Positions 1-64,000 of a stretch of DNA of 64,000 bases are shown here, one piece after another. The notes under the pieces were generated by a model, which saw only the letters and a program-made list of their open reading frames with translations, was not told the origin of the DNA and ran no database searches. This DNA comes from an uncultured Poribacteria bacterium (lineage in GTDB: Bacteria > Poribacteria > WGA-4E > PCPOR2b). The stretch spans positions 2,475,940 to 2,539,939 of the forward strand of contig OY282444.1 in assembly GCA_958296125.1 (NCBI GenBank), in the 5' to 3' direction. A program made the position numbers and the translations under genes. Positions within the stretch are counted from its first letter, which is position 1. Each line of letters begins with the position of its first letter.

Positions 1-435
1 TCCTCAAGCGGCTTGTCCGACGAGGAAATCGAGCAGATGGTTACAGATGCCGAAGAGCACGCCGAAGAAGATTCGCAAAGGAGAGAGGAGGCCGAGGCTC
101 GCAACAGTGCCGACTCGCTAATTTATAGCACGGAAAAGTCCCTCAACGAATATGGGGATAAAATCGCTGAAGCAGATTGCAACGAAGTCCAGAGGGCGAT
201 CGAAAAGTTAAGGGAAGCGTTGAACGGAAATGATATCGAAGCCATTAAGGCAGATACCGATGCGCTGACGCAAGCGAGCCATAAATTGGCAGAAGTAATG
301 TATGCCCAAGCAGCAGCCGAATCCGAGGCTACAACGGAAGCAGAAGATGTAACAGCAACATCAGATGAAACTGTTGTCGATGCTGAAGCGGAAGTTGTTG
401 ATCGAAACACAGACGACAGGGCAGATAAAAAATAG
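1..435 (+). CDS. dnaK: DnaK chaperone, C-terminal part only (start lies before the window)
   Basis: The frame is open from the first base and reads a typical DnaK helical-lid segment: SSSGLSDEEIEQMVTDAEEH, followed by a charged helical stretch with a conserved N-S-A-D-S-L-I-Y core, and then an acidic, alanine- and glutamate-rich disordered tail ending in D-R-A-D-K-K. The nucleotide-binding domain and the beta part of the substrate domain lie upstream of the window. DnaK is the ATP-driven Hsp70 that cycles on unfolded proteins in the cytoplasm with DnaJ and GrpE. dnaJ follows after 12 bp on the same strand, which is the classic arrangement and supports the call. An internal TTG at 13 is not a start; it is a leucine inside the lid. 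Confidence 0.93.
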   Translation, partial: SSSGLSDEEIEQMVTDAEEHAEEDSQRREEAEARNSADSLIYSTEKSLNEYGDKIAEADCNEVQRAIEKLREALNGNDIEAIKADTDALTQASHKLAEVMYAQAAAESEATTEAEDVTATSDETVVDAEAEVVDRNTDDRADKK

Positions 436-447
436 TAGGGAGGAGCC

Positions 448-1584
448 ATGGCACCAAAACGTGACTATTACGAAGTGCTCAATGTCAGTCGAAACGCAGG
501 CGAAGATGAAATTAAGAAAGCTTACCGTAAGCTGGCAATTAAATACCACCCTGATAAAAATCCTGATAATAACGAAGCCGAAGAAAAATTCAAAGAGGCA
601 ACCGAAGCATACGAGGTATTGCGTGACTCCGAAAAACGTAGCCGCTATGACCAGTTTGGTCATGCAGGGCTAGAAGGAATGATGGGGGCAGGTGGATTTG
701 ACTTTGGTAACTTTGAGGATATCGTCGGGGATATTTTCGGTGACTTTGGTGATATCTTCGGAGTTGGTGGATCTAGCCGCAGGCAGGGAGGCCCGAAACG
801 TGGGCGAAGCCTCCAATATGATCTGCAAATCTCCTTAGAGGATGTCATGCTTGGAAAGGCCTTGACCATTGATGTCCCTCGCTTGGAGACCTGTCAAACC
901 TGTCACGGTACTGGTGCTGAAGTCGGATCCAAACCTGAGACCTGTCCAGAATGTTTTGGGCGTGGACAGGTCACACGCACACAAGGCTTCTTTAGTATGT
1001 CGCGCACCTGCCCACGGTGTCAAGGTAATGGTCGAGTGATTCCAAACCCTTGTAACGAGTGCAGCGGTCAGGGGCTTGTTCGGAAGGTCCGCCAGATTAA
1101 GGTTCACATCCCCAAGGGGATTGACACTGGGGCTAAAATTCAGATGCGGAGTGAAGGCGAAGCAGGAGTCAACGGTGGACCGCCTGGTGACCTCTTTGTT
1201 ATGATTCGCGTGGCACCGCACGAATTTTTTGTAAGGGAAAACAATGATCTGGTGACAAGGGCAAAGATTTCATTCCCACAAGCTGCGCTTGGCACCACCA
1301 TTGAAATCCCGACGATTGATGGCACAACCAAACTCACGGTCCCCAGCGGCACACAATTTGGTGCGCGGTTACGAATTCCCAATAAGGGAGTTCCCTACTA
1401 CAACCACTACGGTTCCGGGGATCTCATCGTTGAAATCCAAGTCGAAACCCCAACGAACTTAACAGAACCAGAAAAAGAGCTTTTGGAAGCGTTTGGGCGG
1501 GCTCGCGATGAAGGCGAGGACGAAGAACGTTCAGGCTTTTTCGATAAACTTTTCCATCGCCATGATGACCACGATGAAAGCTGA
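448..1584 (+). CDS. dnaJ: Chaperone protein DnaJ (Hsp40, type I)
   Basis: Co-chaperone that delivers unfolded clients to DnaK and stimulates its ATPase. The 378 residues carry the full type I layout. A J domain occupies residues 5-70 with the catalytic HPD triad at 34-36. A Gly/Phe-rich linker follows at about 72-115. Four CxxCxGxG zinc motifs lie near residues 149, 166, 188 and 202 ([32 protein letters not shown]), and then the two C-terminal beta-barrel domains. The start is set by a strong GGGAGGAG Shine-Dalgarno just upstream. It is in operon spacing with the dnaK end and is followed by prmA after about 170 bp. Length and motif order are normal for the family; nothing is broken. Confidence 0.97.
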
Positions 1585-1751
1585 CGGTTTGGAATGGATG
1601 AGAAAACCGCATAAAAAAAGCGGCGAATACCGCTTCCACGAACTCCCTCTGGCTTACTGTGTCGCAGGCACATTACGGCCAGGCAGTCCGACATTTTGGG
1701 GACTTTCCACCCAGGCAGTGCGGATCACTCATAATGCGTCAGGTGTTCGAT

Positions 1752-2717
1752 ATGAAATGGGCTCAGGTAACAATCGCAACCTCTCAAGAAGCATCGGACG
1801 CTGTCACAAACTATCTCTTTGAACACAGTGCAACGGGCATTGAGATAAGAGATAACCCCTCCTCAAATTCTACCGCCGTTACACTAATCTCCTACTTCCC
1901 GACGGACGATCTCATCGGTGAGCGCGTCCAAGATTTGCGCGAATTTCTAGCCAGCTTAGTTCAAACCGGAATCGATACGCAGCCTGAAAAGGTCTCGATC
2001 AAGTCCATTAAGGAAGATAATTGGTCAGAGCAGTGGCGGTCAGCCTTCCCACCTCAAAAGGTCGGAAAACGTTTGGTAATTGCGCCGACATGGGACGATA
2101 TTGTATCTGAACCATCTGAAATCTTGATCCAATTGGATCCGGGCATGGCATTCGGCACAGGACAACATGCTACAACGCAACTCGCATTAGAATTACTGGA
2201 GGCAGCCATCAAGGCAGACGATGTTATCGCTGATATTGGATCTGGATCTGGCATCTTGGCAATTGCAGCCGCCAAGCTGGGTGCCAAGCAGGTTGATGCC
2301 GTTGATTTGGATACAACAACGATTCCAATTGCCCAAAACAATATTCGACTCAACAAGGCCGAATCAGTCATCCGTTTGTATCATGGCGATGGACTGAACG
2401 CGCTTGACAGGCAAATTTCTTTTACATCATCTGAAAAGACTGGGGCGATCGATTTGCCTTTTCCGAAATATCCGCTCATTGTCGCCAATATTCTCACAAA
2501 AGTCATCTTACCGATGATTCCTCAATGTCCGAAATTCCTTGAGCCGATGGGGCGGTTGATACTGTCGGGGATTCTGGTCCAAGAGGCACGGCAGGTCGAG
2601 ATCCAGTTGGAGGCAAATGGCTTCCGAGTGCTTGAGACCCGTCGCCTGAAAGCAAGAAGTGAGGCAACGCAAGGCGAGGAGAATTGGGTTGGGATTTTAG
2701 CGCAGATGGAAAAGTGA
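1752..2717 (+). CDS. prmA: Ribosomal protein L11 methyltransferase PrmA
   Basis: SAM-dependent enzyme that trimethylates ribosomal protein L11. The N-terminal recognition domain begins MKWAQVTIATSQEA. The Rossmann domain holds motif I DIGSGSG near residue 161, with the acidic end of strand 2 at AVDLD. The family-typical VANIL block lies in a 'PLIVANILTKVILP' context. The frame is open further upstream (ATG at 1659 and 1734), but I chose ATG 1752 because the protein then starts exactly where PrmA proteins do and an AGGTG sits 6 nt upstream. This gives 321 residues, slightly longer than usual. The gene follows dnaK-dnaJ, a neighbourhood seen in many bacteria. It converges on the minus-strand deacylase gene downstream. 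Confidence 0.93.
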   Translation: MKWAQVTIATSQEASDAVTNYLFEHSATGIEIRDNPSSNSTAVTLISYFPTDDLIGERVQDLREFLASLVQTGIDTQPEKVSIKSIKEDNWSEQWRSAFPPQKVGKRLVIAPTWDDIVSEPSEILIQLDPGMAFGTGQHATTQLALELLEAAIKADDVIADIGSGSGILAIAAAKLGAKQVDAVDLDTTTIPIAQNNIRLNKAESVIRLYHGDGLNALDRQISFTSSEKTGAIDLPFPKYPLIVANILTKVILPMIPQCPKFLEPMGRLILSGILVQEARQVEIQLEANGFRVLETRRLKARSEATQGEENWVGILAQMEK

Positions 2718-2838
2718 TAAGGAAGTTTTCAGAACGGAAGAACCAAAGAATGAAAGCGAGCAGATTGAGCGTAGGGCGCGTTGACATTTGACAAAATGCT
2801 TTGCGTTAAATCCCGACCGTCGTCTCGTTCTCTCCCCG

Positions 2839-3822
2839 CTACTGGATGTACTTAGACGGAATACCGATCTTCCCAACCGATTCACCGCTGGCAACCATCG
2901 GGTATACTGGACGCGACCAGAAGATACCACTTTCGGAAGCTCGGATGGTCTCCCGCAAATGACCAAAGACATCACAAATCTCCGCAATCGGCTGATACGC
3001 TTCAACCCGATCATACAGATTCGCTTGGTAGTACACAAAGCCGCCCTGATCGCTACAGAGTGATACAAATCGATCGATAATGACCTGCTGCTGGGGCAGT
3101 ATCGGCTCGCCATCAATAAAGCCGTAGTATTTAAGGATGTTCAGTAGACCCTGCACACCTTTTGCGATGCTGGCAGAGTCCCAACCGTGACACCCCCCTA
3201 ACTCCGGATCAATCGTCGGAATCCCAATCTCCGGTGCGGCTTGGGCAAGTTGACCCTTCGGGCCCTTCTGATCAAAAATGTAACCCAGCCCAAAGATACG
3301 CGCCAACTCAAGGCAGGCTGCATGTTGGGGGTGTTTTGGGTCAACACGCACCCGAACCTCATCGATCATAGGGTGGACACCGCCTTGATGGAGGTCAATG
3401 CAGTAGTCGGCTTGGCGGATGACCGTATGAAAGAGCTTGTAAGCAATTCGTTCACTGGAGGTGCCGTCGGGACGGCCCGGGAAGCAGCGATTCATTTTCA
3501 TGTTATCGACGGGGCTGTGAGCTTGTCTAGCGTGAAACGCGTGAAAATTCACGATCGGAACAGCAATAATCCTGCCCCGCAGATTACCAGGGTGAATCTG
3601 GCGTAAAATCTCATGGATGACGGCAATCCCGTTAAGCTCGTCCCCATCGCTCGCCGCTTGCAGGTAGAGCGTTTTCCCACCCTGTGCACCGTTAACTAAA
3701 ACGATTGGCAATCGGAAGGGCGTACCATCCTGCATATTCCCCACTTTTAGATGTCCTTCGACGCTTTGTCCCGGTTCTGCTATCAATGAGCCGACGACAA
3801 GTTTGGCTCGGTTCCTGTCCAC
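2839..3822 (-). CDS. Succinylglutamate desuccinylase/aspartoacylase-family (M14-like) deacylase
   Basis: Predicted zinc-dependent amidohydrolase of the AstE/AspA family (327 residues). The central motifs are LVNGAQGGKTLYLQAA followed by SDGDELNG, which occupies the place of the family HGDE zinc motif. Further on come 'MNRCFPGRPDGTSSERIAY', the motif that follows the first lobe, and 'DYCIDLHQGG', which supplies the second histidine ligand. The C-terminal third is a beta domain ending in GIPSKYIQ. The start is GTG with GAAGGGG 8 nt upstream. In the first zinc motif the histidine is aspartate (DGDE), so the metal site may differ from textbook members. The substrate cannot be told. A likely promoter and direct-repeat operator lie just upstream. 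Confidence 0.8.
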   Translation of the reverse strand: MDRNRAKLVVGSLIAEPGQSVEGHLKVGNMQDGTPFRLPIVLVNGAQGGKTLYLQAASDGDELNGIAVIHEILRQIHPGNLRGRIIAVPIVNFHAFHARQAHSPVDNMKMNRCFPGRPDGTSSERIAYKLFHTVIRQADYCIDLHQGGVHPMIDEVRVRVDPKHPQHAACLELARIFGLGYIFDQKGPKGQLAQAAPEIGIPTIDPELGGCHGWDSASIAKGVQGLLNILKYYGFIDGEPILPQQQVIIDRFVSLCSDQGGFVYYQANLYDRVEAYQPIAEICDVFGHLRETIRASESGIFWSRPVYPMVASGESVGKIGIPSKYIQ

Positions 3823-3875
3823 CTACACGTTCCCCTTCAAATCTAAAATTAGGATATTCCGCTATGTTCAGAGGC

Positions 3876-3905
3876 ATTTTAACACCTACCATCGGTGGTT
3901 GACAA
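3876..3905 (-). promoter_or_regulatory. Sigma-70-type promoter for the deacylase gene
   Basis: On the minus strand TTGTCA (3905-3900) is followed by an 18-nt spacer and TAAAAT (3881-3876). Each hexamer matches consensus at five of six positions. It would give a leader of about 45 nt before the GTG at 3822. Found by eye only. Confidence 0.5.
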
Positions 3906-3945
3906 TAGGAAAAATGCCTCCACGCTTCATACCCCCGTTGCAAAA

Positions 3946-3978
3946 TGTATCGTGTTGCAAAATGTAACACATCAAGCA
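3946..3978. repeat. Two direct copies of a 13-bp motif upstream of the deacylase promoter
   Basis: GTTGCAAAATGTA occurs twice, separated by TCGT, giving a 17-bp period. The second copy is followed by ACA, so it approaches the partial palindrome TGTT-N9-AACA. A related sequence in the opposite orientation (CACATTTTGAAAC) lies about 80 bp further on. The position is about 40-75 bp upstream of the -35 box of the minus-strand promoter, which would suit an activator site. Confidence 0.45.
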
Positions 3979-4151
3979 CAAATCCTGTGTTGACGCACTG
4001 CAGCGCACTTTTCCCCTTCAAGTAACCTTCCCTGACCTTTCTCAACTGTCACATTTTGAAACGATCCAAATATTCTATTCCGATCAACGCCTTCTCCCGG
4101 AAGCTTAGTCATAGCAAGGGCTAAAGCCCATTTATAGATCTAGATGCGAAG

Positions 4152-4169
4152 TTGGCACGGTTTATGCTT
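4152..4169 (+). promoter_or_regulatory. Candidate sigma-54 (-24/-12) promoter
   Basis: The sequence TTGGCACGGTTTATGCTT matches the RpoN consensus TTGGCACG-N4-TTGCTT at all but one informative position. It keeps the exact GG-N10-GC spacing (GG 4154-4155, GC 4166-4167). Transcription would start near 4179, about 138 nt before the ATG at 4317. No rpoN or enhancer-binding regulator is visible in the window, so this rests on the match alone. Confidence 0.45.
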
Positions 4170-4215
4170 AATAGCCCTCCCGTATCGCTATGGTGGAGGC
4201 TGTTACTCCACTTGA

Positions 4216-4241
4216 GGTAAACGCATGTAAACTTGTTTACC
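4216..4241 (+). promoter_or_regulatory. Short hairpin in the leader of the BtrH-N-like gene
   Basis: GGTAAAC (4216-4222) pairs perfectly with GTTTACC (4235-4241) around a 12-nt loop. Two further TAAAC repeats lie close by. It sits between the proposed sigma-54 start site and the ATG and could be a leader stem or a protein-binding palindrome. No run of T follows, so it is not a classic terminator. Confidence 0.35.
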
Positions 4242-4316
4242 TAGTAAACCCCGCCATCATTTTATGTTGGGGAAAACCCGACACAAAGGCTGTGAAAAAA
4301 GCTGGGAGAAGTAACA

Positions 4317-5405
4317 ATGAATCAACCAATGACCTTAGCACGACCTATAGACTACCTCCACACCGTCCAAGAAGCCCTGAAGTACCGCAAGGAAGATGTT
4401 TCATACACCTATCTGATGGGTGCGTCCGGTGAAGCCTTCCGTTTCTTTTATAACCGCGCTAACCCTGAAGCGGGGATGAATACCTTCTTTCACAACCCAC
4501 TGCGTGCAACCTGCCGGACACTTGGCTATAGCTTCGAGATCTTATACGATGATACCTACGAGGCTGCATCAGAGCGGCTCCAAGAAAATACGTGCGCTGG
4601 AAAGCCGACATTATTACCGTTCGACGATTCCTGTCCATTCCTTACCAAGGACGACGGGCCCGAAACCCTTATCTGCCAAAACGGCTCTCGGTATCAGATT
4701 AAAGCCGCCAATCTCCACAAACAGTGGCATCCGAGCGGTGGATTTCTTGAATTGGGGCCCCACGGCTACTACCAATTTGTGATCGGCGAGCGGGAGCGCG
4801 AACCCAAGGGCCGCGACGCAGCCCTAGGCACCTTGCGCGTTGCGAGAAAATTAGCAGAGACTCGTCGAAAAATCCACGGTTGTACAATCGGCCTCGCAGC
4901 CTATGACGAACTCATCGCACACTTGAGCGGTCTGCTGAGTCGAAGGAGAAAGCTGACTGAGCATAACGTTTCTAAAGTTATGAAGTGGAGCGGACAACCG
5001 TTGACACAATTTATTGAAGCGCGAACCGCAGCTGTAGACTATCTACAGATGATCCGGGAACACTTTGAAGCTGAGGAACTAGAGCACCTGGATAAAGCGA
5101 TTGCTGAATACCAGAAGGTTGTAAAATTACTCAAAGCTGTTCAACGGGTACTGCCTTCACTTGAAGCCCACGAAACTTCCCCAACAGATGCAAAGTCCAA
5201 GGTCCGACTCGGCTTGGGATTATCTCGGATTGGCTTGTGGATGCATCCGAATCGAGAGCCACAGACCCCGAAAGAAGCGATGAGCCACTTCAAGCCGAAA
5301 TGTCGTGCAGCGATTAAAGTGCTCCAAAAAACCGTCGTAGCGGAGACAAAAGCAACCAAAGAGATTCAGAACGTGCTTCAAACTAGTGAAAAGACGAAGA
5401 TGTAA
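4317..5405 (+). CDS. Uncharacterised protein with BtrH-N/papain-like features
   Basis: 362 residues, no signal peptide and no membrane span. Residues 33-43 read LMGASGEAFRF, resembling the nucleophile-side motif of BtrH-N / C39-like acyltransferase folds. Residues around 188-196 read GLAAYDELI, resembling the 'GLAAYDxWI' block I remember from the same group. A cysteine-rich stretch (CPFLTKDDGPETLIC) lies between them. The C-terminal 150 residues are helical and lysine-rich, probably a coiled bundle. The substrate and reaction are unknown. The gene ends 35 bp before an ABC exporter on the same strand, so the two may be co-transcribed. A possible sigma-54 promoter precedes it. The family assignment is an impression from short motifs, not an alignment. 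Confidence 0.45.
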   Translation: MNQPMTLARPIDYLHTVQEALKYRKEDVSYTYLMGASGEAFRFFYNRANPEAGMNTFFHNPLRATCRTLGYSFEILYDDTYEAASERLQENTCAGKPTLLPFDDSCPFLTKDDGPETLICQNGSRYQIKAANLHKQWHPSGGFLELGPHGYYQFVIGEREREPKGRDAALGTLRVARKLAETRRKIHGCTIGLAAYDELIAHLSGLLSRRRKLTEHNVSKVMKWSGQPLTQFIEARTAAVDYLQMIREHFEAEELEHLDKAIAEYQKVVKLLKAVQRVLPSLEAHETSPTDAKSKVRLGLGLSRIGLWMHPNREPQTPKEAMSHFKPKCRAAIKVLQKTVVAETKATKEIQNVLQTSEKTKM

Positions 5406-5440
5406 GCAGTGACTGAATTGTAGGGACTTGGAGGTCCGCG

Positions 5441-7750
5441 ATGAAACAGTTTTTCAGATTATTCGCATACGCGAAACCTTATATACCTAAGCTGATTCTC
5501 GGTTTTTTCTTGGTCGTGCTTGTCGGACAGTCGCCGCTATTTATGCCGCTTGTTCAGAAATTCGTCATTGATGACCTTTTGATACCTGCTAATAAACCGA
5601 TCGCAAGCGTCAATTTGATGTTTCGGGATGATTTAGACAATCAGGTGGGGCTTTCTAACAGGCTGAGGCAAGAGTTTGAGGCACAAGGGATTTCACTCTC
5701 CTCAAGCACCGTTGTTTCAATTGAAAAGCAGGGCGAAAAATGGAAACTCAACGACACCGAAACGGGTCAGAAATACCGCATCAATCAGAAGGTGTTTCGG
5801 CTTGACTCAGAGTTCCAGAAGAAGGAATATTTAGAAAAACTTGCGGGTGTGACGGATTCAGCGGAACTCCAAGGGATGCCAGATCCTTTGCGTAAGGAGT
5901 TTGATAGAGCCTCCAAAAAGTTGCATAAAGCGTTCAGAGACCGGGACATTCTGCTATCTTCAAAGGCAATTGTCTCGGTTGAAGAGGCAGGCAGCCGCTG
6001 GCTCGTCATTGATAGGGCAAATGAAAAACAGCATACAATCTGGAAAGAAAACGGTAAGCTATACGCCGCCGAGGATGGAATCAAGGTTTATACCGCAATG
6101 CTTGCATATACCTTGCTAGGGCGTGAATTCGATTACACGCTGGTCGACTGGTTGATTATTATCCTTGTTCTTATTGTTGTCTACTATGCGATTTTCGGTA
6201 TCCTCTCCTACCTCTGCACTTACGTGATGACATGGGTCAGTCAGCGTATCCTATTTGACTTGAGAAATAAGGTGTTCTCTCACCTTCAATCGTTGTCGAT
6301 GGGTTTCTATGAAGCCCAAGGGACGGGACAGATCATCTCACGGGTCAGGGAGGATGTCGCTTCGCTGCGGAATCTCGCCACCGAAACAACGATTCGGATC
6401 GTCACTGATGCGGTAACTTTCATCCTCATGCTTGGTCTCATGCTGTACTGGAATTGGAAGTTGACCCTTTTCGCCTTACTCATCTTCCCACTAATCATCG
6501 GGAACTATCACATCTTCATCCAACGGCTGCGTCCAATGTGGCGGCAATGGCGGCACAAGTGGGCGGACATCGCAACGGGGATGTACGAGGCGGTCGCGGG
6601 AGCCAAGGTCGTCAAGGCTTTTCATCGGGAACGTTATCATGAGCGACAGTTATTCCATAATATGCGCGAGACCCTTGAATCGAGAATCAAAATCATGGCA
6701 ACTCAAACAGCCATGAGGCGGGTTGCACTCTTTTTTCGGTCAATCGGCAGGGCGGCGGTCCTCTGTTATGGGGGGTATCTGGTCATTCAAGGTGATTTTA
6801 CCATCGGGGGAATGCTTGCTTTCTACCAGTTTATGGAACGCCTCCAAGAACCCATCATGAACCTAATTCGGGTCAATACACAAATTCAGGAGGCGATGAT
6901 TTCAGCTGAACGCGTTTTCGGTCTGCTCGATTCGGAGCCGACCGTTGAAGAGGCACCCGAGGCAATAACCCTTTCCAACATTCGCGGCCATGTCAAGTTT
7001 GATAACGTTTCCTTCCATTATGAACCAGAGAACCCGGTACTGCACAATATCAACCTTGAATCCAAGCCGGGGATGATGGTCGCGTTGGTGGGACCATCAG
7101 GGTGTGGAAAAACCACTATTGCGAACCTAATCTCCAGATTTTACGATCCGGTAGAGGGAAATATCTTCGTGGATGAGTATAACCTCCGCGACGTTTCGAT
7201 TAAATCGCTGCGAAATCAGATGGGAATTGTGTTGCAGGATAATTTCCTGTTTGCGGGTTCGGTTGCCGAGAACATACGATTTGGCAAACTCGGTGCTACG
7301 GACGAGGAAGTGGTGCAAGCCTCCCTCGCCGCCAACGCGCATCAGTTTATTGTCGATCAGTTGCCAGAGGGGTATGAGACAGAAGTTGGGGAACGCGGGA
7401 TGCGCCTCTCTGGTGGGCAGAAGCAGCGTATCGCCATTGCACGCACCATTTTACGAGACCCGCGCATCCTGATTCTGGACGAAGCGACCTCCAATTTGGA
7501 TACGGAATCTGAGGCACAGATTCAAGAGGCACTGGATCGGTTGATGCAGTCCAGAACCTCATTTGTCATCGCACACCGACTTTCAACCATCCTGAATGCA
7601 GATATGATTGCTGCGATGAAAGCGGGCAGGATTGTTGAGGTTGGCACCCATGAGCAGCTGTTAGCGGCTGATGGGATGTATGCAGATATGTATAACAAAC
7701 AGTTCAAAAATACAAATTCAATTGATGACGACTCTTCTTGGTCAGCATAG
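5441..7750 (+). CDS. ABC exporter (fused membrane and ATPase domains) with an N-terminal inserted domain
   Basis: A half-transporter of the MsbA/LmrA type that would dimerise in the inner membrane and use ATP to export a lipid, peptide or drug. Transmembrane helix 1 is near residues 17-38. The remaining five helices begin only near residue 230, followed by the 'LSMGFYEAQGTGQIISRVREDV' coupling region. The ATPase domain carries Walker A GPSGCGKTT near residue 550, the Q-loop GIVLQDNFLFAGSV, signature LSGGQKQR, Walker B ILILDEATSNLD and the H-loop AHRLST. At 769 residues it is about 170 longer than usual. The extra length is an extracytoplasmic insertion between helices 1 and 2 that contains an internal duplication. 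A GGAGG precedes the ATG. The substrate is not evident. Confidence 0.92.
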   Translation: MKQFFRLFAYAKPYIPKLILGFFLVVLVGQSPLFMPLVQKFVIDDLLIPANKPIASVNLMFRDDLDNQVGLSNRLRQEFEAQGISLSSSTVVSIEKQGEKWKLNDTETGQKYRINQKVFRLDSEFQKKEYLEKLAGVTDSAELQGMPDPLRKEFDRASKKLHKAFRDRDILLSSKAIVSVEEAGSRWLVIDRANEKQHTIWKENGKLYAAEDGIKVYTAMLAYTLLGREFDYTLVDWLIIILVLIVVYYAIFGILSYLCTYVMTWVSQRILFDLRNKVFSHLQSLSMGFYEAQGTGQIISRVREDVASLRNLATETTIRIVTDAVTFILMLGLMLYWNWKLTLFALLIFPLIIGNYHIFIQRLRPMWRQWRHKWADIATGMYEAVAGAKVVKAFHRERYHERQLFHNMRETLESRIKIMATQTAMRRVALFFRSIGRAAVLCYGGYLVIQGDFTIGGMLAFYQFMERLQEPIMNLIRVNTQIQEAMISAERVFGLLDSEPTVEEAPEAITLSNIRGHVKFDNVSFHYEPENPVLHNINLESKPGMMVALVGPSGCGKTTIANLISRFYDPVEGNIFVDEYNLRDVSIKSLRNQMGIVLQDNFLFAGSVAENIRFGKLGATDEEVVQASLAANAHQFIVDQLPEGYETEVGERGMRLSGGQKQRIAIARTILRDPRILILDEATSNLDTESEAQIQEALDRLMQSRTSFVIAHRLSTILNADMIAAMKAGRIVEVGTHEQLLAADGMYADMYNKQFKNTNSIDDDSSWSA

Positions 7751-7763
7751 ATAGGAGATAGTA

Positions 7764-9833
7764 GTGATAATGTGGACAAATGTTCAACGACAACGATGGA
7801 TAGGCTTGGGGATCCTAATTATAACGGCGTGTTTGGCAACATCAGCTTTCGCTAAAAGTCAGAATTCCGGGCGTGTTATCAAAGCCAAATGGCTCGATAC
7901 ACCGCCTATTATTGATGGGGATCTCTGCGATGGGGTCTGGGAGGAAGCCGAGATTGCGGACAATTTTTACCGCGTGGAAGGTTCACACGGTGTCCCCGCA
8001 GAATTGGGCACCAAGGCCATGGTCCTGTATGATGAAAATACGCTTTATGTCGGCTTGCATTGTGACGAACCGAATATGGAAGCATTGCGCGAGACGCAAA
8101 CGCGCCGCGATGCCCCCGTCTGGCAGGACGATACGGTGCAGGTACTGCTTGATACCTATCATGATCAGCGCAACTGCTATGTTCTGGCTGTCAACACGCT
8201 GGGAACACAGATGGACGCAAAAATCAGCAACGAAAGCAACTTTGATCAAGCGTGGGATGCGGACTGGGAGGCAAAGGTCCAGAAGAATGGAAACCATTGG
8301 ACAGCGGAAATGGCAATCCCCTTCAGCGAACTCCGTTTCAATCCTGAAACAACGACATGGGGCATTAACTTTGCGCGACCCCATCCGATGGACGGGGTCC
8401 GTTATACGTGGGCGGATACCGGAGACGACTTTAGTCGGGTTTCGGAGTTCGGCAGGTTGGCAGATCTTGAACTCAGCAAAGTGAATACGGATCGAAAGAT
8501 TGATATTCTGCCCTACGTCACCCAACGCTCGATAGAAAGTGAGTCGCTCGATATGAGCGCAGGCTTAGACGTTGCCATCCCGTTCTCGACGAACATCACC
8601 ACAAATCTGACTTTTAATCCGGACTTCTCACAACTAGAAAGCGATTCAACCCGTATCAGCGTCTCAAGCGATCGGGAGATGTATCTGCCGGAGCGGCGTC
8701 CATTCTTCCGAGAGGGCTCGGAGTTGTTTGAACTGCCACTTGACCTATTTTATAGTCGCCGAGTTCAGGACATCGATTACGGTATAAAATCAACGGGGAA
8801 AGTTGGGGACTATACTTTCGCCCTCATCGACACCTACGGAACAATGGTTGACCGCTACGACAGTGATCAGAAGAAGCAGGCAAATCTCCTTGCCACGCGA
8901 GTCAGTCGAAACGTTGGTCAGCGCACAGTGATTGGCGCGATGGGGTTGCAGAAGCATCAGGAAGACCGAGATGTGACCTTGATTTCGTTAGATGGTCGAT
9001 TCGCACTCCATCGGGACGTGACCGCGCGAGGTCAATATGTGACCGATTGGATCCATGGTGAGAGCCACTCAGCGTTCCACGCCTCTATGGACTGGGATCA
9101 TGAGAGTGGTTGGGGTGCCGAAGCCCGCGTCGAAGATATGCCAGACGGTTTCCGTCCAAATGAGATGGGATTGGAAGATGAGGCGTTCCGTAAGACATTC
9201 GGTCGCTTGCGATACAAACATCGATTCGACAAAGACAACCTCATCCGCGGATACTATGTCAGCGGTTACCATCTCTATAAACTCAACGGGCAGCACCTGC
9301 TATGGGATCGGCGTATCGGATTGTCTGGCGGAGTTGATATTGGCAGGTTCGACCTCTTTACCTTCGCTGGAAGCGGAACCCGACGCGAGGACGGTACGCT
9401 TTACGACAGACAATATATCGGTTCAAATATTAGCTACCGTCCCAAATGGGGACGCCTGTCGCTTTATAACCGGTTCGGACCTCGTCAAAACAAGTATAGC
9501 CGGTTCACGCGGATCTCCACCAGTGTCAACCTATTTGGCAAATTCACCTTTAGCCTGAACGGGAGCAATTTCTTCTGGCGTGAACATCGCAATACGCTCA
9601 TCGTCGGGGTGAATGCCAACTACCAATTCACCCGACGGATGGGGTGGCGGATCTTCGCAGAGCGCGTGGACGAGCGCATGTCCCACGAGGTCAAGTACAA
9701 CTTCAATTCTGTGTTTGATTACCGCTTCACCCCAGAGAGCCGCTTCTTCCTCGTATTCGCCGACAGCACCAGCGGCGAGCGCGCAGTCCTTACCAAAATG
9801 TCCTACCTCTTTGAGTCAGGTTTTCTGTTTTAG
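7764..9833 (+). CDS. Secreted CBM9-like / DUF5916 outer-membrane protein
   Basis: 689 residues starting with a clear signal peptide (a hydrophobic run ending ATSAFA near residue 30). Residues about 40-230 form a carbohydrate-binding family 9-like domain: IDGDLCDGVWEEAE, 'LYVGLHCDEP', 'DDTVQVLLDT' and a 'WTAEMAIPFSELRF' motif. The remaining 440 residues match the DUF5916 style, with a 'NPDFSQLESDS' block, 'RRPFFREGSELFE', and then alternating strands ending in an aromatic residue (GFLF) as outer-membrane barrels do. GTG 7764 has AGGAG at 6 nt; the ATG 6 nt later is possible but has poorer spacing. It probably binds a polysaccharide at the outer membrane. It follows the ABC exporter by 13 bp. 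Confidence 0.8.
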   Translation: MIMWTNVQRQRWIGLGILIITACLATSAFAKSQNSGRVIKAKWLDTPPIIDGDLCDGVWEEAEIADNFYRVEGSHGVPAELGTKAMVLYDENTLYVGLHCDEPNMEALRETQTRRDAPVWQDDTVQVLLDTYHDQRNCYVLAVNTLGTQMDAKISNESNFDQAWDADWEAKVQKNGNHWTAEMAIPFSELRFNPETTTWGINFARPHPMDGVRYTWADTGDDFSRVSEFGRLADLELSKVNTDRKIDILPYVTQRSIESESLDMSAGLDVAIPFSTNITTNLTFNPDFSQLESDSTRISVSSDREMYLPERRPFFREGSELFELPLDLFYSRRVQDIDYGIKSTGKVGDYTFALIDTYGTMVDRYDSDQKKQANLLATRVSRNVGQRTVIGAMGLQKHQEDRDVTLISLDGRFALHRDVTARGQYVTDWIHGESHSAFHASMDWDHESGWGAEARVEDMPDGFRPNEMGLEDEAFRKTFGRLRYKHRFDKDNLIRGYYVSGYHLYKLNGQHLLWDRRIGLSGGVDIGRFDLFTFAGSGTRREDGTLYDRQYIGSNISYRPKWGRLSLYNRFGPRQNKYSRFTRISTSVNLFGKFTFSLNGSNFFWREHRNTLIVGVNANYQFTRRMGWRIFAERVDERMSHEVKYNFNSVFDYRFTPESRFFLVFADSTSGERAVLTKMSYLFESGFLF

Positions 9834-9944
9834 ATCTCATTAGGTCGATTTTCCAAAACGGGCTCGGTTTTTGATAGATCCCCAAAGTAGTAGGCGCGCG
9901 CCGTCGTGCCGTAGTATCCATAAGGGTTACGGCATACGGAGGGA

Positions 9945-10700
9945 TTAATAAAGACTCATCAATCCTTCAACCCCGTCGATGTGTTTATGCTCAAATTCCT
10001 CACTAATCCAACGGGCTGCAGATGGCCTCCCGGGGTTACGGTAGGCGTAGACCACTGCCCATCGTGTCTTACTATTGGGCTGTCTCGGACTGACAGCGTG
10101 TGCGGCATGCGTCCACATCAATACTACCGTACCATCGGGAACGGACAGGTCTTGTATCTCCAACGGTTCGCCGGTGAGCATGTGCTTTTTATCCGCTATC
10201 CATCCTGATTGAAACTCCTCATCTGTCTGGAAACGGTACTTATCCCGATACAGGTGACTCCCCGGAACAGCCTTCAATCCACCATCATTGACATCAAATC
10301 CGTTGACGTAAAAGAAAATGCGTATGAATCCTAAGCTTGGATCGTCGTCCGAGTATGTGTGGCTATGCCAACCGGTCCCCTGATTGCCCCCCGGCCGGTT
10401 AAGCGTAACACAGTGATCGTAGCGGAGGTCTTGCCCAAGCACTTGTCGAGCGAGCGCGAGCATCTGCGGATGCCCTATCAGGCTCTCCAAAAATTCGTCG
10501 TATTCTGCGGCAAACCGGTTCGGCTCGTGCCCCTCAGCTGCGTTTGGAACAAGCGATTGAATGTAGGATAGCGATTCGGTCAACCGTTCACACGCCTTCG
10601 ATGTCAGGAGGCCGGGGAGCACGAAATGCCCGACCCGGTCCATTTCTGCCTTCTGCTCCTCATTAAATTCGTATGATTCAAAAATAGGAAAACGTTCCAT
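9945..10700 (-). CDS. Phytanoyl-CoA dioxygenase (PhyH) family protein
   Basis: Non-haem iron, 2-oxoglutarate-dependent oxygenase fold of 251 residues. The iron site appears as GWHSHTYSDDDPSLG in the first half and 'WTHAAHAVSPR' with the distal histidine and the arginine expected to hold 2-oxoglutarate. 'GGLKAVPGSHLYRDKY' is the usual PhyH block between them. Here the first ligand motif is H-x-H followed by three aspartates, not the simple H-x-D of EctD, so the exact ligands are uncertain. The substrate is unknown. AAAGG lies 7 nt before the ATG. Just upstream is a possible MITE separating it from an amidohydrolase gene on the same strand. Confidence 0.82.
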   Translation of the reverse strand: MERFPIFESYEFNEEQKAEMDRVGHFVLPGLLTSKACERLTESLSYIQSLVPNAAEGHEPNRFAAEYDEFLESLIGHPQMLALARQVLGQDLRYDHCVTLNRPGGNQGTGWHSHTYSDDDPSLGFIRIFFYVNGFDVNDGGLKAVPGSHLYRDKYRFQTDEEFQSGWIADKKHMLTGEPLEIQDLSVPDGTVVLMWTHAAHAVSPRQPNSKTRWAVVYAYRNPGRPSAARWISEEFEHKHIDGVEGLMSLY

Positions 10701-10725
10701 CAGAAATCCTTTCTCCCTTTTTAAT

Positions 10726-11040
10726 ATATTGGCTCATGTCAAAAGAAAGTGCAAAACACAAAGAGCTTAAAACGTGATGCGCGAAATGCCGTTCCACCTG
10801 CCTGCCTGCCCGGTCTCGGCACGGACTCCCCGATTACATCGGGCCTGCCCTCGGAACGGAGAGCAGCCTCAACGAGTCGGGCCCTGAAAATCTTATGTTC
10901 ACGGGGGTAGTCGGGCTAGGAAGCCCGACCCACAGGGCTCCCCGACCTAGGGGACTCATAAAAAAATGCAAAACCCGAAGAGAAATCGTAGGAGCGGGGG
11001 GCGGTTGCTGTTGCACGATTTCTTAACATAAGCCAATATG
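10726..11040. mobile_element. MITE-like element with 28-bp imperfect terminal inverted repeats and a TTTAAT duplication
   Basis: The left arm (10726-10753) starts ATATTGGCTCATGTCAA. The right arm (11012-11039), read in reverse complement, starts ATATTGGCTTATGTTAA and stays similar to its end (GAAA..GTGCA). TTTAAT flanks both sides (10720-10725 and 11041-11046). The interior has no gene and contains two strong hairpins: CCCGAT-TAC-ATCGGG (10829-10843) and GTCGGGCT-AGGA-AGCCCGAC (10910-10929). The element fills the gap between the amidohydrolase stop codon and the PhyH start. Known MITE families have this structure; the identity of any parent transposon is not visible. Confidence 0.5.
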
Positions 11041-11041
11041 T

Positions 11042-11845
11042 TTAATCCCAGTCTAGTAACCTCGCTAGATTCTCCCCTTTTACCTTTTGTCGATCTGCTT
11101 CCGTATATTCTGACAGATGCGCGTCCACAATCTCAGGTGTGCCGCTGCCCCAGACCATCCGATCCGGTCCAAAGGCTTGGATCACGCGACGGGTAAACGG
11201 AATTGCGCTCAAGTAGAACGGTACATCCGTAGCGAAGTGATTGAGACCGGAAAGCTTCATATAAACGGTATCGAAATCCGCCAGATCCAGGACATGCACA
11301 TACTCCACCGCATCCCCCATGTGCGGCTCGGCCAAGTGATCTATTAACACCTTGGACTCCGGGTAGGCCCTCAACATCTCCGCTGCCCCCTGTGCATGGT
11401 TCGGTCCAATATGCAGCTCGATGATTAGATCCAGTGCCAACGCCTTCTCCCAGATTCCCCGCACTTCAGGACTGGTCAGGCTATCCAGATACATCTGCTT
11501 GCCGCGATGGGCGTGGAATCGTGTTGCAATAATCCGAGGTTGTCGCGCCACCAACGCCTCCATCTTGCGAGGGGCATCCGGATCTTTTGGGTAGAACAAG
11601 CACGTCCCTTTGACACGCTCCTTCTCCTGTTCCAAGCAGTCCAGAACGAGCCGGTGATCATCCCCATAAGGCTCTGGATGCACTAACACCGCACGGTCAA
11701 TGCCTTGTTGATCCATGTGCGCCAGATATGCCCCCAGCGGGTCAGCCGATTGGATAGAGACATCGGGTGTGTAAACCGCCTTCTCGTGAAATGGATACCG
11801 TTGCAGATCTGGACTGAAAATGTGCGTATTCCATTCGATAATCAT
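11042..11845 (-). CDS. Amidohydrolase-2 family metal-dependent hydrolase (sugar-lactonase-like)
   Basis: 267-residue TIM-barrel hydrolase of the PF04909 group. It opens with IIEWNTHIFSPDLQRYPFHE, where the usual D-x-H metal motif is N-T-H. Next come 'GIDRAVLVHPEPYGDDHRLVLDCL', 'KVLIDHLAEPHMG' with the metal/catalytic histidine, and a C-terminal 'RMVWGSGTPEIV' in place of the usual WGSDxP. Family members include L-fucono- and L-rhamnono-lactonases and other lactonases and decarboxylases. An AGGAGGAG lies directly before the ATG. A lactonase role would fit the dehydratase-like and FAH-type genes at 17.9-21.3 kb, but it is on the opposite strand, and aspartate-to-asparagine/glycine changes at the metal motifs leave activity open. 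Confidence 0.7.
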   Translation of the reverse strand: MIIEWNTHIFSPDLQRYPFHEKAVYTPDVSIQSADPLGAYLAHMDQQGIDRAVLVHPEPYGDDHRLVLDCLEQEKERVKGTCLFYPKDPDAPRKMEALVARQPRIIATRFHAHRGKQMYLDSLTSPEVRGIWEKALALDLIIELHIGPNHAQGAAEMLRAYPESKVLIDHLAEPHMGDAVEYVHVLDLADFDTVYMKLSGLNHFATDVPFYLSAIPFTRRVIQAFGPDRMVWGSGTPEIVDAHLSEYTEADRQKVKGENLARLLDWD

Positions 11846-12288
11846 CCCTCTCCTCCTACCGCGCAGAAATTGCTTTCCATTCTAACCCAAGCGGACTGAA
11901 GCTGTCAATCTCAAAACGTTCCTCTTAGGGGCATTCAGTTCCCCTGTAGGTTGAAAACTCCTCCGATCGGAATCCACGAGAATCGGGATCGGAACGGAGA
12001 GAGATTTCCGAATCCCGTCCACATCCCCGTAGGAGCGATCTCCCGGTTGCGACTTTTCAAACAAAATAGTTAAAAAGCCGAAAACTAAATAGCCCTAACG
12101 CCCCACCGTTTGCTCTTGACACAAGTTGAAGTTCGTGATATTTTTTAGTCAAACCGGACAACCACCAAGGGACATTGGATTATCATGAGGGAACAACAAT
12201 GAAAGATGAGATAGCGAAGGAGCCGTTATTGGAAGATAGCAACGAATCCATCAATTGAAATTGACAACCAAAGAACCATGGGGTAACT
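11846..12288. other. 443-bp intergenic region with repeats and the hisC promoter
   Basis: A divergent spacer between the amidohydrolase and hisC. The segment around 12000-12055 (GTAGGAGCGATCTCCC and neighbours) resembles, inverted, a segment near 41855-41875, and 12062-12096 resembles 43020-43055, so both are dispersed intergenic repeats. The right part holds a good promoter. A 19-codon open frame (12199-12258) is present but unsupported. I see no other gene. Confidence 0.55.
12116..12144 (+). promoter_or_regulatory. Sigma-70-type promoter upstream of hisC
   Basis: A perfect TTGACA (12116-12121), a 17-nt spacer and TATTTT (12139-12144; four of six consensus positions). The start would fall near 12151, leaving a leader of about 140 nt before the hisC ATG. 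It would drive the co-directional gene run that begins with hisC. Confidence 0.55.
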
Positions 12289-13377
12289 ATGAGACCGAAA
12301 CCCGGAATTGAAACCATCCAGCCCTATCAGGGGGGGAAACCGATTGAAGAGGTCCAGCGCGAGTTAGGTATCTCGGATATCATCAAGTTAGCATCAAACG
12401 AAAACCCGCTGAGTCCTTCGCCCTTGGTGATGGGTGCCATCCAAGATGCAGCAACGCAGGTGAACCTCTATCCCGACGGGAATGCCTACTATCTGAAGCA
12501 GGATTTGGCAACGCACGTCGGTGTTCCACCCGAAAACCTGATCTTAGGGAACGGCTCCAACGAAGTCCTACAACTGGTCGGGGAGACCTACATATCGCCG
12601 GGCGACGCGGTAATCTACTCGGCGGGTGCTTTTATTGTCTACATGTTAGTCGCCAAGGTGTTCGGTGCGAAATCGATCGTTACACCGATGTGCGGTTATA
12701 CACAGGACGTGGCGGCGATGGCGGATGCAATCACTGATCAGACCCGCGTCATCTTCATCGCCAATCCGAACAACCCGACCGGGACAATAGTTGCGAAAAC
12801 GGAGACGGAGAAATTGATGGCGCGTGTGCCGGACGATGTCCTCGTTGTCTTTGACGAAGCCTACTACGAATATGTCGATCGACCCGACTATCCGCAGACG
12901 CTGCCCTATATCCACGAGGGACGGAACGTTATCATCACGCGAACATTCTCCAAAATCTACGGGCTTGCGGGGATGCGGATCGGATACGGGCTCGCCAAGT
13001 CTGATATTATTGAAACGATGGATCGGGTGCGTCAACCGTTTAACTGCAACCTCGTCGCGCAGGCGGCGGCGCGGGCTGCGTTGAAAGATGTAGAGCATGT
13101 GCGGCGCAGCCAAGAGATCAACACCATCGGCAAAACGTATCTCTATGAAGCGTTGAATGAGATAGGACTGGCGTATGTCGAATCGGAGGGAAACTTCATT
13201 CTGGTACATTTTGACCGCGCCGGAGATGAAATCTCCGACGCACTCATGCGAAAAGGCGTGATTGTTCGTCCTGTGGCGGGATACGGCTTCCCCAAATCCA
13301 TCCGGGTGACGATTGGCACACCTGAAGAGAACGAACGGTTTGTGAAGGCATTGAAAGCGGTTCTAGCGGACAACTGA
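12289..13377 (+). CDS. hisC: Histidinol-phosphate aminotransferase
   Basis: PLP-dependent fold-type I enzyme converting imidazole-acetol phosphate and glutamate to histidinol phosphate and 2-oxoglutarate. The 362 residues show the family signposts in order: KLASNENPLSPSP near residue 36, 'LILGNGSNEVLQLV', 'IANPNNPTGT', 'VVFDEAYYEYV', the PLP-lysine block 'TRTFSKIYGLAGMRIGYG' (lysine near 221) and the C-terminal arginine in 'SIRVTIGTPEEN'. The length is typical. No other his gene is nearby; the next gene is mutS2 after 27 bp. Related enzymes accepting aromatic amino acids share these motifs, so the exact substrate is inferred from family resemblance. Confidence 0.88.
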   Translation: MRPKPGIETIQPYQGGKPIEEVQRELGISDIIKLASNENPLSPSPLVMGAIQDAATQVNLYPDGNAYYLKQDLATHVGVPPENLILGNGSNEVLQLVGETYISPGDAVIYSAGAFIVYMLVAKVFGAKSIVTPMCGYTQDVAAMADAITDQTRVIFIANPNNPTGTIVAKTETEKLMARVPDDVLVVFDEAYYEYVDRPDYPQTLPYIHEGRNVIITRTFSKIYGLAGMRIGYGLAKSDIIETMDRVRQPFNCNLVAQAAARAALKDVEHVRRSQEINTIGKTYLYEALNEIGLAYVESEGNFILVHFDRAGDEISDALMRKGVIVRPVAGYGFPKSIRVTIGTPEENERFVKALKAVLADN

Positions 13378-13404
13378 GGTTACAATTCAGAGGCATAAAC
13401 TATC

Positions 13405-15459
13405 GTGAACCAACACACCCTCGATATTCTGGAATATGACAAAATCAGAGAACTGCTGGGCGGCTATACAGCGTCAGGGCTAGGGGCGAAGCTGGCACAG
13501 GGGATTCAACCGCTGACCGACCTGCATCGGATTGAGCAACTGATTGCGGAAACGACCGAGCTGAAAAGGCTGTTGTCGCCGGATCGCTACCTGCCGTTGG
13601 GCGGGCTGCATGATCTCTTTCCAATTTTAGATAAATTGGACAAAGGCGCGGATAGCCTCATCATCGAGGAGATTATGCACGTCAAGGAAACCCTCCGCGC
13701 CTTCAGGACTGTCAAAGGATACTTGGAAGCGGCAAAGGGGGACTATCCGCATCTCCATCGATTGGCAGAGGAGATTCGGTTATATCCCGAAATTGATGCG
13801 AAGATTGAGAACACACTGAACGAAAACGGCGCGGTAAAGAGTAGTGCCAGTCCCCAATTGAAATCTATCCGTAAAACGATTCAGAAGGTGAAAGGACGCA
13901 TCCACGGCAAGCTGCAATCGACCCTCCGTTCAAAAAGTGTCAGTCCATATTTACAAGATCCGATCATACGCGAGCGCAAGGGACGTCCTGTGATCGCCGT
14001 GAAAGAGCGCGATGCGTCCCGCGTCCCCGGCGCGATGCGGGATAGATCTGACCGAGGCAATACCGTATTTATTGAGCCGGAGGGGGTGCGCGAGCTGGGA
14101 AATGAGCTGCAAGCCGCGATAGATGCCGAAGGGTCAGAGATTGTGCGGCTGCTCCGCGAAATCACCGCCAAGATTGCAGCAGTGACTGAACCGATGGGTG
14201 AAACGTTGAAGATACTCGCCCATCTGGATCTGACGTATGCGAAAGTGCGCTTCAGCCGCGATTATGAGATGAATCCACCAGCCTTGAACGCAAACGGACA
14301 GCTCAATCTCAAGGCTGCACGCCATCCATTGCTCTTAACCCTGCAGCGGGCGGCGGAGTCAGACATCGAAGCGGTGGTCCCTATTCATTTCCGTCTGGGC
14401 GACGATTTCAATACCTTAATTATTACGGGTCCCAACACGGGCGGCAAGACCATCACGCTGAAAACGGTTGGTGTGTTGACCCTGATGGCGCAGTCGGGTA
14501 TGCACATTCCTGCGGGCAAAGGCTCTGAAATAGCGGTATTCTCACACATATCAGCGGACATCGGCGATGAACAGAGCATTGAGCAGAGTCTGAGCACATT
14601 CTCCAGCCATCTCCGTAATATTGCGGAAATCCTTTCGGCCGCGGATGAAAACAGCTTGGTGCTGCTGGATGAATTGGGCGGTGGCACCGATCCGGCGGAA
14701 GGCGCGGCGTTAGGGAAGTCCATCCTCGAATATCTGCATACCCGCAACGCACGCACGGTTGTCTCGACGCACATCAGTCCGCTCAAAAATCTCGGCTACA
14801 CTGTGCCGGGGGTCGAAAATGCGTCCGTAGCGTTTGATATAGCGACGTTGCGGCCGACGTACAAGCTGTTGATTGGCACGCCCGGCAGCAGCAATGCGCT
14901 AGCAATCGCCAAACGTTTGGGATTGCCGGATGAAGTAATCACAAACGCAGAAAAAAGTTCGGAAGGACAAGATGACGGCACCGCCGAATTGATAGATCAG
15001 TTGCAGGCTGCTAAGGTAGTAATGGAGAAAAATAAGCGCGCTACAACAGAAGCACAAGCGGAGGCAACGCGTCTGCAAAGCGAATACCACCAGAAATTGG
15101 ACGAAATCTCCGCCCACGAAAAGGAGATACAGGCACAACTCAGCGGGGATACCTATGCCCTACTCCACCAAATTAAAGGACAGATTGACCGGTTGTGTCA
15201 TTCGGAAACCTCTCGGCGGTCCCTGCTCGAATCGCTATCTGAAATCAGCACCTATATGGCTGGTGAGCTCAACGATTTTCCAGAGGAACAGGAACGGCAG
15301 GCATTTATTCACGAACTAAAAAAGGGCGATGAAGTCCGTGTGCACAGTTTAGACAGCGTTGGGATACTCAGCGAAATAGATGCACAGAGCCAGAAAGCGG
15401 TGGTTCGCTTCGGTGCGATGCAGATGACTGTGCCGTTGGAAGATGTCAGCATCGCTTAG
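13405..15459 (+). CDS. mutS2: MutS2-type ATPase lacking the C-terminal Smr domain
   Basis: Homologue of MutS2/RqcU, known to act on collided ribosomes and/or suppress recombination. Residues 1-300 are the helical core and clamp, opening MNQHTLDILEYDKIRELLGG. The ATPase carries Walker A TGPNTGGKT near residue 341, a Walker B 'LVLLDELGGGTDPAEG' and 'STHISPLKNLGY'. A coiled-coil arm follows (about 510-620), then the KOW-like segment 'LKKGDEVRVHSLDSVGILSE'. The protein ends at residue 684, exactly where typical 780-residue family members continue into the Smr nuclease domain; no Smr sequence follows in any frame. It starts with GTG, 27 bp after hisC, with a modest AGAGG. Confidence 0.9.
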   Translation: MNQHTLDILEYDKIRELLGGYTASGLGAKLAQGIQPLTDLHRIEQLIAETTELKRLLSPDRYLPLGGLHDLFPILDKLDKGADSLIIEEIMHVKETLRAFRTVKGYLEAAKGDYPHLHRLAEEIRLYPEIDAKIENTLNENGAVKSSASPQLKSIRKTIQKVKGRIHGKLQSTLRSKSVSPYLQDPIIRERKGRPVIAVKERDASRVPGAMRDRSDRGNTVFIEPEGVRELGNELQAAIDAEGSEIVRLLREITAKIAAVTEPMGETLKILAHLDLTYAKVRFSRDYEMNPPALNANGQLNLKAARHPLLLTLQRAAESDIEAVVPIHFRLGDDFNTLIITGPNTGGKTITLKTVGVLTLMAQSGMHIPAGKGSEIAVFSHISADIGDEQSIEQSLSTFSSHLRNIAEILSAADENSLVLLDELGGGTDPAEGAALGKSILEYLHTRNARTVVSTHISPLKNLGYTVPGVENASVAFDIATLRPTYKLLIGTPGSSNALAIAKRLGLPDEVITNAEKSSEGQDDGTAELIDQLQAAKVVMEKNKRATTEAQAEATRLQSEYHQKLDEISAHEKEIQAQLSGDTYALLHQIKGQIDRLCHSETSRRSLLESLSEISTYMAGELNDFPEEQERQAFIHELKKGDEVRVHSLDSVGILSEIDAQSQKAVVRFGAMQMTVPLEDVSIA

Positions 15460-15518
15460 GAATTTAGAACCGAAAACATTATTTTCGCACCAGCACAGCG
15501 TGAAGGCAAGAAAGTATA

Positions 15519-16409
15519 ATGCCCACTGGTGACAACACCGAATCTACTATTGAACGACATGAAATTGATCCAATTCTCAAGGAAGTATTGACATTTAGCT
15601 TTGGAGAATTGGGCATCCCGATTCAGACACAGGTTGAGATTAGCCGCCTTCCTCGCACAATGGATGTACTGGTTGTTGCCGAGCAAAGCGGCAATTTGGA
15701 AAAGATCCGGCACGGCACCGCTTTCGACTTTTTTCGTGTTCATAACTCAATCGAGTTCAAAGGCAAAAGCGATTCGCTGACAATCTTCGACTATCACCTG
15801 ATTCTCGGTCGCGCTCATCTGTATATAGGTGAGAGGAAAATCTCTAGCTCCGAAATGACTGTTACGATTGTCTCTGCTCGCAAACCAATTAAAGTCTTGC
15901 GTCAGAACCAAAATGATGTGAAGTGGGAAGCAATCGGCGTTGGTCATTACGTCAGCACAGATCTCCTACCTGTTCACCTAGTTGTGTGCAATGAACTTCC
16001 GATCGAATCGAAATATTATCCGTTGCTTCTGTTTGCGGCTTCAAAAGAGAAATTTCGCCGGTTCATCCTTCGGCTGATTGAAGAAGAAAATGTAACGTAC
16101 ATTGACTATGCCTCTCGTACAAATCCTGAATTGGCAAAGGAGGTCTTAAGAATGGCTGGAAAGCAAAGTCTATACGAAAAACAACTTGAGCGTATTGCGA
16201 AAACTTTCGGACCAGATTTGATTTCTTTTTTAGGCGAAGATGAACTACTTGAGCAGATACCTCTCGAAGTACGGATGCGCGGACTGACTCTTGAGGAACG
16301 ACTGCGCGGACTGACTCTCGAGGAACGATTACGCGGGCTTAATTTGGATGCAGAAACCCTCGAAAAACTCAAGGAACTCATCAACGGTCAAGATGGAGTA
16401 TCGAGTTAA
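15519..16409 (+). CDS. PD-(D/E)XK-type (Rpn/YhgA-like) protein with C-terminal 9-residue repeats
   Basis: 296 residues. The N-terminal half has the layout of a restriction-endonuclease fold: an acidic residue at D49 (RTMDVLVV) and an E-x-K at E79-K81 (HNSIEFKGKSDSLTIFDYH). This is what Rpn/YhgA-like and related transposase-associated nucleases show. The C-terminus has short leucine-rich repeats: RMRGLTLEE, RLRGLTLEE, RLRGLNLDA, encoded by near-identical 27-bp units at about 16275-16355. Such variable tails occur in Rpn-like proteins. Codon use looks more AT-rich than in the flanking genes, hinting at separate acquisition. It sits inside the hisC-to-PhyH run with a 59-bp gap before it and 20 bp after. 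DNA cleavage is inferred only. Confidence 0.6.
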   Translation: MPTGDNTESTIERHEIDPILKEVLTFSFGELGIPIQTQVEISRLPRTMDVLVVAEQSGNLEKIRHGTAFDFFRVHNSIEFKGKSDSLTIFDYHLILGRAHLYIGERKISSSEMTVTIVSARKPIKVLRQNQNDVKWEAIGVGHYVSTDLLPVHLVVCNELPIESKYYPLLLFAASKEKFRRFILRLIEEENVTYIDYASRTNPELAKEVLRMAGKQSLYEKQLERIAKTFGPDLISFLGEDELLEQIPLEVRMRGLTLEERLRGLTLEERLRGLNLDAETLEKLKELINGQDGVSS

Positions 16410-16429
16410 AAACAAGAGGAAAGGCTGTC

Positions 16430-17833
16430 ATGTCAAAAAATTGTTTGCTGCTCATCAACCCGTGGATCTACGATTTTGCCGCCTTCAACCTATGGGTGGA
16501 ACCGATTGGCTTGCTCTCTATCGGTAGCATCTTCCGCCAACACGGTTATCAACTCGATTTTATCGACTGCCTCGACCGCTACAATCCAGAACTCCTCAAG
16601 CTGCAAGGACTGACCGCACCCAAGGGCAACGCCTACGGCACGGGGAAATATCACCGGGAGCCGGTTGAGCACCCGGAGGTTGTTAAAGATATACCCCGTT
16701 ATTTCTGCCGATACGGTATCACGCCGGAGATTTTTGAATCGGAATTGGATAAACGTCCAAAGCCAGATGTGGTGTTAGTGACATCGAAGATGACCTACTG
16801 GTATCCCGGACCCCACGAGGTAATCCGTCGTGTCAAGCGACGCTATCCCGATGTGCCGGTGGTGCTCGGTGGAACGTATGCGACGCTCTGTTACAAACAC
16901 GCGGTGGAAACATCGGGAGCGGATTTCGTGGTCAAAGGCGAGGGGGAACTTTCTGCTCTGAGATTGGTCGATCAGTTGACGGGAAACCAATCGGATGCAT
17001 CCCAACTCCCCACCCACATCAACGACTATCCCTTCCCTGCCCATGACCTCATCCGTACACTTGATTTTGCAGCGGTTCTGACGGCGCGGGGTTGTCCGAT
17101 GACGTGCTCCTACTGCGCCGTGCGTTCGGTCAGTCCCGGCTTCCGACAACGCGACCCCAAACAGGTTGTCGAGGAACTCCAGTGGTGCTACGACGAATTC
17201 GGGACGCGGAATTTTGCGTTCTACGATGACGCGCTCCTACTCAACGCACGGAAACACATCCATAAAATTTTAGACCAGGTCCTTGAACGCGGGTTGAAGC
17301 TCTACTTTCACACGCCCAATTCGATGCACGCCCAAGTGATTGACACCGAGCTTGCACATAAGATGTACGCCGCTGGGTTCAAAACAATCCGAATCAGCTT
17401 GGAAACCAGCGATGTGGTAAGGCAGAAGTTGACCGGTCCCAAAGTTACTAACAACGGTTTCACTCGTGCGGTTGAGCGATTGAAAGCCGCCGGGTTCACA
17501 GCGAAGGATATCGGCGTTTATCTGCTGATGGGACTGCCCGGACAGCCCTTGGCAGAGGTAATCGAAAGTATCCAGTTTGTGCACGCGCAAGGGGTTCAGG
17601 TGAAACTTGCTGAGTTCACGCCTATCCCCGGCACCGTCGAATGGGAACGGGCGGGTGAGATTTATGGGTTTGATCCGGACACCGATCCGCTGCTGCATAA
17701 TAACTGTGTCTTCCCACTTACCATAGGCGAGCATAGATGGGAGGAGTGGGATGCGGTCAAGCGGTTGGCTTCGGAAGGAAACCAGCGAGTCCTTCAATCG
17801 GAACTTAATGAGATAGCACCTGCCTCAAACTAA
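16430..17833 (+). CDS. Radical SAM protein with N-terminal B12-binding-type domain
   Basis: 467 residues. The N-terminus (about 1-190) has the Rossmann-like cobalamin-binding layout seen in B12-dependent radical SAM proteins: LLLINPWIYDFAAFNLWVEP, 'GLLSIGSIFRQHGY', 'VVLGGTYATLCY' and 'DFVVKGEGE'. The radical SAM core follows with the 4Fe-4S motif CPMTCSYC near residue 222, and 'RISLETSD' and 'GVYLLMGLPGQP' further on. Many such enzymes do methylations or rearrangements; the substrate is unknown. The histidine cobalamin-ligand motif DxHxxG is not evident. It lies in operon spacing with the genes on both sides (20 and 38 bp). Confidence 0.85.
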   Translation: MSKNCLLLINPWIYDFAAFNLWVEPIGLLSIGSIFRQHGYQLDFIDCLDRYNPELLKLQGLTAPKGNAYGTGKYHREPVEHPEVVKDIPRYFCRYGITPEIFESELDKRPKPDVVLVTSKMTYWYPGPHEVIRRVKRRYPDVPVVLGGTYATLCYKHAVETSGADFVVKGEGELSALRLVDQLTGNQSDASQLPTHINDYPFPAHDLIRTLDFAAVLTARGCPMTCSYCAVRSVSPGFRQRDPKQVVEELQWCYDEFGTRNFAFYDDALLLNARKHIHKILDQVLERGLKLYFHTPNSMHAQVIDTELAHKMYAAGFKTIRISLETSDVVRQKLTGPKVTNNGFTRAVERLKAAGFTAKDIGVYLLMGLPGQPLAEVIESIQFVHAQGVQVKLAEFTPIPGTVEWERAGEIYGFDPDTDPLLHNNCVFPLTIGEHRWEEWDAVKRLASEGNQRVLQSELNEIAPASN

Positions 17834-17871
17834 AAAAAACAGAAGCAAAGCAGCATCAGATAGAGGCCAAC

Positions 17872-19110
17872 ATGAAAGTTACTGAAATCGAAGTTCACCT
17901 AATTACCCTCGAATATGTGGACTGGATCGCGTATCAACTCAACCACTTCTACGGTCCCATCACACGCACAGTGTACGTTGTGCACACGGACAACGGACTG
18001 GTAGGGCTAGGCGAGAGCGGGAGCATGGAGACGCAGGAGGTGATCGACGGATACATCGGCACCAATCCGTTTGACTGGGTGGGAGACGAGATCTCCCTGG
18101 GTTTGGGAACAGCGATGTACGACCTGATGGGACAATATGCGGGTGTGCCTGTTTATAAGCTGTTTGGACAGAAATACCGTTCTTGGGTGCCGGTGGGGAG
18201 TTGGACGGTTTCCACGCATCCCCATCTCATGGCGGAGACAGTGGAGCAGTACGCCGCGCAGGGATACACATGGCTGAAATATCACCTCTCGCCCTTTGAG
18301 AATGTCATGGACCAAACTGAGGCGATGCAGGCGGTTGCACCGGAGGGGTTCAAGGTCCATTACGACTTCACCATGCACGGCACGGATGACCACATGCCGG
18401 AATTGCTTGCCAAACTGGAACAGTACCCTATCGCCGGATGCTTTGAGGATCCACTGCCGGGAGAGGATATTGAGGGGTATATCGAATTGCGTAAACGCTC
18501 GCGGCTGCCCGTTGTCCTCCACCATTTCCCGATGGGCGCAACCTATGAAGTGTTGATGAAACCTGCCGATGCCTACATGCTGGGGCATTCCAGGATTGGA
18601 GACGCTATCCGACGTGCCGGGCTATTTGCCGCGGACAACAGTCCGTTCATGCTCCAGAACGTCGGTGGCACTATTACCCGCACGATGACAACACACATGA
18701 TGGCTGCGTTTCCAACAGCGACCTTCCACTTTTTCGCCGACACCGAAACTTGGAAGGCCGATGTCGTGAAGGAACGATTGGAGCCGATCAATGGCTTTCT
18801 GCGCGTAACAGAAAAGCCGGGGCTGGGGCTCACACTCGACCGGGACGAATTGGAGCGACTAGAGAACTTGAAACTGCCGGCACAGGAGAAGTGGATCATC
18901 AAGTCGCAGTTTAAGAACGGGACGAAGATGTACAATATCGCCGATCCAAAAAATTCCATCTTCATGGTGCGACCCGACCGGAGCCGTCTCATCCCTATGA
19001 GCTACGACTCGCCCATCTCCACGGAGTATTGGGACAACGATGGCACACCAGCGTATCAAGAGATGTTCGCGCGGATTGAACGGGAAGGAATCATACTCGA
19101 AAGAGGGTGA
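17872..19110 (+). CDS. Enolase-superfamily (mandelate racemase/muconate lactonising-like) protein
   Basis: 412 residues with the two-domain enolase layout: N-terminal capping domain starting MKVTEIEVHLITLEY, then a barrel. Metal/acid-base positions appear as 'WLKYHLSPF' (K-x-H in place of the usual K-x-K), 'VHYDFTMHG' (aspartate ligand), 'GCFEDPLPG' (glutamate ligand) and 'VVLHHFPMG' where the third ligand is expected. An extra C-terminal segment of about 60 residues follows the barrel. Members dehydrate sugar acids or racemise acids. The K-x-H change and the unclear third ligand mean the reaction cannot be assigned. A second superfamily member follows downstream, then a FAH hydrolase, suggesting sugar-acid breakdown. 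Confidence 0.75.
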   Translation: MKVTEIEVHLITLEYVDWIAYQLNHFYGPITRTVYVVHTDNGLVGLGESGSMETQEVIDGYIGTNPFDWVGDEISLGLGTAMYDLMGQYAGVPVYKLFGQKYRSWVPVGSWTVSTHPHLMAETVEQYAAQGYTWLKYHLSPFENVMDQTEAMQAVAPEGFKVHYDFTMHGTDDHMPELLAKLEQYPIAGCFEDPLPGEDIEGYIELRKRSRLPVVLHHFPMGATYEVLMKPADAYMLGHSRIGDAIRRAGLFAADNSPFMLQNVGGTITRTMTTHMMAAFPTATFHFFADTETWKADVVKERLEPINGFLRVTEKPGLGLTLDRDELERLENLKLPAQEKWIIKSQFKNGTKMYNIADPKNSIFMVRPDRSRLIPMSYDSPISTEYWDNDGTPAYQEMFARIEREGIILERG

Positions 19111-19326
19111 AACGACTGTTTTCGATGATACCACAGTGCCATCGGCAGCAGCAACGCCGGATATGTTTGAGCTCCTACCGGGGCAGGGAGGCTTCTACGG
19201 TTGGGAGAATGTGTGTGACGATGCCAATATTATTGGGCACAAGTCTGTGGCGATATCGGGGATTGTGGCGAGGCTATGTGCGGTCATCAATTTCCGACGA
19301 TGCCCAACATTATAGAGGAGATTCGT

Positions 19327-20451
19327 ATGAAAATAACAGATGTCAAAACGACGTTGCTATCCTTGCCAGACCTCGGCGGGATTCAGGATGCCACCATCCG
19401 CCATGTAGCAAGAGGACGTTCCGCGTGCTTTGTGCATATTATAACCGATTCCGGTCTTGAAGGGTTGAGCCCATCGGGCGGCGGCAGCGCGGGCCAGACA
19501 CTCATAGAGGGCACCTTCAAGGAGTTGTTGGTGGGGCAAGACCCATTAAACATCGAAAAGATTTGGGACGATCTCTTCTGGTGCGTCCGAGGGGTAGGTC
19601 GCAAAGGACTCGCATTCTGCGCGCTGTCCGCTGTTGATATCGCCCTATGGGATTTGAAAGCAAAACACTTTAACGTCCCGCTCTATCAGTTGTTGGGTCC
19701 CTACACCGATTCTGTCCCGGTCTACGGCAGCGGCGGTTGGACAAACTTCAACCTAGCGGAATTGGTGGCGGAACAGACCGGTTATGTTGAACGCGGTTTC
19801 AAAGCCATCAAGATGAAGGTCGGCAAGGATTTCGGCAAAAGCGAGCGGGAAGATATCCAACGACTCGCCGCTGTCCGCGAAGCGGTTGGGGACGATATCG
19901 AAATCTATATCGATGCCAACAACGGCTATTACGCCAAACAGGCGATTTATATGGGTAAAGCTTTTGAAGAATATCGCGTCGGTTGGTTTGAAGAGCCGGT
20001 GTTGGCTGACGACATTGAGGGATTAGCAGCTATCGCCAAAGCGATCGACATACCTGTCGCCACAGGCGAGCATGAATACACCAAATTTGGCTTCAAAGAG
20101 CTTATCTCTCGCGGGGGAGCGGACATCGTTCAGCCGGATGTCGGGCGAGTCGGCGGAATCACGGAGTGGATGAAGGTCGCTCACCTAGCGCACGCTTTCA
20201 ATCTCCCGGTAGCCCCACACGCCTACCAACTTATCCATCTGCACCTTACCTGTGCCACGCCCAACCTGAAAGTGGTGGAGTACCTTGGGATGGCTGAAGC
20301 ATCCGACAAAATTGTCTACAAAGAATGGTCGGAGCCTAAAGATGGCATGTGGTCGCCAGACCCGAACAAACCGGGCTTGGGGTTGGAGTTGGACCCTGAA
20401 GCCGTAGAGAAATATGCAGCGGGTGGGGATATTCCACGCTCGCAGTTGTAA
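19327..20451 (+). CDS. Mandelate racemase/dehydratase-type enolase-superfamily enzyme
   Basis: 374 residues with an intact active-site set: KAIKMKVG (K-x-K), 'IYIDANNGY' (aspartate ligand), 'WFEEPVLADD' (glutamate ligand), 'VATGEHEY' (third glutamate) and 'VAPHAYQLIHLH', which supplies the barrel histidine expected in the MR subgroup. It therefore looks like a working sugar-acid dehydratase or racemase needing magnesium. ATG 19327 was chosen over the upstream GTG because GAGGAG lies 6 nt before it and the protein then starts MKITDVKTTLL, like its family. It is followed by the FAH-family gene after 31 bp. Compared with its upstream neighbour it is closer to the standard family. Confidence 0.87.
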   Translation: MKITDVKTTLLSLPDLGGIQDATIRHVARGRSACFVHIITDSGLEGLSPSGGGSAGQTLIEGTFKELLVGQDPLNIEKIWDDLFWCVRGVGRKGLAFCALSAVDIALWDLKAKHFNVPLYQLLGPYTDSVPVYGSGGWTNFNLAELVAEQTGYVERGFKAIKMKVGKDFGKSEREDIQRLAAVREAVGDDIEIYIDANNGYYAKQAIYMGKAFEEYRVGWFEEPVLADDIEGLAAIAKAIDIPVATGEHEYTKFGFKELISRGGADIVQPDVGRVGGITEWMKVAHLAHAFNLPVAPHAYQLIHLHLTCATPNLKVVEYLGMAEASDKIVYKEWSEPKDGMWSPDPNKPGLGLELDPEAVEKYAAGGDIPRSQL

Positions 20452-20482
20452 TCATTTTGAACACCACAAGGGGATATAAAAC

Positions 20483-21256
20483 ATGAAGATCCTACGTTAT
20501 CGCAGTAATGGAGAGGCAAGTTACGGTATTCTAGATGATGATGGGAGCATTCGCCAATTGGCCGGTTCGCCTTTCGACAGTCTGGATACGAGCGGTGCTG
20601 TCGCACACATAGATCAGGTGACTGTCCTCGCGCCGGTCGAATCTCCTAGAATCATCGGTGTCGGTCTGAACTACGCCCTACACGCCCGTGAGGCAGGCAA
20701 AGAACCGCCCACCTTTCCGATGCTTTTCATGAAACCGACCCTGACAGCTATCGGCCCCGAAGAGGCTATTATCTATCCTCATCAAGGGAAAGAGGTGCAT
20801 TACGAATGTGAATTGGCGGTTATTATAGGCAAACAGACGCGACGCGTCTCCCAAGCGGAAGCCCTCGACTATGTGCTCGGTTACACCTGTGGCAACGACA
20901 TCAGCGAGCGGGTTATCCAGTTCGCTGAGATGGAGATGGGCTGTATGCTGCTTGGGAAGGGATTCGACACCTTCTGTCCGCTCGGACCCGTGATCGCCAC
21001 CGACTTAGATCCGACCAACCTCGATATTAAAACGCGGTTGAACGGTGAAGTGAAGCAGGATTCCAACACCTCCGATCTGCTGTTTTCCGTCGCTCACTTG
21101 GTTTCCTACATCAGTGCGGTGATGACTCTCCTGCCCGGCGATGTAATTATGACCGGTACGCCCTCCGGTGTCGGACCCATAGCACCCGGTGACACCGTTG
21201 AAATTGAGATTTCAGGCATCGGTGTTCTGCACAACCCGGTGGTCGCAGAAGCGTAA
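20483..21256 (+). CDS. Fumarylacetoacetate hydrolase (FAH) family protein
   Basis: 257 residues. N-terminal small domain, then the catalytic FAH fold: IIGVGLNYALHA, 'FMKPTLTAIGP', the metal motif in 'VHYECELAVIIGK' (E-x-E), 'GYTCGNDISER', 'GKGFDTFCPLGP' and the C-terminal 'LLPGDVIMTGTPSGVGPIAPGD'. The family cleaves or hydrates 2,4-diketo acids using magnesium; members include the 2,4-diketo-3-deoxy-fuconate/rhamnonate hydrolases. The position directly after an MR-type dehydratase supports a role in sugar-acid degradation to pyruvate plus a small acid. AAGGGG precedes the ATG. Confidence 0.87.
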   Translation: MKILRYRSNGEASYGILDDDGSIRQLAGSPFDSLDTSGAVAHIDQVTVLAPVESPRIIGVGLNYALHAREAGKEPPTFPMLFMKPTLTAIGPEEAIIYPHQGKEVHYECELAVIIGKQTRRVSQAEALDYVLGYTCGNDISERVIQFAEMEMGCMLLGKGFDTFCPLGPVIATDLDPTNLDIKTRLNGEVKQDSNTSDLLFSVAHLVSYISAVMTLLPGDVIMTGTPSGVGPIAPGDTVEIEISGIGVLHNPVVAEA

Positions 21257-21354
21257 GATTTTCGGAGTTGACCCAATTTAGTAATCTTTGGCGCGAACAG
21301 TTGCAAACTAGCACCATTAGTTAGTAAGGGTATCAAAAAAAGGAGGATGCACAG

Positions 21355-22356
21355 ATGGAATACCGCAGTCTTGGCAGGACCGGTACAAAAGTAAGCACGC
21401 TCTGTCTGGGGTGCTTGATGTTCGGCGGTCGAACGAACGAATCCGATTCCATGGATATCATTGACCGAGCGATTGGTGGGGGCATCAATTTCTTTGACAC
21501 AGCGAATATGTACGTCCGGGGCAGAAGTGAGGAGATGGTCGGGAAGGCGTTCAAGCGAAATGGGAAACGCTCACGAATCGTGTTGGCGACCAAAGTCCAC
21601 TTCCGCATGGACGATGAAGACCCAAACGCACAGGGCAACGGTCGGCGGCACATCATCGAGCAGTGCGAGGCATCGCTGCGCCGCTTACAAACCGACTATA
21701 TTGACCTCTATCAGATCCATCGCCCTTGCTCAGATATACCGATTGATGAAACGCTCCGAGCGTTGGACGATTTGATTCGGGCGGGCAAGGTACGCTACAT
21801 CGGCAGCAGTACCTTCGCTGCGTGGCAGGTAGTTGAATCCCTATGGGCTTCAAAGGAACTGGGACTCAATCGCTTCATCTGCGAACAACCGCCCTATCAC
21901 CTGCTGGATCGGAGCATCGAGCAGGAGTTGGTCCCGATGGCACAGACGTATGGAACGGCACTCATTCCGTGGTCGCCGATGGCGGGTGGATTCCTCACCG
22001 GGAAATATCGTCGTGGTGAGGCGCGTCCGGCGGACGCACGCTACCAAGACGAACGCCAAAATACGGACCTATTCTCAGATGCGGCGTTCAACGTCTTGGA
22101 CGTTGTCTTGGCAATTGCGGCGGAGAAGGGGTGCACACCAAGCCAGTTTGCGTTAGCGTGGTGCGCCCAGCAGCCGGGAATTACCAGTCCGATTGTCGGC
22201 ATCCGTACGATGGAACAACTGGAGGATAACCTAGGGGCAATCGACGTGCAGATAACCGATGAAGAGCGGACACAGATTGACGAAGTTGCTCCTCCCGGCG
22301 GGGTAATCACACGATACTACAAGGCAGACTTTGGACCGCACCTATTTCGGTGGTAG
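21355..22356 (+). CDS. Aldo/keto reductase
   Basis: 333-residue NAD(P)-dependent oxidoreductase of the AKR fold. The catalytic tetrad is visible as aspartate and tyrosine in FFDTANMYVRGRSEE, lysine in 'VLATKVHF' and histidine in 'LYQIHRP'. The start MEYRSLGRTGTKVS is typical, and AAAGGAGG lies just before it. Similar enzymes oxidise or reduce sugars; as the last metabolic gene after the dehydratase and FAH pair it could supply the sugar dehydrogenase step, though this is inference. The gene end overlaps no other frame, and the next gene starts 36 bp later. Confidence 0.9.
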   Translation: MEYRSLGRTGTKVSTLCLGCLMFGGRTNESDSMDIIDRAIGGGINFFDTANMYVRGRSEEMVGKAFKRNGKRSRIVLATKVHFRMDDEDPNAQGNGRRHIIEQCEASLRRLQTDYIDLYQIHRPCSDIPIDETLRALDDLIRAGKVRYIGSSTFAAWQVVESLWASKELGLNRFICEQPPYHLLDRSIEQELVPMAQTYGTALIPWSPMAGGFLTGKYRRGEARPADARYQDERQNTDLFSDAAFNVLDVVLAIAAEKGCTPSQFALAWCAQQPGITSPIVGIRTMEQLEDNLGAIDVQITDEERTQIDEVAPPGGVITRYYKADFGPHLFRW

Positions 22357-22391
22357 GACACTCGGATACACTTAGAAAGGAGTTTATCAAG

Positions 22392-23750
22392 ATGGCTGAT
22401 AGCAAATATTGGCTCACTGATGAGCAGATACAGCATTTTATTGTCAACGGATATATCAACATCAGAACCGACCTTCCCACTGATTTTCACGAAGCGATCT
22501 TCCAGCAGACTGAAGCGGTGTTTGAGAAGGAAGGCAACCCAGGGAACAACCTGATACCTAGAATTCCGGATATTCAAGAAATTTTCGACCATCCCGTTGT
22601 CGATGGTGCGCTGACCGGTCTTGTAGGCCCAAATTATTACACGCACCCGCACCGCCACTGTCATTACAACCCGCCGGGCAGTAGTGGACAGAGATTGCAC
22701 AAGGACAGTTGGACGCGACGACGGCATCCCACCCGTTGGGTAATGGCATTCTATTATCCGCAAGATACCCCGGAAGTACGGGGCCCGACCGGAGTTCTTC
22801 CGCAGAGTCAGTGTTACAATAACCAACCGGATAATGGGAAGGAAGAACTGCCGCTTGCCGGGGAAGCAGGGACAATTACCATCGTCCATTACGACCTCTG
22901 GCATCGTGCCATGCCGAACCGCACCGACACGAATCGATATATGATGAAGTTCCTCTTTACGCGCATGGAGGAACCCCAGCAACCCTCTTGGAATAATGCG
23001 GGGGCGGAATGGATACCTAGCGATGATAGACAGCAGTTGATGTGGAAACACCTTTGGACGTGGCATTTGGGGACAGGGAACGGGGAACATGCCTCAGATA
23101 GCGGCTCCCTTCCTGAGCGGATAGATGCACTGCGAAATGATTCGGAATCGGTCTGCCTCAATGCTGCTTATGCGTTGGGGGCTATGGGCTCCTCCGCTAT
23201 ACCAGCGTTGATTAAGACCTTGCGCGATGAATCTGAGATGGTGCGCCGGAATGCCAGTTATGCCCTAAGTGTGATTGGGGGCCCCGCTGTGCCACCCTTA
23301 ATAGAAGCCACGAACGATGCAAACGAGGGGGTGCGTGCGATTGCGGTCGAGGCGTTGGGAGATATGGGGTCCGCCGCTCAGGAAGCGATACCCACGTTAA
23401 TCCGAGCAACACGAGATGAAGCGGTGGAGGTCCGGAAGGTTGCCGCAGAGGGGTTGGGCATCGTCGCACAATCGTCTTCGACAGCGGTTTCCGCGTTGGC
23501 ACAGCGGTTGAACGATACGGATGAGTGGGTCCGCCGAAATGCCTCGCTTGCGTTGGCGCGAATTGGTTCACCAGCGGAGGAGGCACTTCCTGCGTTGAAA
23601 GCCGCACTCAAGGATGAGAACCGGTATGTCCGCGCCAATGTCGCGCATACGCTTCATCAGATTGGAACCCCGGAAGCGAGAGATATTTTGATACACTTCC
23701 TGATGAAATCACGTTGGTGTGCATCAACCACACGAGAAAACGGTTATTGA
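22392..23750 (+). CDS. PhyH-type oxygenase fused to a HEAT-repeat domain
   Basis: 452 residues combining two folds. Residues 1 to about 210 form a phytanoyl-CoA-dioxygenase-like domain with the iron H-x-D motif in QRLHKDSW, a 'GPTGVLPQSQCYNN' block, the distal histidine in 'YDLWHRAMPN' and a following arginine. From about residue 245 there are five HEAT-type helical repeats with recurring 'VRRNASYALxxIG' signatures (AAYALGAMGSSAIPALIKTL, VRRNASYALSVIGGPAVPPL, and so on). ATG 22392 has AGGAG at 9 nt; an upstream GTG at 22350 overlaps the previous gene. The HEAT part could bind a protein partner or a carrier. It is the last gene of the co-directional run. Confidence 0.82.
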   Translation: MADSKYWLTDEQIQHFIVNGYINIRTDLPTDFHEAIFQQTEAVFEKEGNPGNNLIPRIPDIQEIFDHPVVDGALTGLVGPNYYTHPHRHCHYNPPGSSGQRLHKDSWTRRRHPTRWVMAFYYPQDTPEVRGPTGVLPQSQCYNNQPDNGKEELPLAGEAGTITIVHYDLWHRAMPNRTDTNRYMMKFLFTRMEEPQQPSWNNAGAEWIPSDDRQQLMWKHLWTWHLGTGNGEHASDSGSLPERIDALRNDSESVCLNAAYALGAMGSSAIPALIKTLRDESEMVRRNASYALSVIGGPAVPPLIEATNDANEGVRAIAVEALGDMGSAAQEAIPTLIRATRDEAVEVRKVAAEGLGIVAQSSSTAVSALAQRLNDTDEWVRRNASLALARIGSPAEEALPALKAALKDENRYVRANVAHTLHQIGTPEARDILIHFLMKSRWCASTTRENGY

Positions 23751-23784
23751 AAAATTCCTAAATCCTCAACCGCACAATAGGGAC

Positions 23785-23805
23785 GGGCGGGTCAAAAACT
23801 CGCCC
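23785..23805. terminator. Hairpin between convergent genes
   Basis: GGGCGGGT and ACTCGCCC pair (eight pairs, one G-U) around the loop CAAAA. It lies in the 63-bp gap where the plus-strand PhyH-HEAT gene and the minus-strand PIG-L gene converge, a usual spot for a shared terminator. Neither side has a strong T tract, so intrinsic termination would be weak. Confidence 0.35.
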
Positions 23806-23813
23806 CACGCCTT

Positions 23814-24677
23814 TCAGTCAACCGAAATTCGATAGGAGTTCTCCGTTATCCGCTCATGGTCAGAAGCGCGGGCATTTTTGAGGGCGTGTTCGGTGAGGGG
23901 TAGATAGTAGTGCGTCTCGGCACTTAATGAGATAAACCCTTCCGCATAGGCGCAGCCGCCTGCGCTTCCAAACGCCCCATCGCTGGTTTCAATCCGTTTA
24001 CGTGCATAAGCCCCACCATATCCTTGGCTCACCAGACAATCCAGTGCCGCCAGTTTTTTATCCACTACATCTGTGATGTTGATAAACACATCGTTATAAT
24101 AGCCGCCCTCGGACTGCCACACGTTTCGCGGCACAGCCGCAGCACCGGTCCCAAAGAAAAAGACCTGTGCTATCTTATGGGGCGGATTCCGATCGCCCGG
24201 ATCAACGCTGCCGGCATGTGAAATGGCGTGCAGCGCGATCTGTCCAGCGATGGCGTGTGCGTTGGTTAGCCCATCGCCCTCCTTGGGAAAGTGGGTCAGG
24301 ATAATGTCGGGACGTACCTCGCGCAGCAACCGTGCAAGCCGTTTTACCGTTTCCTCCGTGACGAGCAGGACAGCGTCGTCTGCACCGAAGAAGTAGATAT
24401 CTTCGACACCCAAGATCTTGCACCCCTTACGCACTTCATCCGCCTTGACATCTGAACGTTCTTCCATCAACGTCAACAGGTCAGACTCGTCTGGAACCTC
24501 CTCACGATGAAACATTGAATCGCTAATCACCGCGTCATGCACGCGGGCACCGTGGGTCAACACCACACAGCCGACATAATCTCCCTGACTCGTGTGATGC
24601 GCCATAGTACCGCCGGATTGATCGAAAATATCTGCCGGGTGTGCTCCAATTGAGAGTATCCGTAAAGATTCAGCCAT
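23814..24677 (-). CDS. PIG-L/LmbE-family deacetylase
   Basis: 287-residue zinc-dependent N-deacetylase-like protein. The metal motif is GAHPADIFDQSGG (A-H-P-x-D form with alanine in place of the first aspartate of AHPDD) and the distal histidine lies in 'THFPKEGDGLTNAHAIAG'. Members deacetylate GlcNAc-containing molecules such as mycothiol, bacillithiol or GPI precursors; the substrate here is not evident. The start codon overlaps the stop of the upstream transaldolase-like gene by 8 nt (ATGGCTGA), so the two are translationally coupled. If the AHPAD aspartate still binds zinc the protein should be active. Confidence 0.83.
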   Translation of the reverse strand: MAESLRILSIGAHPADIFDQSGGTMAHHTSQGDYVGCVVLTHGARVHDAVISDSMFHREEVPDESDLLTLMEERSDVKADEVRKGCKILGVEDIYFFGADDAVLLVTEETVKRLARLLREVRPDIILTHFPKEGDGLTNAHAIAGQIALHAISHAGSVDPGDRNPPHKIAQVFFFGTGAAAVPRNVWQSEGGYYNDVFINITDVVDKKLAALDCLVSQGYGGAYARKRIETSDGAFGSAGGCAYAEGFISLSAETHYYLPLTEHALKNARASDHERITENSYRISVD

Positions 24678-25419
24678 GATGTATGTCTCCTTCGAGCGTA
24701 ACCGGCACGCCTTCTAGCAACCCATTTTCGTGCATATCGACCCACTCGTCCATGAAGGTTTTGTTCCATTGATCGGTGAGCGGGTGGTCCATCATGTCCC
24801 GGTAGACCGTCCACATAGTAACGAGTTCGTCGGCCCCATCACGGAAGGCAGCGTGGGCAGTCTCCACCGATCGGATGAGTGCCGCCATGATGAAGGGCCG
24901 CTGCGCCCAGCCACTGAACATCTGCACACATTCACGTATCAGTTGGGTTGGATCTCCGCCCACCGCTTTGACTGGATCGCAGAAAGGCAGGAGGTGGTCG
25001 ACCCCGGCCTGGGCAACAGCGGCGGCCTGGGTCAAGGAGAAAACCGTTGTGCAGAAGGTCTCAACCCCCTCTTCTTTGAGGATGCTAAAGGCCTTGAGCC
25101 CGTTTACTGTGCAGGGAATTTTCAGGATAATTTGATCCGATAGGTCAGTAAATACCTTCCCAACCGCGAGCAATTCCTCGACCGTGTGACCATCGATTTC
25201 CATGACCACGGGTTTGTCGGTTATGTCAAGGTACTTCTTGATCAGGTTGATGACCGAACCGTATTGCTTAGCGTACTGATTAAGCACTACGGTATTGGTG
25301 ACAATTCCGGCAATACCGAGCGGCATCCACGGCTCCAGCTCTTCGGGAGTACCAGCGAGCCAGATCGTTGGGCCCCGACCTTCAGAACGAGTTTTCGGTA
25401 CAGATCCGTTTACTACCAT
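24670..25419 (-). CDS. Transaldolase / fructose-6-phosphate-aldolase-like protein
   Basis: About 249 residues with the compact transaldolase fold: TIWLAGTPEELEPW (strand 1), 'GIVTNTVVLNQY', the Schiff-base lysine in 'IILKIPCTVNGLKAFSIL' and 'VETFCTTVFSLTQAAAVAQAG'. Small members of this group cleave fructose-6-phosphate or transfer dihydroxyacetone units. I chose ATG 25419 because AGGAGG lies 9 nt before it; the TTG 6 nt upstream is too close to that site. It is coupled by an 8-nt overlap to the PIG-L gene. The usual 'N-xx-T' and 'G-xx-S' barrel motifs are modified, so the substrate may differ from sugar phosphates. Confidence 0.75.
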   Translation of the reverse strand: MVVNGSVPKTRSEGRGPTIWLAGTPEELEPWMPLGIAGIVTNTVVLNQYAKQYGSVINLIKKYLDITDKPVVMEIDGHTVEELLAVGKVFTDLSDQIILKIPCTVNGLKAFSILKEEGVETFCTTVFSLTQAAAVAQAGVDHLLPFCDPVKAVGGDPTQLIRECVQMFSGWAQRPFIMAALIRSVETAHAAFRDGADELVTMWTVYRDMMDHPLTDQWNKTFMDEWVDMHENGLLEGVPVTLEGDIHHG

Positions 25420-25542
25420 AATCAATGTCCTCCTAGTATTGATAAATGCTCAAGTCACGTTAGTTCAACGTAAAGAATTAGATAGTAACTGTAGGCAAAA
25501 AGAATTACCCCAAAAATTGTAGTCAAAAATATACCAATGTGT

Positions 25543-25564
25543 CATTGACATACTCCCAAACCTA
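25543..25564 (-). mobile_element. Decayed end of an IS200/IS605-like element
   Basis: A 22-bp block beginning CATTGACATACTCCC is repeated exactly at 55461-55482. In reverse complement it ends GGGAGTATGTCAATG, which resembles the right end of IS200/IS605-family elements. At this copy the second hairpin arm is absent and no transposase or TnpB frame is adjacent, so it would be only a remnant. Confidence 0.35.
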
Positions 25565-25684
25565 CTTGTTCTACTCACGCTAAGAATATGAGCCATTTAC
25601 ATTCCATCCTAATAGTAATCTTTTAGCACTCAATCGATCCACCTACAGTGACTTCTAGTAGGTCAATCTCCAATTCTAGGCACT

Positions 25685-26626
25685 TTAGTTCCGCACCTCT
25701 TGGATAAAACGCCGATACAATCCCTCAATCCCCGCCGCTTCTGCATCCCCATCGTGAACGACGACCCGCACCGCCAAATCGAGCACCTCGCCACGTTTTA
25801 TCGATCGTCCTTCTTGGGCAAATGGATTCACCGCCAAGGTTCCCCAATCAGCGATATACCACGACGCGCTAACTGTAGAAGGGTATCGAAACAACGCCAC
25901 CCCCGCGCACCGGTCCGCGGTAATTTGTCCCGAACAGTCTACCCAGTCGGAAACCTCGCCGCTTATCGCTGCGCCGCCGGAGCGACCCGCAGAATCGACA
26001 AGGGTTGCGCCGGCTGTGGAGCGCAGGGATTCGACCATGCGAACACCGAAATAGGCGTGGCGTGTGCGACCGATGTTGATATCCCAATCGGTTGGGCACA
26101 ACTGCGATCGGATGTCGATCAGGTTCGCCGATTCGCCGGGGTAGATATCGATGGTACGGGTTTCAACCGCAAGGATACGCCCTTGAGGCGCACCCCACTC
26201 GGACGGACCTTGCCAATTGAGCGTTTGTATGAGCCGGAGATGGCTTTCCGATACTTCCGTCTCCTCCACCAAAACGCTGACGATGTGTCCCGGTGCCCGT
26301 CCCTGAAAGGTATCATTGACATAGAAGTTATAGGTTGCTTCCTCATAGGCATTGGTCGAGAAAGGCAAGTAGCAATGGAAATGATCGGCACCGATCCAAA
26401 GTGAGTTGTGGTGCGGGTGATCTATCGGGCTCTCGGAGGTGATGGCGAACCCCGCCGGGGTGTATACGGGGAATAGGTAGGCGCGATATTCGCCTTGACT
26501 CAGAGCGGTAATGACTTTCCCACGCCAATTCACATTCAACCGATGCGCTTTCGCCCACGCCCCTCGCGGAAGCGAAATTGCATCGCTTTCAATGGAGAAG
26601 GATTGCATGTTAGGTGCCCTTTTCAC
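25685..26626 (-). CDS. PmoA-like (DUF6807) family protein
   Basis: 313 residues of mainly beta structure. The signature is 'PIDHPHHNSLWIGADHFHCYLP', resembling the DHPHH-x-G-x-W block of the PmoA-like/DUF6807 family. It is followed by a 'WGAPQGRILAVETRTIDIYPG' segment, 'RHAYFGVRM' and a C-terminal 'PFAQEGRSIKRGEVLDLAVRVVVH'. The family is common beside sugar-acid and Gfo/Idh/MocA genes in Planctomycetes and related bacteria; function unproven. There is no signal peptide. Two starts are possible: GTG 26626, with a distant AGGAGG, or ATG 26608, with AAAGGG at about 8 nt. The true start is probably one of these. Confidence 0.7.
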   Translation of the reverse strand: MKRAPNMQSFSIESDAISLPRGAWAKAHRLNVNWRGKVITALSQGEYRAYLFPVYTPAGFAITSESPIDHPHHNSLWIGADHFHCYLPFSTNAYEEATYNFYVNDTFQGRAPGHIVSVLVEETEVSESHLRLIQTLNWQGPSEWGAPQGRILAVETRTIDIYPGESANLIDIRSQLCPTDWDINIGRTRHAYFGVRMVESLRSTAGATLVDSAGRSGGAAISGEVSDWVDCSGQITADRCAGVALFRYPSTVSASWYIADWGTLAVNPFAQEGRSIKRGEVLDLAVRVVVHDGDAEAAGIEGLYRRFIQEVRN

Positions 26627-26773
26627 GTTTTAGAGGTTCCTCCTATTGATTGCTCATGTTATTAGGATGGTAGACTATCGCTGTATCCGCTATTTTAGCA
26701 GAACCTCAAAATTCTCTCAACATTAAAGTGAAGAATGTCGGAGGAAAGGTGGCTGCCCTGCTGAACTTTTCAG

Positions 26774-26802
26774 TTGTATTCCTAGTGAACTCTTGCTATA
26801 AT
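26774..26802 (+). promoter_or_regulatory. Sigma-70-type promoter for the aminotransferase/permease pair
   Basis: TTGTAT (26774-26779), a 17-nt spacer and a perfect TATAAT (26797-26802). It leaves a leader of about 48 nt before the ATG at 26858. It lies in the 230-bp divergent gap next to the PmoA-like gene. Confidence 0.5.
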
Positions 26803-26857
26803 CCCGACGTTGATATATCCATATCAGTGAATGCTGTAATACGCAAAGGGGGTGTAC

Positions 26858-27997
26858 ATGAACCGTTCCGATACACACATCGAACCCCTCATCTCTCCCA
26901 ATCAATTTGTGGGACTGGAAGGCGTGACGCATCTCTGTACGGGGGGTGAAGCTCCTTGGCTGAAGGTGCAAGAAGCGGTGTACACGGAATTCGCCCGTTT
27001 GAAGAGTGCGGGATACGATGGTCGGGAAGAGATCTACGCACGAGGGGAACGCTGTAGAAGCCGGATGGGTGAACTTTGGCGGGTGTTGCCGGAGCGGATT
27101 GCATTTATGCCATCGGCGGCGGAGGGAATGAATTGGCTGGCACGCGGTGTGGATTGGCGGGAGGGGGACAATGTGATAACGACCAATTTGGAGTTTCCCT
27201 CGGTTGCCTACGCATGGAGGGATCTTCGCGCTCGCGGCGTGGAGGTGCGATTGGTGCCACATCGGGATTGGCTCGTACACGAGACAGATCTGCTGGATGC
27301 GGTGGATGAGCGGACGCGGGTCTTGGCGGTGAGCCATGTCAGTTTTTATACGGGGCAGTGTTTGAACCTAGAACAACTTTCGGACGGGATCCGACGGAGG
27401 AGTGCACTTTTCGCGGTGGATGCGACCCATGCTGCAGGGGTTGTTGATGTTCCCGCAGGACTGACCGATCTGACCGTGAGCAGCAGTTACAAGTGGCTGC
27501 TTGCCACGCATGGCGTAGCCCCCATGTACCTGAGTGAACGGGCGGAGGAACAGATCGCAGCGACCTGTTTCGGCTGGCATAACTTGGCGGTGTGGCCCCC
27601 CCAAGAGGCGGAACGCACACCGGAAGTCGAGGAAAAGCCGATGCCTGAGCGTCTGGAGCCGGGCAATCCATCAATGCTAGTGGTGATGCACCTGGGCCGA
27701 GCATTGGAGGTCCTGCTTTCAACTGGAATCGAGCGAATCTCCGACCACGCGCGCACGCTATCTGAATTGGTAAGTGCCGGGCTGAAGAAGCTGGGGTTTA
27801 CGGTTATCAGCCCACAGACCCGATCGGCGCGATCGGGGAATACCTGCTTTTTGGTTGAAGATGCACCCGCAATGCAGGGGCGGTTAGCTGAGATGGGTGT
27901 GCTGTGTTGGGGCGAATTCGGTCGGATGCGGATTTCAACCCATCTCTACAACGGGAGTGCGGATGTGGCGCGCTTGCTAGCGGCGTTGTCAAAGTAA
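26858..27997 (+). CDS. Class V aminotransferase (cysteine desulfurase/selenocysteine lyase-like fold)
   Basis: PLP enzyme of 379 residues. Visible landmarks are HLCTGGEAPWLKVQEAV at the N-terminus, 'MPSAAEGMNWLARG' for phosphate binding, 'VITTNLEFPSVAYAW', 'VSHVSFYTGQCLNLEQL', 'FAVDATHAAGVV' with the PLP-ring aspartate, and the PLP lysine in 'VSSSYKWLLATHGV'. There is no active-site cysteine loop typical of desulfurases, so an isomerase/epimerase-like or lyase role is as likely. ATG 26858 has AAGGGGG at 6 nt; the GTG 6 nt upstream overlaps that site. It ends 5 bp before the ABC permease and is almost certainly co-transcribed with it. Confidence 0.82.
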   Translation: MNRSDTHIEPLISPNQFVGLEGVTHLCTGGEAPWLKVQEAVYTEFARLKSAGYDGREEIYARGERCRSRMGELWRVLPERIAFMPSAAEGMNWLARGVDWREGDNVITTNLEFPSVAYAWRDLRARGVEVRLVPHRDWLVHETDLLDAVDERTRVLAVSHVSFYTGQCLNLEQLSDGIRRRSALFAVDATHAAGVVDVPAGLTDLTVSSSYKWLLATHGVAPMYLSERAEEQIAATCFGWHNLAVWPPQEAERTPEVEEKPMPERLEPGNPSMLVVMHLGRALEVLLSTGIERISDHARTLSELVSAGLKKLGFTVISPQTRSARSGNTCFLVEDAPAMQGRLAEMGVLCWGEFGRMRISTHLYNGSADVARLLAALSK

Positions 27998-28002
27998 CAA
28001 GA

Positions 28003-29100
28003 ATGAGTAAACTCGCAAATTACGCATCGCGCATAACGCCTCACCTTTCACATTTTACGGGCGACGTGTCGCCTCGCCTGCTACCCACTGTTTTCGCCCT
28101 TTGCGCTGCGTTCCTGCTTGGCGGCGTGTTAGTTCTGTTTTTCGGCGAGCGGCCATTTGAAGTTTACGGACTCTTATGGCAGAGCGTCTTCGGCAGTCTC
28201 GACGATTTCAGCTACGTTCTATTTAATGCAACCCCCCTAATTTTTACCGGACTAGCGGTCATGGTTGGGTTTAAGGGGGGACTTTTCAATATCGGCTGCG
28301 AAGGGCAACTCTACCTTGCAGGCTTCGCAGCGGCATGGGTGGGATTTCACTTAAAATGGGGTGGTAGCTGGTTTATCATACCCGCCTGTTTGGTTTCCGC
28401 AACCCTCGCGGGAGGACTGTGGGGGGCTATACCGGGGACACTCAAAGCGCGTTACGGTGTGCACGAAGTCATCAACACCATCATGTTGAATTTCATCGCA
28501 ATTGCGTTGACGAACTACCTCGTCACAGAGGTCTATAAGGCACCGGATCAGATGATACCGCACACGCCCCTGATTCATGAAGCGGCACAGCTGCCACGTA
28601 TAGCGGCTTTTACTTCAATGCTTCCGCCGAGTAATCCCCTAAACATCACGCTGTTCATTGCGCTCGGACTGATTGGACTGACGCAGTTTTTATTAACACA
28701 TACCAAATGGGGATATGAGATTCGCTTTGTCGGCAACGCTCCAGAGGTCGCAACCTACGCAGGAATTGATGCGCGTCGCGTGACGATCTGGACGATGGCG
28801 TTGAGCGGGGCGGTCGCGGGTTTTGCTGGGGTGTGGGAAGTGATGGGCTACCGTTATCGTTTCCTTGACAACTTCTCCCCCGGTTTCGGATTCACCGGCA
28901 TTGCCGTTGCGTTGCTTGGCAGGAATCACCCTTACGGTGTCCTTTTTGCCGCATTCCTGTTTGGCGCGTTGAACAAAGGTGCATTGGATATCGAGATTTT
29001 AACGAGCGTACCGAGGGAGCTATTCCTGATTATCCAAGGCGTACTCATTTTATTGCTCGTCTGTGCCGAAGGTTTTAGTAAAAACAGAGGGGCAGAATAG
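28003..29100 (+). CDS. ABC transporter permease, sugar/nucleoside (BMP-type) family
   Basis: 365-residue inner-membrane permease (BPD_transp_2). Hydrophobic helices begin near residue 27 (LLPTVFALCAAFLLGGVLVLF). The family signature 'PLIFTGLAVMVGFKGGLFNIGCEGQLYLAG' follows and 'GFGFTGIAVALLGRNHPYG' lies near the C-terminus. Relatives import nucleosides or simple sugars and normally sit with a BMP-type binding lipoprotein, a double ATPase and a second permease. None of those is present here: downstream is a convergent oxidoreductase gene and upstream an aminotransferase 5 bp away. It either works with a system encoded elsewhere or is a leftover. The longer open frame from 27904 overlaps the aminotransferase and was not used. 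Confidence 0.82.
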   Translation: MSKLANYASRITPHLSHFTGDVSPRLLPTVFALCAAFLLGGVLVLFFGERPFEVYGLLWQSVFGSLDDFSYVLFNATPLIFTGLAVMVGFKGGLFNIGCEGQLYLAGFAAAWVGFHLKWGGSWFIIPACLVSATLAGGLWGAIPGTLKARYGVHEVINTIMLNFIAIALTNYLVTEVYKAPDQMIPHTPLIHEAAQLPRIAAFTSMLPPSNPLNITLFIALGLIGLTQFLLTHTKWGYEIRFVGNAPEVATYAGIDARRVTIWTMALSGAVAGFAGVWEVMGYRYRFLDNFSPGFGFTGIAVALLGRNHPYGVLFAAFLFGALNKGALDIEILTSVPRELFLIIQGVLILLLVCAEGFSKNRGAE

Positions 29101-29109
29101 GCACTCTTT

Positions 29110-30240
29110 TTACGATTCACCGAGCGGATGGGCACGTTCAGTTAGAGGAATAGTGATTCGACTGCCGGCGAGCAGGTGTGAGCTGTAAACTCCCTGAACC
29201 ATTTCATTTACGAAGCGGACTGCCGAGATACTCGATAGGGGTTCGCGGTCGTTCTCGGCGGCATCGATCAGGTCCCGAGCAAGGGTTTTGTTTCCGATAG
29301 ACAACCAGTTCTTCCGCAGCAGCGGCGGCGCATGTTCAGGGAGTTCATGCCATTCCGGCAGCCAGACCCGTTCCCAAGCGAGATCTTGAAGGTCGGGCAA
29401 TACCCGCGGTGCCGGGTAGATGTAGACATCGCCCGGTTCGCGGAGTTCCAATGCTGCCCGCTCGCATTCAAGGGACAGCCCGTAGAGATTGTCAAAATTT
29501 GATTCGCCGGGGATAGCCAAACCGGCGGTGGAGTCGAAGAACCCCCGGACACCATTGTCGAAGCCGAATGCCGCCGAGATAGAATCGCCGATGATGGGCC
29601 CAACGGGGGCAGTGCCCTGCCGTGTATCGTCGGTTGTAGCATCTCGATCGCCGACGGTGATATGTCCGATCGCCCAGCGCGGTTCACCGACAAAAGCCAT
29701 CATCAGATCGAACAGATGTGTCCCGTGTAGGAGCAATTCTTCACCACCACCTCGGCTGTCGTCTTTCGGGCGGGTGCGGACGCGAAGTAATCTTCCGAAC
29801 TTGCCAGCTTTCACATCTTTGATTATCTTTTGAATCGGCCGCATTGCACGCCACTGATGGGCAACCGCCATCTTCACCCTTGCATTTTGGCAGGCAGCAA
29901 CGATTGCATCGACCTCGGCGAGACTACCCGCGACAGGCTTTTCACAATAGATGTGGCACCCCACCGCTGTCGCGGCTTCGATCATCGGCACACGCTCTGT
30001 GATCCAGCTCGGCGCGATACTGACGAAGTCGGGCTTTTCCGTCTCAAGCATTTGCCGGTAGTCGCGGTAGAGTCGGGAAACCCCCAGCCGCTCGCCGGCA
30101 GCTGCAAGTCCTTCGGGGTCGTAGTCAGCGACAGCGACCAATTTGACACTATCGATATCCTTGAACGCAGTATCTAGACGATGTCCGTAGCCACCCTTGC
30201 CGGTCGCCCCGATAACGGCTGCGCTGTAAGTTTTGGACAT
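29110..30240 (-). CDS. Gfo/Idh/MocA-family NAD(P)-dependent oxidoreductase
   Basis: 376 residues. The N-terminal Rossmann domain starts with SAAVIGATGKGGYGHRLD (a glycine-rich nucleotide loop) and carries the 'CEKPVAGSLAEVDAIV' motif with the catalytic lysine of the family. The C-terminal domain has 'LLLHGTHLFDLMMAFVG', matching the substrate-side G-x-H-x-x-D block. The family oxidises or reduces sugars and inositols; the substrate is unknown. GGAG lies 8 nt before the ATG. It converges on the ABC permease with a 9-bp gap. Confidence 0.87.
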   Translation of the reverse strand: MSKTYSAAVIGATGKGGYGHRLDTAFKDIDSVKLVAVADYDPEGLAAAGERLGVSRLYRDYRQMLETEKPDFVSIAPSWITERVPMIEAATAVGCHIYCEKPVAGSLAEVDAIVAACQNARVKMAVAHQWRAMRPIQKIIKDVKAGKFGRLLRVRTRPKDDSRGGGEELLLHGTHLFDLMMAFVGEPRWAIGHITVGDRDATTDDTRQGTAPVGPIIGDSISAAFGFDNGVRGFFDSTAGLAIPGESNFDNLYGLSLECERAALELREPGDVYIYPAPRVLPDLQDLAWERVWLPEWHELPEHAPPLLRKNWLSIGNKTLARDLIDAAENDREPLSSISAVRFVNEMVQGVYSSHLLAGSRITIPLTERAHPLGES

Positions 30241-30464
30241 GTTGTATCTCCGTATTTAAGGAATGGGATAAATGACTGTAACCTAAGTTATCATAACGCA
30301 AGGTATCACTTCCCGTCCCAAAGGACTTTGAGTCGAGCTAGGAAGCCCGCCCTACGGCTAGTGTTGGGTTTCCGCCAACCTACGCCATACGCCACTATCA
30401 AATATCAACAGAAACTAGCAACTTGCGTTAGATTTAACAACTACTGAGCAGGGGTTGAAACGCC

Positions 30465-31142
30465 ATGAAGCGGAACCTTGTGAAGAGTATTATCGCTATC
30501 ATTATTATTGTTGGTGTGTATAGTCTATCAAGTCATTACGGCGTGACAGAATACCTCAACCGCGACAACATCCCCAAAATCAAAGAGAAAGTTGACAGCT
30601 TCGGCATCATCGCCCCTTTAGTGTATATCGGTTTTTACATTGTTGCGACCGTTTTCTTTCTGCCCGGTTTGCCCGTCACAATGCTCTCTGGACTTGCCTT
30701 CGGACCCATCTGGGGGGTTATCTACGCCTCCATCGGGGCAATCATCGGGGTCTCATGTGCCTTTCTGATTGCGCGTTACGTCGCTCGTGGTATGGTGGAG
30801 GGGTGGGTCCAAGGTAACGCACAGTTTCGACGAATTGATGAGGGGGTGCAACGGCAGGGGTGGCGGATGCTGATGATTACCCGGCTCGTCCCGCTATTTC
30901 CATTTAACTTGCAGAACTACGCTTATGGGCTCACAAACATACGGTTTACCACTTACTTTTTCGTCTCATGGATCTGTATGCTGCCCGGCACCGCCGCCTA
31001 CGTCCAGTTGGGTGCCGCGGTAAATGTTGGCAAAGGGAATATTAAAAAGACGTTAATCTACCTCGCCGGCGCTGGCATCTTCATCGTTCTGGTGTCGCTG
31101 ATTCCGAGTGTAATTCGCAAGCGGCAGCCGGAGGCGATGTGA
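30465..31142 (+). CDS. TVP38/TMEM64 (DedA-like SNARE-associated) membrane protein
   Basis: 225 residues with an N-terminal membrane helix and about five more. The family core is clear: 'VFFLPGLPVTMLSGLAFGPIWGVIYASIGAIIGVSCAFLIARYVAR', then 'LMITRLVPLFPFNLQNYAYGLTNIRF' and 'PGTAAYVQLGAA'. Such proteins are linked to lipid scrambling or transport. The ATG has only a weak ribosome site. Downstream, a CDP-alcohol phosphatidyltransferase converges on it, so two membrane-lipid genes are adjacent though on opposite strands. Confidence 0.88.
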   Translation: MKRNLVKSIIAIIIIVGVYSLSSHYGVTEYLNRDNIPKIKEKVDSFGIIAPLVYIGFYIVATVFFLPGLPVTMLSGLAFGPIWGVIYASIGAIIGVSCAFLIARYVARGMVEGWVQGNAQFRRIDEGVQRQGWRMLMITRLVPLFPFNLQNYAYGLTNIRFTTYFFVSWICMLPGTAAYVQLGAAVNVGKGNIKKTLIYLAGAGIFIVLVSLIPSVIRKRQPEAM

Positions 31143-31198
31143 ACCGTGTGGGTTTAGCGACACCCACGAAGGTTGGACACCCACTAGGGGTATTCCTA

Positions 31199-31825
31199 CT
31201 AATGATTACTCAGTTTATCGACAGAGAAGACGAGTCGATGGATAGCGGTGATATGTGCGGTCACAGCAAGAATTGCGAACACGCCGAAGAGAATAATCCC
31301 CTTCGACTGGAAGAACGTATGCTGATCTGGGATAACGCCTTGCACCAGAACACCTAACGCTAATAAAATAATCCTTTCCGGCCGTTGCATCAGTCCAACC
31401 TTGCACTCAATTTGAAGTCCCTCCGCTTTGGCGCGCACATAGCTGACAAGTATCGATCCAATCACCGCTGCGAAAACCAATACCATCCCGAAGAAGTTCT
31501 GTAAATGATGAAAATAGATAAGGGCTCCAAGGAATATCACCGCCTCTGAATACCGATCAATCACGGAGTCCAGCAGCGCTCCGGAAGGGTTGGTCGACGT
31601 TCTCGCTCGCGCAACGGCACCATCCATCATATCGAAACTCGCCCCGAATAAAATCAACAACCCCGCCGCTATCAACCGTTCAGTCGCCAAACAGAAGGCA
31701 GCCACCAAATTCACAAGCAAACCGAACATCGTGACCATATTCGCAGTTATGCCGATCGATACGATTTTTTGTGCAAGGGGCGAGAGTATCGCACTGATTT
31801 TTAACCTTAGCTTTGCTTCAAACAT
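31199..31825 (-). CDS. CDP-alcohol phosphatidyltransferase
   Basis: Membrane enzyme joining a CDP-alcohol to a second alcohol in phospholipid synthesis. The full catalytic signature DG-x2-AR-x8-G-x3-D-x3-D is present at about residues 68-90 (DGAVARARTSTNPSGALLD and on to SVID), surrounded by hydrophobic helices. The open frame begins at a TTG (31852), but ATG 31825 gives MFEAKLRLKISAILSPLAQK, the usual beginning of the PgsA-like group, so I use it. It has 208 residues. Its alcohol substrate cannot be decided from sequence; phosphatidylglycerophosphate- or inositol-type products are the main options. Confidence 0.86.
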   Translation of the reverse strand: MFEAKLRLKISAILSPLAQKIVSIGITANMVTMFGLLVNLVAAFCLATERLIAAGLLILFGASFDMMDGAVARARTSTNPSGALLDSVIDRYSEAVIFLGALIYFHHLQNFFGMVLVFAAVIGSILVSYVRAKAEGLQIECKVGLMQRPERIILLALGVLVQGVIPDQHTFFQSKGIILFGVFAILAVTAHITAIHRLVFSVDKLSNH

Positions 31826-32168
31826 GGGCAAAATCCATCCTCTATGCTCCAAGTGATGTGGATATTTCTTGATTGCGAACTAGTTTAGCATAAACCGAGC
31901 GATAAATCAATCCCTTTGAACAGTTGACCCCTGAAAATTGAGTAGTCCCTCACCAATTTCTTAGGGGTACATTTTAACTTGACAAAGGCAATAATGTCTG
32001 ATAGAATGATTTTGTGTTTTGTGATCGGCAGGGGGTTCATTCGCTTCAGCAGCAAAAGCCTCAACGATATGGGGCTTTCGAGAGGCTGGCCGTTGAACCG
32101 ACAACATCAGGGATTAAGGGAGAGAGGCACGCGCCTCACTCTCAAATAAAAAACAGGAAGTGCAAATC
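31826..32168. other. 343-bp intergenic region: kelch operon promoter and structured leader
   Basis: It holds the promoter at 31979-32007 and, after it, a leader of about 155 nt with small stems (for example AAAGCC/GGGCTTT near 32055-32078 and AGGC/GCCT near 32120). I see no coding sequence. Confidence 0.5.
31979..32007 (+). promoter_or_regulatory. Sigma-70-type promoter of the kelch gene cluster
   Basis: A perfect TTGACA (31979-31984), a 17-nt spacer and TAGAAT (32002-32007; five of six). It is one of the best promoter matches in the window. The long leader to the GTG at 32169 leaves room for post-transcriptional control. Confidence 0.65.
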
Positions 32169-33245
32169 GTGAAACAGCTGATAATCCGTAATACCTTGGT
32201 AGCTAGTTTGGTATTGTGCTGCCTATTTGGCGTTCCCACTGTCAGTTTCGCAGGGGAGTGGGAAGCAAAAGCACCCCTGCTGAGGAAACGGTGGGGCCTA
32301 GGAACGGAAACAGTCAATGGGAAGATTTATGCCATTGGCGGACAAGATGATTTACCGGTCGCGGGTAAAAAAGTGGCAGAGTACGACCCGGAGCGGAACG
32401 AGTGGACGGAGAAAAAGGAGATCCCAACGGGTCGATTTCGACTTGCTACCAGTGTGGTCAGAGGGAAGATCTATGTTTTCGGAGGAACTGTCAATAATTT
32501 TGAAGCGGTCCCGACAGTAGAGGAGTATGACCCCAAGACCGACACATGGAGCAAGAAAGCGGATATGCCAACCGCGAGGTTAGGGCTCGCCACCGCTGCG
32601 GTAGGTGGGAAAATCTATACTATTGGCGGGGCAGAATCGTTCTTCTTTCCATCGGGTGCCGTCGAAGTTTACGATCCCGTAACCGATACTTGGGAGCAGA
32701 AAGCGGACATGCCAAACCCAAGATGGGGTATATCTGCTGTCGCGGTTGCCTCAAAGATTTATGTCTCAGGCGGAGCGATTGATAACAGTCATCAGAAATA
32801 TACCGATACGATGGAGATGTACGATCCCAAGACGGACACTTGGACCAAGAAAGCGGACATGCCAATCGAATATTTTAATGTAGGGCTCAGCTTTGTCAAC
32901 AGTGGGAAGATTTACGCCATTGGGGGACAGAAGTGGAAAGGTCGGGACAAAGATGGAAGATTGGATCAGAATTGGACGCTCCATTGGACTGTCTGTGAAT
33001 ATGATGTAGAAAAGGACAAATGGACGCGGCTCAACGATAAACTGCCGACTGAAAGGTCAATTCTATCCACAAGCGTCGTTGATGGGAGAATTTACGCAAT
33101 CGGAGGTTGGCGAGGCGGTTGTTGTGGGCCCACGCCGGTGGTGGAAGTATACACTCCTGATGGTTGGCCCTTCCCTGAGAAATTCGCCGTTTCTCCCCAA
33201 GGTAAGCTGGCGGCAAAGTGGGGAAATATTAAGCAAAGACGATAA
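32169..33245 (+). CDS. Secreted kelch-repeat protein 1 of 5
   Basis: 358 residues. A signal peptide runs to about residue 28 (MKQLIIRNTLVASLVLCC, ending TVSFA). Then come about six kelch blades with the recurrent pattern 'GKIYxIGG ... YDPxTDTWxKKADMP' (for example VNGKIYAIGGQDD, VRGKIYVFGGTVN, VGGKIYTIGGAES). The C-terminus is 'GWPFPEKFAVSPQGKLAAKW' plus GNIKQRR, the tail shared by the cluster. I chose GTG 32169, not the GTG at 32160, because AGGAAG then has an 8-nt spacer and the protein starts MK like its paralogues. Such beta-propellers usually bind proteins or sugars; no enzyme motif is seen. It is 21 bp before the next copy. Confidence 0.85.
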   Translation: MKQLIIRNTLVASLVLCCLFGVPTVSFAGEWEAKAPLLRKRWGLGTETVNGKIYAIGGQDDLPVAGKKVAEYDPERNEWTEKKEIPTGRFRLATSVVRGKIYVFGGTVNNFEAVPTVEEYDPKTDTWSKKADMPTARLGLATAAVGGKIYTIGGAESFFFPSGAVEVYDPVTDTWEQKADMPNPRWGISAVAVASKIYVSGGAIDNSHQKYTDTMEMYDPKTDTWTKKADMPIEYFNVGLSFVNSGKIYAIGGQKWKGRDKDGRLDQNWTLHWTVCEYDVEKDKWTRLNDKLPTERSILSTSVVDGRIYAIGGWRGGCCGPTPVVEVYTPDGWPFPEKFAVSPQGKLAAKWGNIKQRR

Positions 33246-33266
33246 AAAAACATGGAGGTGCACATC

Positions 33267-34346
33267 ATGAAACATCAGATGCAGCGTTACCTACTAACGG
33301 GATTGATAGCGTGTGGGATATTTGGTTTTTCGACAATGGCTTTTGGGGGAAAATGGGAGGAGAAAGCCACGCTGCCAAAATTGGGTGCCATTGCAGGCGG
33401 TGTTTGGTGGTTGGGGGCCGAGGCGGTCAATGAGAAGATTTACATCTTTGGCGGACAAGATGATTTGCAGCCTGCGGGAAAACTGGTGCATGTATACGAC
33501 CCAGATCGGGACGTGTGGACCCAACTTAAGAAATGGCAAAGGGGTCGATTTCGGGTAGGCAGTGCCACCGTGAGGGGAAAGATTTATGCCGTTGGGGGAA
33601 CGGAGGATAATTTTCAGGCGGTTCCGTTCTTGGATGAGTACGATCCCAAGACCGACACTTGGACTCCTAAAGCCGATATGCCCACCCCGAGAATGATGAC
33701 AGCTACCGCTGTGGTGGGGGGGAAGATTTATGTCATCGGTGGCGCGGAATCCTTCTACTTCCCGTCAGCCGCTGTCGAGGTCTACCACCCCGCAACTGAT
33801 ACCTGGGAGAAGAAAGCGGACATGCCAAACCCGAGATGGGGGGCAGGCGTTTTTGCCGCTGAGGGGAAGATTTATATCTGTGGCGGTGCCGTGGATCAAA
33901 GCCATCAAAAGGCTACTGACCTGACGGAGATGTACGACCCGAAAACCGACACCTGGGAGAAGAAAGCGGACATGCCAGTCTCCTATTACGATATGGCGGT
34001 GAGCTTCGTCAATAGTGGAAAGGCTTATGCCATCGGGGGAAGGGCATTTAAAGGTAACGACAGAGATGGACGATTGATTGACGGGTGGCGCTATCATTGG
34101 ACCGTCTTTGAATATAATTTAGAGAAGAACAAATGGGCAAGGCTAAAGGACCAGATGCCAACTCCCCGGGCGAGTTTAGCTACAACCGTTCTGGACGGGA
34201 AGATTTATGCCATCGCGGGACATAACGGCATCCCCGGGATTACAGAGGTATATACCGCCGACGGTTGGCCCTTTCCAAAAGTCTTTGCGGTCTCTCCCCA
34301 AGACAAGCTAACGACTACGTGGGGAAAAATTAGGCACAACCACTGA
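33267..34346 (+). CDS. Secreted kelch-repeat protein 2 of 5
   Basis: 359 residues. Signal peptide MKHQMQRYLLTGLIACGIFG to about residue 26, then kelch blades (EKIYIFGGQDD, VRGKIYAVGGTED, VGGKIYVIGGAES, AEGKIYICGGAVD, GKAYAIGGRAF, DGKIYAIAGHNG). The tail 'FAVSPQDKLTTTWGKIRHNH' closes it. It is closest to copy 3 (shared 'GVFxAxGKIYICGGAVD', 'YYDMAxSFVNSGKAY' and 'NKWARLKDQMPTPRA'), so the pair probably arose by recent duplication. ATG 33267 follows GGAGGTG. The open frame begins 15 nt earlier at 33252, but that start would overlap the ribosome site. Confidence 0.85.
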   Translation: MKHQMQRYLLTGLIACGIFGFSTMAFGGKWEEKATLPKLGAIAGGVWWLGAEAVNEKIYIFGGQDDLQPAGKLVHVYDPDRDVWTQLKKWQRGRFRVGSATVRGKIYAVGGTEDNFQAVPFLDEYDPKTDTWTPKADMPTPRMMTATAVVGGKIYVIGGAESFYFPSAAVEVYHPATDTWEKKADMPNPRWGAGVFAAEGKIYICGGAVDQSHQKATDLTEMYDPKTDTWEKKADMPVSYYDMAVSFVNSGKAYAIGGRAFKGNDRDGRLIDGWRYHWTVFEYNLEKNKWARLKDQMPTPRASLATTVLDGKIYAIAGHNGIPGITEVYTADGWPFPKVFAVSPQDKLTTTWGKIRHNH

Positions 34347-34462
34347 GAGTCTGTTTGAAAAGCCATTTAATCGAGAAGGGGTCGTAATTTGACGCACATT
34401 CTCACTATATTCGGCAACGCTTTTTAAAACAGGTTCTAAAAGAAAGTTGGAGGAAATTAATT

Positions 34463-35548
34463 ATGAAACACCGAATCACATATAACATTTTAAGAGGTAT
34501 GATAGTGTGCGGTTTGATCGGCTTTTCGGCGGTCAGCTTCGCGGGAGAATGGGAGCAAAAAGTCAATCTGCCACAATTAGGGCCCCGTGCTGTAGGTATC
34601 TGGGGGTTAGGTGTCGAAGCGTTTAACGATAAGCTTTACGGCTTTGGCGGACAGGATGACTTGAAACCGCCGGGCAGATTTGTGGGAGAATATGATCCCG
34701 TGCGCGATGTGTGGGAGGTAAAACAGAAATGGCAGCGAGGCAGATTTCGCGTAAGTAGTGCCATCGTAAGAGGGAAGATTTACGCCTTTGGGGGAACGGA
34801 GGATAATTTCCAAGCGGTGCCGTTGGTGGATGAATATGATCCCGAGACCGACACTTGGACCCCCAAAGCCGATATGCTTACCCCGAGGATGGCGACGCTC
34901 TCTGCGGTAGTAGGGGGTAAGATTTATCTTATCGGTGGCGCGGACTCTTTCTTTTTCCCTTCCGCTGCGGTTGAGGTCTATGACCCTGTCAGCGACACAT
35001 GGGAGAAAAAGGCGGATATGCCTAACCCGAGGTGGGGGGCGGGTGTTTTTACGGCTAGGGGGAAGATTTACATCTGCGGCGGTGCCGTGGATAACACCCA
35101 TCAGAAGTATACCGACCTGACGGAAGAATATGACCCGAAGACGGACACATGGACGAAGAAAGCAGACATGCCACTCGACTATTACGATATGGCGGCGAGT
35201 TTTGTCAATAGTGGAAAGGCTTATGTCATTGGAGGGAGAACCTTTAATGGCAACGCAAAAGATGGGCAACCGATCGAGGGGTGGATCCTGCATTGGACCG
35301 TCTTTGAGTACGACTTAGAGAAAAATAAATGGGCAAGGTTAAAGGATCAGATGCCAACCCCACGGGCAACTTTGGCAACTGCTGTCCTAGATGGGAAAAT
35401 TTATGCGGTCGGTGGCCATGGGGGCGGAGGACCTCGGAGAGAGACGGAAGTCTATACGCCTGAGGGCTGGCCCTTCCCTAAAGCCTTTTCGGTCTCTCCC
35501 CAAGACAAGCTAGCGACGATATGGGCGGATATTAAACGGCATCGGTAG
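34463..35548 (+). CDS. Secreted kelch-repeat protein 3 of 5
   Basis: 361 residues with signal peptide MKHRITYNILRGMIVCGLIG ending FAG near residue 28, the same series of kelch blades as copy 2, and the tail 'FSVSPQDKLATIWADIKRHR'. GGAGG lies 10 nt before the ATG. A 116-bp gap separates it from copy 2; it has no clear promoter, so read-through from the first promoter is most likely. The sister relation to copy 2 is visible across the whole length. Confidence 0.85.
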   Translation: MKHRITYNILRGMIVCGLIGFSAVSFAGEWEQKVNLPQLGPRAVGIWGLGVEAFNDKLYGFGGQDDLKPPGRFVGEYDPVRDVWEVKQKWQRGRFRVSSAIVRGKIYAFGGTEDNFQAVPLVDEYDPETDTWTPKADMLTPRMATLSAVVGGKIYLIGGADSFFFPSAAVEVYDPVSDTWEKKADMPNPRWGAGVFTARGKIYICGGAVDNTHQKYTDLTEEYDPKTDTWTKKADMPLDYYDMAASFVNSGKAYVIGGRTFNGNAKDGQPIEGWILHWTVFEYDLEKNKWARLKDQMPTPRATLATAVLDGKIYAVGGHGGGGPRRETEVYTPEGWPFPKAFSVSPQDKLATIWADIKRHR

Positions 35549-35636
35549 TAGGGTAGGGACAACTATCACTCAACTTGGAAATCAGAGGGGTCTCTGAAAG
35601 GAAACCAAACTATATCTTATACAGGAGGTCTGTAAC

Positions 35637-36707
35637 ATGAAACGGGCAAAATATCAAATGTTAGCGGGATTGTTGTTATGTGACCTGTTCGGCTTTTCGG
35701 CGACAGGCTTTGGAGCCTGGAGAGAGTTGCGACCTATCCCAACGGGTCGATGGGGGTTAGCCGCTGCCGCTGTGGGTGACACAGTTTACGCCATCGCTGG
35801 ACAGGATGATAGCCCCAAGATCTCAAAAGTGGAAGCATTCGACACAGGACAGGGCAAATGGGAAGGGAGAAAGGAGATACCGAGCGGTCGGGTGCGGCAC
35901 GCTGCGGTCACTTTCAAGGGGAAGATTTATGTCTTTGGGGGAACCTTCGATGGGATTGCCGCCTTGGGGCAGGTCGAGGAATACGACCCTAAAAATGATG
36001 TCTGGAAAATGAAGGCAGATATGCCGACCCCAAGAATCGCTCCGATGGCGGTCGTAATGAGCTCGAATATTTACGTCATCGGCGGCGCAACCGACCTCTA
36101 CTTTCCGTCTCCGGCGATCGAGGTATACAACCCCACGACGGACACTTGGGAGAAGAAGGCAGATATGCCGAATCCGAGATGGGGGGCAGCCGCTGCCGGC
36201 ATCGCCACCAAAGGGAAGATTTATATCTTTGGTGGCGCGACCGATTTCACCCACGAAAACTCAACCACAGAGGTGGATGAATACAATACCAGAACGGAGA
36301 CTTGGACACCCAAATCCAAGTTGCAGCGACCGCTTCATAATTTTTCCGCCAGCTTTGTGAATAGCGGCATGATTTATGTCATGGGCGGTCAGAAATGGAA
36401 AGGTAAAGGGGGCGTTGATGGGGGCATTAACGACCCAGATTGGACCTTCTATGACGATGTCTGGGAATACTCGCCAGAGGAGGATAAATGGAGTCGTATG
36501 CAAGCCATGCCCAAGTCAAAGTCCAGTTATGGATCTGCCGTTGCGGATGGCAGGATTTATGTCATCGCCGGTTGGGCGGGCGGTGCCGGTGACGAAAATA
36601 GCGTGCATGTCTATCAGCCGCCCGGTTGGCCCTTCCCCAAGAATTTTGCGGTCAACTCCCAAGGCAAGCTAGCAACAAAATGGGGAGAGATTAAAAACCA
36701 TCAATAA
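35637..36707 (+). CDS. Secreted kelch-repeat protein 4 of 5
   Basis: 356 residues. Signal peptide MKRAKYQMLAGLLLCDLFGF to about residue 27, kelch blades (VGDTVYAIAGQDD, FKGKIYVFGGTFD, SSNIYVIGGATD, TKGKIYIFGGATD, SGMIYVMGGQKW, ADGRIYVIAGWAG), tail 'FAVNSQGKLATKWGEIKNHQ'. It groups with copy 5 by 'GATDFTHE-STT-VDEY' and 'RPLHNFSAxFVNSG', which copies 1-3 lack. AGGAGG precedes the ATG. The ligand is unknown. Confidence 0.85.
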   Translation: MKRAKYQMLAGLLLCDLFGFSATGFGAWRELRPIPTGRWGLAAAAVGDTVYAIAGQDDSPKISKVEAFDTGQGKWEGRKEIPSGRVRHAAVTFKGKIYVFGGTFDGIAALGQVEEYDPKNDVWKMKADMPTPRIAPMAVVMSSNIYVIGGATDLYFPSPAIEVYNPTTDTWEKKADMPNPRWGAAAAGIATKGKIYIFGGATDFTHENSTTEVDEYNTRTETWTPKSKLQRPLHNFSASFVNSGMIYVMGGQKWKGKGGVDGGINDPDWTFYDDVWEYSPEEDKWSRMQAMPKSKSSYGSAVADGRIYVIAGWAGGAGDENSVHVYQPPGWPFPKNFAVNSQGKLATKWGEIKNHQ

Positions 36708-36817
36708 CGAATCTGTTTTGCAATGGACAACACTACTTGAGTGGGAAAAACGCGCCTAAAGAAAGGGGAAGGTTCTCCGAAGGGCGCTCAAATTAAACCT
36801 TATAAGGAGGTATTACG

Positions 36818-37894
36818 ATGAAGCGGACAAGCTATCAAATGTTAGCAGGGTTGACCCTATGTGGGCTGCTTAGTTTTTGCTTCACTACAGCCAGCTCTGC
36901 AGCTTGGCGCAAATTGAAGCCGATGCCAACGCATAGATGGGGAGTCGAAGCCGCCGCTGTCGGTAACAAGGTTTACGCCATCGGCGGGCAAGACGATACC
37001 CCCCAAATCTCCAAAAATGAAGAGTACAACATAGATAAGGATAGCTGGGTCGAAAAGAAGCCGATACCTACAGGTCGGGTGCGGCACACCGCTGTCTCTT
37101 ACGATGGAAAGGTTTATGTCATCGGCGGGACCCGTGACGGAATTGCACCTATGGCAGCAGTCGAGATGTATGACCCGAAAACCGATACGTGGAGCAAGAA
37201 AGCGGACATGCCAACGCCGCGAATCGCCCCTGTTACCGTCGTGTTGAGCGGCAAGATTTATACTGTTGGTGGCGCAACCGATGTCTTTTTCCCGTCCCCA
37301 GCGATCGAGGTATACAACCCTGTGACAGATACTTGGGAGCAGAAAAAGGACATGCCGAATCCAAGATGGGGAGCAGCGGGTGCCGCTGTGCCGGGCAAAG
37401 GGAAAATCTATATCTTTGGCGGCGCGACCGATTTCACCCATAAAGAGTCAACCACAGACGTGGACGAATACGATACCAAAACAGAAACCTGGGTGCCCAA
37501 AGCCAAGATACAGAGACCTCTCCATAATTTTTCCGCCGCCTTCGTCAATAGCGGGAAAATTTATGTCATGGGCGGTGAGAAATGGAAAGGTAAAGGAGGA
37601 ATTAAGGGGGGCGGCAACGATCCAGATCTTGTATTTTACCAAGATGTCTGGGAATACTCGCCAGAGGAGAATAAATTGCGCCGTATGGACCCGATGCCCA
37701 CCGCGAGGGGAAGTTTTGGAGTCGCTGTCACAAATGGGAAGATCTATACCATCGGCGGTTGGAACGGCGGTGCCGGTGCACAGGAGATAGAAAATGAGGT
37801 CTATCAACCGCCCGGTTGGCCCTTCCCTAAGAAGTTCTCGGTTGATCCGCGGGAAAAGTTAGCGGCGAAATGGGGGGCGTTGAAAACCCGCTAG
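36818..37894 (+). CDS. Secreted kelch-repeat protein 5 of 5
   Basis: 358 residues. Signal peptide MKRTSYQMLAGLTLCGLLSF ending ASSA, kelch blades like those of copy 4, tail 'FSVDPREKLAAKWGALKTR'. AAGGAGG precedes the ATG. It is the last member of the array; an EctD-like oxygenase gene follows after 90 bp. Differences from copy 4 are spread evenly, which points to an older duplication than a simple assembly repeat. Confidence 0.85.
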   Translation: MKRTSYQMLAGLTLCGLLSFCFTTASSAAWRKLKPMPTHRWGVEAAAVGNKVYAIGGQDDTPQISKNEEYNIDKDSWVEKKPIPTGRVRHTAVSYDGKVYVIGGTRDGIAPMAAVEMYDPKTDTWSKKADMPTPRIAPVTVVLSGKIYTVGGATDVFFPSPAIEVYNPVTDTWEQKKDMPNPRWGAAGAAVPGKGKIYIFGGATDFTHKESTTDVDEYDTKTETWVPKAKIQRPLHNFSAAFVNSGKIYVMGGEKWKGKGGIKGGGNDPDLVFYQDVWEYSPEENKLRRMDPMPTARGSFGVAVTNGKIYTIGGWNGGAGAQEIENEVYQPPGWPFPKKFSVDPREKLAAKWGALKTR

Positions 37895-37984
37895 CGGTAG
37901 GGAGCGTAGAAATATCTCAGTGGTAGAGAACGTGGATTCGCGTTCCCTACAGCGAGGTTTTGACCGCAAAATAAGATAGATACC

Positions 37985-38770
37985 ATGAGACTCAACGATG
38001 CCCAAATCGCACGCTTTAATCAACACGGCTATCTGTTTTTCCCAAATCTACTGGAGGCCGATGAGGTGAAGGTCCTGCAGCGGGCGATGCCGCAAATCCT
38101 CAGTCGCCGGGGGCCGGAGGTGATACCTGAGAAAGATGACCCGAACTCCGTCAGGCTCGCATTTGGGGCGCATGTTTATTCCGAACCGTTCCGGTATCTC
38201 CCGCTGCTTCCACGCCTGCTGAACCCAGTTCGCCAACTGTTGGGTGACGATGTGTATCTCCATCAGAGCCGTCTTAACCCCAAACAGGGATTCGGGGGCG
38301 GCGCGGCGTGGGATTGGCACCAAGATTTCCCGCCGTGGCATCGCATCGACGGGATGACGGAACCGAAATGTATTATGGCATCTGTGTTTATCGACGATTG
38401 CACAGCGGTTACGTCACCGCTACTGGTCGTGCCGGGGTCACATACGTATGGACTCCTCGACTCTAAACCCCATAAGGACGCGAAGGGCTATGCTTTGCAC
38501 CATATTGACCGTCCCACTCTAGAGCAGCTGGCTGAAGATAGCGGTATCGAAGCGTTGATAGGATCCGCAGGATCTGTCTGTTTTTGCCATTGCAATGTCG
38601 TGCACGGTTCAGCCAACAATGTCTCCCCTTGGCGACGAGCGATCATGTATTTGAACTACAACGCTGTCAGCAACGCCTGCACCGGCACAGAGCGCGGTTG
38701 GTATCACAATAACCGCAATTTCACACCGCTACAACCGATTGATGACGACCGCCTGAAAGCACTCGCATAA
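37985..38770 (+). CDS. Phytanoyl-CoA dioxygenase family, EctD-like
   Basis: 261-residue Fe(II)/2-oxoglutarate oxygenase. The iron site is textbook: H-x-D in AAWDWHQDFPPWHRIDGM, a 'PLLVVPGSHTYG' block and the distal histidine in 'CNVVHGSANNVSPWRRAIMY' with the arginine that grips 2-oxoglutarate. The H-x-D context and the 'DGM' that follows are close to ectoine/proline-type hydroxylases, but no ectoine genes are nearby, so the substrate is open. The start ATG has a weak ribosome site. It is the third PhyH-type gene in the window and the one with the most standard active site. Confidence 0.88.
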   Translation: MRLNDAQIARFNQHGYLFFPNLLEADEVKVLQRAMPQILSRRGPEVIPEKDDPNSVRLAFGAHVYSEPFRYLPLLPRLLNPVRQLLGDDVYLHQSRLNPKQGFGGGAAWDWHQDFPPWHRIDGMTEPKCIMASVFIDDCTAVTSPLLVVPGSHTYGLLDSKPHKDAKGYALHHIDRPTLEQLAEDSGIEALIGSAGSVCFCHCNVVHGSANNVSPWRRAIMYLNYNAVSNACTGTERGWYHNNRNFTPLQPIDDDRLKALA

Positions 38771-39198
38771 TCATCAGTGTGCTGATGCTGTCGAATCCTC
38801 TCTCTCACTATCACTTTCCGTGAACGCAACCCTCCCCTATTCTCTCCAATCCTCAACTCGGAAACCGTTGAAAGCCGATGACCCTATTACTGTCTTATTG
38901 AGGGCAACTGTAGCGAATACAGATCTACGTCCTTCGTTTTGGGATATTGGGGTGTATTCTTTCTATCGTTGATTCTATACTGGTATGTGAGGCGTGATAC
39001 ATGATACCTGAGAACAACACCGCAGAGAACACAGAGAGTGGAAAGATGAGATAATGGGGAGGCGAGGAGGCAGAAAGAAAAGTTAATGCAACAACGCAAG
39101 GACACAGAGGAGAAAGACGAGATAACGAGAGACACCGTAGGTTGAGTTGAACGAACAGTGTGAAATCCAACACCTCAATGAACCACTGAACTCTTATT
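38771..39198. other. 428-bp intergenic region with a gene relic and repeats
   Basis: The region contains the relic described separately, a small hairpin CATCAG/CTGATG just after the oxygenase stop, and purine-rich segments near 39025-39110 (CAGAGAACACAGAGAG and similar). GTAGGTTGAGTTGAACGAAC and the following bases near 39138-39172 form an imperfect inverted repeat of a kind that recurs in intergenic DNA. No intact gene is seen. Confidence 0.5.
38925..38972 (+). pseudogene. Relic of the 3' end of a second copy of the downstream DUF6785-like gene
   Basis: Read in one frame, these bases give LRPSFWDIGVYSFYR followed by stop TGA. The intact gene downstream ends LIRVFWGIEVYSFYR and stop TGA. Over the last 29 bases the DNA differs at three positions. 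Upstream of this stretch the similarity stops. It therefore looks like what is left of a tandem paralogue after deletion. Confidence 0.6.
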
Positions 39199-41121
39199 AT
39201 GACTGAACAATCAATTGGCAACCAAACCCCAAACACCGGATTAACGTTTCGGGCGGTCATGCTCGCGTTGGTACTGATGCCGATCAACACCTATTTTATT
39301 ATCACGAATGAGGTCAAGTACATCGGTACGCTGGCGACAACGATGTCGCTGATCTACAACGTGGTTATCAGCCTCACCGTGCTAATCCTCATAAACGCAC
39401 TGATAAAGCGTTTCCTGCCACGTTTTGCGCTGCGACAAGGGGAGTTCATGACTATCTACATGATGCTCTCGCTCTCTTCAGCACTCGCCGGTCATGATGT
39501 CATGCAAACTGTCGTGCCAACCCTCCCGCACGGTTTCTGGTTCGCTACGCCTGAAAACGAGTGGAAGACGCTTTTTTGGAGACACCTGCCCCCTTGGCTG
39601 ACAGTGAGAGATCCGTTAAGTCTGCTCGATTTCTATGAAGGCCAGAGCACACCCTACACAAAGACACACCTTCAACCGTGGTTACGCCCAATTCTATGGT
39701 GGACAGTGCTTTTAACCGTCCTGATCTGGGTGATGATCTGCATGGATGCCATCCTACGTCGGCAGTGGATTGTCCGAGAACGGTTGGCGTACCCAATCGT
39801 TCAGCTGCCGTTGGAGATGACCCGTTCCGATGGTACTTTCTTCAAATCCAAGATGATGTGGCTCGGATTTGCCGTCGCAGGCGGGATTGACTTAATCAAC
39901 GGGTTGCACGTTCTGTTCCCCGCTTTCCCAGAGATCCCCGTGCGCAAAGCGGAGATAGGTCAGTTCTTTACCGAGAAACCGTGGAATGCGATGGGGTGGA
40001 CACCGCTCTATACGCTACCCTTTGGACTTGGACTGGGGTTTCTGATGCCGTTGGAGATGTCCTTTTCGCTGTGGTTCTTCTTTCTTTTTTGGAAAGCGGA
40101 GCGCATCTTGGGACGCGCGTTGGGGCTCGCCAGTTTTCCGGGCTTCCCGTATGAGGGCCCCCAAAGCATCGGGGCTTTTTTCGCCATCGCCTGCTTTGCC
40201 CTCTATGGCGGGCGTCGTTACTTTATTTCGATCTTCAAGAACCTTGGGCGCGATCAACCCGGCGAAGAGAACGAACCGATGAAGTATCGGTGGGCGGTAT
40301 TGGGATTGACGGGCGGGGTAATCTTTTTATTGGCTTTTTCCTTCTACGGTGGGATGACGCTTTGGATGGCGGGGCTCTATTTTTTCACCTACTACCTTTT
40401 GGCGATTGCTGTGGGCCGCATCCGTGCTGAGGTGGGACCGCCAACGAATGAGATGTTCCTTGTCAATCCCCGTCTTTTTATCACAGATGCAATTGGCACC
40501 CGTCGGATCCCGCCGGGGAGCTTGACCATGATGGGGTTTTATTATACGTTCAATCGCGGCTATCGCGCCCATCCGATGCCGCACACCCTTGAAGGGTTCA
40601 AAGTGGCGGACGCGACGCAGATGGCCCATCGCCGCTTAATTGGTGTGATGGTTTTGGCGACGGTGGCGGGTATTCTGACTACTTTTTGGGCATACCTCAC
40701 GCTCGCTTACAGCAGCGGTGGCGATAATATTAATGTGGGGTTGGGAAATGGGGCGTATGCTAATATGCGGAACTGGCTCTACAATCCAACGGAGACCAAT
40801 GGGCCCGCAGTGCTTTTTATGGCGGTAGGCTTCCTCTTTACCGGGTTCCTCTGGGCGATCCGTATGCGATTTCCACTTTGGCCCTTCCATCCCGCCGGTT
40901 ACGCGATTGCCAGCAGCCCTTGGACCTTCGGCTGGGTATGGTTTTCGGTATTTGTCAGTTGGGCAGTAAAAGCGACGGTGTTGAAAGTCGGTGGGATTCG
41001 GCTCTATCGGAAGACACTGCCCTTTTTCTTGGGGTTACTGTTCGGAGAGTATATAGTCGGTGGGGGTTGGGTGCTCATCCGTGTCTTTTGGGGGATTGAG
41101 GTTTATTCGTTCTATCGTTGA
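39199..41121 (+). CDS. Large polytopic membrane protein, DUF6785/DUF6784-like
   Basis: 640 residues with about 12-14 hydrophobic segments spread over the whole length (VMLALVLMPINTYFII, 'LVIGxx'-type helices, 'VIFLLAFSFYGGMTLWMAGLYFFTYYL', and a final 'LPFFLGLLFGEYIVGGGW'). Recognisable blocks are RQGEFMTIYMMLSLSSALAG, 'RERLAYPIVQLPLEMT', 'EVGPPTNEMFLVNPR' and 'WPFHPAGYAIASSPW'. I recall these from large uncharacterised membrane proteins of Poribacteria, Armatimonadetes and Planctomycetes. It resembles oligopeptide-transporter-like folds in length and helix number, but the function is unknown. No strong ribosome site is seen before the ATG. Confidence 0.72.
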   Translation: MTEQSIGNQTPNTGLTFRAVMLALVLMPINTYFIITNEVKYIGTLATTMSLIYNVVISLTVLILINALIKRFLPRFALRQGEFMTIYMMLSLSSALAGHDVMQTVVPTLPHGFWFATPENEWKTLFWRHLPPWLTVRDPLSLLDFYEGQSTPYTKTHLQPWLRPILWWTVLLTVLIWVMICMDAILRRQWIVRERLAYPIVQLPLEMTRSDGTFFKSKMMWLGFAVAGGIDLINGLHVLFPAFPEIPVRKAEIGQFFTEKPWNAMGWTPLYTLPFGLGLGFLMPLEMSFSLWFFFLFWKAERILGRALGLASFPGFPYEGPQSIGAFFAIACFALYGGRRYFISIFKNLGRDQPGEENEPMKYRWAVLGLTGGVIFLLAFSFYGGMTLWMAGLYFFTYYLLAIAVGRIRAEVGPPTNEMFLVNPRLFITDAIGTRRIPPGSLTMMGFYYTFNRGYRAHPMPHTLEGFKVADATQMAHRRLIGVMVLATVAGILTTFWAYLTLAYSSGGDNINVGLGNGAYANMRNWLYNPTETNGPAVLFMAVGFLFTGFLWAIRMRFPLWPFHPAGYAIASSPWTFGWVWFSVFVSWAVKATVLKVGGIRLYRKTLPFFLGLLFGEYIVGGGWVLIRVFWGIEVYSFYR

Positions 41122-41128
41122 TTTGTAG

Positions 41129-41148
41129 GTCGAGATTCATATCTCGAC
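41129..41148. repeat. GTAGGTC-type intergenic hairpin repeat
   Basis: GTCGAGAT-TCAT-ATCTCGAC is a perfect 8-bp stem, preceded by GTAG. Similar hairpins preceded by GTAG occur at 10910-10929 and near 41925-41940 (GTCCGG-CTTTGA-CCGGAC). Confidence 0.5.
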
Positions 41149-41186
41149 GAAATACCCGGCGTGGCGATTTTGGAAAATTGACCGCC

Positions 41187-41648
41187 TTATACAGAGATGT
41201 TTCCTATCGCTTCAACTTGCTTGCGTAACTGTTCAATTTCGGCGCGGATCTCCTTCTGCTGCCTGTCTCTATAAGCGATAATGATTTGAGGGATTGCAAT
41301 TGAGGCTGCTATCAACCCAATGAGCGCAATCGTCAAAACCCATAGATAGTCCATTCTCTGGTCCAACCCATCAATTTTGGCATTTAGTTTGTCATCCAAC
41401 CCATCAATTTTGGCATTCAGTTTTTCATCCAACCCATCAATTTTAGCATTCAGGCTTTTATCCAACCCATCAATTTTGGCATTCAGGCTTTTATCCAACC
41501 CATCAATTTTGAGATCGATATACTCCCTTGTCCGTTTTTCGGAAGCAGCGATCTCTTCCTTGATGATGGTTCGCAAATCCTCCTTGGTCAATTCTCCAAA
41601 CACAGGTGATGCCAAAAGTAGTAGTGACAAAACTGTTATGACCTTCAT
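41187..41648 (-). CDS. Coiled-coil membrane protein with 11-residue repeats
   Basis: 153 residues. A signal-like N-terminus (MKVITVLSLLLLASPVFG) is followed by a helical region with five near-identical 11-residue repeats of the form KIDGLDKSLNA (about residues 47-100), encoded by 33-bp repeats. Then comes a membrane helix 'LIGLIAASIAIPQIIIAY' and a basic, helical C-terminus. An 11-residue (hendecad) period is typical of right-handed coiled coils, so a trimeric or tetrameric stalk is likely. A related gene is cut by the right edge of the window (63777-64000) and shares the helix almost exactly. AGGAGG precedes the ATG. Function unknown. Confidence 0.75.
   Translation of the reverse strand: MKVITVLSLLLLASPVFGELTKEDLRTIIKEEIAASEKRTREYIDLKIDGLDKSLNAKIDGLDKSLNAKIDGLDEKLNAKIDGLDDKLNAKIDGLDQRMDYLWVLTIALIGLIAASIAIPQIIIAYRDRQQKEIRAEIEQLRKQVEAIGNISV
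41398..41515. repeat. 33-bp tandem repeats in the coiled-coil gene
   Basis: The units CCATCAATTTTGGCATTCAG plus 13 more bases repeat about four to five times. They encode the 11-residue units and keep the frame, so changes in copy number would lengthen or shorten the stalk without breaking the gene. Confidence 0.7.
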
Positions 41649-41697
41649 TATTGATGCGCCTCCTTGGGGACGGATTTATAAGGGCAAACGGTATTAT

Positions 41698-41726
41698 ATA
41701 TTATCACGGTTTCATTGATTTATCAA
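41698..41726 (-). promoter_or_regulatory. Sigma-70-type promoter of the coiled-coil gene
   Basis: On the minus strand TTGATA (41726-41721), a 17-nt spacer and TAATAT (41703-41698). It would give a leader of about 45 nt to the ATG at 41648. Confidence 0.45.
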
Positions 41727-41744
41727 TATTTTCCTGATGTTGGT

Positions 41745-41827
41745 TAGGGCCATTTAATTCTTCGGCCCGTGCCATCCGTGCAAGCTTGCGGGGGAACGAA
41801 CTACCCGCCAAAATCGGTCAAAAACCG
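41745..41827. repeat. Dispersed intergenic repeat, left copy
   Basis: Blocks TAGGG-Y-CATTTAATT, TTCGG-Y-CCGTGCC, GCTTGCGGGGG and CTACCC-R-CCAAAATCGG are shared, in the same order and orientation, with 42918-43034. The two copies flank the secreted-protein gene at 42055-42807. Confidence 0.55.
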
Positions 41828-41998
41828 CCATTTTCTCTCTGTCTGAGCGATGTGTCGGGATTCGGAGATCCCTCCTACAGGAGCACTAAATGTCCCTAGA
41901 TGTTTGTTCTTCGTAGGTCCGGCTTTGACCGGACACCGAAAGGATTGCCCTTACAAAAGAGGAACAGATGATTCGGTTGGGAGAACGGAATAAAAAAA

Positions 41999-42026
41999 GG
42001 GCGAGACATCCATTGATGCCCCGCCC
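41999..42026 (-). terminator. Intrinsic terminator of the secreted-protein gene
   Basis: On the minus strand GGGCGGGGCATC pairs with GATGTCTCGCCC (12 pairs, two G-U) around AATG and is followed by at least six T. It lies 29 bp after the stop codon of the gene at 42055-42807. Confidence 0.8.
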
Positions 42027-42054
42027 CTGTTATGCTACGCGTTGTCTTTAATTC

Positions 42055-42807
42055 TTAGAAACCGCGTTTCAGCTTTGCCCACGTTGTGGCAAGTTTGCCC
42101 GCGCTATCGACTGACAACTGTTTGTCCGTTGAGGGGATATTCTGCAATCCCTGCTCCGGCAAAGAATCAACACGGACCCAATAGTAATTCACTTGACCGC
42201 CACGTCCACCAAGACCTGGAGGTCCCTTCGCCCATTTATTATTTTGCACGACGATTGACAATCTACCATCAACCGAGTACTTGAGGATATTCTGTTCAAC
42301 CGAAAATGTGAGAATGTAATGCTCGCCGCCCTTCGTATCCTTTGAATCAGGTCGTTTGGGGCGTCCAGCGTTACCGCCGGGGGTAATTTCAGAGCCTGCG
42401 CCGCCGGTAAATTCATACATAGAGATGGTGTTGGAGTTGTAGCTGACCTCGACAAAATAGAAGTCTTTGGTCGGTTCAACGGTCCGGACAAAGAGATGGA
42501 AGTACTTGCTATCGTCGCCGATTTTTCGCGCAGACACTTCTAACTCATAGTCGGTCAACTCTGCAGGGTTGACATCCGGGTGATTGAAATAGAGCCCGGT
42601 ATTGCCTTCAGATTTAAGTTCAAGTTCATCTCCCTTAACTTCTGCTTGTGCGCCAGGGCCTACCTCCCAATGCTTGATTCCTTCAGCCCAGGGGATGGTA
42701 GCTTCGTCGTCCCCTCGTTTGCCGTAGATGACAGCATCCGCAGGATACACGCTCAGAAAAGCGAATGCACACACCAGCAGCAGGGTAAAAAGTGATTGGA
42801 TTTTCAT
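42055..42807 (-). CDS. Secreted protein, LamG/DUF1080-like fold, with the kelch-cluster C-terminal tail
   Basis: 250 residues with a signal peptide ending YPADA near residue 25. The body is beta-rich: HWEVGPGAQAEVKGDELELK, 'YFHLFVRTVEPTKDFYFVEV', 'GGEHYILTFSVEQNILKYSVDGRL'. This resembles the jelly-roll of LamG/DUF1080-type sugar-binding or glycosidase-like proteins, though I cannot name a family with certainty. The last 20 or so residues, 'LSVDSAGKLATTWAKLKRGF', match the tails of the five kelch proteins although the bodies are unrelated. AGGAGAG precedes the ATG, with a good promoter upstream and a terminator downstream, so it is a single-gene unit. Confidence 0.75.
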   Translation of the reverse strand: MKIQSLFTLLLVCAFAFLSVYPADAVIYGKRGDDEATIPWAEGIKHWEVGPGAQAEVKGDELELKSEGNTGLYFNHPDVNPAELTDYELEVSARKIGDDSKYFHLFVRTVEPTKDFYFVEVSYNSNTISMYEFTGGAGSEITPGGNAGRPKRPDSKDTKGGEHYILTFSVEQNILKYSVDGRLSIVVQNNKWAKGPPGLGGRGGQVNYYWVRVDSLPEQGLQNIPSTDKQLSVDSAGKLATTWAKLKRGF

Positions 42808-42871
42808 GATGTGTCTCTCCTTTTTTTGAAGTTGGCACTATCTGATATTTGTAAACTGTTAAATCATCGTT

Positions 42872-42900
42872 ATTTTACGCTATCACGTTGTAGATGTCAA
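42872..42900 (-). promoter_or_regulatory. Sigma-70-type promoter of the secreted-protein gene
   Basis: On the minus strand a perfect TTGACA (42900-42895), a 17-nt spacer and TAAAAT (42877-42872; five of six). It leaves a leader of about 58 nt before the ATG at 42807. Confidence 0.65.
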
Positions 42901-42917
42901 GTTATTTTTTAACGTTA

Positions 42918-43034
42918 TAGGGTCATTTAATTGTTCGGTCCGTGCCGAGACCAGGGGGCATCTTGGCCCCCTCCCCCCGCTTGCGGGGGGATTGAGGGGG
43001 GTCATCCTACCCACCAAAATCGGTCAAAAAACCG
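42918..43034. repeat. Dispersed intergenic repeat, right copy
   Basis: Same blocks as 41745-41827, with an extra GC-rich hairpin inside (GGGGGC ... GCCCCC and a CCCCCCGC run). The end (CAAAATCGGTCAAAAA, then CCGAAAACTCAATAGCCCT) also matches 12062-12096. Confidence 0.55.
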
Positions 43035-43087
43035 AAAACTCAATAGCCCTCTGAACATTATACACCCGTTGCTCCGTTAGGGCTAGT

Positions 43088-43705
43088 TCAGCGACCTTTC
43101 CCAACGGCTTGATGGAGACCCTCCAATCGCTGACGGACCAACGTTTCGACCGGAACAGTTGACAGGTGGCTTAACAGTTCTAAAATATCCGATTTGAGGT
43201 GGAACGGACTGTTCACAACCTTTACCAAGGTCAGAAGATTTTCACCCCTTGAAGGCTGCAGATCCGCCTCCTGCTGCTGTAAGAGAACCGCCGCATCAAC
43301 CACAGCGAAGTCCGGTTTGAGGGGCAACCTATCAAAAACGCCGATGATAGGGACAGGTAACTTCAACAGGTGTAATTGGCTATTTTGGGCTGTGCTCCTG
43401 TCCCGCAGGGGGGACGTTGAACCGGTCAGGCCAGCCCGGAACGGGACCTCCCACAACAGCACGGGCCGCCGGAGCTGTTGGGCAAGACCGAACAACCGTG
43501 ACACACGACGCCAACTGGGTGCCTGGAGTACGCCTGCCTCACCCCCTCCTATCAGGACAAATTTGGTTTCTTCTATCCATGCTAGCCCAGCGTGGATTTC
43601 ATCTCCGATCGCTTCAGTTCGGTCTCCGTAGAGCTCGATGAAGCGACGGATGGTGTGTTGAAATTGTTTGGAGTCGATCATTGAAATAGGGAAGGGCAGC
43701 CACAA
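43088..43705 (-). CDS. Uncharacterised protein with AccA-like carboxyltransferase features
   Basis: 205 residues. The N-terminal half reads 'FIELYGDRTEAIGDEIHAGLAWIE', 'KFVLIGGGEAGVLQAPSWRRVSRLFGLAQQLRRPVLLWEVPFRAGL'. This follows the order seen in the acetyl-CoA carboxylase alpha subunit (ELHGDR, a GLA-type strand, a GR-rich loop, then 'ALRLMKLAEKFGLPIITFID'), but the loop that builds the active site is altered and the protein is short. It may be a diverged crotonase-fold paralogue. The frame begins at a TTG (43705) with no ribosome site; ATG 43681 is the likelier start. No clear operon partner. Confidence 0.4.
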   Translation of the reverse strand: MWLPFPISMIDSKQFQHTIRRFIELYGDRTEAIGDEIHAGLAWIEETKFVLIGGGEAGVLQAPSWRRVSRLFGLAQQLRRPVLLWEVPFRAGLTGSTSPLRDRSTAQNSQLHLLKLPVPIIGVFDRLPLKPDFAVVDAAVLLQQQEADLQPSRGENLLTLVKVVNSPFHLKSDILELLSHLSTVPVETLVRQRLEGLHQAVGKGR

Positions 43706-43780
43706 GTTTCTTAATCCCGGTCTATCCCCGATAAGATCGGGACAGGCGGGGGGTTGCCCTACAGGATTAGGATAAAAAAA

Positions 43781-43808
43781 AGCAGGGATAGCGCGCGCTA
43801 TCCCTGCT
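43781..43808 (-). terminator. Intrinsic terminator after the LysM gene (28-bp perfect palindrome)
   Basis: AGCAGGGATAGCGC is followed directly by its exact reverse complement, and on the minus strand by seven to eight T. It lies 30 bp after the LysM gene stop and ends the operon of giant protein, PorV-like and LysM genes. Confidence 0.88.
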
Positions 43809-43838
43809 CAAATGTTAAAGCGTATTGTTTTAGAAGGG

Positions 43839-44708
43839 TTAATCGCTCCCGATCGCGCTGATGACAAACCAGCCGGCACTACCCGCTAACGCGGTAAGAA
43901 ACGCGAGGGTGCGTTTCGATTTGTTCGGCTCTTCTGTCGCACCCTTTTCAATTTCGAGGAGTTTGTTGATGCCTTGTGCATTCTTTTCAATGCCCGCTGC
44001 AAGCATATCTTCGGTAGCTTCGAGTGTCTTCATACCCTTTTTCAGATGCTTCTCTGTCATCTCGTCCAGTTTTTCAACATCTTTACGCAACGATTTGACC
44101 TGTTTACGAACCTTCGAGATCTCCATTTTGCTGGCTTCGGCGTGTTCCATCAGAGAGGCATTGAGCTCGGCGGTCACCTTCGGCAGCCCTGCTAACCCAT
44201 CTTGTACGTCTTGGAGACCGCTTTCAATCATCTGCTGCTTCGCAATCAGGTCCGCAACCATCTTTTTGAGGGCAGTTACATCAGCCGCGGTGGCATCCAC
44301 CGTTTCTTTCACTTCTTCTGCGGCCATCGCTCTGGCTTCCATGGCAGCCAACTCTTGTTTAACCATTTCGAGTTCTGACACGGTTACCATGTCTTCCTCA
44401 ACGGCTGCCTCCATTATCTCCTCTACCATTTTGGCAGGGATTCGCATCATCTCGTCGGGGTAGATTCGGTCAGGATTGGTAAAATCGTTATACTTTTTGA
44501 ATTCTGGCCATTTAAGTGGATCTTCCAAATGCTTTGTAGCGAGTCGCCATAGGGTATCGCCCTTAACAATGGTGATGAGGGTTGTACCGTCCATGTCCGG
44601 TTTGGGGATAATTTTGGCAGAGGCAGTGAGGATATAAGCTGCCCCGGTCAAAAACAAACAGAGATAAAGGATAAGCGAGAAGCGCAAGATCGATTTCATC
44701 GTCTTCAT
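43839..44708 (-). CDS. LysM-domain coiled-coil protein
   Basis: 289 residues. An N-terminal hydrophobic helix (RFSLILYLCLFLTGAAYILT) is followed by one LysM domain at about residues 43-91 (TIVKGDTLWRLATKHLEDPL, 'WPEFKKYN', 'NPDRIYPDEMMRIP'). Next is a long alanine- and glutamate-rich coiled coil to about 255 and a final hydrophobic segment (TLAFLTALAGSAGWFVISAI). LysM binds peptidoglycan, so it probably links the cell wall or periplasm to the outer layer. AAGGAG precedes the ATG. It is the third gene after the 3187-residue protein and the PorV-like barrel, 33 bp behind the latter. Confidence 0.83.
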   Translation of the reverse strand: MKTMKSILRFSLILYLCLFLTGAAYILTASAKIIPKPDMDGTTLITIVKGDTLWRLATKHLEDPLKWPEFKKYNDFTNPDRIYPDEMMRIPAKMVEEIMEAAVEEDMVTVSELEMVKQELAAMEARAMAAEEVKETVDATAADVTALKKMVADLIAKQQMIESGLQDVQDGLAGLPKVTAELNASLMEHAEASKMEISKVRKQVKSLRKDVEKLDEMTEKHLKKGMKTLEATEDMLAAGIEKNAQGINKLLEIEKGATEEPNKSKRTLAFLTALAGSAGWFVISAIGSD

Positions 44709-44741
44709 AGGATGCTCCTTTGTAGAATCGGGTCGTTAGAA

Positions 44742-45671
44742 TTAGTAACTATAAGAGAGTGATATAAAATGCGTACTGTCATCGTCGAGGTTATTGACAG
44801 CACTATCGCCCGCTTTCAAGGCGTAATCGAGTTGAAGCCCACTGACATTGACACCGAATCCGACGAAAAACCGACGGCGATCGCTGGTCAGTTTGCTGCC
44901 ACCCCGAATTGCGAAGGTGTTCGCGATCAGGTATTCCGTCCCAATATGGAGGCTGGTAGTGGATTCTGGCAGGTCAATAACCTCGTGTTCGACATCAACG
45001 GAGAAGGTCGCAACGTTCTTGTGGTGGACTCGATAAGCGAGACCACCAGCGATTAGGAGGGGCAATTCGCTGCCGGCGATTGAACCACCAAAATTCCTGA
45101 CTGCGAGACCGTAGCTGAAGGTACCTGCCTCGTTGTGCCCTAAAAGCCCGATATCGTTACCACCGAAACCACTTTCGCTCGAATGATCTCCAAAACTATC
45201 CATAAGGAAGCGTCCACTTACGCCGAGGCTCACGGCACCGAAGTCATGACCGTAGGAAAGGGAATAAGCGTTGGAATTATAGTTAAATGAACCGCCCGCC
45301 TGATCGTCGCTGCTACGGGAAGGTATACCATCGACACCAGCATTGACCACTGCCAACCCCAACCCGCCTTTAGCACCAACTTTTTTAACGAAGCCGATAA
45401 AGCTGTGTTTTCTATCGAGAGAGAGGCGTGCGGAAGATAGCGTGATTGTTAAGTCATCCACCGCCGGCAATCCGGCGGGATTCCATATCGTTGAAGTCGC
45501 ATCGTCAGCGATGGCGGTAAACGCGCCGCCCAATCCGAGGGACCGCGCACCGGAACCCATCCCAAGATGGGGTGCAGCATTCACGCTAGCGAAGCAGACA
45601 GGTGCAAGCAAAACTGCGAGGGCAAAAAACCCGATTGAACTGAATAGTACTTTGTGCCTAAGTTGAAACAT
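44742..45671 (-). CDS. PorV/PorQ-like outer-membrane barrel protein
   Basis: 309 residues. A signal peptide ending VCFASVNA is followed by the family start 'LGMGSGARSLGLGGAFTAIADDATSTIWNPAGLP', then repeated amphipathic strands and a terminal 'FISLSYSY' with a final aromatic, as in outer-membrane barrels. PorV-type proteins serve type IX secretion in Bacteroidetes by collecting substrates with C-terminal sorting domains; relatives also exist outside Bacteroidetes. It lies directly after a giant protein with a C-terminal sorting-like (FlgD-Ig) tail, which is the expected pairing. AGGAGGGAG lies just before the ATG. Confidence 0.78.
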   Translation of the reverse strand: MFQLRHKVLFSSIGFFALAVLLAPVCFASVNAAPHLGMGSGARSLGLGGAFTAIADDATSTIWNPAGLPAVDDLTITLSSARLSLDRKHSFIGFVKKVGAKGGLGLAVVNAGVDGIPSRSSDDQAGGSFNYNSNAYSLSYGHDFGAVSLGVSGRFLMDSFGDHSSESGFGGNDIGLLGHNEAGTFSYGLAVRNFGGSIAGSELPLLIAGGLAYRVHHKNVATFSVDVEHEVIDLPESTTSLHIGTEYLIANTFAIRGGSKLTSDRRRFFVGFGVNVSGLQLDYALKAGDSAVNNLDDDSTHFISLSYSY

Positions 45672-45705
45672 TGTCTCCCTCCTTTATGAAGGCAAATACA
45701 TTTGG

Positions 45706-45744
45706 TTCATTGGTACATTGGTAATGAACCAATGCACCAATGAA
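45706..45744 (-). promoter_or_regulatory. Intercistronic hairpin between giant and PorV-like genes
   Basis: TTCATTGGTACATTGGT (45706-45722) and ACCAATGCACCAATGAA (45728-45744) form a 17-bp stem with one mismatch and a 5-nt loop. No T tract follows on the minus strand, so it is more likely an mRNA-processing or stability element, or partial barrier, than a full terminator. Confidence 0.55.
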
Positions 45745-45750
45745 TGGTTA

Positions 45751-48700
45751 CTAGTCGCTGACAATTGCCATCTTCAGAATAGCAGATTGAGGTTCGAGCT
45801 CGCTTTCCATGAGAATATGGCAGAAGTACACCCCTCGAGCTAAATTGTCGCCCGAATTGGTTTCGCCCTGCCATACTATCTCAACCGGGCCCGCCTCTCT
45901 GATGGAATCCGCGATAGGCTGTGCAACAAGTCTGCCGGTGAAATCGTAAATCCGGATGGTTATGCTCGCTTGCCTCGAAAGTCTAAAGGCAAGCGTGGTG
46001 CCGGTATTATCTTCAAATGGATTCGGATAATTCCGTGCATTGGCAATCCCGATCCGTTCAACAAAGAAGGTCCACTCTTGAACTGCCGTGTTTGGATTCG
46101 GTGCCAAGTCGGAGAGTTCCAGCTTCACCGTATGTTGACCAAACTGTAGGTCATACTTAGGTGTGAATGTCACCTGAGTTTCTGACATCTCGTCTGGATC
46201 AATCGCGGCACCATCCAGCCAAAGCTTAACCGATTCACCGTCAACCCCCGACATGTTATCCGTGTAGGTCGCCGAAATAATCGGCCTCCGATTTTCGGTG
46301 TGTTCCTGCGATGGACGCGTGATGAGAACACTCGGCGGTATCATGTCAAGCTCAACGGTAAATTGCCATTTGCTTGATGCCTGATTTCCACTCATATCCG
46401 TTACTTTAACATCAACGGTATGTGTGCCATCCTTCAAAGGAAGGGTCGGCGTAAACGTGGCTGAAGTCTTATCAGAACGCGTTTGGGCAACCCCGTCGAC
46501 CGGCAAATTCTTGCCATCTTTGACCGTGATTTCAATCGTATCCACACCCGACATGTCATCGCCGGCGGAAACCGAAATGATCGGTTTATCCAAGTGAATC
46601 ACCCCGTGCGGAGAGGTAGTCGTAATCATTGGTGGCGTATCATCTAGTTCAACCGTAAACTGCCACTCTGCCTCGGTCCGGTTGTTGTATCTATCAATCA
46701 CCGTAATCCTTGCCGTGTAGGGACCAGGAGTTACTGAGATACTTGGCGTAAATGTGACAGTTGTAGAGGTCGGACTTGAGCGTCTGCCTGAGCCTTGATT
46801 ACCCGGAACACCTGCGAGAATCAGCGTGATGCCATCACTCTTGAAGCCAGATTCATCACTCACCGTCGCAGCAAGCACCGGTCTATCCGTCCGAATGATT
46901 CCGAGCGGTGAGTAGGTGACAACTTGCGGTGGCGTTGTATCAGGATTCACTACGGTGAACGTCCACGTTAAGGTTGAAGCACCACCGGTACTTTCGGCAA
47001 CAAGCGTTACACTGTGTGTTCCGAGCGGACTGTCGGTAAAGTTAAAGTTCGTCTGACCCTTTACCTCGGTCCCCCGTCCCACTTCGACGACCATAGCCGG
47101 CGAGAACGAGATCTCCTGAAGTGGATTGTCGTCAATCGCGAGCATGATGCGTGTGATGTCCGATTCTGCGTCGGTTACCCGTGCGGTGATTCGACCGAGC
47201 TTCCGAGTAACTTCACCCTGCGGAGATGGGCCCGAAATAACTGGCGGGGTGCTATCCAAGGAGACCGCGAAACTAATAGCACTTTCAGCAGTATTCCCCT
47301 CACCATCAACAATCTTGACAGAAATGGTGTTATCACTTCCGCGTTGGAGAATTGAGTCATCTGCGCCAACAAGGGGCGGCTGCATCGTATAGGTCAGCCA
47401 CTTATCCTCTAGAGTCCCTTCCATATCTGTACCGTTGATCTGGAACTCCGTTACTGTTAGCTCCCCGGACCCTGTCAGGGCGGTGCTGATAATCAATGGC
47501 TGCCTTGGATCAACAATTTGTCCAGCGAGCGGTGATACGATTGACACCGTTGGCTTCACACCCTCCACCGTAAACTCAACCACCTCTGCGGCACCAACAT
47601 GGCCAAGGACATCCGTCGCGGTGGCTTCGATGCGGTATGCACCGCCAGCTAGGTCGCTGGCGTGGGTGTAGACCACATTCCCACTCTGGGTTAAAACCTC
47701 GCCGGTCGCAGCTGCGGTTATGTGAATCATGCTTTCAACAACGTCGATCGCTTCGCCATCGGGTAAACGGGTCAAGGTGATAACAACGGGCATCGGATCC
47801 GTAAGGGTAGGATTGAAGCCACTCGCATCGGTGTAAGTGATATGGAGAGTTGGCAACGTGGTCAACTGACTCCGTAAAGTCGGCGAGACAATCTTAACCA
47901 CAGGTGGTGACCTGTCAACCCGGATACCTGGCAAGCCGAATCGGGCGGTGCCGTTTGGCTTGATCACTACTCCGACAAGGTTGAACCGCCCCTCATCCAA
48001 TACAGAGGTATCGAGGGTGATTGCAAAGGTAGTGCTTCCATCGGCGTTAGCGGTGACCATAATCCCGTCGTCGGTGAGGGCACCGAGCGTCCGTGCGGAA
48101 GCCCCATCATCTCCAATCAGCACATCGAGGTCACTTGCAGCGACATTCGGCACGGTCAACGTAAATTCAATCGTATCGCCGATTGCCGGGAACCCTATCG
48201 GGTACATGGTATCAATTTCACTCGGGCTCCGTGCTTCGTTGAGAGTATCAACAACGCTGAGGATATCAACCGATGGAGCCGCAAAGTTGGGCGGCGGTGT
48301 GAAATTGCCAACCTCAACGGCAATCTCCATAGCGACAATTCTCGCCTCTGGCGAGCCATCGGCGGCGTGTGCCACTGCCATGAAGGTATACATCCCATTC
48401 GGAATTGACGCTATATTCAAGGTTGCTTTGTAGGTGTAATTGCCGGCATCATTGAAGACCGCATCCACACCCAATACCGCACCAGAAACGCGATCGTTGA
48501 CAGTGAGCTTAATGCCCCCTGCGAACACTCCCGGATGTGCACCTGTCCGAGCGATCAGGGTCAGCATGGGGTCGGGAACGCCTTCAGCGAGCAAGCCGCT
48601 GACGTAGTAGCTCCCATCTTCACGGGGATCGAGCGACTCATCAACTTCGTTGCCAACTTGGGTAATCTCTGTCGGTGAGTAGTTGTCCACAGAGAGGTCG

Positions 48701-51700
48701 TCCATCACCCCATCTGCCGCTGGATACCCTGTGCCAGCCGTATCAACGGCGATGGCTCGGACAATATAAGGATTGTCATCTAGGGTTGCATCGCTTGCAG
48801 CGGGGGTATCATCTAAGATGGTATCCTCAAGGAGCGTGGTATCTACCGAAAGCGTCCATTGTCGGTAGAATGGAGCAATCGACGCGGTTGGAGCACCGTT
48901 GACAACTGCACCGACCAGATCTTCGATGATTGCAATTTGAACATTAGAGACAACCGTCGTATCGGCTAATTGGGCGATACCAACTGCCCCCCAATCCGTA
49001 TCTTGGGAACGGCGAATCTCAAACTGAACCGCGGTGGTTACCGGGTTCGTCAGTACCTGTGTGAATGCACTTATCGTGACCTCTCCACGAGCGGCACCGC
49101 TATCAGGGTGAGAGTCCATCGCCTCCGCATAAACAGCAGAGATTTCAGGCGGCAGACGACGCTGATATGCGAAGGTTGCCATTGACATCTCGGAGATGCC
49201 CAGTGCGTTGGTCGCAACGGTGCGCACCATCACGTGGCCTGTCGTATCGGGAAGGGAAACGTAATCACCAACTTGCCATTGGACTTCAAGTTGATCCCCT
49301 TTCACCGCGTTGGCAAGCTGATTTTCGTTCAGCATCCCAATCGGTTGCCAACCACCGCCCGCTATCTGGTATTCTACCACAATCGACAACGGATGGTCAG
49401 TGCGCTCTGTTATTTCAACGGCGAGCGTTACCATCGTGTCTGAGAAGATGGTCACATCTCCAGCGGTGGACTGTGTTTCAAAGGGACCGTCCATCGTGCC
49501 ATTGGCATCGTAGTCGGTCTGCACGCGGGTCACCATCGCCCTATCGGGGTCTGGAGGAACGATGTTCAACAGGACTCCCGGGCCTATGTTCGAGTTGATA
49601 TTCAGGATATCATCAATACCGACGGTGCGAAGCCCGAATCTCCCCATCAGAGTGCTCTCATCACCGCGGATGAACATCTGGATTTGATGCGGCGGCATAT
49701 AGGTAACTGGCAGCAACGCTTCGAGGGGATTGGTCATAAGGCTCATCATATTTAACGACAACAGATCCGCTGTCGCCACTGGCTCCCACACTGCATTCGC
49801 TGCCGGAGATCCTGCGGCATCTAACCGAATTATCTGGTAGAGGTAAGTCGCTGGGTCTCCGTCGCCCGTTGGGGTTGCAGAGAGGGTTAAGCTCGCCTCC
49901 CCTTCAACCGGGAGCGCGGTCGCGATATAGACACCGTCGTCCCGCAGATACATGCCGATGTTCTCACCGGGCGCATCGGGGGTAAGCATAACGTCGGCAG
50001 TTGGCGATGTCCGATCCACCGTGAACATTTTGCCGGTGAGCCGGTCTGTGGCACCGCTGCGATATTGAACATCAACATCTAACTGATACGCGCCATCGGC
50101 AGCAAAATCAAATTTGCCAACCCAGAGGGATTGTGAATCATCTACCGTTGGAACGGTAAACACAGACCTCACCATTGGATCCAGCATCATGGGATTGAGC
50201 TCGGCTGTGAGGAGCGCGTCGACCGCTTGAAGGATTCCACGGTCTTCAAGCTGTAGGTTCCGTGGATCGGGCATCGGCCATCCGGATAACGTTAAGCCTG
50301 TTAGTGCATCATAATACGACTGAGCAAGCTCAATTTGGTAGTAGTAAGCGACTTTGGAACCGGGGGTTAGCTCGACTGCCGCTTCCCATACCACGGTTCC
50401 TCCAATCGACTTTGCCTCCATAGGCATCGGGGCATGTCCGTCAATCATCACGTTCACTGACTCAAAGACCGGCATATCTCCCGATGGCAGGAAGAGCGTT
50501 GCGAGCTCTTCTTCCAGTTGGAAGGTGTGAGTAAAGGTGCCGCCGGCCGGTACAGAAACCGCTTCAACCATCCCGGACTGCGGACCGGCGATGCTGAAGG
50601 TCACGCTTTCGGCGGTCGGACCAACGACAGTATACAGATTCAGTTTATCGCTATTCACCCATCGACCGGGATCCGGCTGAGGGTCATTTATCAGGATATG
50701 CCATATCGGTCTGGGGGTTATCCCGTTGCCGAAGTTCTCCTTGTCGATATGCTCATCGGTGGGGTCGAACCCCGGGGGCAGCTCTGACCGCAGCCCGCGT
50801 AACGTCTCAGCGATTAATGAGGCAGATAGCAACAAGCCCGGCGGTATTGAGCCAGATGGAAGTATTCCTATCAGATCTTCACTAGCCTCGGCGATATCCT
50901 TCAAACCCAAATTAATCAAATTCCCCAACGCGTTAAACTGAACGTCTGCGTAATGGGTATTCACCGAAAGCCCACCCAGCCTTAAAGCGGGAGGTATGAG
51001 CTCGAATGTCGCGATTGACTCACCTTCGACATCCAGGGCGTTGGTCACCGTGACGCGAACCATCGCCTGACCGTCTATGTCAAGCAGGTCTGCGAAATCG
51101 CTCATCCGATTCCAGTTGACCTGAAGCCCGGTCTCGGCATCCGCGATGTCATCTCCGGTCAGCATCGCAATCGGTTTCCAATCACCTTCGCCGTTGATCT
51201 GGAAGTCAATGGCAATTGAGGTCAATGGATGGGGTGTGCGCTCCATCATTTCAACGGTCAGGGTGACATCGCTCCGGTTTGAGAAGATGGTCACGCCATC
51301 GGAGACGCGCTGCTCCATTTCAAAGGGACCGTCCGTTGTGCCATCGCCGTTGTAGTCAGCGTGCACGAGGGTCACCGCGGCGGTATCGGCATCTGGCGGA
51401 ACGATATCCAACATCCTCGGCATTGTGTTGGAACTGATATTTAAGAGGCTGTCAATACCCACAGCGCGAATACCGAATGTACCCAATGCACCCGCGTCAC
51501 CGACAGGCACCTGGATCTGGTGTGGAGCCATATAGGTGAGCGAGAGCAGATCCCCATTCAACATCCAGGGATGCCACACCTGATTACCCGGATCGCCATT
51601 GGTTACGGAAATCATCTGGTATAGATAAGCGTCTGGCTCCGATGGGTCACCCATTGGGGTTGCCGTGAGGTTTAAGGTCCCCGCCTCCGTATGCGCTGCG

Positions 51701-54700
51701 GCAACATAGGAACCGTCGTTACGTTGATACATGCCTGAGCTCTCACCAATATCTACCGTGATATCGGCGGTCGGCGGTGTCCGGTCCACCATGAACATTT
51801 TGCCGGTGATATTTTCGACGTAGGCACTTTCATATTCAACAACCGTATCCAAACGATACGCGCCATCGGCACTAGCAGAGAGATCGAACTCACCGACCCA
51901 GAGGGCTTGTAAATCGGTGACCACTGGTACGGTAAACACCGACCTCATATTGAGATCCATCGTTGTGATAATCGTTTTGAGCTCGGGCCCCTCTGGTGCG
52001 AGGAGAGTTTCGACGATGCCGCGGTCTTCAAGTTGTAGGTTCCGTGGATCGGGCATCGGCCAACTGGATAGGGTAACATCTTCTAATTCATACGATTGGG
52101 CAAGTTCAACTCGGTAGTAGTAAGCGACTTTGGAACCGGGGGTTAGCGCGGCTGCCGCTTCCCATACCACTGAATCGCCAACTGCCTTCGAGGTCATGGG
52201 TGTTGGGGCCTGTCCGTCGATCATCAAGGTCACGCCTGAAAACACCGGCATGTTCGCGTTCAAACCGGGCCATGAGGGTAACAGGAGAACCGCTCGCTCC
52301 TCTTCCAGTTGGAAGGTGTGCATAAAAGTGCTGCCAGCGGCTACAGAGACAGCTTCAACCATCCCGGGCTGCGGACCGGAGAGGGTGAAGGTCACATTCT
52401 CTGCGGTCGGGCCTGTGAGGACATACAGACTGAGTTTATCTCCGTTCAGCCATCGACCGGGATCTTGCGGACGGTTCTGTCCCAAGACATGCCATGCCGG
52501 TCTAGGCATAATCCCGTTGCCGAAGTTCTCCATAGCGATATGCTCATCGGTGGGGTCAAACCCCGGTGGCAGATCTGATAACAGTCCCTGCAACAGATCC
52601 ACGAGCAATATGCCAGAGGGGATCAGTTCAAGCAGGTCGGGATTGGTATGAATTGCATCCAGACTGATTAATCCATCGGCTGCGTAATTGGGATTTATCG
52701 AAAGCCCACCTAACTGCAAAGTGGGGGGAATCAGCTTAATGGGGTCAACCCTCAGCGGCTGGTTCGGGAAAACAATCTGGTAGGACCTCAACTCGATCGT
52801 TCTATGACCGTGGTATCCGGTGGCCGGGCGTAAAACGTCTATCGCCAAGATATCGCCGGTGGCAGCCACTGGGGTTAGCAGATTGATGAAAGTATGCCCA
52901 TAGCGACCGGTCGCATCGGTGAAGACCTGTGCCATCATGTTCTGCCCGTTCATCCGAAGTGTGAGTGTGACTTCAAGTCCCGGACCGGCGGGGTTGCCAT
53001 TTAGCTCGATGACGCTACCGGCTACATCAAGTACCAGTGTTTTGGCGGGAACCTCTGTCTCAATATTAACATCCGCCTGATTCAGCTCAACCTCTGCTGT
53101 GGTAAGGGTGTGGGTGCCCCCCCCGACCATCTCACCGGCTTCATTCTGCACCTCAATCGTGAGCACATCACCCGTTTCTGCAACGATGGTGGTCGGCATG
53201 AAGAAGGTGGCGGCATATTCGCCGAGGTTATCAACGGCTCCGCTCGCAGTAAAGTTACGGTTGGCATTGGTCACAACAACGGTCAGTTCTTCATCCCTGA
53301 AATGACTCTCTGCCGCCACTTTATCGGTATCCCCATTTTTGAGGTAGACCGTACCTGTAACAGCGAGGAGTCTTGAAGTGGATCCAATATCTGTCGTCAC
53401 ATCCTGTGTGACGGTCGCTGAATCGGCCTCACCGAGTTGGATATTTGTCAGGGTAAACGCTGCGCTGCCCCGTTCTACGCCGGTGTCATCCGTCACAACA
53501 ATCGAAACCGAATCGCCGGTGGTTGCAACAGTACCAAGCAGATTAATAGTTGTCGCCGTAAAAGAGCCATCCCCATCGGTTTGTGCTGTCTGGGACGGAT
53601 TCGTCCCGACCGTAATGGTAACATCAAGACCATCACCCGCAGGGATTGTGCCACCCTCTTTGTAGACGACTCCCTCCACGACCAGGATACTGACCGAGCG
53701 GGGCGGGATAATAATATCCGTTGTCACATTCCGTGTGACGGTCGCCGAATCGGTCTCACCGAGCTGGGTACTCGTCAGGATAAACATCTCGCTGCCCCGT
53801 TCTGCGCCGGTGCTATCCGTCACAACAATCGAAACCGGATCGCCGCTACTTGCTGCAACTCCCAGGGGATTAAAAGTCGTTACTGTAAAAGCACCATCCC
53901 TATCGGTTCTGACGGTCTGGGGGGACATCGATCCAACTGTTACCGTGACATTCACGCCGTCCGCAGGGACTTGACCGTCCACTTTGTAGGCAACTCCCTC
54001 CACGACCAGGATACTGACCGAGCGGGGCGGGATAACAATATCCGTTGTCACATTCTGTGTGACAGTCGCCGAATCGGTATCACCAAGTTGGGCACTCGTC
54101 AGGATAAACATCTCGCTGCCCCGTTCTGCGCCGGTGCTATCCGTCACAACAATCGAAACCGAATCGCCGCTACTTGCTGCAGCTCCCAGGGGATTAAAAG
54201 TCGTTACTGTAAAAGCACCATCCCTATCGGTTCTGACGGTCTGGGGGGACATCGATCCAACTGTTACCGTGACATTCACGCCGTCCGCAGGGACTTGACC
54301 GTCCACTTTGTAGGCAACTCCCTCCACGACCAGAATATTGACCGACTTGGGAGGAACCAGGGTCAGTTTTAGGGTCAAATCCGCCGAAACCCCATCAGCC
54401 GTGACCGTTATCATTTCGGCACCTTCGGCATCAACCGTGGGCGCGGTATAGGTTGCGGTGTAGGTCCCAAAAACCGCAGATGCAGCAAAGTTGGTAAGGG
54501 TTCCACCGCTCGATGTGGCCCCGGCCAAGCTCACGCCGCCAACACCGTTACCGGCACTATCGGTAACCATCGCGGTGATGATGGAATTCCCTCCGCTTGA
54601 AACCGAATCCGAGGAGGCACTGAGTGCGATTGCGGAGGGCGGACCGGCATTGACAGTGATGGCCGCCGTTCCTGAAGCGTTGGCTTGGGTCGCCGTTGCA

Positions 54701-55314
54701 GTGAGGGTTACATTCCCAGCAGCTCCGCCGGAGGTGTAGGTTGCACTATATGTGCCATCTCCGTTGTTTGTAACCCTACTAACAGTTCCGATGGCAGGGG
54801 AGAGCCTAAGCGTGACCGTCTCATCTGTTACTGGCCCCTCTCGATCGACGGTGACGGTCACCGTTCCCGTGCCCGCCGTATCTGCGTTGAACGTATTCGG
54901 GGCAACGGTTGTTGTAACCGTGGTTGGAACAGTTGGAACACGGTTAACATCAATATCAATCGTCACACCGGGGGGAGAGGCGTTTACATCCGCCGCCGTA
55001 ACAGTATACATTACGCTCGCGACATCGTTACCATCAGCATCGGCAGCCGTGATTTGAATCTGATCTCCGGCCCTTATGGTCCCATTCGTAAAGGACAAAA
55101 AGATGAGTTGGTAGGTGCCGTCGTCCCGCGAGGTAAAGGGGAGAAATTCGCTGTTATCCGCAGTAACTCTAAGGCCAGCAACGGGATCGGCGGCATCCGT
55201 CACTGTTCCCCAAATCGTAAAACTATTGCTAGATTGTCCATGGGCGAGGCCACCTGCAATGAGACCATAGACAAGCGATATTACTAAAAAATAAACCAGT
55301 TTCTTGCTGCTCAT
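45751..55314 (-). CDS. Giant secreted Ig-like repeat protein with FlgD/T9SS-like C-terminal tail (3187 residues)
   Basis: A signal peptide (MSSKKLVYFLVISLVYGLIA to about residue 27) starts it, with AGGAGG upstream. Then come Ig/CarboxypepD-like domains (about 28-320), and three near-identical 108-residue repeats (about 324-647; SVSILVVEGVAYKVDGQVPA in each). Two copies of a module of about 580-610 residues follow (about 860-1437 and 1438-2050; each opens with LIPP-x-L-x-LGGLS). Many Ig-like domains with 'TPPxIxxxSPxG' starts run from about 2150 to 3090, and a C-terminal FlgD-Ig/T9SS-type tail (RNYPNPFEDNTGTTLAFRLS ... LARGVYFCHILME) ends it. It is probably a surface adhesin or matrix protein. 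The PorV-like and LysM genes follow in the same operon. No catalytic domain was seen. Confidence 0.88.
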   Translation of the reverse strand: MSSKKLVYFLVISLVYGLIAGGLAHGQSSNSFTIWGTVTDAADPVAGLRVTADNSEFLPFTSRDDGTYQLIFLSFTNGTIRAGDQIQITAADADGNDVASVMYTVTAADVNASPPGVTIDIDVNRVPTVPTTVTTTVAPNTFNADTAGTGTVTVTVDREGPVTDETVTLRLSPAIGTVSRVTNNGDGTYSATYTSGGAAGNVTLTATATQANASGTAAITVNAGPPSAIALSASSDSVSSGGNSIITAMVTDSAGNGVGGVSLAGATSSGGTLTNFAASAVFGTYTATYTAPTVDAEGAEMITVTADGVSADLTLKLTLVPPKSVNILVVEGVAYKVDGQVPADGVNVTVTVGSMSPQTVRTDRDGAFTVTTFNPLGAAASSGDSVSIVVTDSTGAERGSEMFILTSAQLGDTDSATVTQNVTTDIVIPPRSVSILVVEGVAYKVDGQVPADGVNVTVTVGSMSPQTVRTDRDGAFTVTTFNPLGVAASSGDPVSIVVTDSTGAERGSEMFILTSTQLGETDSATVTRNVTTDIIIPPRSVSILVVEGVVYKEGGTIPAGDGLDVTITVGTNPSQTAQTDGDGSFTATTINLLGTVATTGDSVSIVVTDDTGVERGSAAFTLTNIQLGEADSATVTQDVTTDIGSTSRLLAVTGTVYLKNGDTDKVAAESHFRDEELTVVVTNANRNFTASGAVDNLGEYAATFFMPTTIVAETGDVLTIEVQNEAGEMVGGGTHTLTTAEVELNQADVNIETEVPAKTLVLDVAGSVIELNGNPAGPGLEVTLTLRMNGQNMMAQVFTDATGRYGHTFINLLTPVAATGDILAIDVLRPATGYHGHRTIELRSYQIVFPNQPLRVDPIKLIPPTLQLGGLSINPNYAADGLISLDAIHTNPDLLELIPSGILLVDLLQGLLSDLPPGFDPTDEHIAMENFGNGIMPRPAWHVLGQNRPQDPGRWLNGDKLSLYVLTGPTAENVTFTLSGPQPGMVEAVSVAAGSTFMHTFQLEEERAVLLLPSWPGLNANMPVFSGVTLMIDGQAPTPMTSKAVGDSVVWEAAAALTPGSKVAYYYRVELAQSYELEDVTLSSWPMPDPRNLQLEDRGIVETLLAPEGPELKTIITTMDLNMRSVFTVPVVTDLQALWVGEFDLSASADGAYRLDTVVEYESAYVENITGKMFMVDRTPPTADITVDIGESSGMYQRNDGSYVAAAHTEAGTLNLTATPMGDPSEPDAYLYQMISVTNGDPGNQVWHPWMLNGDLLSLTYMAPHQIQVPVGDAGALGTFGIRAVGIDSLLNISSNTMPRMLDIVPPDADTAAVTLVHADYNGDGTTDGPFEMEQRVSDGVTIFSNRSDVTLTVEMMERTPHPLTSIAIDFQINGEGDWKPIAMLTGDDIADAETGLQVNWNRMSDFADLLDIDGQAMVRVTVTNALDVEGESIATFELIPPALRLGGLSVNTHYADVQFNALGNLINLGLKDIAEASEDLIGILPSGSIPPGLLLSASLIAETLRGLRSELPPGFDPTDEHIDKENFGNGITPRPIWHILINDPQPDPGRWVNSDKLNLYTVVGPTAESVTFSIAGPQSGMVEAVSVPAGGTFTHTFQLEEELATLFLPSGDMPVFESVNVMIDGHAPMPMEAKSIGGTVVWEAAVELTPGSKVAYYYQIELAQSYYDALTGLTLSGWPMPDPRNLQLEDRGILQAVDALLTAELNPMMLDPMVRSVFTVPTVDDSQSLWVGKFDFAADGAYQLDVDVQYRSGATDRLTGKMFTVDRTSPTADVMLTPDAPGENIGMYLRDDGVYIATALPVEGEASLTLSATPTGDGDPATYLYQIIRLDAAGSPAANAVWEPVATADLLSLNMMSLMTNPLEALLPVTYMPPHQIQMFIRGDESTLMGRFGLRTVGIDDILNINSNIGPGVLLNIVPPDPDRAMVTRVQTDYDANGTMDGPFETQSTAGDVTIFSDTMVTLAVEITERTDHPLSIVVEYQIAGGGWQPIGMLNENQLANAVKGDQLEVQWQVGDYVSLPDTTGHVMVRTVATNALGISEMSMATFAYQRRLPPEISAVYAEAMDSHPDSGAARGEVTISAFTQVLTNPVTTAVQFEIRRSQDTDWGAVGIAQLADTTVVSNVQIAIIEDLVGAVVNGAPTASIAPFYRQWTLSVDTTLLEDTILDDTPAASDATLDDNPYIVRAIAVDTAGTGYPAADGVMDDLSVDNYSPTEITQVGNEVDESLDPREDGSYYVSGLLAEGVPDPMLTLIARTGAHPGVFAGGIKLTVNDRVSGAVLGVDAVFNDAGNYTYKATLNIASIPNGMYTFMAVAHAADGSPEARIVAMEIAVEVGNFTPPPNFAAPSVDILSVVDTLNEARSPSEIDTMYPIGFPAIGDTIEFTLTVPNVAASDLDVLIGDDGASARTLGALTDDGIMVTANADGSTTFAITLDTSVLDEGRFNLVGVVIKPNGTARFGLPGIRVDRSPPVVKIVSPTLRSQLTTLPTLHITYTDASGFNPTLTDPMPVVITLTRLPDGEAIDVVESMIHITAAATGEVLTQSGNVVYTHASDLAGGAYRIEATATDVLGHVGAAEVVEFTVEGVKPTVSIVSPLAGQIVDPRQPLIISTALTGSGELTVTEFQINGTDMEGTLEDKWLTYTMQPPLVGADDSILQRGSDNTISVKIVDGEGNTAESAISFAVSLDSTPPVISGPSPQGEVTRKLGRITARVTDAESDITRIMLAIDDNPLQEISFSPAMVVEVGRGTEVKGQTNFNFTDSPLGTHSVTLVAESTGGASTLTWTFTVVNPDTTPPQVVTYSPLGIIRTDRPVLAATVSDESGFKSDGITLILAGVPGNQGSGRRSSPTSTTVTFTPSISVTPGPYTARITVIDRYNNRTEAEWQFTVELDDTPPMITTTSPHGVIHLDKPIISVSAGDDMSGVDTIEITVKDGKNLPVDGVAQTRSDKTSATFTPTLPLKDGTHTVDVKVTDMSGNQASSKWQFTVELDMIPPSVLITRPSQEHTENRRPIISATYTDNMSGVDGESVKLWLDGAAIDPDEMSETQVTFTPKYDLQFGQHTVKLELSDLAPNPNTAVQEWTFFVERIGIANARNYPNPFEDNTGTTLAFRLSRQASITIRIYDFTGRLVAQPIADSIREAGPVEIVWQGETNSGDNLARGVYFCHILMESELEPQSAILKMAIVSD
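53370..54343. repeat. Three 324-bp tandem repeats inside the giant gene
   Basis: Units of 324 bp (108 codons) at about 54343-54020, 54019-53696 and 53695-53372. The first two are almost identical; the third has diverged. They keep the frame, so recombination would change repeat number without stopping translation. Confidence 0.85.
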
Positions 55315-55358
55315 ATATCTATCCTCCTGAGGATTCCCAGTCAGTATAATTTAATTAG

Positions 55359-55390
55359 AGAAACCGAGTTTGTCCAAAAACTCGGTTTCT
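55359..55390 (-). promoter_or_regulatory. Strong leader hairpin upstream of the 3187-residue gene
   Basis: AGAAACCGAGTTT (55359-55371) pairs perfectly with AAACTCGGTTTCT (55378-55390) around GTCCAA. It lies 45 bp before the ATG on the minus strand and could be a 5'-leader stem. Its base sequence resembles the AAACTCGGTTT hairpins common in intergenic DNA of such genomes. Confidence 0.5.
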
Positions 55391-55460
55391 GTCCACTTCA
55401 GGTTGGGCCTGCCATTAAGAAAGGTAAACCCCACCCGACTATTAGGATTTGGGACTGAAC

Positions 55461-55495
55461 CATTGACATACTCCCAAACCTAAAGGATTGGGATG
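55461..55495 (-). mobile_element. IS200/IS605-like element end (remnant or non-autonomous copy)
   Basis: In reverse complement the segment reads CATCCCAATCCTTTAGGTTT then GGGAGTATGTCAATG: a short hairpin followed by the GAGTATGTCAA end familiar from IS200/IS605 right ends. No TnpA or TnpB frame is adjacent on the inner side, so it would be a remnant or a non-autonomous derivative. The first 22 bp recur exactly at 25543-25564. Confidence 0.45.
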
Positions 55496-55782
55496 CTTAT
55501 CCCCGTCCAATAAGCGTGGAATTGTGCGATTCATACGGATAGTCCCCGATTGGATCGGAACAGGCCCGATTCATCGGGAACTTACGTCCGCTACTGCATG
55601 GGACGATGCCCCGCCCCGTGGGTGGCTGCCCTGCCCGTCAAAGCAAGCGATTCCCACCCTGGTCTGTCCGTGCCGAAATAACAACATATTTAGCCGCACT
55701 ACCTCCTTGCGCGAAAGCGACAAAGCCTTGTGCGAAAGAGAAGTGAAATATAATATACCATATTTTATTTGCAAAATCGAGC

Positions 55783-55827
55783 AAAAAGCTGCTAAATGAC
55801 CCACGCCGAGGCATTTAGCAGCTTTTT
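55783..55827 (+). terminator. Bidirectional-looking hairpin with T tract
   Basis: AGCTGCTAAATG (55787-55798) pairs with CATTTAGCAGCT (55812-55823), followed by eight T on the plus strand; the A/T flanks extend the stem. No plus-strand gene precedes it. An inverted copy lies at 56261-56299. Confidence 0.5.
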
Positions 55828-56260
55828 TTTCTCAAATCGTTTATCATGTAGGAAGGAATTCCAATTCCCAATGGTAGGAGGGAATTCTAATTCCCGATAG
55901 GCTCTGGGCAGGCACAAGCCCTACCCCTACACTGTTTTATTGTGTATATTGACTGCTCCCAATGTTGTCCGCAGGCGAGACCAGGGTTGCCCTGTGCTAT
56001 CGCAGCCCAAACTTGCTTCCCTGGTCACGGCACGGATCCGTCCACTTCATAGTCTCGGACCACCGCTTCAGGGGAGTATGAGATAATCATAACACACTTC
56101 TAAAGCGTGTGCAAGGTAAATCACACGGTTTGACCCAATGCTGTCATGTCGAATCGCTATACCTCAAAGCCCCGTTTGAATATTATACACCTTTCGCCCC
56201 GCTGGAGCTAAGGAATTTATTCCCTACGGTTGCCCCATAATTGTTTATTTACACAAAAAA

Positions 56261-56299
56261 TAGCTGCTAAATGCCTCGGCGTGAAGCATTTAGCAGCTA
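56261..56299 (-). terminator. Intrinsic terminator of the second giant gene
   Basis: TAGCTGCTAAATGC (56261-56274) pairs perfectly with GCATTTAGCAGCTA (56286-56299); on the minus strand six T follow. It lies about 110 bp after the stop of the giant gene at 56411. The loop contains CCTCGGCGTG, also present in the inverted copy at 55783-55827. Confidence 0.75.
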
Positions 56300-56410
56300 T
56301 GTTAAGGTTGGGTCAGGTGCTCCCGATGAAGCATCGGGGTTGGTTGACCTACAGAATGTTGGGTAAGGGAGGCATCAGACAGCTTGCCTCACCTACCCGT
56401 TGAGGTTAGT

Positions 56411-59400
56411 TTACTTTAGAATCAGCATCTTGCGAGTGGCAGAGAAGTCACCGGCACTGAGGCTATAGAAGTAAATGCCACTAGCAACCTGTTCCCCGAA
56501 TCGGTTTCTGCCATCCCAGTAGATAGCTTTGCTTCTCGACTCATAAACCGCTGCGGTTTGATGCCCGAGATCAAGGGTTCGCACCACTCGCCCGGTGGAA
56601 TCGTAGAGGGTCAACGTAACGTCGGCATCTTCTGCCAGACGATACGGAATCCACGTTTCAGGGTTGAACGGATTTGGATAGTTCCGAAGCAGTTCGGTCT
56701 CTGCCGGAATCTCATAAGCGATGAGATCTTCCACCTCAAGGATACCGCTCTTCACATCATCTGTTGTAACGATGTGGCGCACCGGCTTGACCCCAATCAA
56801 CGGATCTGGTGAATCAACGGAAATCTCAAGGACATCACCAACTCGTGCGGCGTGAGCGTCATTAAGGTCAACAAAGGTCATATTGTATCCATTGGTTGCC
56901 ATTTCATCGGAGGTGATCCGGCTGAGCGAGGCTTTTGTTGACAGATTCTTCACCTTGACGCGGAAGCCTTCCTTTGCGAGGCCGGTGATTTCGTCAACAA
57001 CAGCCCCGTGAACATCAAGGACCGGGGTTTGACCGTCAACTTTGTATCCAGCGAGCGCAATGGGTGCAGCCCCCGCCATCGTGTCGTTAGTCCACCCGTC
57101 CCCGGTGAGCGTTGCAGAGGTATCAGCGATCGCCGTTATGAGATATGCTGCGTCTCCCATGACAGGCCCGTCTCCGGGGTCCCCGGCTCGGCTGATGGCT
57201 TGGAAGTTGCCGTCGATTGAAACAATGATGTTTGCGACACTCCCATCAAACAGCGTTATGATGTCGCTGATATTGGTTACGCTTGCATCGTTGAGGGGCA
57301 GCCCGACGAGGTTCTGTCCCGCATTGAGGTTGATGGTGCCATCGTCCCACGCCTCACCGGTGAAGGTGAGCGTTGTGTCAGCGGTCATCGAAAGGATGAT
57401 CCCCAGGTCAGCGGTTATCGGCAAGGCACCGCTGCGGCTATTCCACGAACTGCCATCATAGGTAATGGCGAGCGTGGCGGCATCGCCAAGCATCTCAAGG
57501 AGATCGGCCACAGTGTCGAGGCCTTCGACTTTAAGGGGCACGTGGAACAAGCTGACCCCTGCCGGTATCATCGAAGTGTATTCGAGGCTATTTTGTAACA
57601 TAACCGTTGCAGAGGCCATGCCACTGTTACCGGCGGCATCCATCGCGGTTACCGTGATGGTTTGCATACCGTTCATCGCTTCATTATCTGCACTGATGGT
57701 CACTTCAGCACTGTAAGTATCATCTGCCATGGTCAGTGCGACCGTCGTTTGCGTCGAATCCAACATTGAGACATCCGCCATCACCGAAGCAATCGCTCCA
57801 GCATCTGTAACCGTAGCACTAATCACTACCATCTCCCCGTTTGAAACGGTGTCAGGCGATGCGGTCACCGTTACGCCCGGTGCCATTGTGTCAACGGTCA
57901 ACATCCCCGCAGACAAGCTCGAACCTGTTTCCGTGAGCATAACCGTGACCTCATGGACTCCATCGTGCAGGTCCGCAACAGTTGTATAGCTGCCGGTATA
58001 GGTCCCTTCAGGCCCCTCGGTCATTGAGGCATCAGTGACAATCGCACCGATTGAGAAGGTTAGCATCTGATTCGCGGTGCCGGTGGCGGTGACTGTTACG
58101 CTATCCCCCGCCTTGGCGACGGTGCTATCAATCGAAGCGGTTAAAAGGGTTATCATATCGGTCGTGACTGTCACCTCATGCGCTGCCGGTGTTAGGTTCG
58201 GCGCGGTCGCGGTGACCGTCGCTGCCCCAACCGTCGAATCCATGTAGTAAACCATCGCTGCAACATCACCTGTAGGGATAGTCACGGTGATGGTTTCGGT
58301 CCCCGTCCCCTCAGCGGTCTCAGCGAAGGTGCCAGCTGAGGTTGAGGTCAGGGTAACATCTACATCGGTCCCCATCGCGGTCTCATTGCCATCGGCATCT
58401 TGCAGCCCAACCGTGATAGCTAGCGGCATCGCCCCGGCATCAGCGGAAACGGCACCGGCACTGCTCAACGAAAGCTGGCTCGGTGTGGAGCCTTGGACTC
58501 TGACCTGAACGTCGGCTGCAATCGGCCTACCATCAAACAGGATCTTGAAAGGTGTGACTTCACGATTCGCAGGCGCGTCGGCATTCTCATAGGTGAAGAT
58601 GATCTCATCACCCGCTTCCACCTCAAGCCCACCCAACTTCACGCGGGCAACCATATCCCGGCCGACAGGATCCAGTTTTTCCACACTCACCGTCGTCGAG
58701 GCACCTTTGTGCCTATGCACCACGGTGTAGGTCCCCTTGTCCTCCTCTGAAGTGGCAGCACTGTTGGGTGCTGTCCACGGCGCGGGAACTTGAACTCGGA
58801 ACTCACGGGGCGCGTCGATGATGCCGACAGCGGTGTAGGTAAAGGTCAGGTCCACCCCTGTTGCACCCGCTTGGACAATCCGCGGTGTAACGGTCCCTGA
58901 ACCGGAGCCCGGTCTCGCTTCTGCAACATCAACGGTGAGCATCGTCGCGTCGCCAGAGACATCAACAAACGAATCGGCTGCGTCACCGCCGTGAACCGCA
59001 ACGGCAAATGTAACACCCGTCCCCGCGGCAGGCTGCACATCACCGGTATAGACAAACGTCACGGTCCCGTTCGCACTCAAATTCACACCCTCAACGATGA
59101 CCATTTGACCATCAAAGGTGGACGTAAACGGTGGTGTTACCGTTACCGTCTCCGCACTCGGTGCTGACCAACCAGCGGGGATGGTCAACCGAACCTTGCC
59201 CCCAATCATTTGACCCGCCGCAGTATAGGTGACGGTCAGCTCACGATCGGTATCCCCGGTATGGAGCGCCGCATCGCCATCGGTCACGGCAAGGACTGCT
59301 TTACCTTTCCCACTCGCCTGTGGGTTGACCGTTATCGTCGGTTGCGTGCGGATCGGTGCAAAGTTGCCCCCTTGATGCCCCCGAATCGCAATCCGAAACG

Positions 59401-62400
59401 CATCGGTGCCCGTCGTAGCAGAGGCTACCGCACGCCCGGTGTCGGTCGCCCCGTAGGTGATCCTAATACTATTGGTTTTGTCAAGCGAGAAGATAGGCAC
59501 CGTCACCGAGAACTTATCATCGTCCGCGGCGGAACCCAACCCAACGCCTTCCACTTCGGTATACCCCGGCTCACCCACCTCTTCAACTTGTGGTTTACTC
59601 CAGCTCGATGGCACGGTAATTTTCAACGCCCCATCTTCAATGGTCTGGCTCGGGGTGTAGGTAAATTCCAATTTCACATCGTCCGCAGCCGCACGGACCG
59701 TGGTCGTATCAACTGCCACGGTCCCGGTGCCGTCCAATGCACCGGTCACTTTGATTTGTAAGATACCGGGCTTATCTTTATAAATCTTCCCTGTCTTGTC
59801 AGGGTTTCTTATCTTCTCCCGGTCCTTGTGCTCCAAGTCACTGGTAATGAGGGCGAAAACGCCGTCCCCGTCCCCATCGGATTTAATCTTGAAGTCGGCG
59901 GTCCCAACAACGTCCTGAACCTCTGCACCGACATCGGCACCGGTCCCACCGCCATAGACAAATCGGAAACTTCCACCTTTGGCGAGCTTATCGATCGTCG
60001 CGATTACGAGGTTGCTGCCGATTTCCAATGAGGAGACTCCTGAACCGCGCGTCGTTATGTAATTCCGCTTTTGAGGGTCATTCTGCATCGAACCCCAACC
60101 CGATGGAAGCTCGAGGCTTACCGCACCCCCGTCCATCGTGCCTGCCGCAGTGAACGTTACCTCTAGTGCCCGATGACTACTGCCCGCCTCTATTGAGGCC
60201 GGCGATAGCACCGCAACCCCCTTACCGTCAATGATATTGCCCAGCGTCACCGTGACCGTCCCGGCCGTCCGGGTGCTCCCACCCGAGGCGGTTCTAAAAC
60301 TACCGGTCACTTCGACATCAGCGGCGACATGATGTAACACCGCCGCCTTCCCATCATCACCTGTGCTACCATACGTAATTATGACGGAACCCCCGACATT
60401 CAGCTGCCCAACCGCAACGCTAACTGTGCGACCGGAAACGGTAATCTGATCGTTACCAATATCCTTTTTCCCCCCGCTTGTTTTGGCATCGCCACTGACT
60501 GCCACCCGTCCCGCGGTCTTTTTGGACTTCGTCGGTGCACTGCCCAACGTGGATGGGATGGTCAACCGAACCAAGCCACCCCGTATCGGGGTCGCCTCCG
60601 CTGTAAACTTGAACGCGATGGTGGCATCACTGCCGGCGGAGAACGTGTCGGCCCCATCGATTGCAAATTTTATCGCATCCGCTGAGGTCTGCACAACGGA
60701 GAGGATCGGGATCTCATTCACATCTGTGGTGGTCGGATCGTCCACAAGGGGCGCATCTCCAACCTCCACATCCCAGGGATACTCGTTCGCTTCGGCTACG
60801 ATGTTGACTCGGCGGATTCTCGCCGTTACCGTTTTCCCTTTCTTAACGCTGATACCTGTCCAAGTCAGCTTATCCGCATCTACCGTTAAACTATCAGACT
60901 CCGAACCCGTAACATACCCGTAGGCAGCAGAGTCATCGTCTTGGAGTTTCTGCGTGCTATTGGCATCGGTATCTATGACAAGCCCCTTCGGCTCTATCTC
61001 TATTGTTGTGTTGGTAAGGTCGGTATACGCGGTATACGTCACGGTAATATCGCGACGCTGCGAACCCGCCTCCACCGAAACCGGCGACAGATCCACCTTA
61101 CCAGAACCGGCACTGTTAATTATCACCCCGCCCTCGATCTTCTCTACCGCTTTATCCTCCCCGGTTGATCCGGTGACTGCGGTTAATGCCAAGAAAGCAC
61201 TCTGATTAATCTTATCAGGATCGACAGAAACAGTAAAAGCATTACTGGGAATCGCGGTGTCGCGAGTATAGGAGACGATAACTTGCTGACCTATATTCAT
61301 CTTAGTCATGGGGATAGTTATGGTGTCCCCATCATTACCGGTGAGGCCGTGTATCTCATCCGGTTCGTCTACCGTAGGATCACCAATATCACCAGGGGCC
61401 CCGCCCCTTTGTCTCACATAAATTTGCGATGACGAGGTCTTACCAACATCCGCTAATACAATGCCATCGTCATCCGGTTGGAGCGTGTCCGGTATCGATA
61501 TTTTTAAATCCCGACCATACATCGGCCCAGGGGCCGTAAAGGTAATGTCAAAGGAAATCTTTGACTCGCCCGGGAAGACTCGCCCCGGTTTAATCACAAC
61601 TTTTCTTTCAAGGGGGTCTCGTTCGTCAGCCGTATCTGCTATGATATTGCCAACCCTGACTACGGGTGGAGCCGATAACAGACTCAAAACACGGTCCCTG
61701 GGAGACTCACTGCATTGGAAGTTATAGGAAGCATGGGTCGTGCTAGGCAGGCTCCTAGGGATAGCGGCAGTCACATCACCCAATCGGATGATGAGTTCCT
61801 TATCAACATCCCTCTGGGCCCAATCTGAACCGAGGGTGACGGTTATCCGCTGGTCCGCTGTAAATTCTACCTTTGTCACGCTGTCACTGCTGTCGGTGAG
61901 GTTAGTGGTGACAGTGCCATCTTTATCTGTTGCGTATATCACGGTCCCATCATCATCCTCAACGGATAGGAACTTGTTAGAAACCTTCCAACCGCTTGGT
62001 ATCGCAATCCGAAACCGACCGCCAGCCATGTTTTCAATCCGGGGTAGGTAGGAAAATTTCAGAACATTGCGAACACTGCCCGCAGCAAGAGGGGCAATAG
62101 GCGCAGTAGCACTATCAGTGGCAATCGGGTCGGGTGTCGTGTCGGGCTCCGCGGCATTAGCGCGGTAGCCCCAGCCTACATTTACTCGGCCTGACAGACC
62201 GGCTCTGACGGTTAAATAAAAGCTGGCATCGGAGGGGGTGCCTGTTTGTCTTTTTCTTGTAATAAGTTGATCGGGTGTTTCAGTAGCAAGCTTTCCGCTC
62301 CATCCGTGTGTTCCATATACGGGTGCACGGTTCCCAGGGGCAAATACCTTACTCGGCGGGGTGTCTCCGTAGCCCCCTGGGGGACCTGGGACTGACCACG

Positions 62401-63232
62401 GTGGTGCTGCATTGAGAGTGGTAAAGCCACTGAAACGGGTCAGGAGCTTAGTACCTGCTGTGCCAAATAGTTTTATAGATGTCGTGTTCAGATCGGACCA
62501 ATCGTCGGCTGTGGGGGTGCCTCTGTTGACCTGGTAATCGAATTTATAGGTAGCGTCAACGGAAGGGAAACGTATTTGACAATAGATTAGGTAGTGAAGT
62601 CTCACGACAGGAGCATTCAGTTTTTGGGCAGCATCTCTTCGACGGGGCCCGGATGGAACTACAGTTTCCAAATCCTCAGCTGATTGTCTGATTGTTATCC
62701 GATTCCCGTTAACGTATAGACCCGAATTACCCGGAGATCCATCCTCCCCCTGAGTAAGAGTCATCGTATAGGTATAGGGGTTAGTGTTGCCAGAAAACGA
62801 TGGAGTGCCGTAAACCACCCCATCATACTCATCATACCTTGGATCCGCCGAGCTAGGATACGGGGCCGCAGGCCTGGCCAGTGTGTAGTTAGGTAGATAA
62901 GTAGTGTTTTCAAATGGCCAACCAGAACTGGGTCTGTCTGGAGGAGTACCAGTTACTGATGAAGAATAACTTGTGTGGAAAGCACGCACCCGAACATTTA
63001 GGGAACCCGGAATCAACTGAATACCCTCTGGGATATCCAACCGAAACCCCTGCTTGTTGTCGTCGTTGTGCGATGTATAAAAAACTTGCAGCCTGTAAGT
63101 GCGACCAGGCTGAATAGCGTCTATTGGAATAGTGTCACCGCTAACGGAACGAATGCGGAAACTTATCAGGTCCGAAAATATCACGCCCTGCGGCGCGGCC
63201 TCGTTAATGAACAATCCCATAACTAACACCAA
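56411..63232 (-). CDS. Second giant secreted protein, Ig-like modules and FlgD/T9SS-like tail; translation start probably controlled by an upstream repeat
   Basis: At least 2273 residues. Repeated beta modules with 'G-x-VRLTIPSGW' and 'ITVTYTAAG' themes fill about 1-1640, Ig-like domains ('AGDSVTVTATG', 'DTMAPGVTVTASPDTVSNGE') run to about 1880, and a 'LPLNDASVTNISDIITLFDG' segment lies near 2000. The tail has LRNYPNPFNPETWIPYRLAE, 'DSTGRVVRTLDLG' and 'ASGIYFYSLSAG' (about 2180-2273). The interval starts at a TTG, which leaves only half a signal peptide. In the same frame the codons before it read SPLTQKRKSGVFLVISLVLV, a complete n-region and hydrophobic core like that of the other giant protein. 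No start codon exists in that frame before a TGA at 63440-63442. The plausible ATG (63447) is one 10-bp unit out of frame. Confidence 0.85.
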   Translation of the reverse strand: MVLVMGLFINEAAPQGVIFSDLISFRIRSVSGDTIPIDAIQPGRTYRLQVFYTSHNDDNKQGFRLDIPEGIQLIPGSLNVRVRAFHTSYSSSVTGTPPDRPSSGWPFENTTYLPNYTLARPAAPYPSSADPRYDEYDGVVYGTPSFSGNTNPYTYTMTLTQGEDGSPGNSGLYVNGNRITIRQSAEDLETVVPSGPRRRDAAQKLNAPVVRLHYLIYCQIRFPSVDATYKFDYQVNRGTPTADDWSDLNTTSIKLFGTAGTKLLTRFSGFTTLNAAPPWSVPGPPGGYGDTPPSKVFAPGNRAPVYGTHGWSGKLATETPDQLITRKRQTGTPSDASFYLTVRAGLSGRVNVGWGYRANAAEPDTTPDPIATDSATAPIAPLAAGSVRNVLKFSYLPRIENMAGGRFRIAIPSGWKVSNKFLSVEDDDGTVIYATDKDGTVTTNLTDSSDSVTKVEFTADQRITVTLGSDWAQRDVDKELIIRLGDVTAAIPRSLPSTTHASYNFQCSESPRDRVLSLLSAPPVVRVGNIIADTADERDPLERKVVIKPGRVFPGESKISFDITFTAPGPMYGRDLKISIPDTLQPDDDGIVLADVGKTSSSQIYVRQRGGAPGDIGDPTVDEPDEIHGLTGNDGDTITIPMTKMNIGQQVIVSYTRDTAIPSNAFTVSVDPDKINQSAFLALTAVTGSTGEDKAVEKIEGGVIINSAGSGKVDLSPVSVEAGSQRRDITVTYTAYTDLTNTTIEIEPKGLVIDTDANSTQKLQDDDSAAYGYVTGSESDSLTVDADKLTWTGISVKKGKTVTARIRRVNIVAEANEYPWDVEVGDAPLVDDPTTTDVNEIPILSVVQTSADAIKFAIDGADTFSAGSDATIAFKFTAEATPIRGGLVRLTIPSTLGSAPTKSKKTAGRVAVSGDAKTSGGKKDIGNDQITVSGRTVSVAVGQLNVGGSVIITYGSTGDDGKAAVLHHVAADVEVTGSFRTASGGSTRTAGTVTVTLGNIIDGKGVAVLSPASIEAGSSHRALEVTFTAAGTMDGGAVSLELPSGWGSMQNDPQKRNYITTRGSGVSSLEIGSNLVIATIDKLAKGGSFRFVYGGGTGADVGAEVQDVVGTADFKIKSDGDGDGVFALITSDLEHKDREKIRNPDKTGKIYKDKPGILQIKVTGALDGTGTVAVDTTTVRAAADDVKLEFTYTPSQTIEDGALKITVPSSWSKPQVEEVGEPGYTEVEGVGLGSAADDDKFSVTVPIFSLDKTNSIRITYGATDTGRAVASATTGTDAFRIAIRGHQGGNFAPIRTQPTITVNPQASGKGKAVLAVTDGDAALHTGDTDRELTVTYTAAGQMIGGKVRLTIPAGWSAPSAETVTVTPPFTSTFDGQMVIVEGVNLSANGTVTFVYTGDVQPAAGTGVTFAVAVHGGDAADSFVDVSGDATMLTVDVAEARPGSGSGTVTPRIVQAGATGVDLTFTYTAVGIIDAPREFRVQVPAPWTAPNSAATSEEDKGTYTVVHRHKGASTTVSVEKLDPVGRDMVARVKLGGLEVEAGDEIIFTYENADAPANREVTPFKILFDGRPIAADVQVRVQGSTPSQLSLSSAGAVSADAGAMPLAITVGLQDADGNETAMGTDVDVTLTSTSAGTFAETAEGTGTETITVTIPTGDVAAMVYYMDSTVGAATVTATAPNLTPAAHEVTVTTDMITLLTASIDSTVAKAGDSVTVTATGTANQMLTFSIGAIVTDASMTEGPEGTYTGSYTTVADLHDGVHEVTVMLTETGSSLSAGMLTVDTMAPGVTVTASPDTVSNGEMVVISATVTDAGAIASVMADVSMLDSTQTTVALTMADDTYSAEVTISADNEAMNGMQTITVTAMDAAGNSGMASATVMLQNSLEYTSMIPAGVSLFHVPLKVEGLDTVADLLEMLGDAATLAITYDGSSWNSRSGALPITADLGIILSMTADTTLTFTGEAWDDGTINLNAGQNLVGLPLNDASVTNISDIITLFDGSVANIIVSIDGNFQAISRAGDPGDGPVMGDAAYLITAIADTSATLTGDGWTNDTMAGAAPIALAGYKVDGQTPVLDVHGAVVDEITGLAKEGFRVKVKNLSTKASLSRITSDEMATNGYNMTFVDLNDAHAARVGDVLEISVDSPDPLIGVKPVRHIVTTDDVKSGILEVEDLIAYEIPAETELLRNYPNPFNPETWIPYRLAEDADVTLTLYDSTGRVVRTLDLGHQTAAVYESRSKAIYWDGRNRFGEQVASGIYFYSLSAGDFSATRKMLILK

Positions 63233-63270
63233 ACTGATAACTAAAAATACGCCGCTTTTACGTTTTTGGG

Positions 63271-63447
63271 TTAATGGGCTTTGAGTGGCTTTGAGTGGCT
63301 TTGAGTGGCTTTGAGTGGCTTTGAGTGGCTTTGAGTGGCTTTGAGTGGCTTTGAGTGGCTTTGAGTGGCTTTGAGTGGCTTTGAGTGGCTTTGAGTGGCT
63401 TTGAGTGGCTTTGAGTGGCTTTGAGTGGCTTTGAGTAGTTCAATCAT
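63271..63447 (-). CDS. Short leader frame from the well-placed ATG through the decamer repeat (frame-shifted start of the giant gene)
   Basis: ATG 63447 has AGGAGA 4 nt upstream and reads MIELLKATQSHSKPL, then the repeating ATQSHSKPLK pattern, and stops at TAA 63271 (58 residues). The repeat has 15 units here. One unit more, or two fewer, makes this same frame continue as SPLTQKRKSGVFLVISLVLV into the giant protein. I therefore regard it as the out-of-frame N-terminus of that gene, not as an independent gene. A start by reinitiation at the TTG 39 nt downstream of the stop cannot be excluded. Confidence 0.55.
   Translation of the reverse strand: MIELLKATQSHSKPLKATQSHSKPLKATQSHSKPLKATQSHSKPLKATQSHSKPLKAH
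63281..63430. repeat. 15 perfect copies of a 10-bp tandem repeat (TTGAGTGGCT)
   Basis: Fifteen identical units, flanked by degenerate half-units (TTAATGGGCT on the left, TTGAGTAGTT on the right). On the gene strand the unit is AGCCACTCAA. Because 10 is not a multiple of three, each gained or lost unit shifts the frame by one. No start or stop codon occurs inside the array in any of the three frames of the gene strand. Confidence 0.98.
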
Positions 63448-63776
63448 CGTTCTCCTAAAATAAAAATCCTTTTGGGTAAAATGCTAGAATGGAGACAGGG
63501 GGGCACCTGCATAGAACGGTCAACTGACTAAAGTCAACCCCATACAGATAGTTCCCACAATTTTCCCTGTCAAAACTAAGAAACAATTATACTTACATAA
63601 TACAACAGATCGAAAGATCTGTCAAGTGTCATGAGTTTTTTTTGGAGAAAACTATATCCCATATTTTATAAAATCACGAGAATCACCGGCGCAGATGGTG
63701 TTGTGGATAGATCTCCAATTATGCGAGGGATAATACGATGGTAGGGGTGGGGCGGTTTCAGGTTTTTTTGAAAGAA
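63448..63776. other. 329-bp intergenic region upstream of the second giant gene
   Basis: It contains the promoter and palindrome above and an AT-rich stretch near 63560-63680. No gene is seen; the ribosome site AGGAGA of the leader frame is at its left edge. Confidence 0.5.
63597..63625 (-). promoter_or_regulatory. Strong sigma-70-type promoter of the second giant gene, with operator-like palindrome
   Basis: On the minus strand a perfect TTGACA (63625-63620), a 17-nt spacer and TATTAT (63602-63597; five of six). The spacer is almost filled by the palindrome ACAGATC-GAAA-GATCTGT (63605-63622), well placed for a repressor. The start near 63590 gives a leader of about 143 nt to ATG 63447. Confidence 0.65.
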
Positions 63777-64000
63777 TTATGGGGTGTTTTCCAGTGTTTC
63801 AACTTTTTGGCGTAGCTGTTCAATTTGGGCTTGCATCTCCTTCTGACCACCTCGCTCCTTGTAAGCAATGATGATTTGAGGGATTGCAATGGTGGCTGCG
63901 ATTAGTCCAATGAGTGCGAGCAACAAGAGCCATATATCCCCAATTCTGTCAGCTAGGTTCTCATCCAATGCGTCAATTCTTTTATCCACGGCATCAATTT
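63777..64000 (-). CDS. Coiled-coil membrane protein, C-terminal part (cut by the window edge)
   Basis: The frame is open to the end of the window and reads IDAVDKRIDALDENLADRI, then the membrane helix 'LLLALIGLIAATIAIPQIIIAY', then a basic stretch and 'QAQIEQLRQKVETLENTP'. It is a paralogue of the gene at 41187-41648: the membrane helix and the last 20 residues match closely, and the upstream part again follows an 11-residue rhythm. An internal GTG at 63989 is not the true start; the N-terminus lies beyond the window. Confidence 0.78.
   Translation of the reverse strand, partial: IDAVDKRIDALDENLADRIGDIWLLLLALIGLIAATIAIPQIIIAYKERGGQKEMQAQIEQLRQKVETLENTP

Follow-up and report, generated by a model that had tools for sequence, protein, structure and literature searches.

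A strictly C-terminal peptide shared by exported proteins of many folds in Poribacteria, and its possible role as a recognition tag

The stretch analyzed here (the window) covers 64,000 nucleotides of the 5.16 Mb, single-contig genome of an uncultured Poribacteria bacterium, and it carries six genes for secreted proteins that end in closely similar tails (Table 1). All six tails lie where the first-pass annotation had located them, and they are the only matches to the motif in a six-frame search of the window. That annotation had described the carriers as otherwise unrelated. Within the window this applies to two bodies only: the five kelch carriers are paralogues of one another, and the evidence from the window alone is therefore weak. 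Across the genome the description does hold, as the tail occurs on many different bodies. The sixth carrier had been called LamG-like, a label that we leave as unproven because the protein has no match in Pfam or NCBIfam; its relatives in other Poribacteria are 44-45% identical.

Table 1 Tailed genes, their tails and other genes considered in this study (positions within the window)
Feature	Position	Strand	Evidence
Kelch propeller protein 1, signal peptide and tail	32160..33245	+	Kelch_1 E=5e-51
Tail of kelch protein 1, FAVSPQGKLAAKWGNIKQRR	33183..33242	+	six-tail profile E=3.9e-17
Kelch propeller protein 2, signal peptide and tail	33252..34346	+	Pfam
Tail of kelch protein 2, FAVSPQDKLTTTWGKIRHNH	34284..34343	+	six-tail profile
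Kelch propeller protein 3, signal peptide and tail	34463..35548	+	Pfam; AF2 model
Tail of kelch protein 3, FSVSPQDKLATIWADIKRHR	35486..35545	+	six-tail profile E=4.6e-18
Kelch propeller protein 4, signal peptide and tail	35637..36707	+	Pfam
Tail of kelch protein 4, FAVNSQGKLATKWGEIKNHQ	36645..36704	+	six-tail profile
Kelch propeller protein 5, signal peptide and tail	36818..37894	+	Pfam
Tail of kelch protein 5, FSVDPREKLAAKWGALKTR	37835..37891	+	six-tail profile
DUF6785/DUF6784 membrane protein; adjoins tailed genes in its own genome, not in others	39199..41121	+	
Tailed secreted protein without Pfam match	42055..42807	-	sequence search
Tail of the 42055..42807 protein, LSVDSAGKLATTWAKLKRGF	42058..42117	-	six-tail profile E=1.3e-11
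PorV/PorQ-family outer-membrane protein, T9SS-like context	44742..45671	-	NF033709 110 bits, cut-off 90
3187-aa Ig-repeat protein with C-terminal T9SS-type sorting domain, without the tail motif (contrast case)	45751..55314	-	

The consensus of the tail is [AS]-V-x-P-x-G-K-L-[AT]-T-T-W-[GA]-x-[IL]-K-x(0-5)-COOH. The pattern first proposed is present in a slightly looser form, with A or T after the leucine and G or A after the tryptophan. Five residues (V, K, L, W, and K) are near-invariant. When the tails are aligned on the tryptophan, V occupies W-10 in 96-98% of them, W-8 is proline or a small residue, K is found at W-5 in 82-98% and L at W-4 in 83-93%, and the tryptophan is followed by G or A at W+1, I or L at W+3, and K at W+4 (98-100%). 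Past the motif there are mostly 0-5 residues, mainly polar or basic. This profile is identical in the genome of the window, in four more distant genomes, and in the set of tails retrieved by pattern, the last of which is biased at the patterned positions.

A profile built from the six tails found 52 places in the genome, and a refined profile gave 51 copies at E<3e-5, separated by a clear score gap from the next match at E=0.02, a recurrence far beyond chance. The tailed proteins begin with an N-terminal hydrophobic export segment, as judged by a hydrophobicity heuristic in which the start codon was picked to favor a signal peptide, and their stop codon typically lies 2-10 residues past the motif. 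The profile matched 304 distinct closed reading frames at 15 bits or more, and 302 of them end no more than 12 residues after the match, compared with about 4.5% expected for a motif placed uniformly. Of the remaining two frames, one encodes a protein with a T9SS domain and the other has a 40-residue extension; a separate profile search brought up another T9SS-domain protein, in which a variant of the motif is internal. All matches (66/66) from four of the more distant genomes are C-terminal, and the hydrophobic export segment is present in the tailed proteins of that set as well. Looser variants exist below the threshold; WD40-like proteins, for instance, carry SLSVEVSSNQATLWGRMKLERQ.

We also scanned ~85,000 species genomes with an exact degenerate DNA pattern encoding K-L-[AT]-T-T-W-G-x-[ILM]-K. 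Candidatus Poribacteria accounts for 77 of 80 loci among the matches listed, and all 88 pattern matches in the listed loci are placed 1-12 residues before a stop codon, with a mode of 3. With the profile, we detected the tail in every one of the 85 Poribacteria genomes tested (22 genera, 10 families), in 24 to at least 104 copies per genome. The placement of the window in Poribacteria agrees with this distribution and with close protein relatives in the phylum. Searches of the kind that had been suggested for the six tails returned C-terminal matches on exported proteins of differing fold. The placement first described, at the extreme C terminus of exported proteins, is borne out by both searches (88/88 pattern and 302/304 profile matches), and the motif is confined to that position and to exported carriers rather than lying internally or on cytoplasmic proteins. 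No match was found in viral contigs, and we rejected a phage origin. A literature search found no description of the tail.

Six tailed frames on four contigs were also seen in a 1.9 Mb sponge bin labeled Pseudomonadota. One of them encodes a tailed protease-ankyrin protein that shares 40% identity with a tailed protein of the genome studied here, and the genes adjoining the tailed frames have no similarity to the Poribacteria loci compared. Either the system has been transferred to this lineage or the contigs have been misbinned.

After the tails had been trimmed off, the remaining bodies fell into 42 clusters without mutual BLAST similarity at 1e-4, and the motif is spread over many Pfam folds instead of being confined to one family. 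The families represented include Laminin_G_3, 3-keto-disaccharide hydrolase, kelch, PD40, CBM4/9, CBM9, F5/8 type C, esterase, metallophosphatase, PKD, ankyrin, and FG-GAP, with ConA-like lectin domains as the dominant cargo fold. In the genome of the window, 25 of 27 Laminin_G_3 loci and all seven kelch reading frames are tailed; of the two LamG loci that lack the tail, one encodes an RHS-like protein with no evident signal peptide and the other a secreted protein whose end is acidic.

Every synonymous codon is in use at the conserved tail residues. Such free variation indicates that selection acts on the peptide and that the tail is a protein-level feature, and it rules out a DNA or RNA repeat or element. 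Over 271 homologous pairs, pN/pS was lowest in the tail (0.24), intermediate in the bodies (0.29), and highest in the segment immediately before the tail (0.36), values to be read with pS near saturation and with pairs that are not independent. Constraint on the tail is no weaker than on the folded bodies that carry it.

We used AlphaFold2 to model a LamG protein (47 sequences) and kelch protein 3 (7 sequences). In the former, the domain was confident and residues 254-272, which are exactly the tail, had a pLDDT below 50; in the latter, the propeller was confident and tail residues 341-361 formed a low-confidence helix with a pLDDT of 41-51. The folded domains beside the tail reached a pLDDT near 90. 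On both folds, the tail is predicted to be unfolded, and a recognition signal would be expected to combine, as the tail does, a predicted lack of folding with the strongest conservation in the protein. That the tail is instead the final element of the preceding domain, as its position directly after the last strand in the LamG and kelch proteins might suggest, seems extremely unlikely to us, as the same tail occurs on many folds and is unpacked, with low pLDDT, in both models. An amphipathic helix was not supported, the hydrophobic moment at 100 degrees being 0.30 versus 0.29 for position shuffles; at 160 degrees, it was slightly above the shuffles (P=0.05).

We conclude that the tail is real and occurs throughout the phylum on exported proteins, that its placement is strictly C-terminal and independent of fold, that it is predicted to be unfolded, and that selection maintains it. 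We propose, with a probability of roughly two in three, that it serves as a short C-terminal recognition tag for Sec-exported proteins of Poribacteria and that binding by an envelope receptor leads to their sorting, anchoring, or docking. On this proposal, the signal peptide would take the protein across the inner membrane via Sec and the protein would fold, leaving its last 16-20 residues unfolded; a dedicated envelope receptor would then bind the tail near the free carboxyl end and would sort, anchor, or dock the protein, probably at the outer membrane or the cell surface. Both the receptor and the destination of the tailed proteins are inferred. Of the original suggestion of a possible sorting signal, the parts that stand are an element that is fold-independent, C-terminal, predicted to be unfolded, and conserved; sorting itself is a candidate function, and docking fits the same data.

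A partner gene was sought next to the tailed genes. The DUF6785 membrane protein lies beside tails in 7 of 15 clusters of its own genome, where rotations gave 0.64 expected, and in 3 of 117 loci of other genomes, against 4.6 expected; as the enrichment is restricted to one genome, we rejected it as a general partner. ASPIC/UnbV-like, TPR, sulfatase, PhyH, and sigma factor genes are recurrent neighbors but belong to generic families with no link to the tail and were likewise set aside. When the neighbor families of tailed genes were compared across genomes, none was shared and none was tail-specific. Presence-absence profiling within Poribacteria is impossible because all 85 genomes of the phylum are tailed.

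Docking in a narrower sense would dispense with transport altogether: a scaffold or membrane complex would take up carbohydrate-binding and propeller proteins through their tails, much as with dockerins. The cargo, rich in ligand-binding folds and in tandem paralogue clusters, agrees with this alternative, and so do the predicted lack of folding of the tail and the existence of a membrane-anchored tailed protein. We nevertheless consider it rather improbable, since a scaffold or partner family does not recur beside tailed genes across genomes and since a cargo that includes esterase, phosphatase, and ankyrin proteins is broad for one complex. In the membrane-anchored protein (L236), a sigma-70 region 4 and a kelch propeller are combined with one membrane segment and the tail; the protein is apparently an inner-membrane-anchored sigma-factor/kelch fusion with an extracytoplasmic tail. 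Being anchored, it is not a freely released substrate, and the tag is therefore more than a plain release signal; L236 is easier to reconcile with docking outside the cytoplasm than with release.

The relation of the tail to type IX secretion (T9SS) was considered separately. A 2014 single-cell study reported T9SS sorting domains in Poribacteria and found no Por structural genes (PMC3909097), and the SprA-, PorU-, and PorV-like proteins described here bear on the question it left. A frame colinear with SprA, of ~1,950-2,270 aa, is present once per genome in 21 of 21 genomes. The one in the genome of the window scored 143 bits (E 6e-42), under the TIGR04189 cut-off of 200, while its SprA_N match was above the cut-off of that model; a sequence search found no solved homologue. 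A Peptidase_C25 protein matched the PorU model NF033707 with 431.6 bits (cut-off 420), with a PorV-family gene directly downstream; PorV-family proteins number at least seven. Judging from these similarities, a T9SS-like apparatus probably exists in Poribacteria.

The genome of the window encodes 48 T9SS-type sorting domains (CTDs) above the cut-off. In the six tailed window proteins, Pfam and NCBIfam searches gave no TIGR04183 or PF18962 match over the last 70-80 residues, and within the tailed set these models matched just two proteins, in which a separate CTD follows the motif. A degenerate motif, SVEPxxKxxTTLGxIKRxxLLQ, occurs immediately before the T9SS domain in four proteins of this genome and one from another. 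The tail could, on this basis, be a T9SS-related linker or recognition element that precedes the CTD in some proteins and acts alone in others through the SprA/PorU/PorV-like apparatus. Such a reading narrows our main explanation, and the confidences attached to the two overlap. It draws on the variant (V-x-P..TTLGxIKRxxLLQ) located right before NFPNPFNPETWIPY in the five CTD proteins and on the SprA-like, PorU-type, and PorV-family genes of these genomes. We regard it as unlikely, given that 27 of 32 distinct CTD starts are without the element, that tailed and CTD genes are not co-localized in the genome of the window, and that the tail has no Ig-like domain, the defining trait of known T9SS signals.

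The same variant before a few CTDs, together with one visibly decayed CTD gene (L195), could also be read as the trace of a vestige, that is, a functionless linker that remained after loss of the T9SS sorting domain and spread by duplication and 3'-end shuffling. We find this very unlikely: a CTD-like match was present in only 1 of 284 downstream stretches, on the opposite strand, and a vestige agrees poorly with a tail that is universal in the phylum and under the constraint described above.

If the recognition-tag reading is correct, a tag on 50 to more than 100 exported proteins per genome would define much of the surface or periplasmic proteome of the phylum, and the tagged set would include proteins that, in symbiotic members, probably come into contact with sponge tissue. 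For an uncultured phylum, the tail provides a simple annotation rule and, in its putative receptor, a search target.

Dockerin modules place carbohydrate-binding cargo on a common partner, but they are folded calcium-binding repeats, whereas the poribacterial tail is a short linear peptide. LPXTG/sortase signals are likewise short conserved C-terminal motifs on exported proteins; the tail differs from them in having neither an LPXTG-like motif nor a transmembrane segment. MYXO-CTERM signals, processed by myxosortase (PMC11980579), and PEP-CTERM and GlyGly-CTERM signals (PMC1569441, PMC3237569) consist of a signature motif, a transmembrane segment, and a basic end. They resemble the tail in being C-terminal on unrelated bodies, in numbering dozens per genome, and in being universal in one phylum, whereas the tail lacks both a hydrophobic segment and a cysteine; an NCBIfam search of the six window proteins gave no CTERM family at E<=1. 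T9SS type A CTDs (TIGR04183/PF18962) are also C-terminal and found on Sec-exported proteins of many folds, but they are folded and about 70-100 residues long, while the tail has 16-20 residues, is predicted to be unfolded, and matches neither model. The tail shares a trait of C-terminal sorting tags as a functional class, in that one short C-terminal element is common to unrelated exported proteins. The lack of a cysteine, a hydrophobic segment, and an Ig-like domain makes the tail neither a CTERM- or LPXTG-type signal nor a T9SS domain, and, as the first-pass annotation had supposed, it corresponds to no signal model in Pfam or NCBIfam. We tentatively suggest that Poribacteria, perhaps with one more lineage, may possess a targeting pathway separate from T9SS, in which the signal would be a free, unfolded C-terminal peptide of 16-20 residues without a membrane segment and the putative receptor would be periplasmic.

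Tailed proteins, that is, exported proteins ending in the conserved C-terminal peptide, were also found in bins not labelled Poribacteria. Four contigs (loci L094, L262-L265) of G085, a 1.9 Mb sponge bin labelled Pseudomonadota that is apparently non-poribacterial, carry six of them, one being 40% identical to a tailed protease-ankyrin protein of G000, the window's own genome. Tailed reading frames were also observed on small, probably misbinned contigs in bins labelled Thermoprotei (L142) and Deltaproteobacteria (L115); the L115 frame apparently follows a frameshifted esterase gene.

DUF6785 membrane proteins are present in 23 copies in G000 (window 39199-41121 and 22 other places), and their strong association with tailed gene clusters was found in this genome only. 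Around G000:C1:928677 (L043), a decayed copy of a WD40-like gene carries the degenerate variant of the tail motif, together with a T9SS sorting domain that is broken. The PorV/PorQ-family and Ig-repeat pair (window 44742-55314) lies just beyond the window's tailed gene cluster.

Coordinates of T9SS-related genes and of a tailed fusion protein
Feature	Location	Strand	Remark
SprA/Sov-like outer-membrane translocon	L204:11892-18404 = G000:C1:1477891-1484403		
PorU-type sortase	L260:351-6632		Score above model cut-off; with T9SS sorting domain
PorV-family gene	L260:6644-7813		Directly after PorU-type sortase gene
PorV/PorQ-family protein	Window 44742-45671		Adjoins 3187-aa Ig-repeat protein gene
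3187-aa Ig-repeat protein	Window 45751-55314		With T9SS-type sorting domain
Sigma-70 region 4, membrane segment, kelch propeller and tail	L236:6-1514	-	Single reading frame

A predicted SprA/Sov-like outer-membrane translocon was present in every Poribacteria genome searched (G000 and 20 related genomes). This distribution of the putative translocon is at odds with a 2014 study, according to which no Por structural genes had been found in Poribacteria (PMC3909097).
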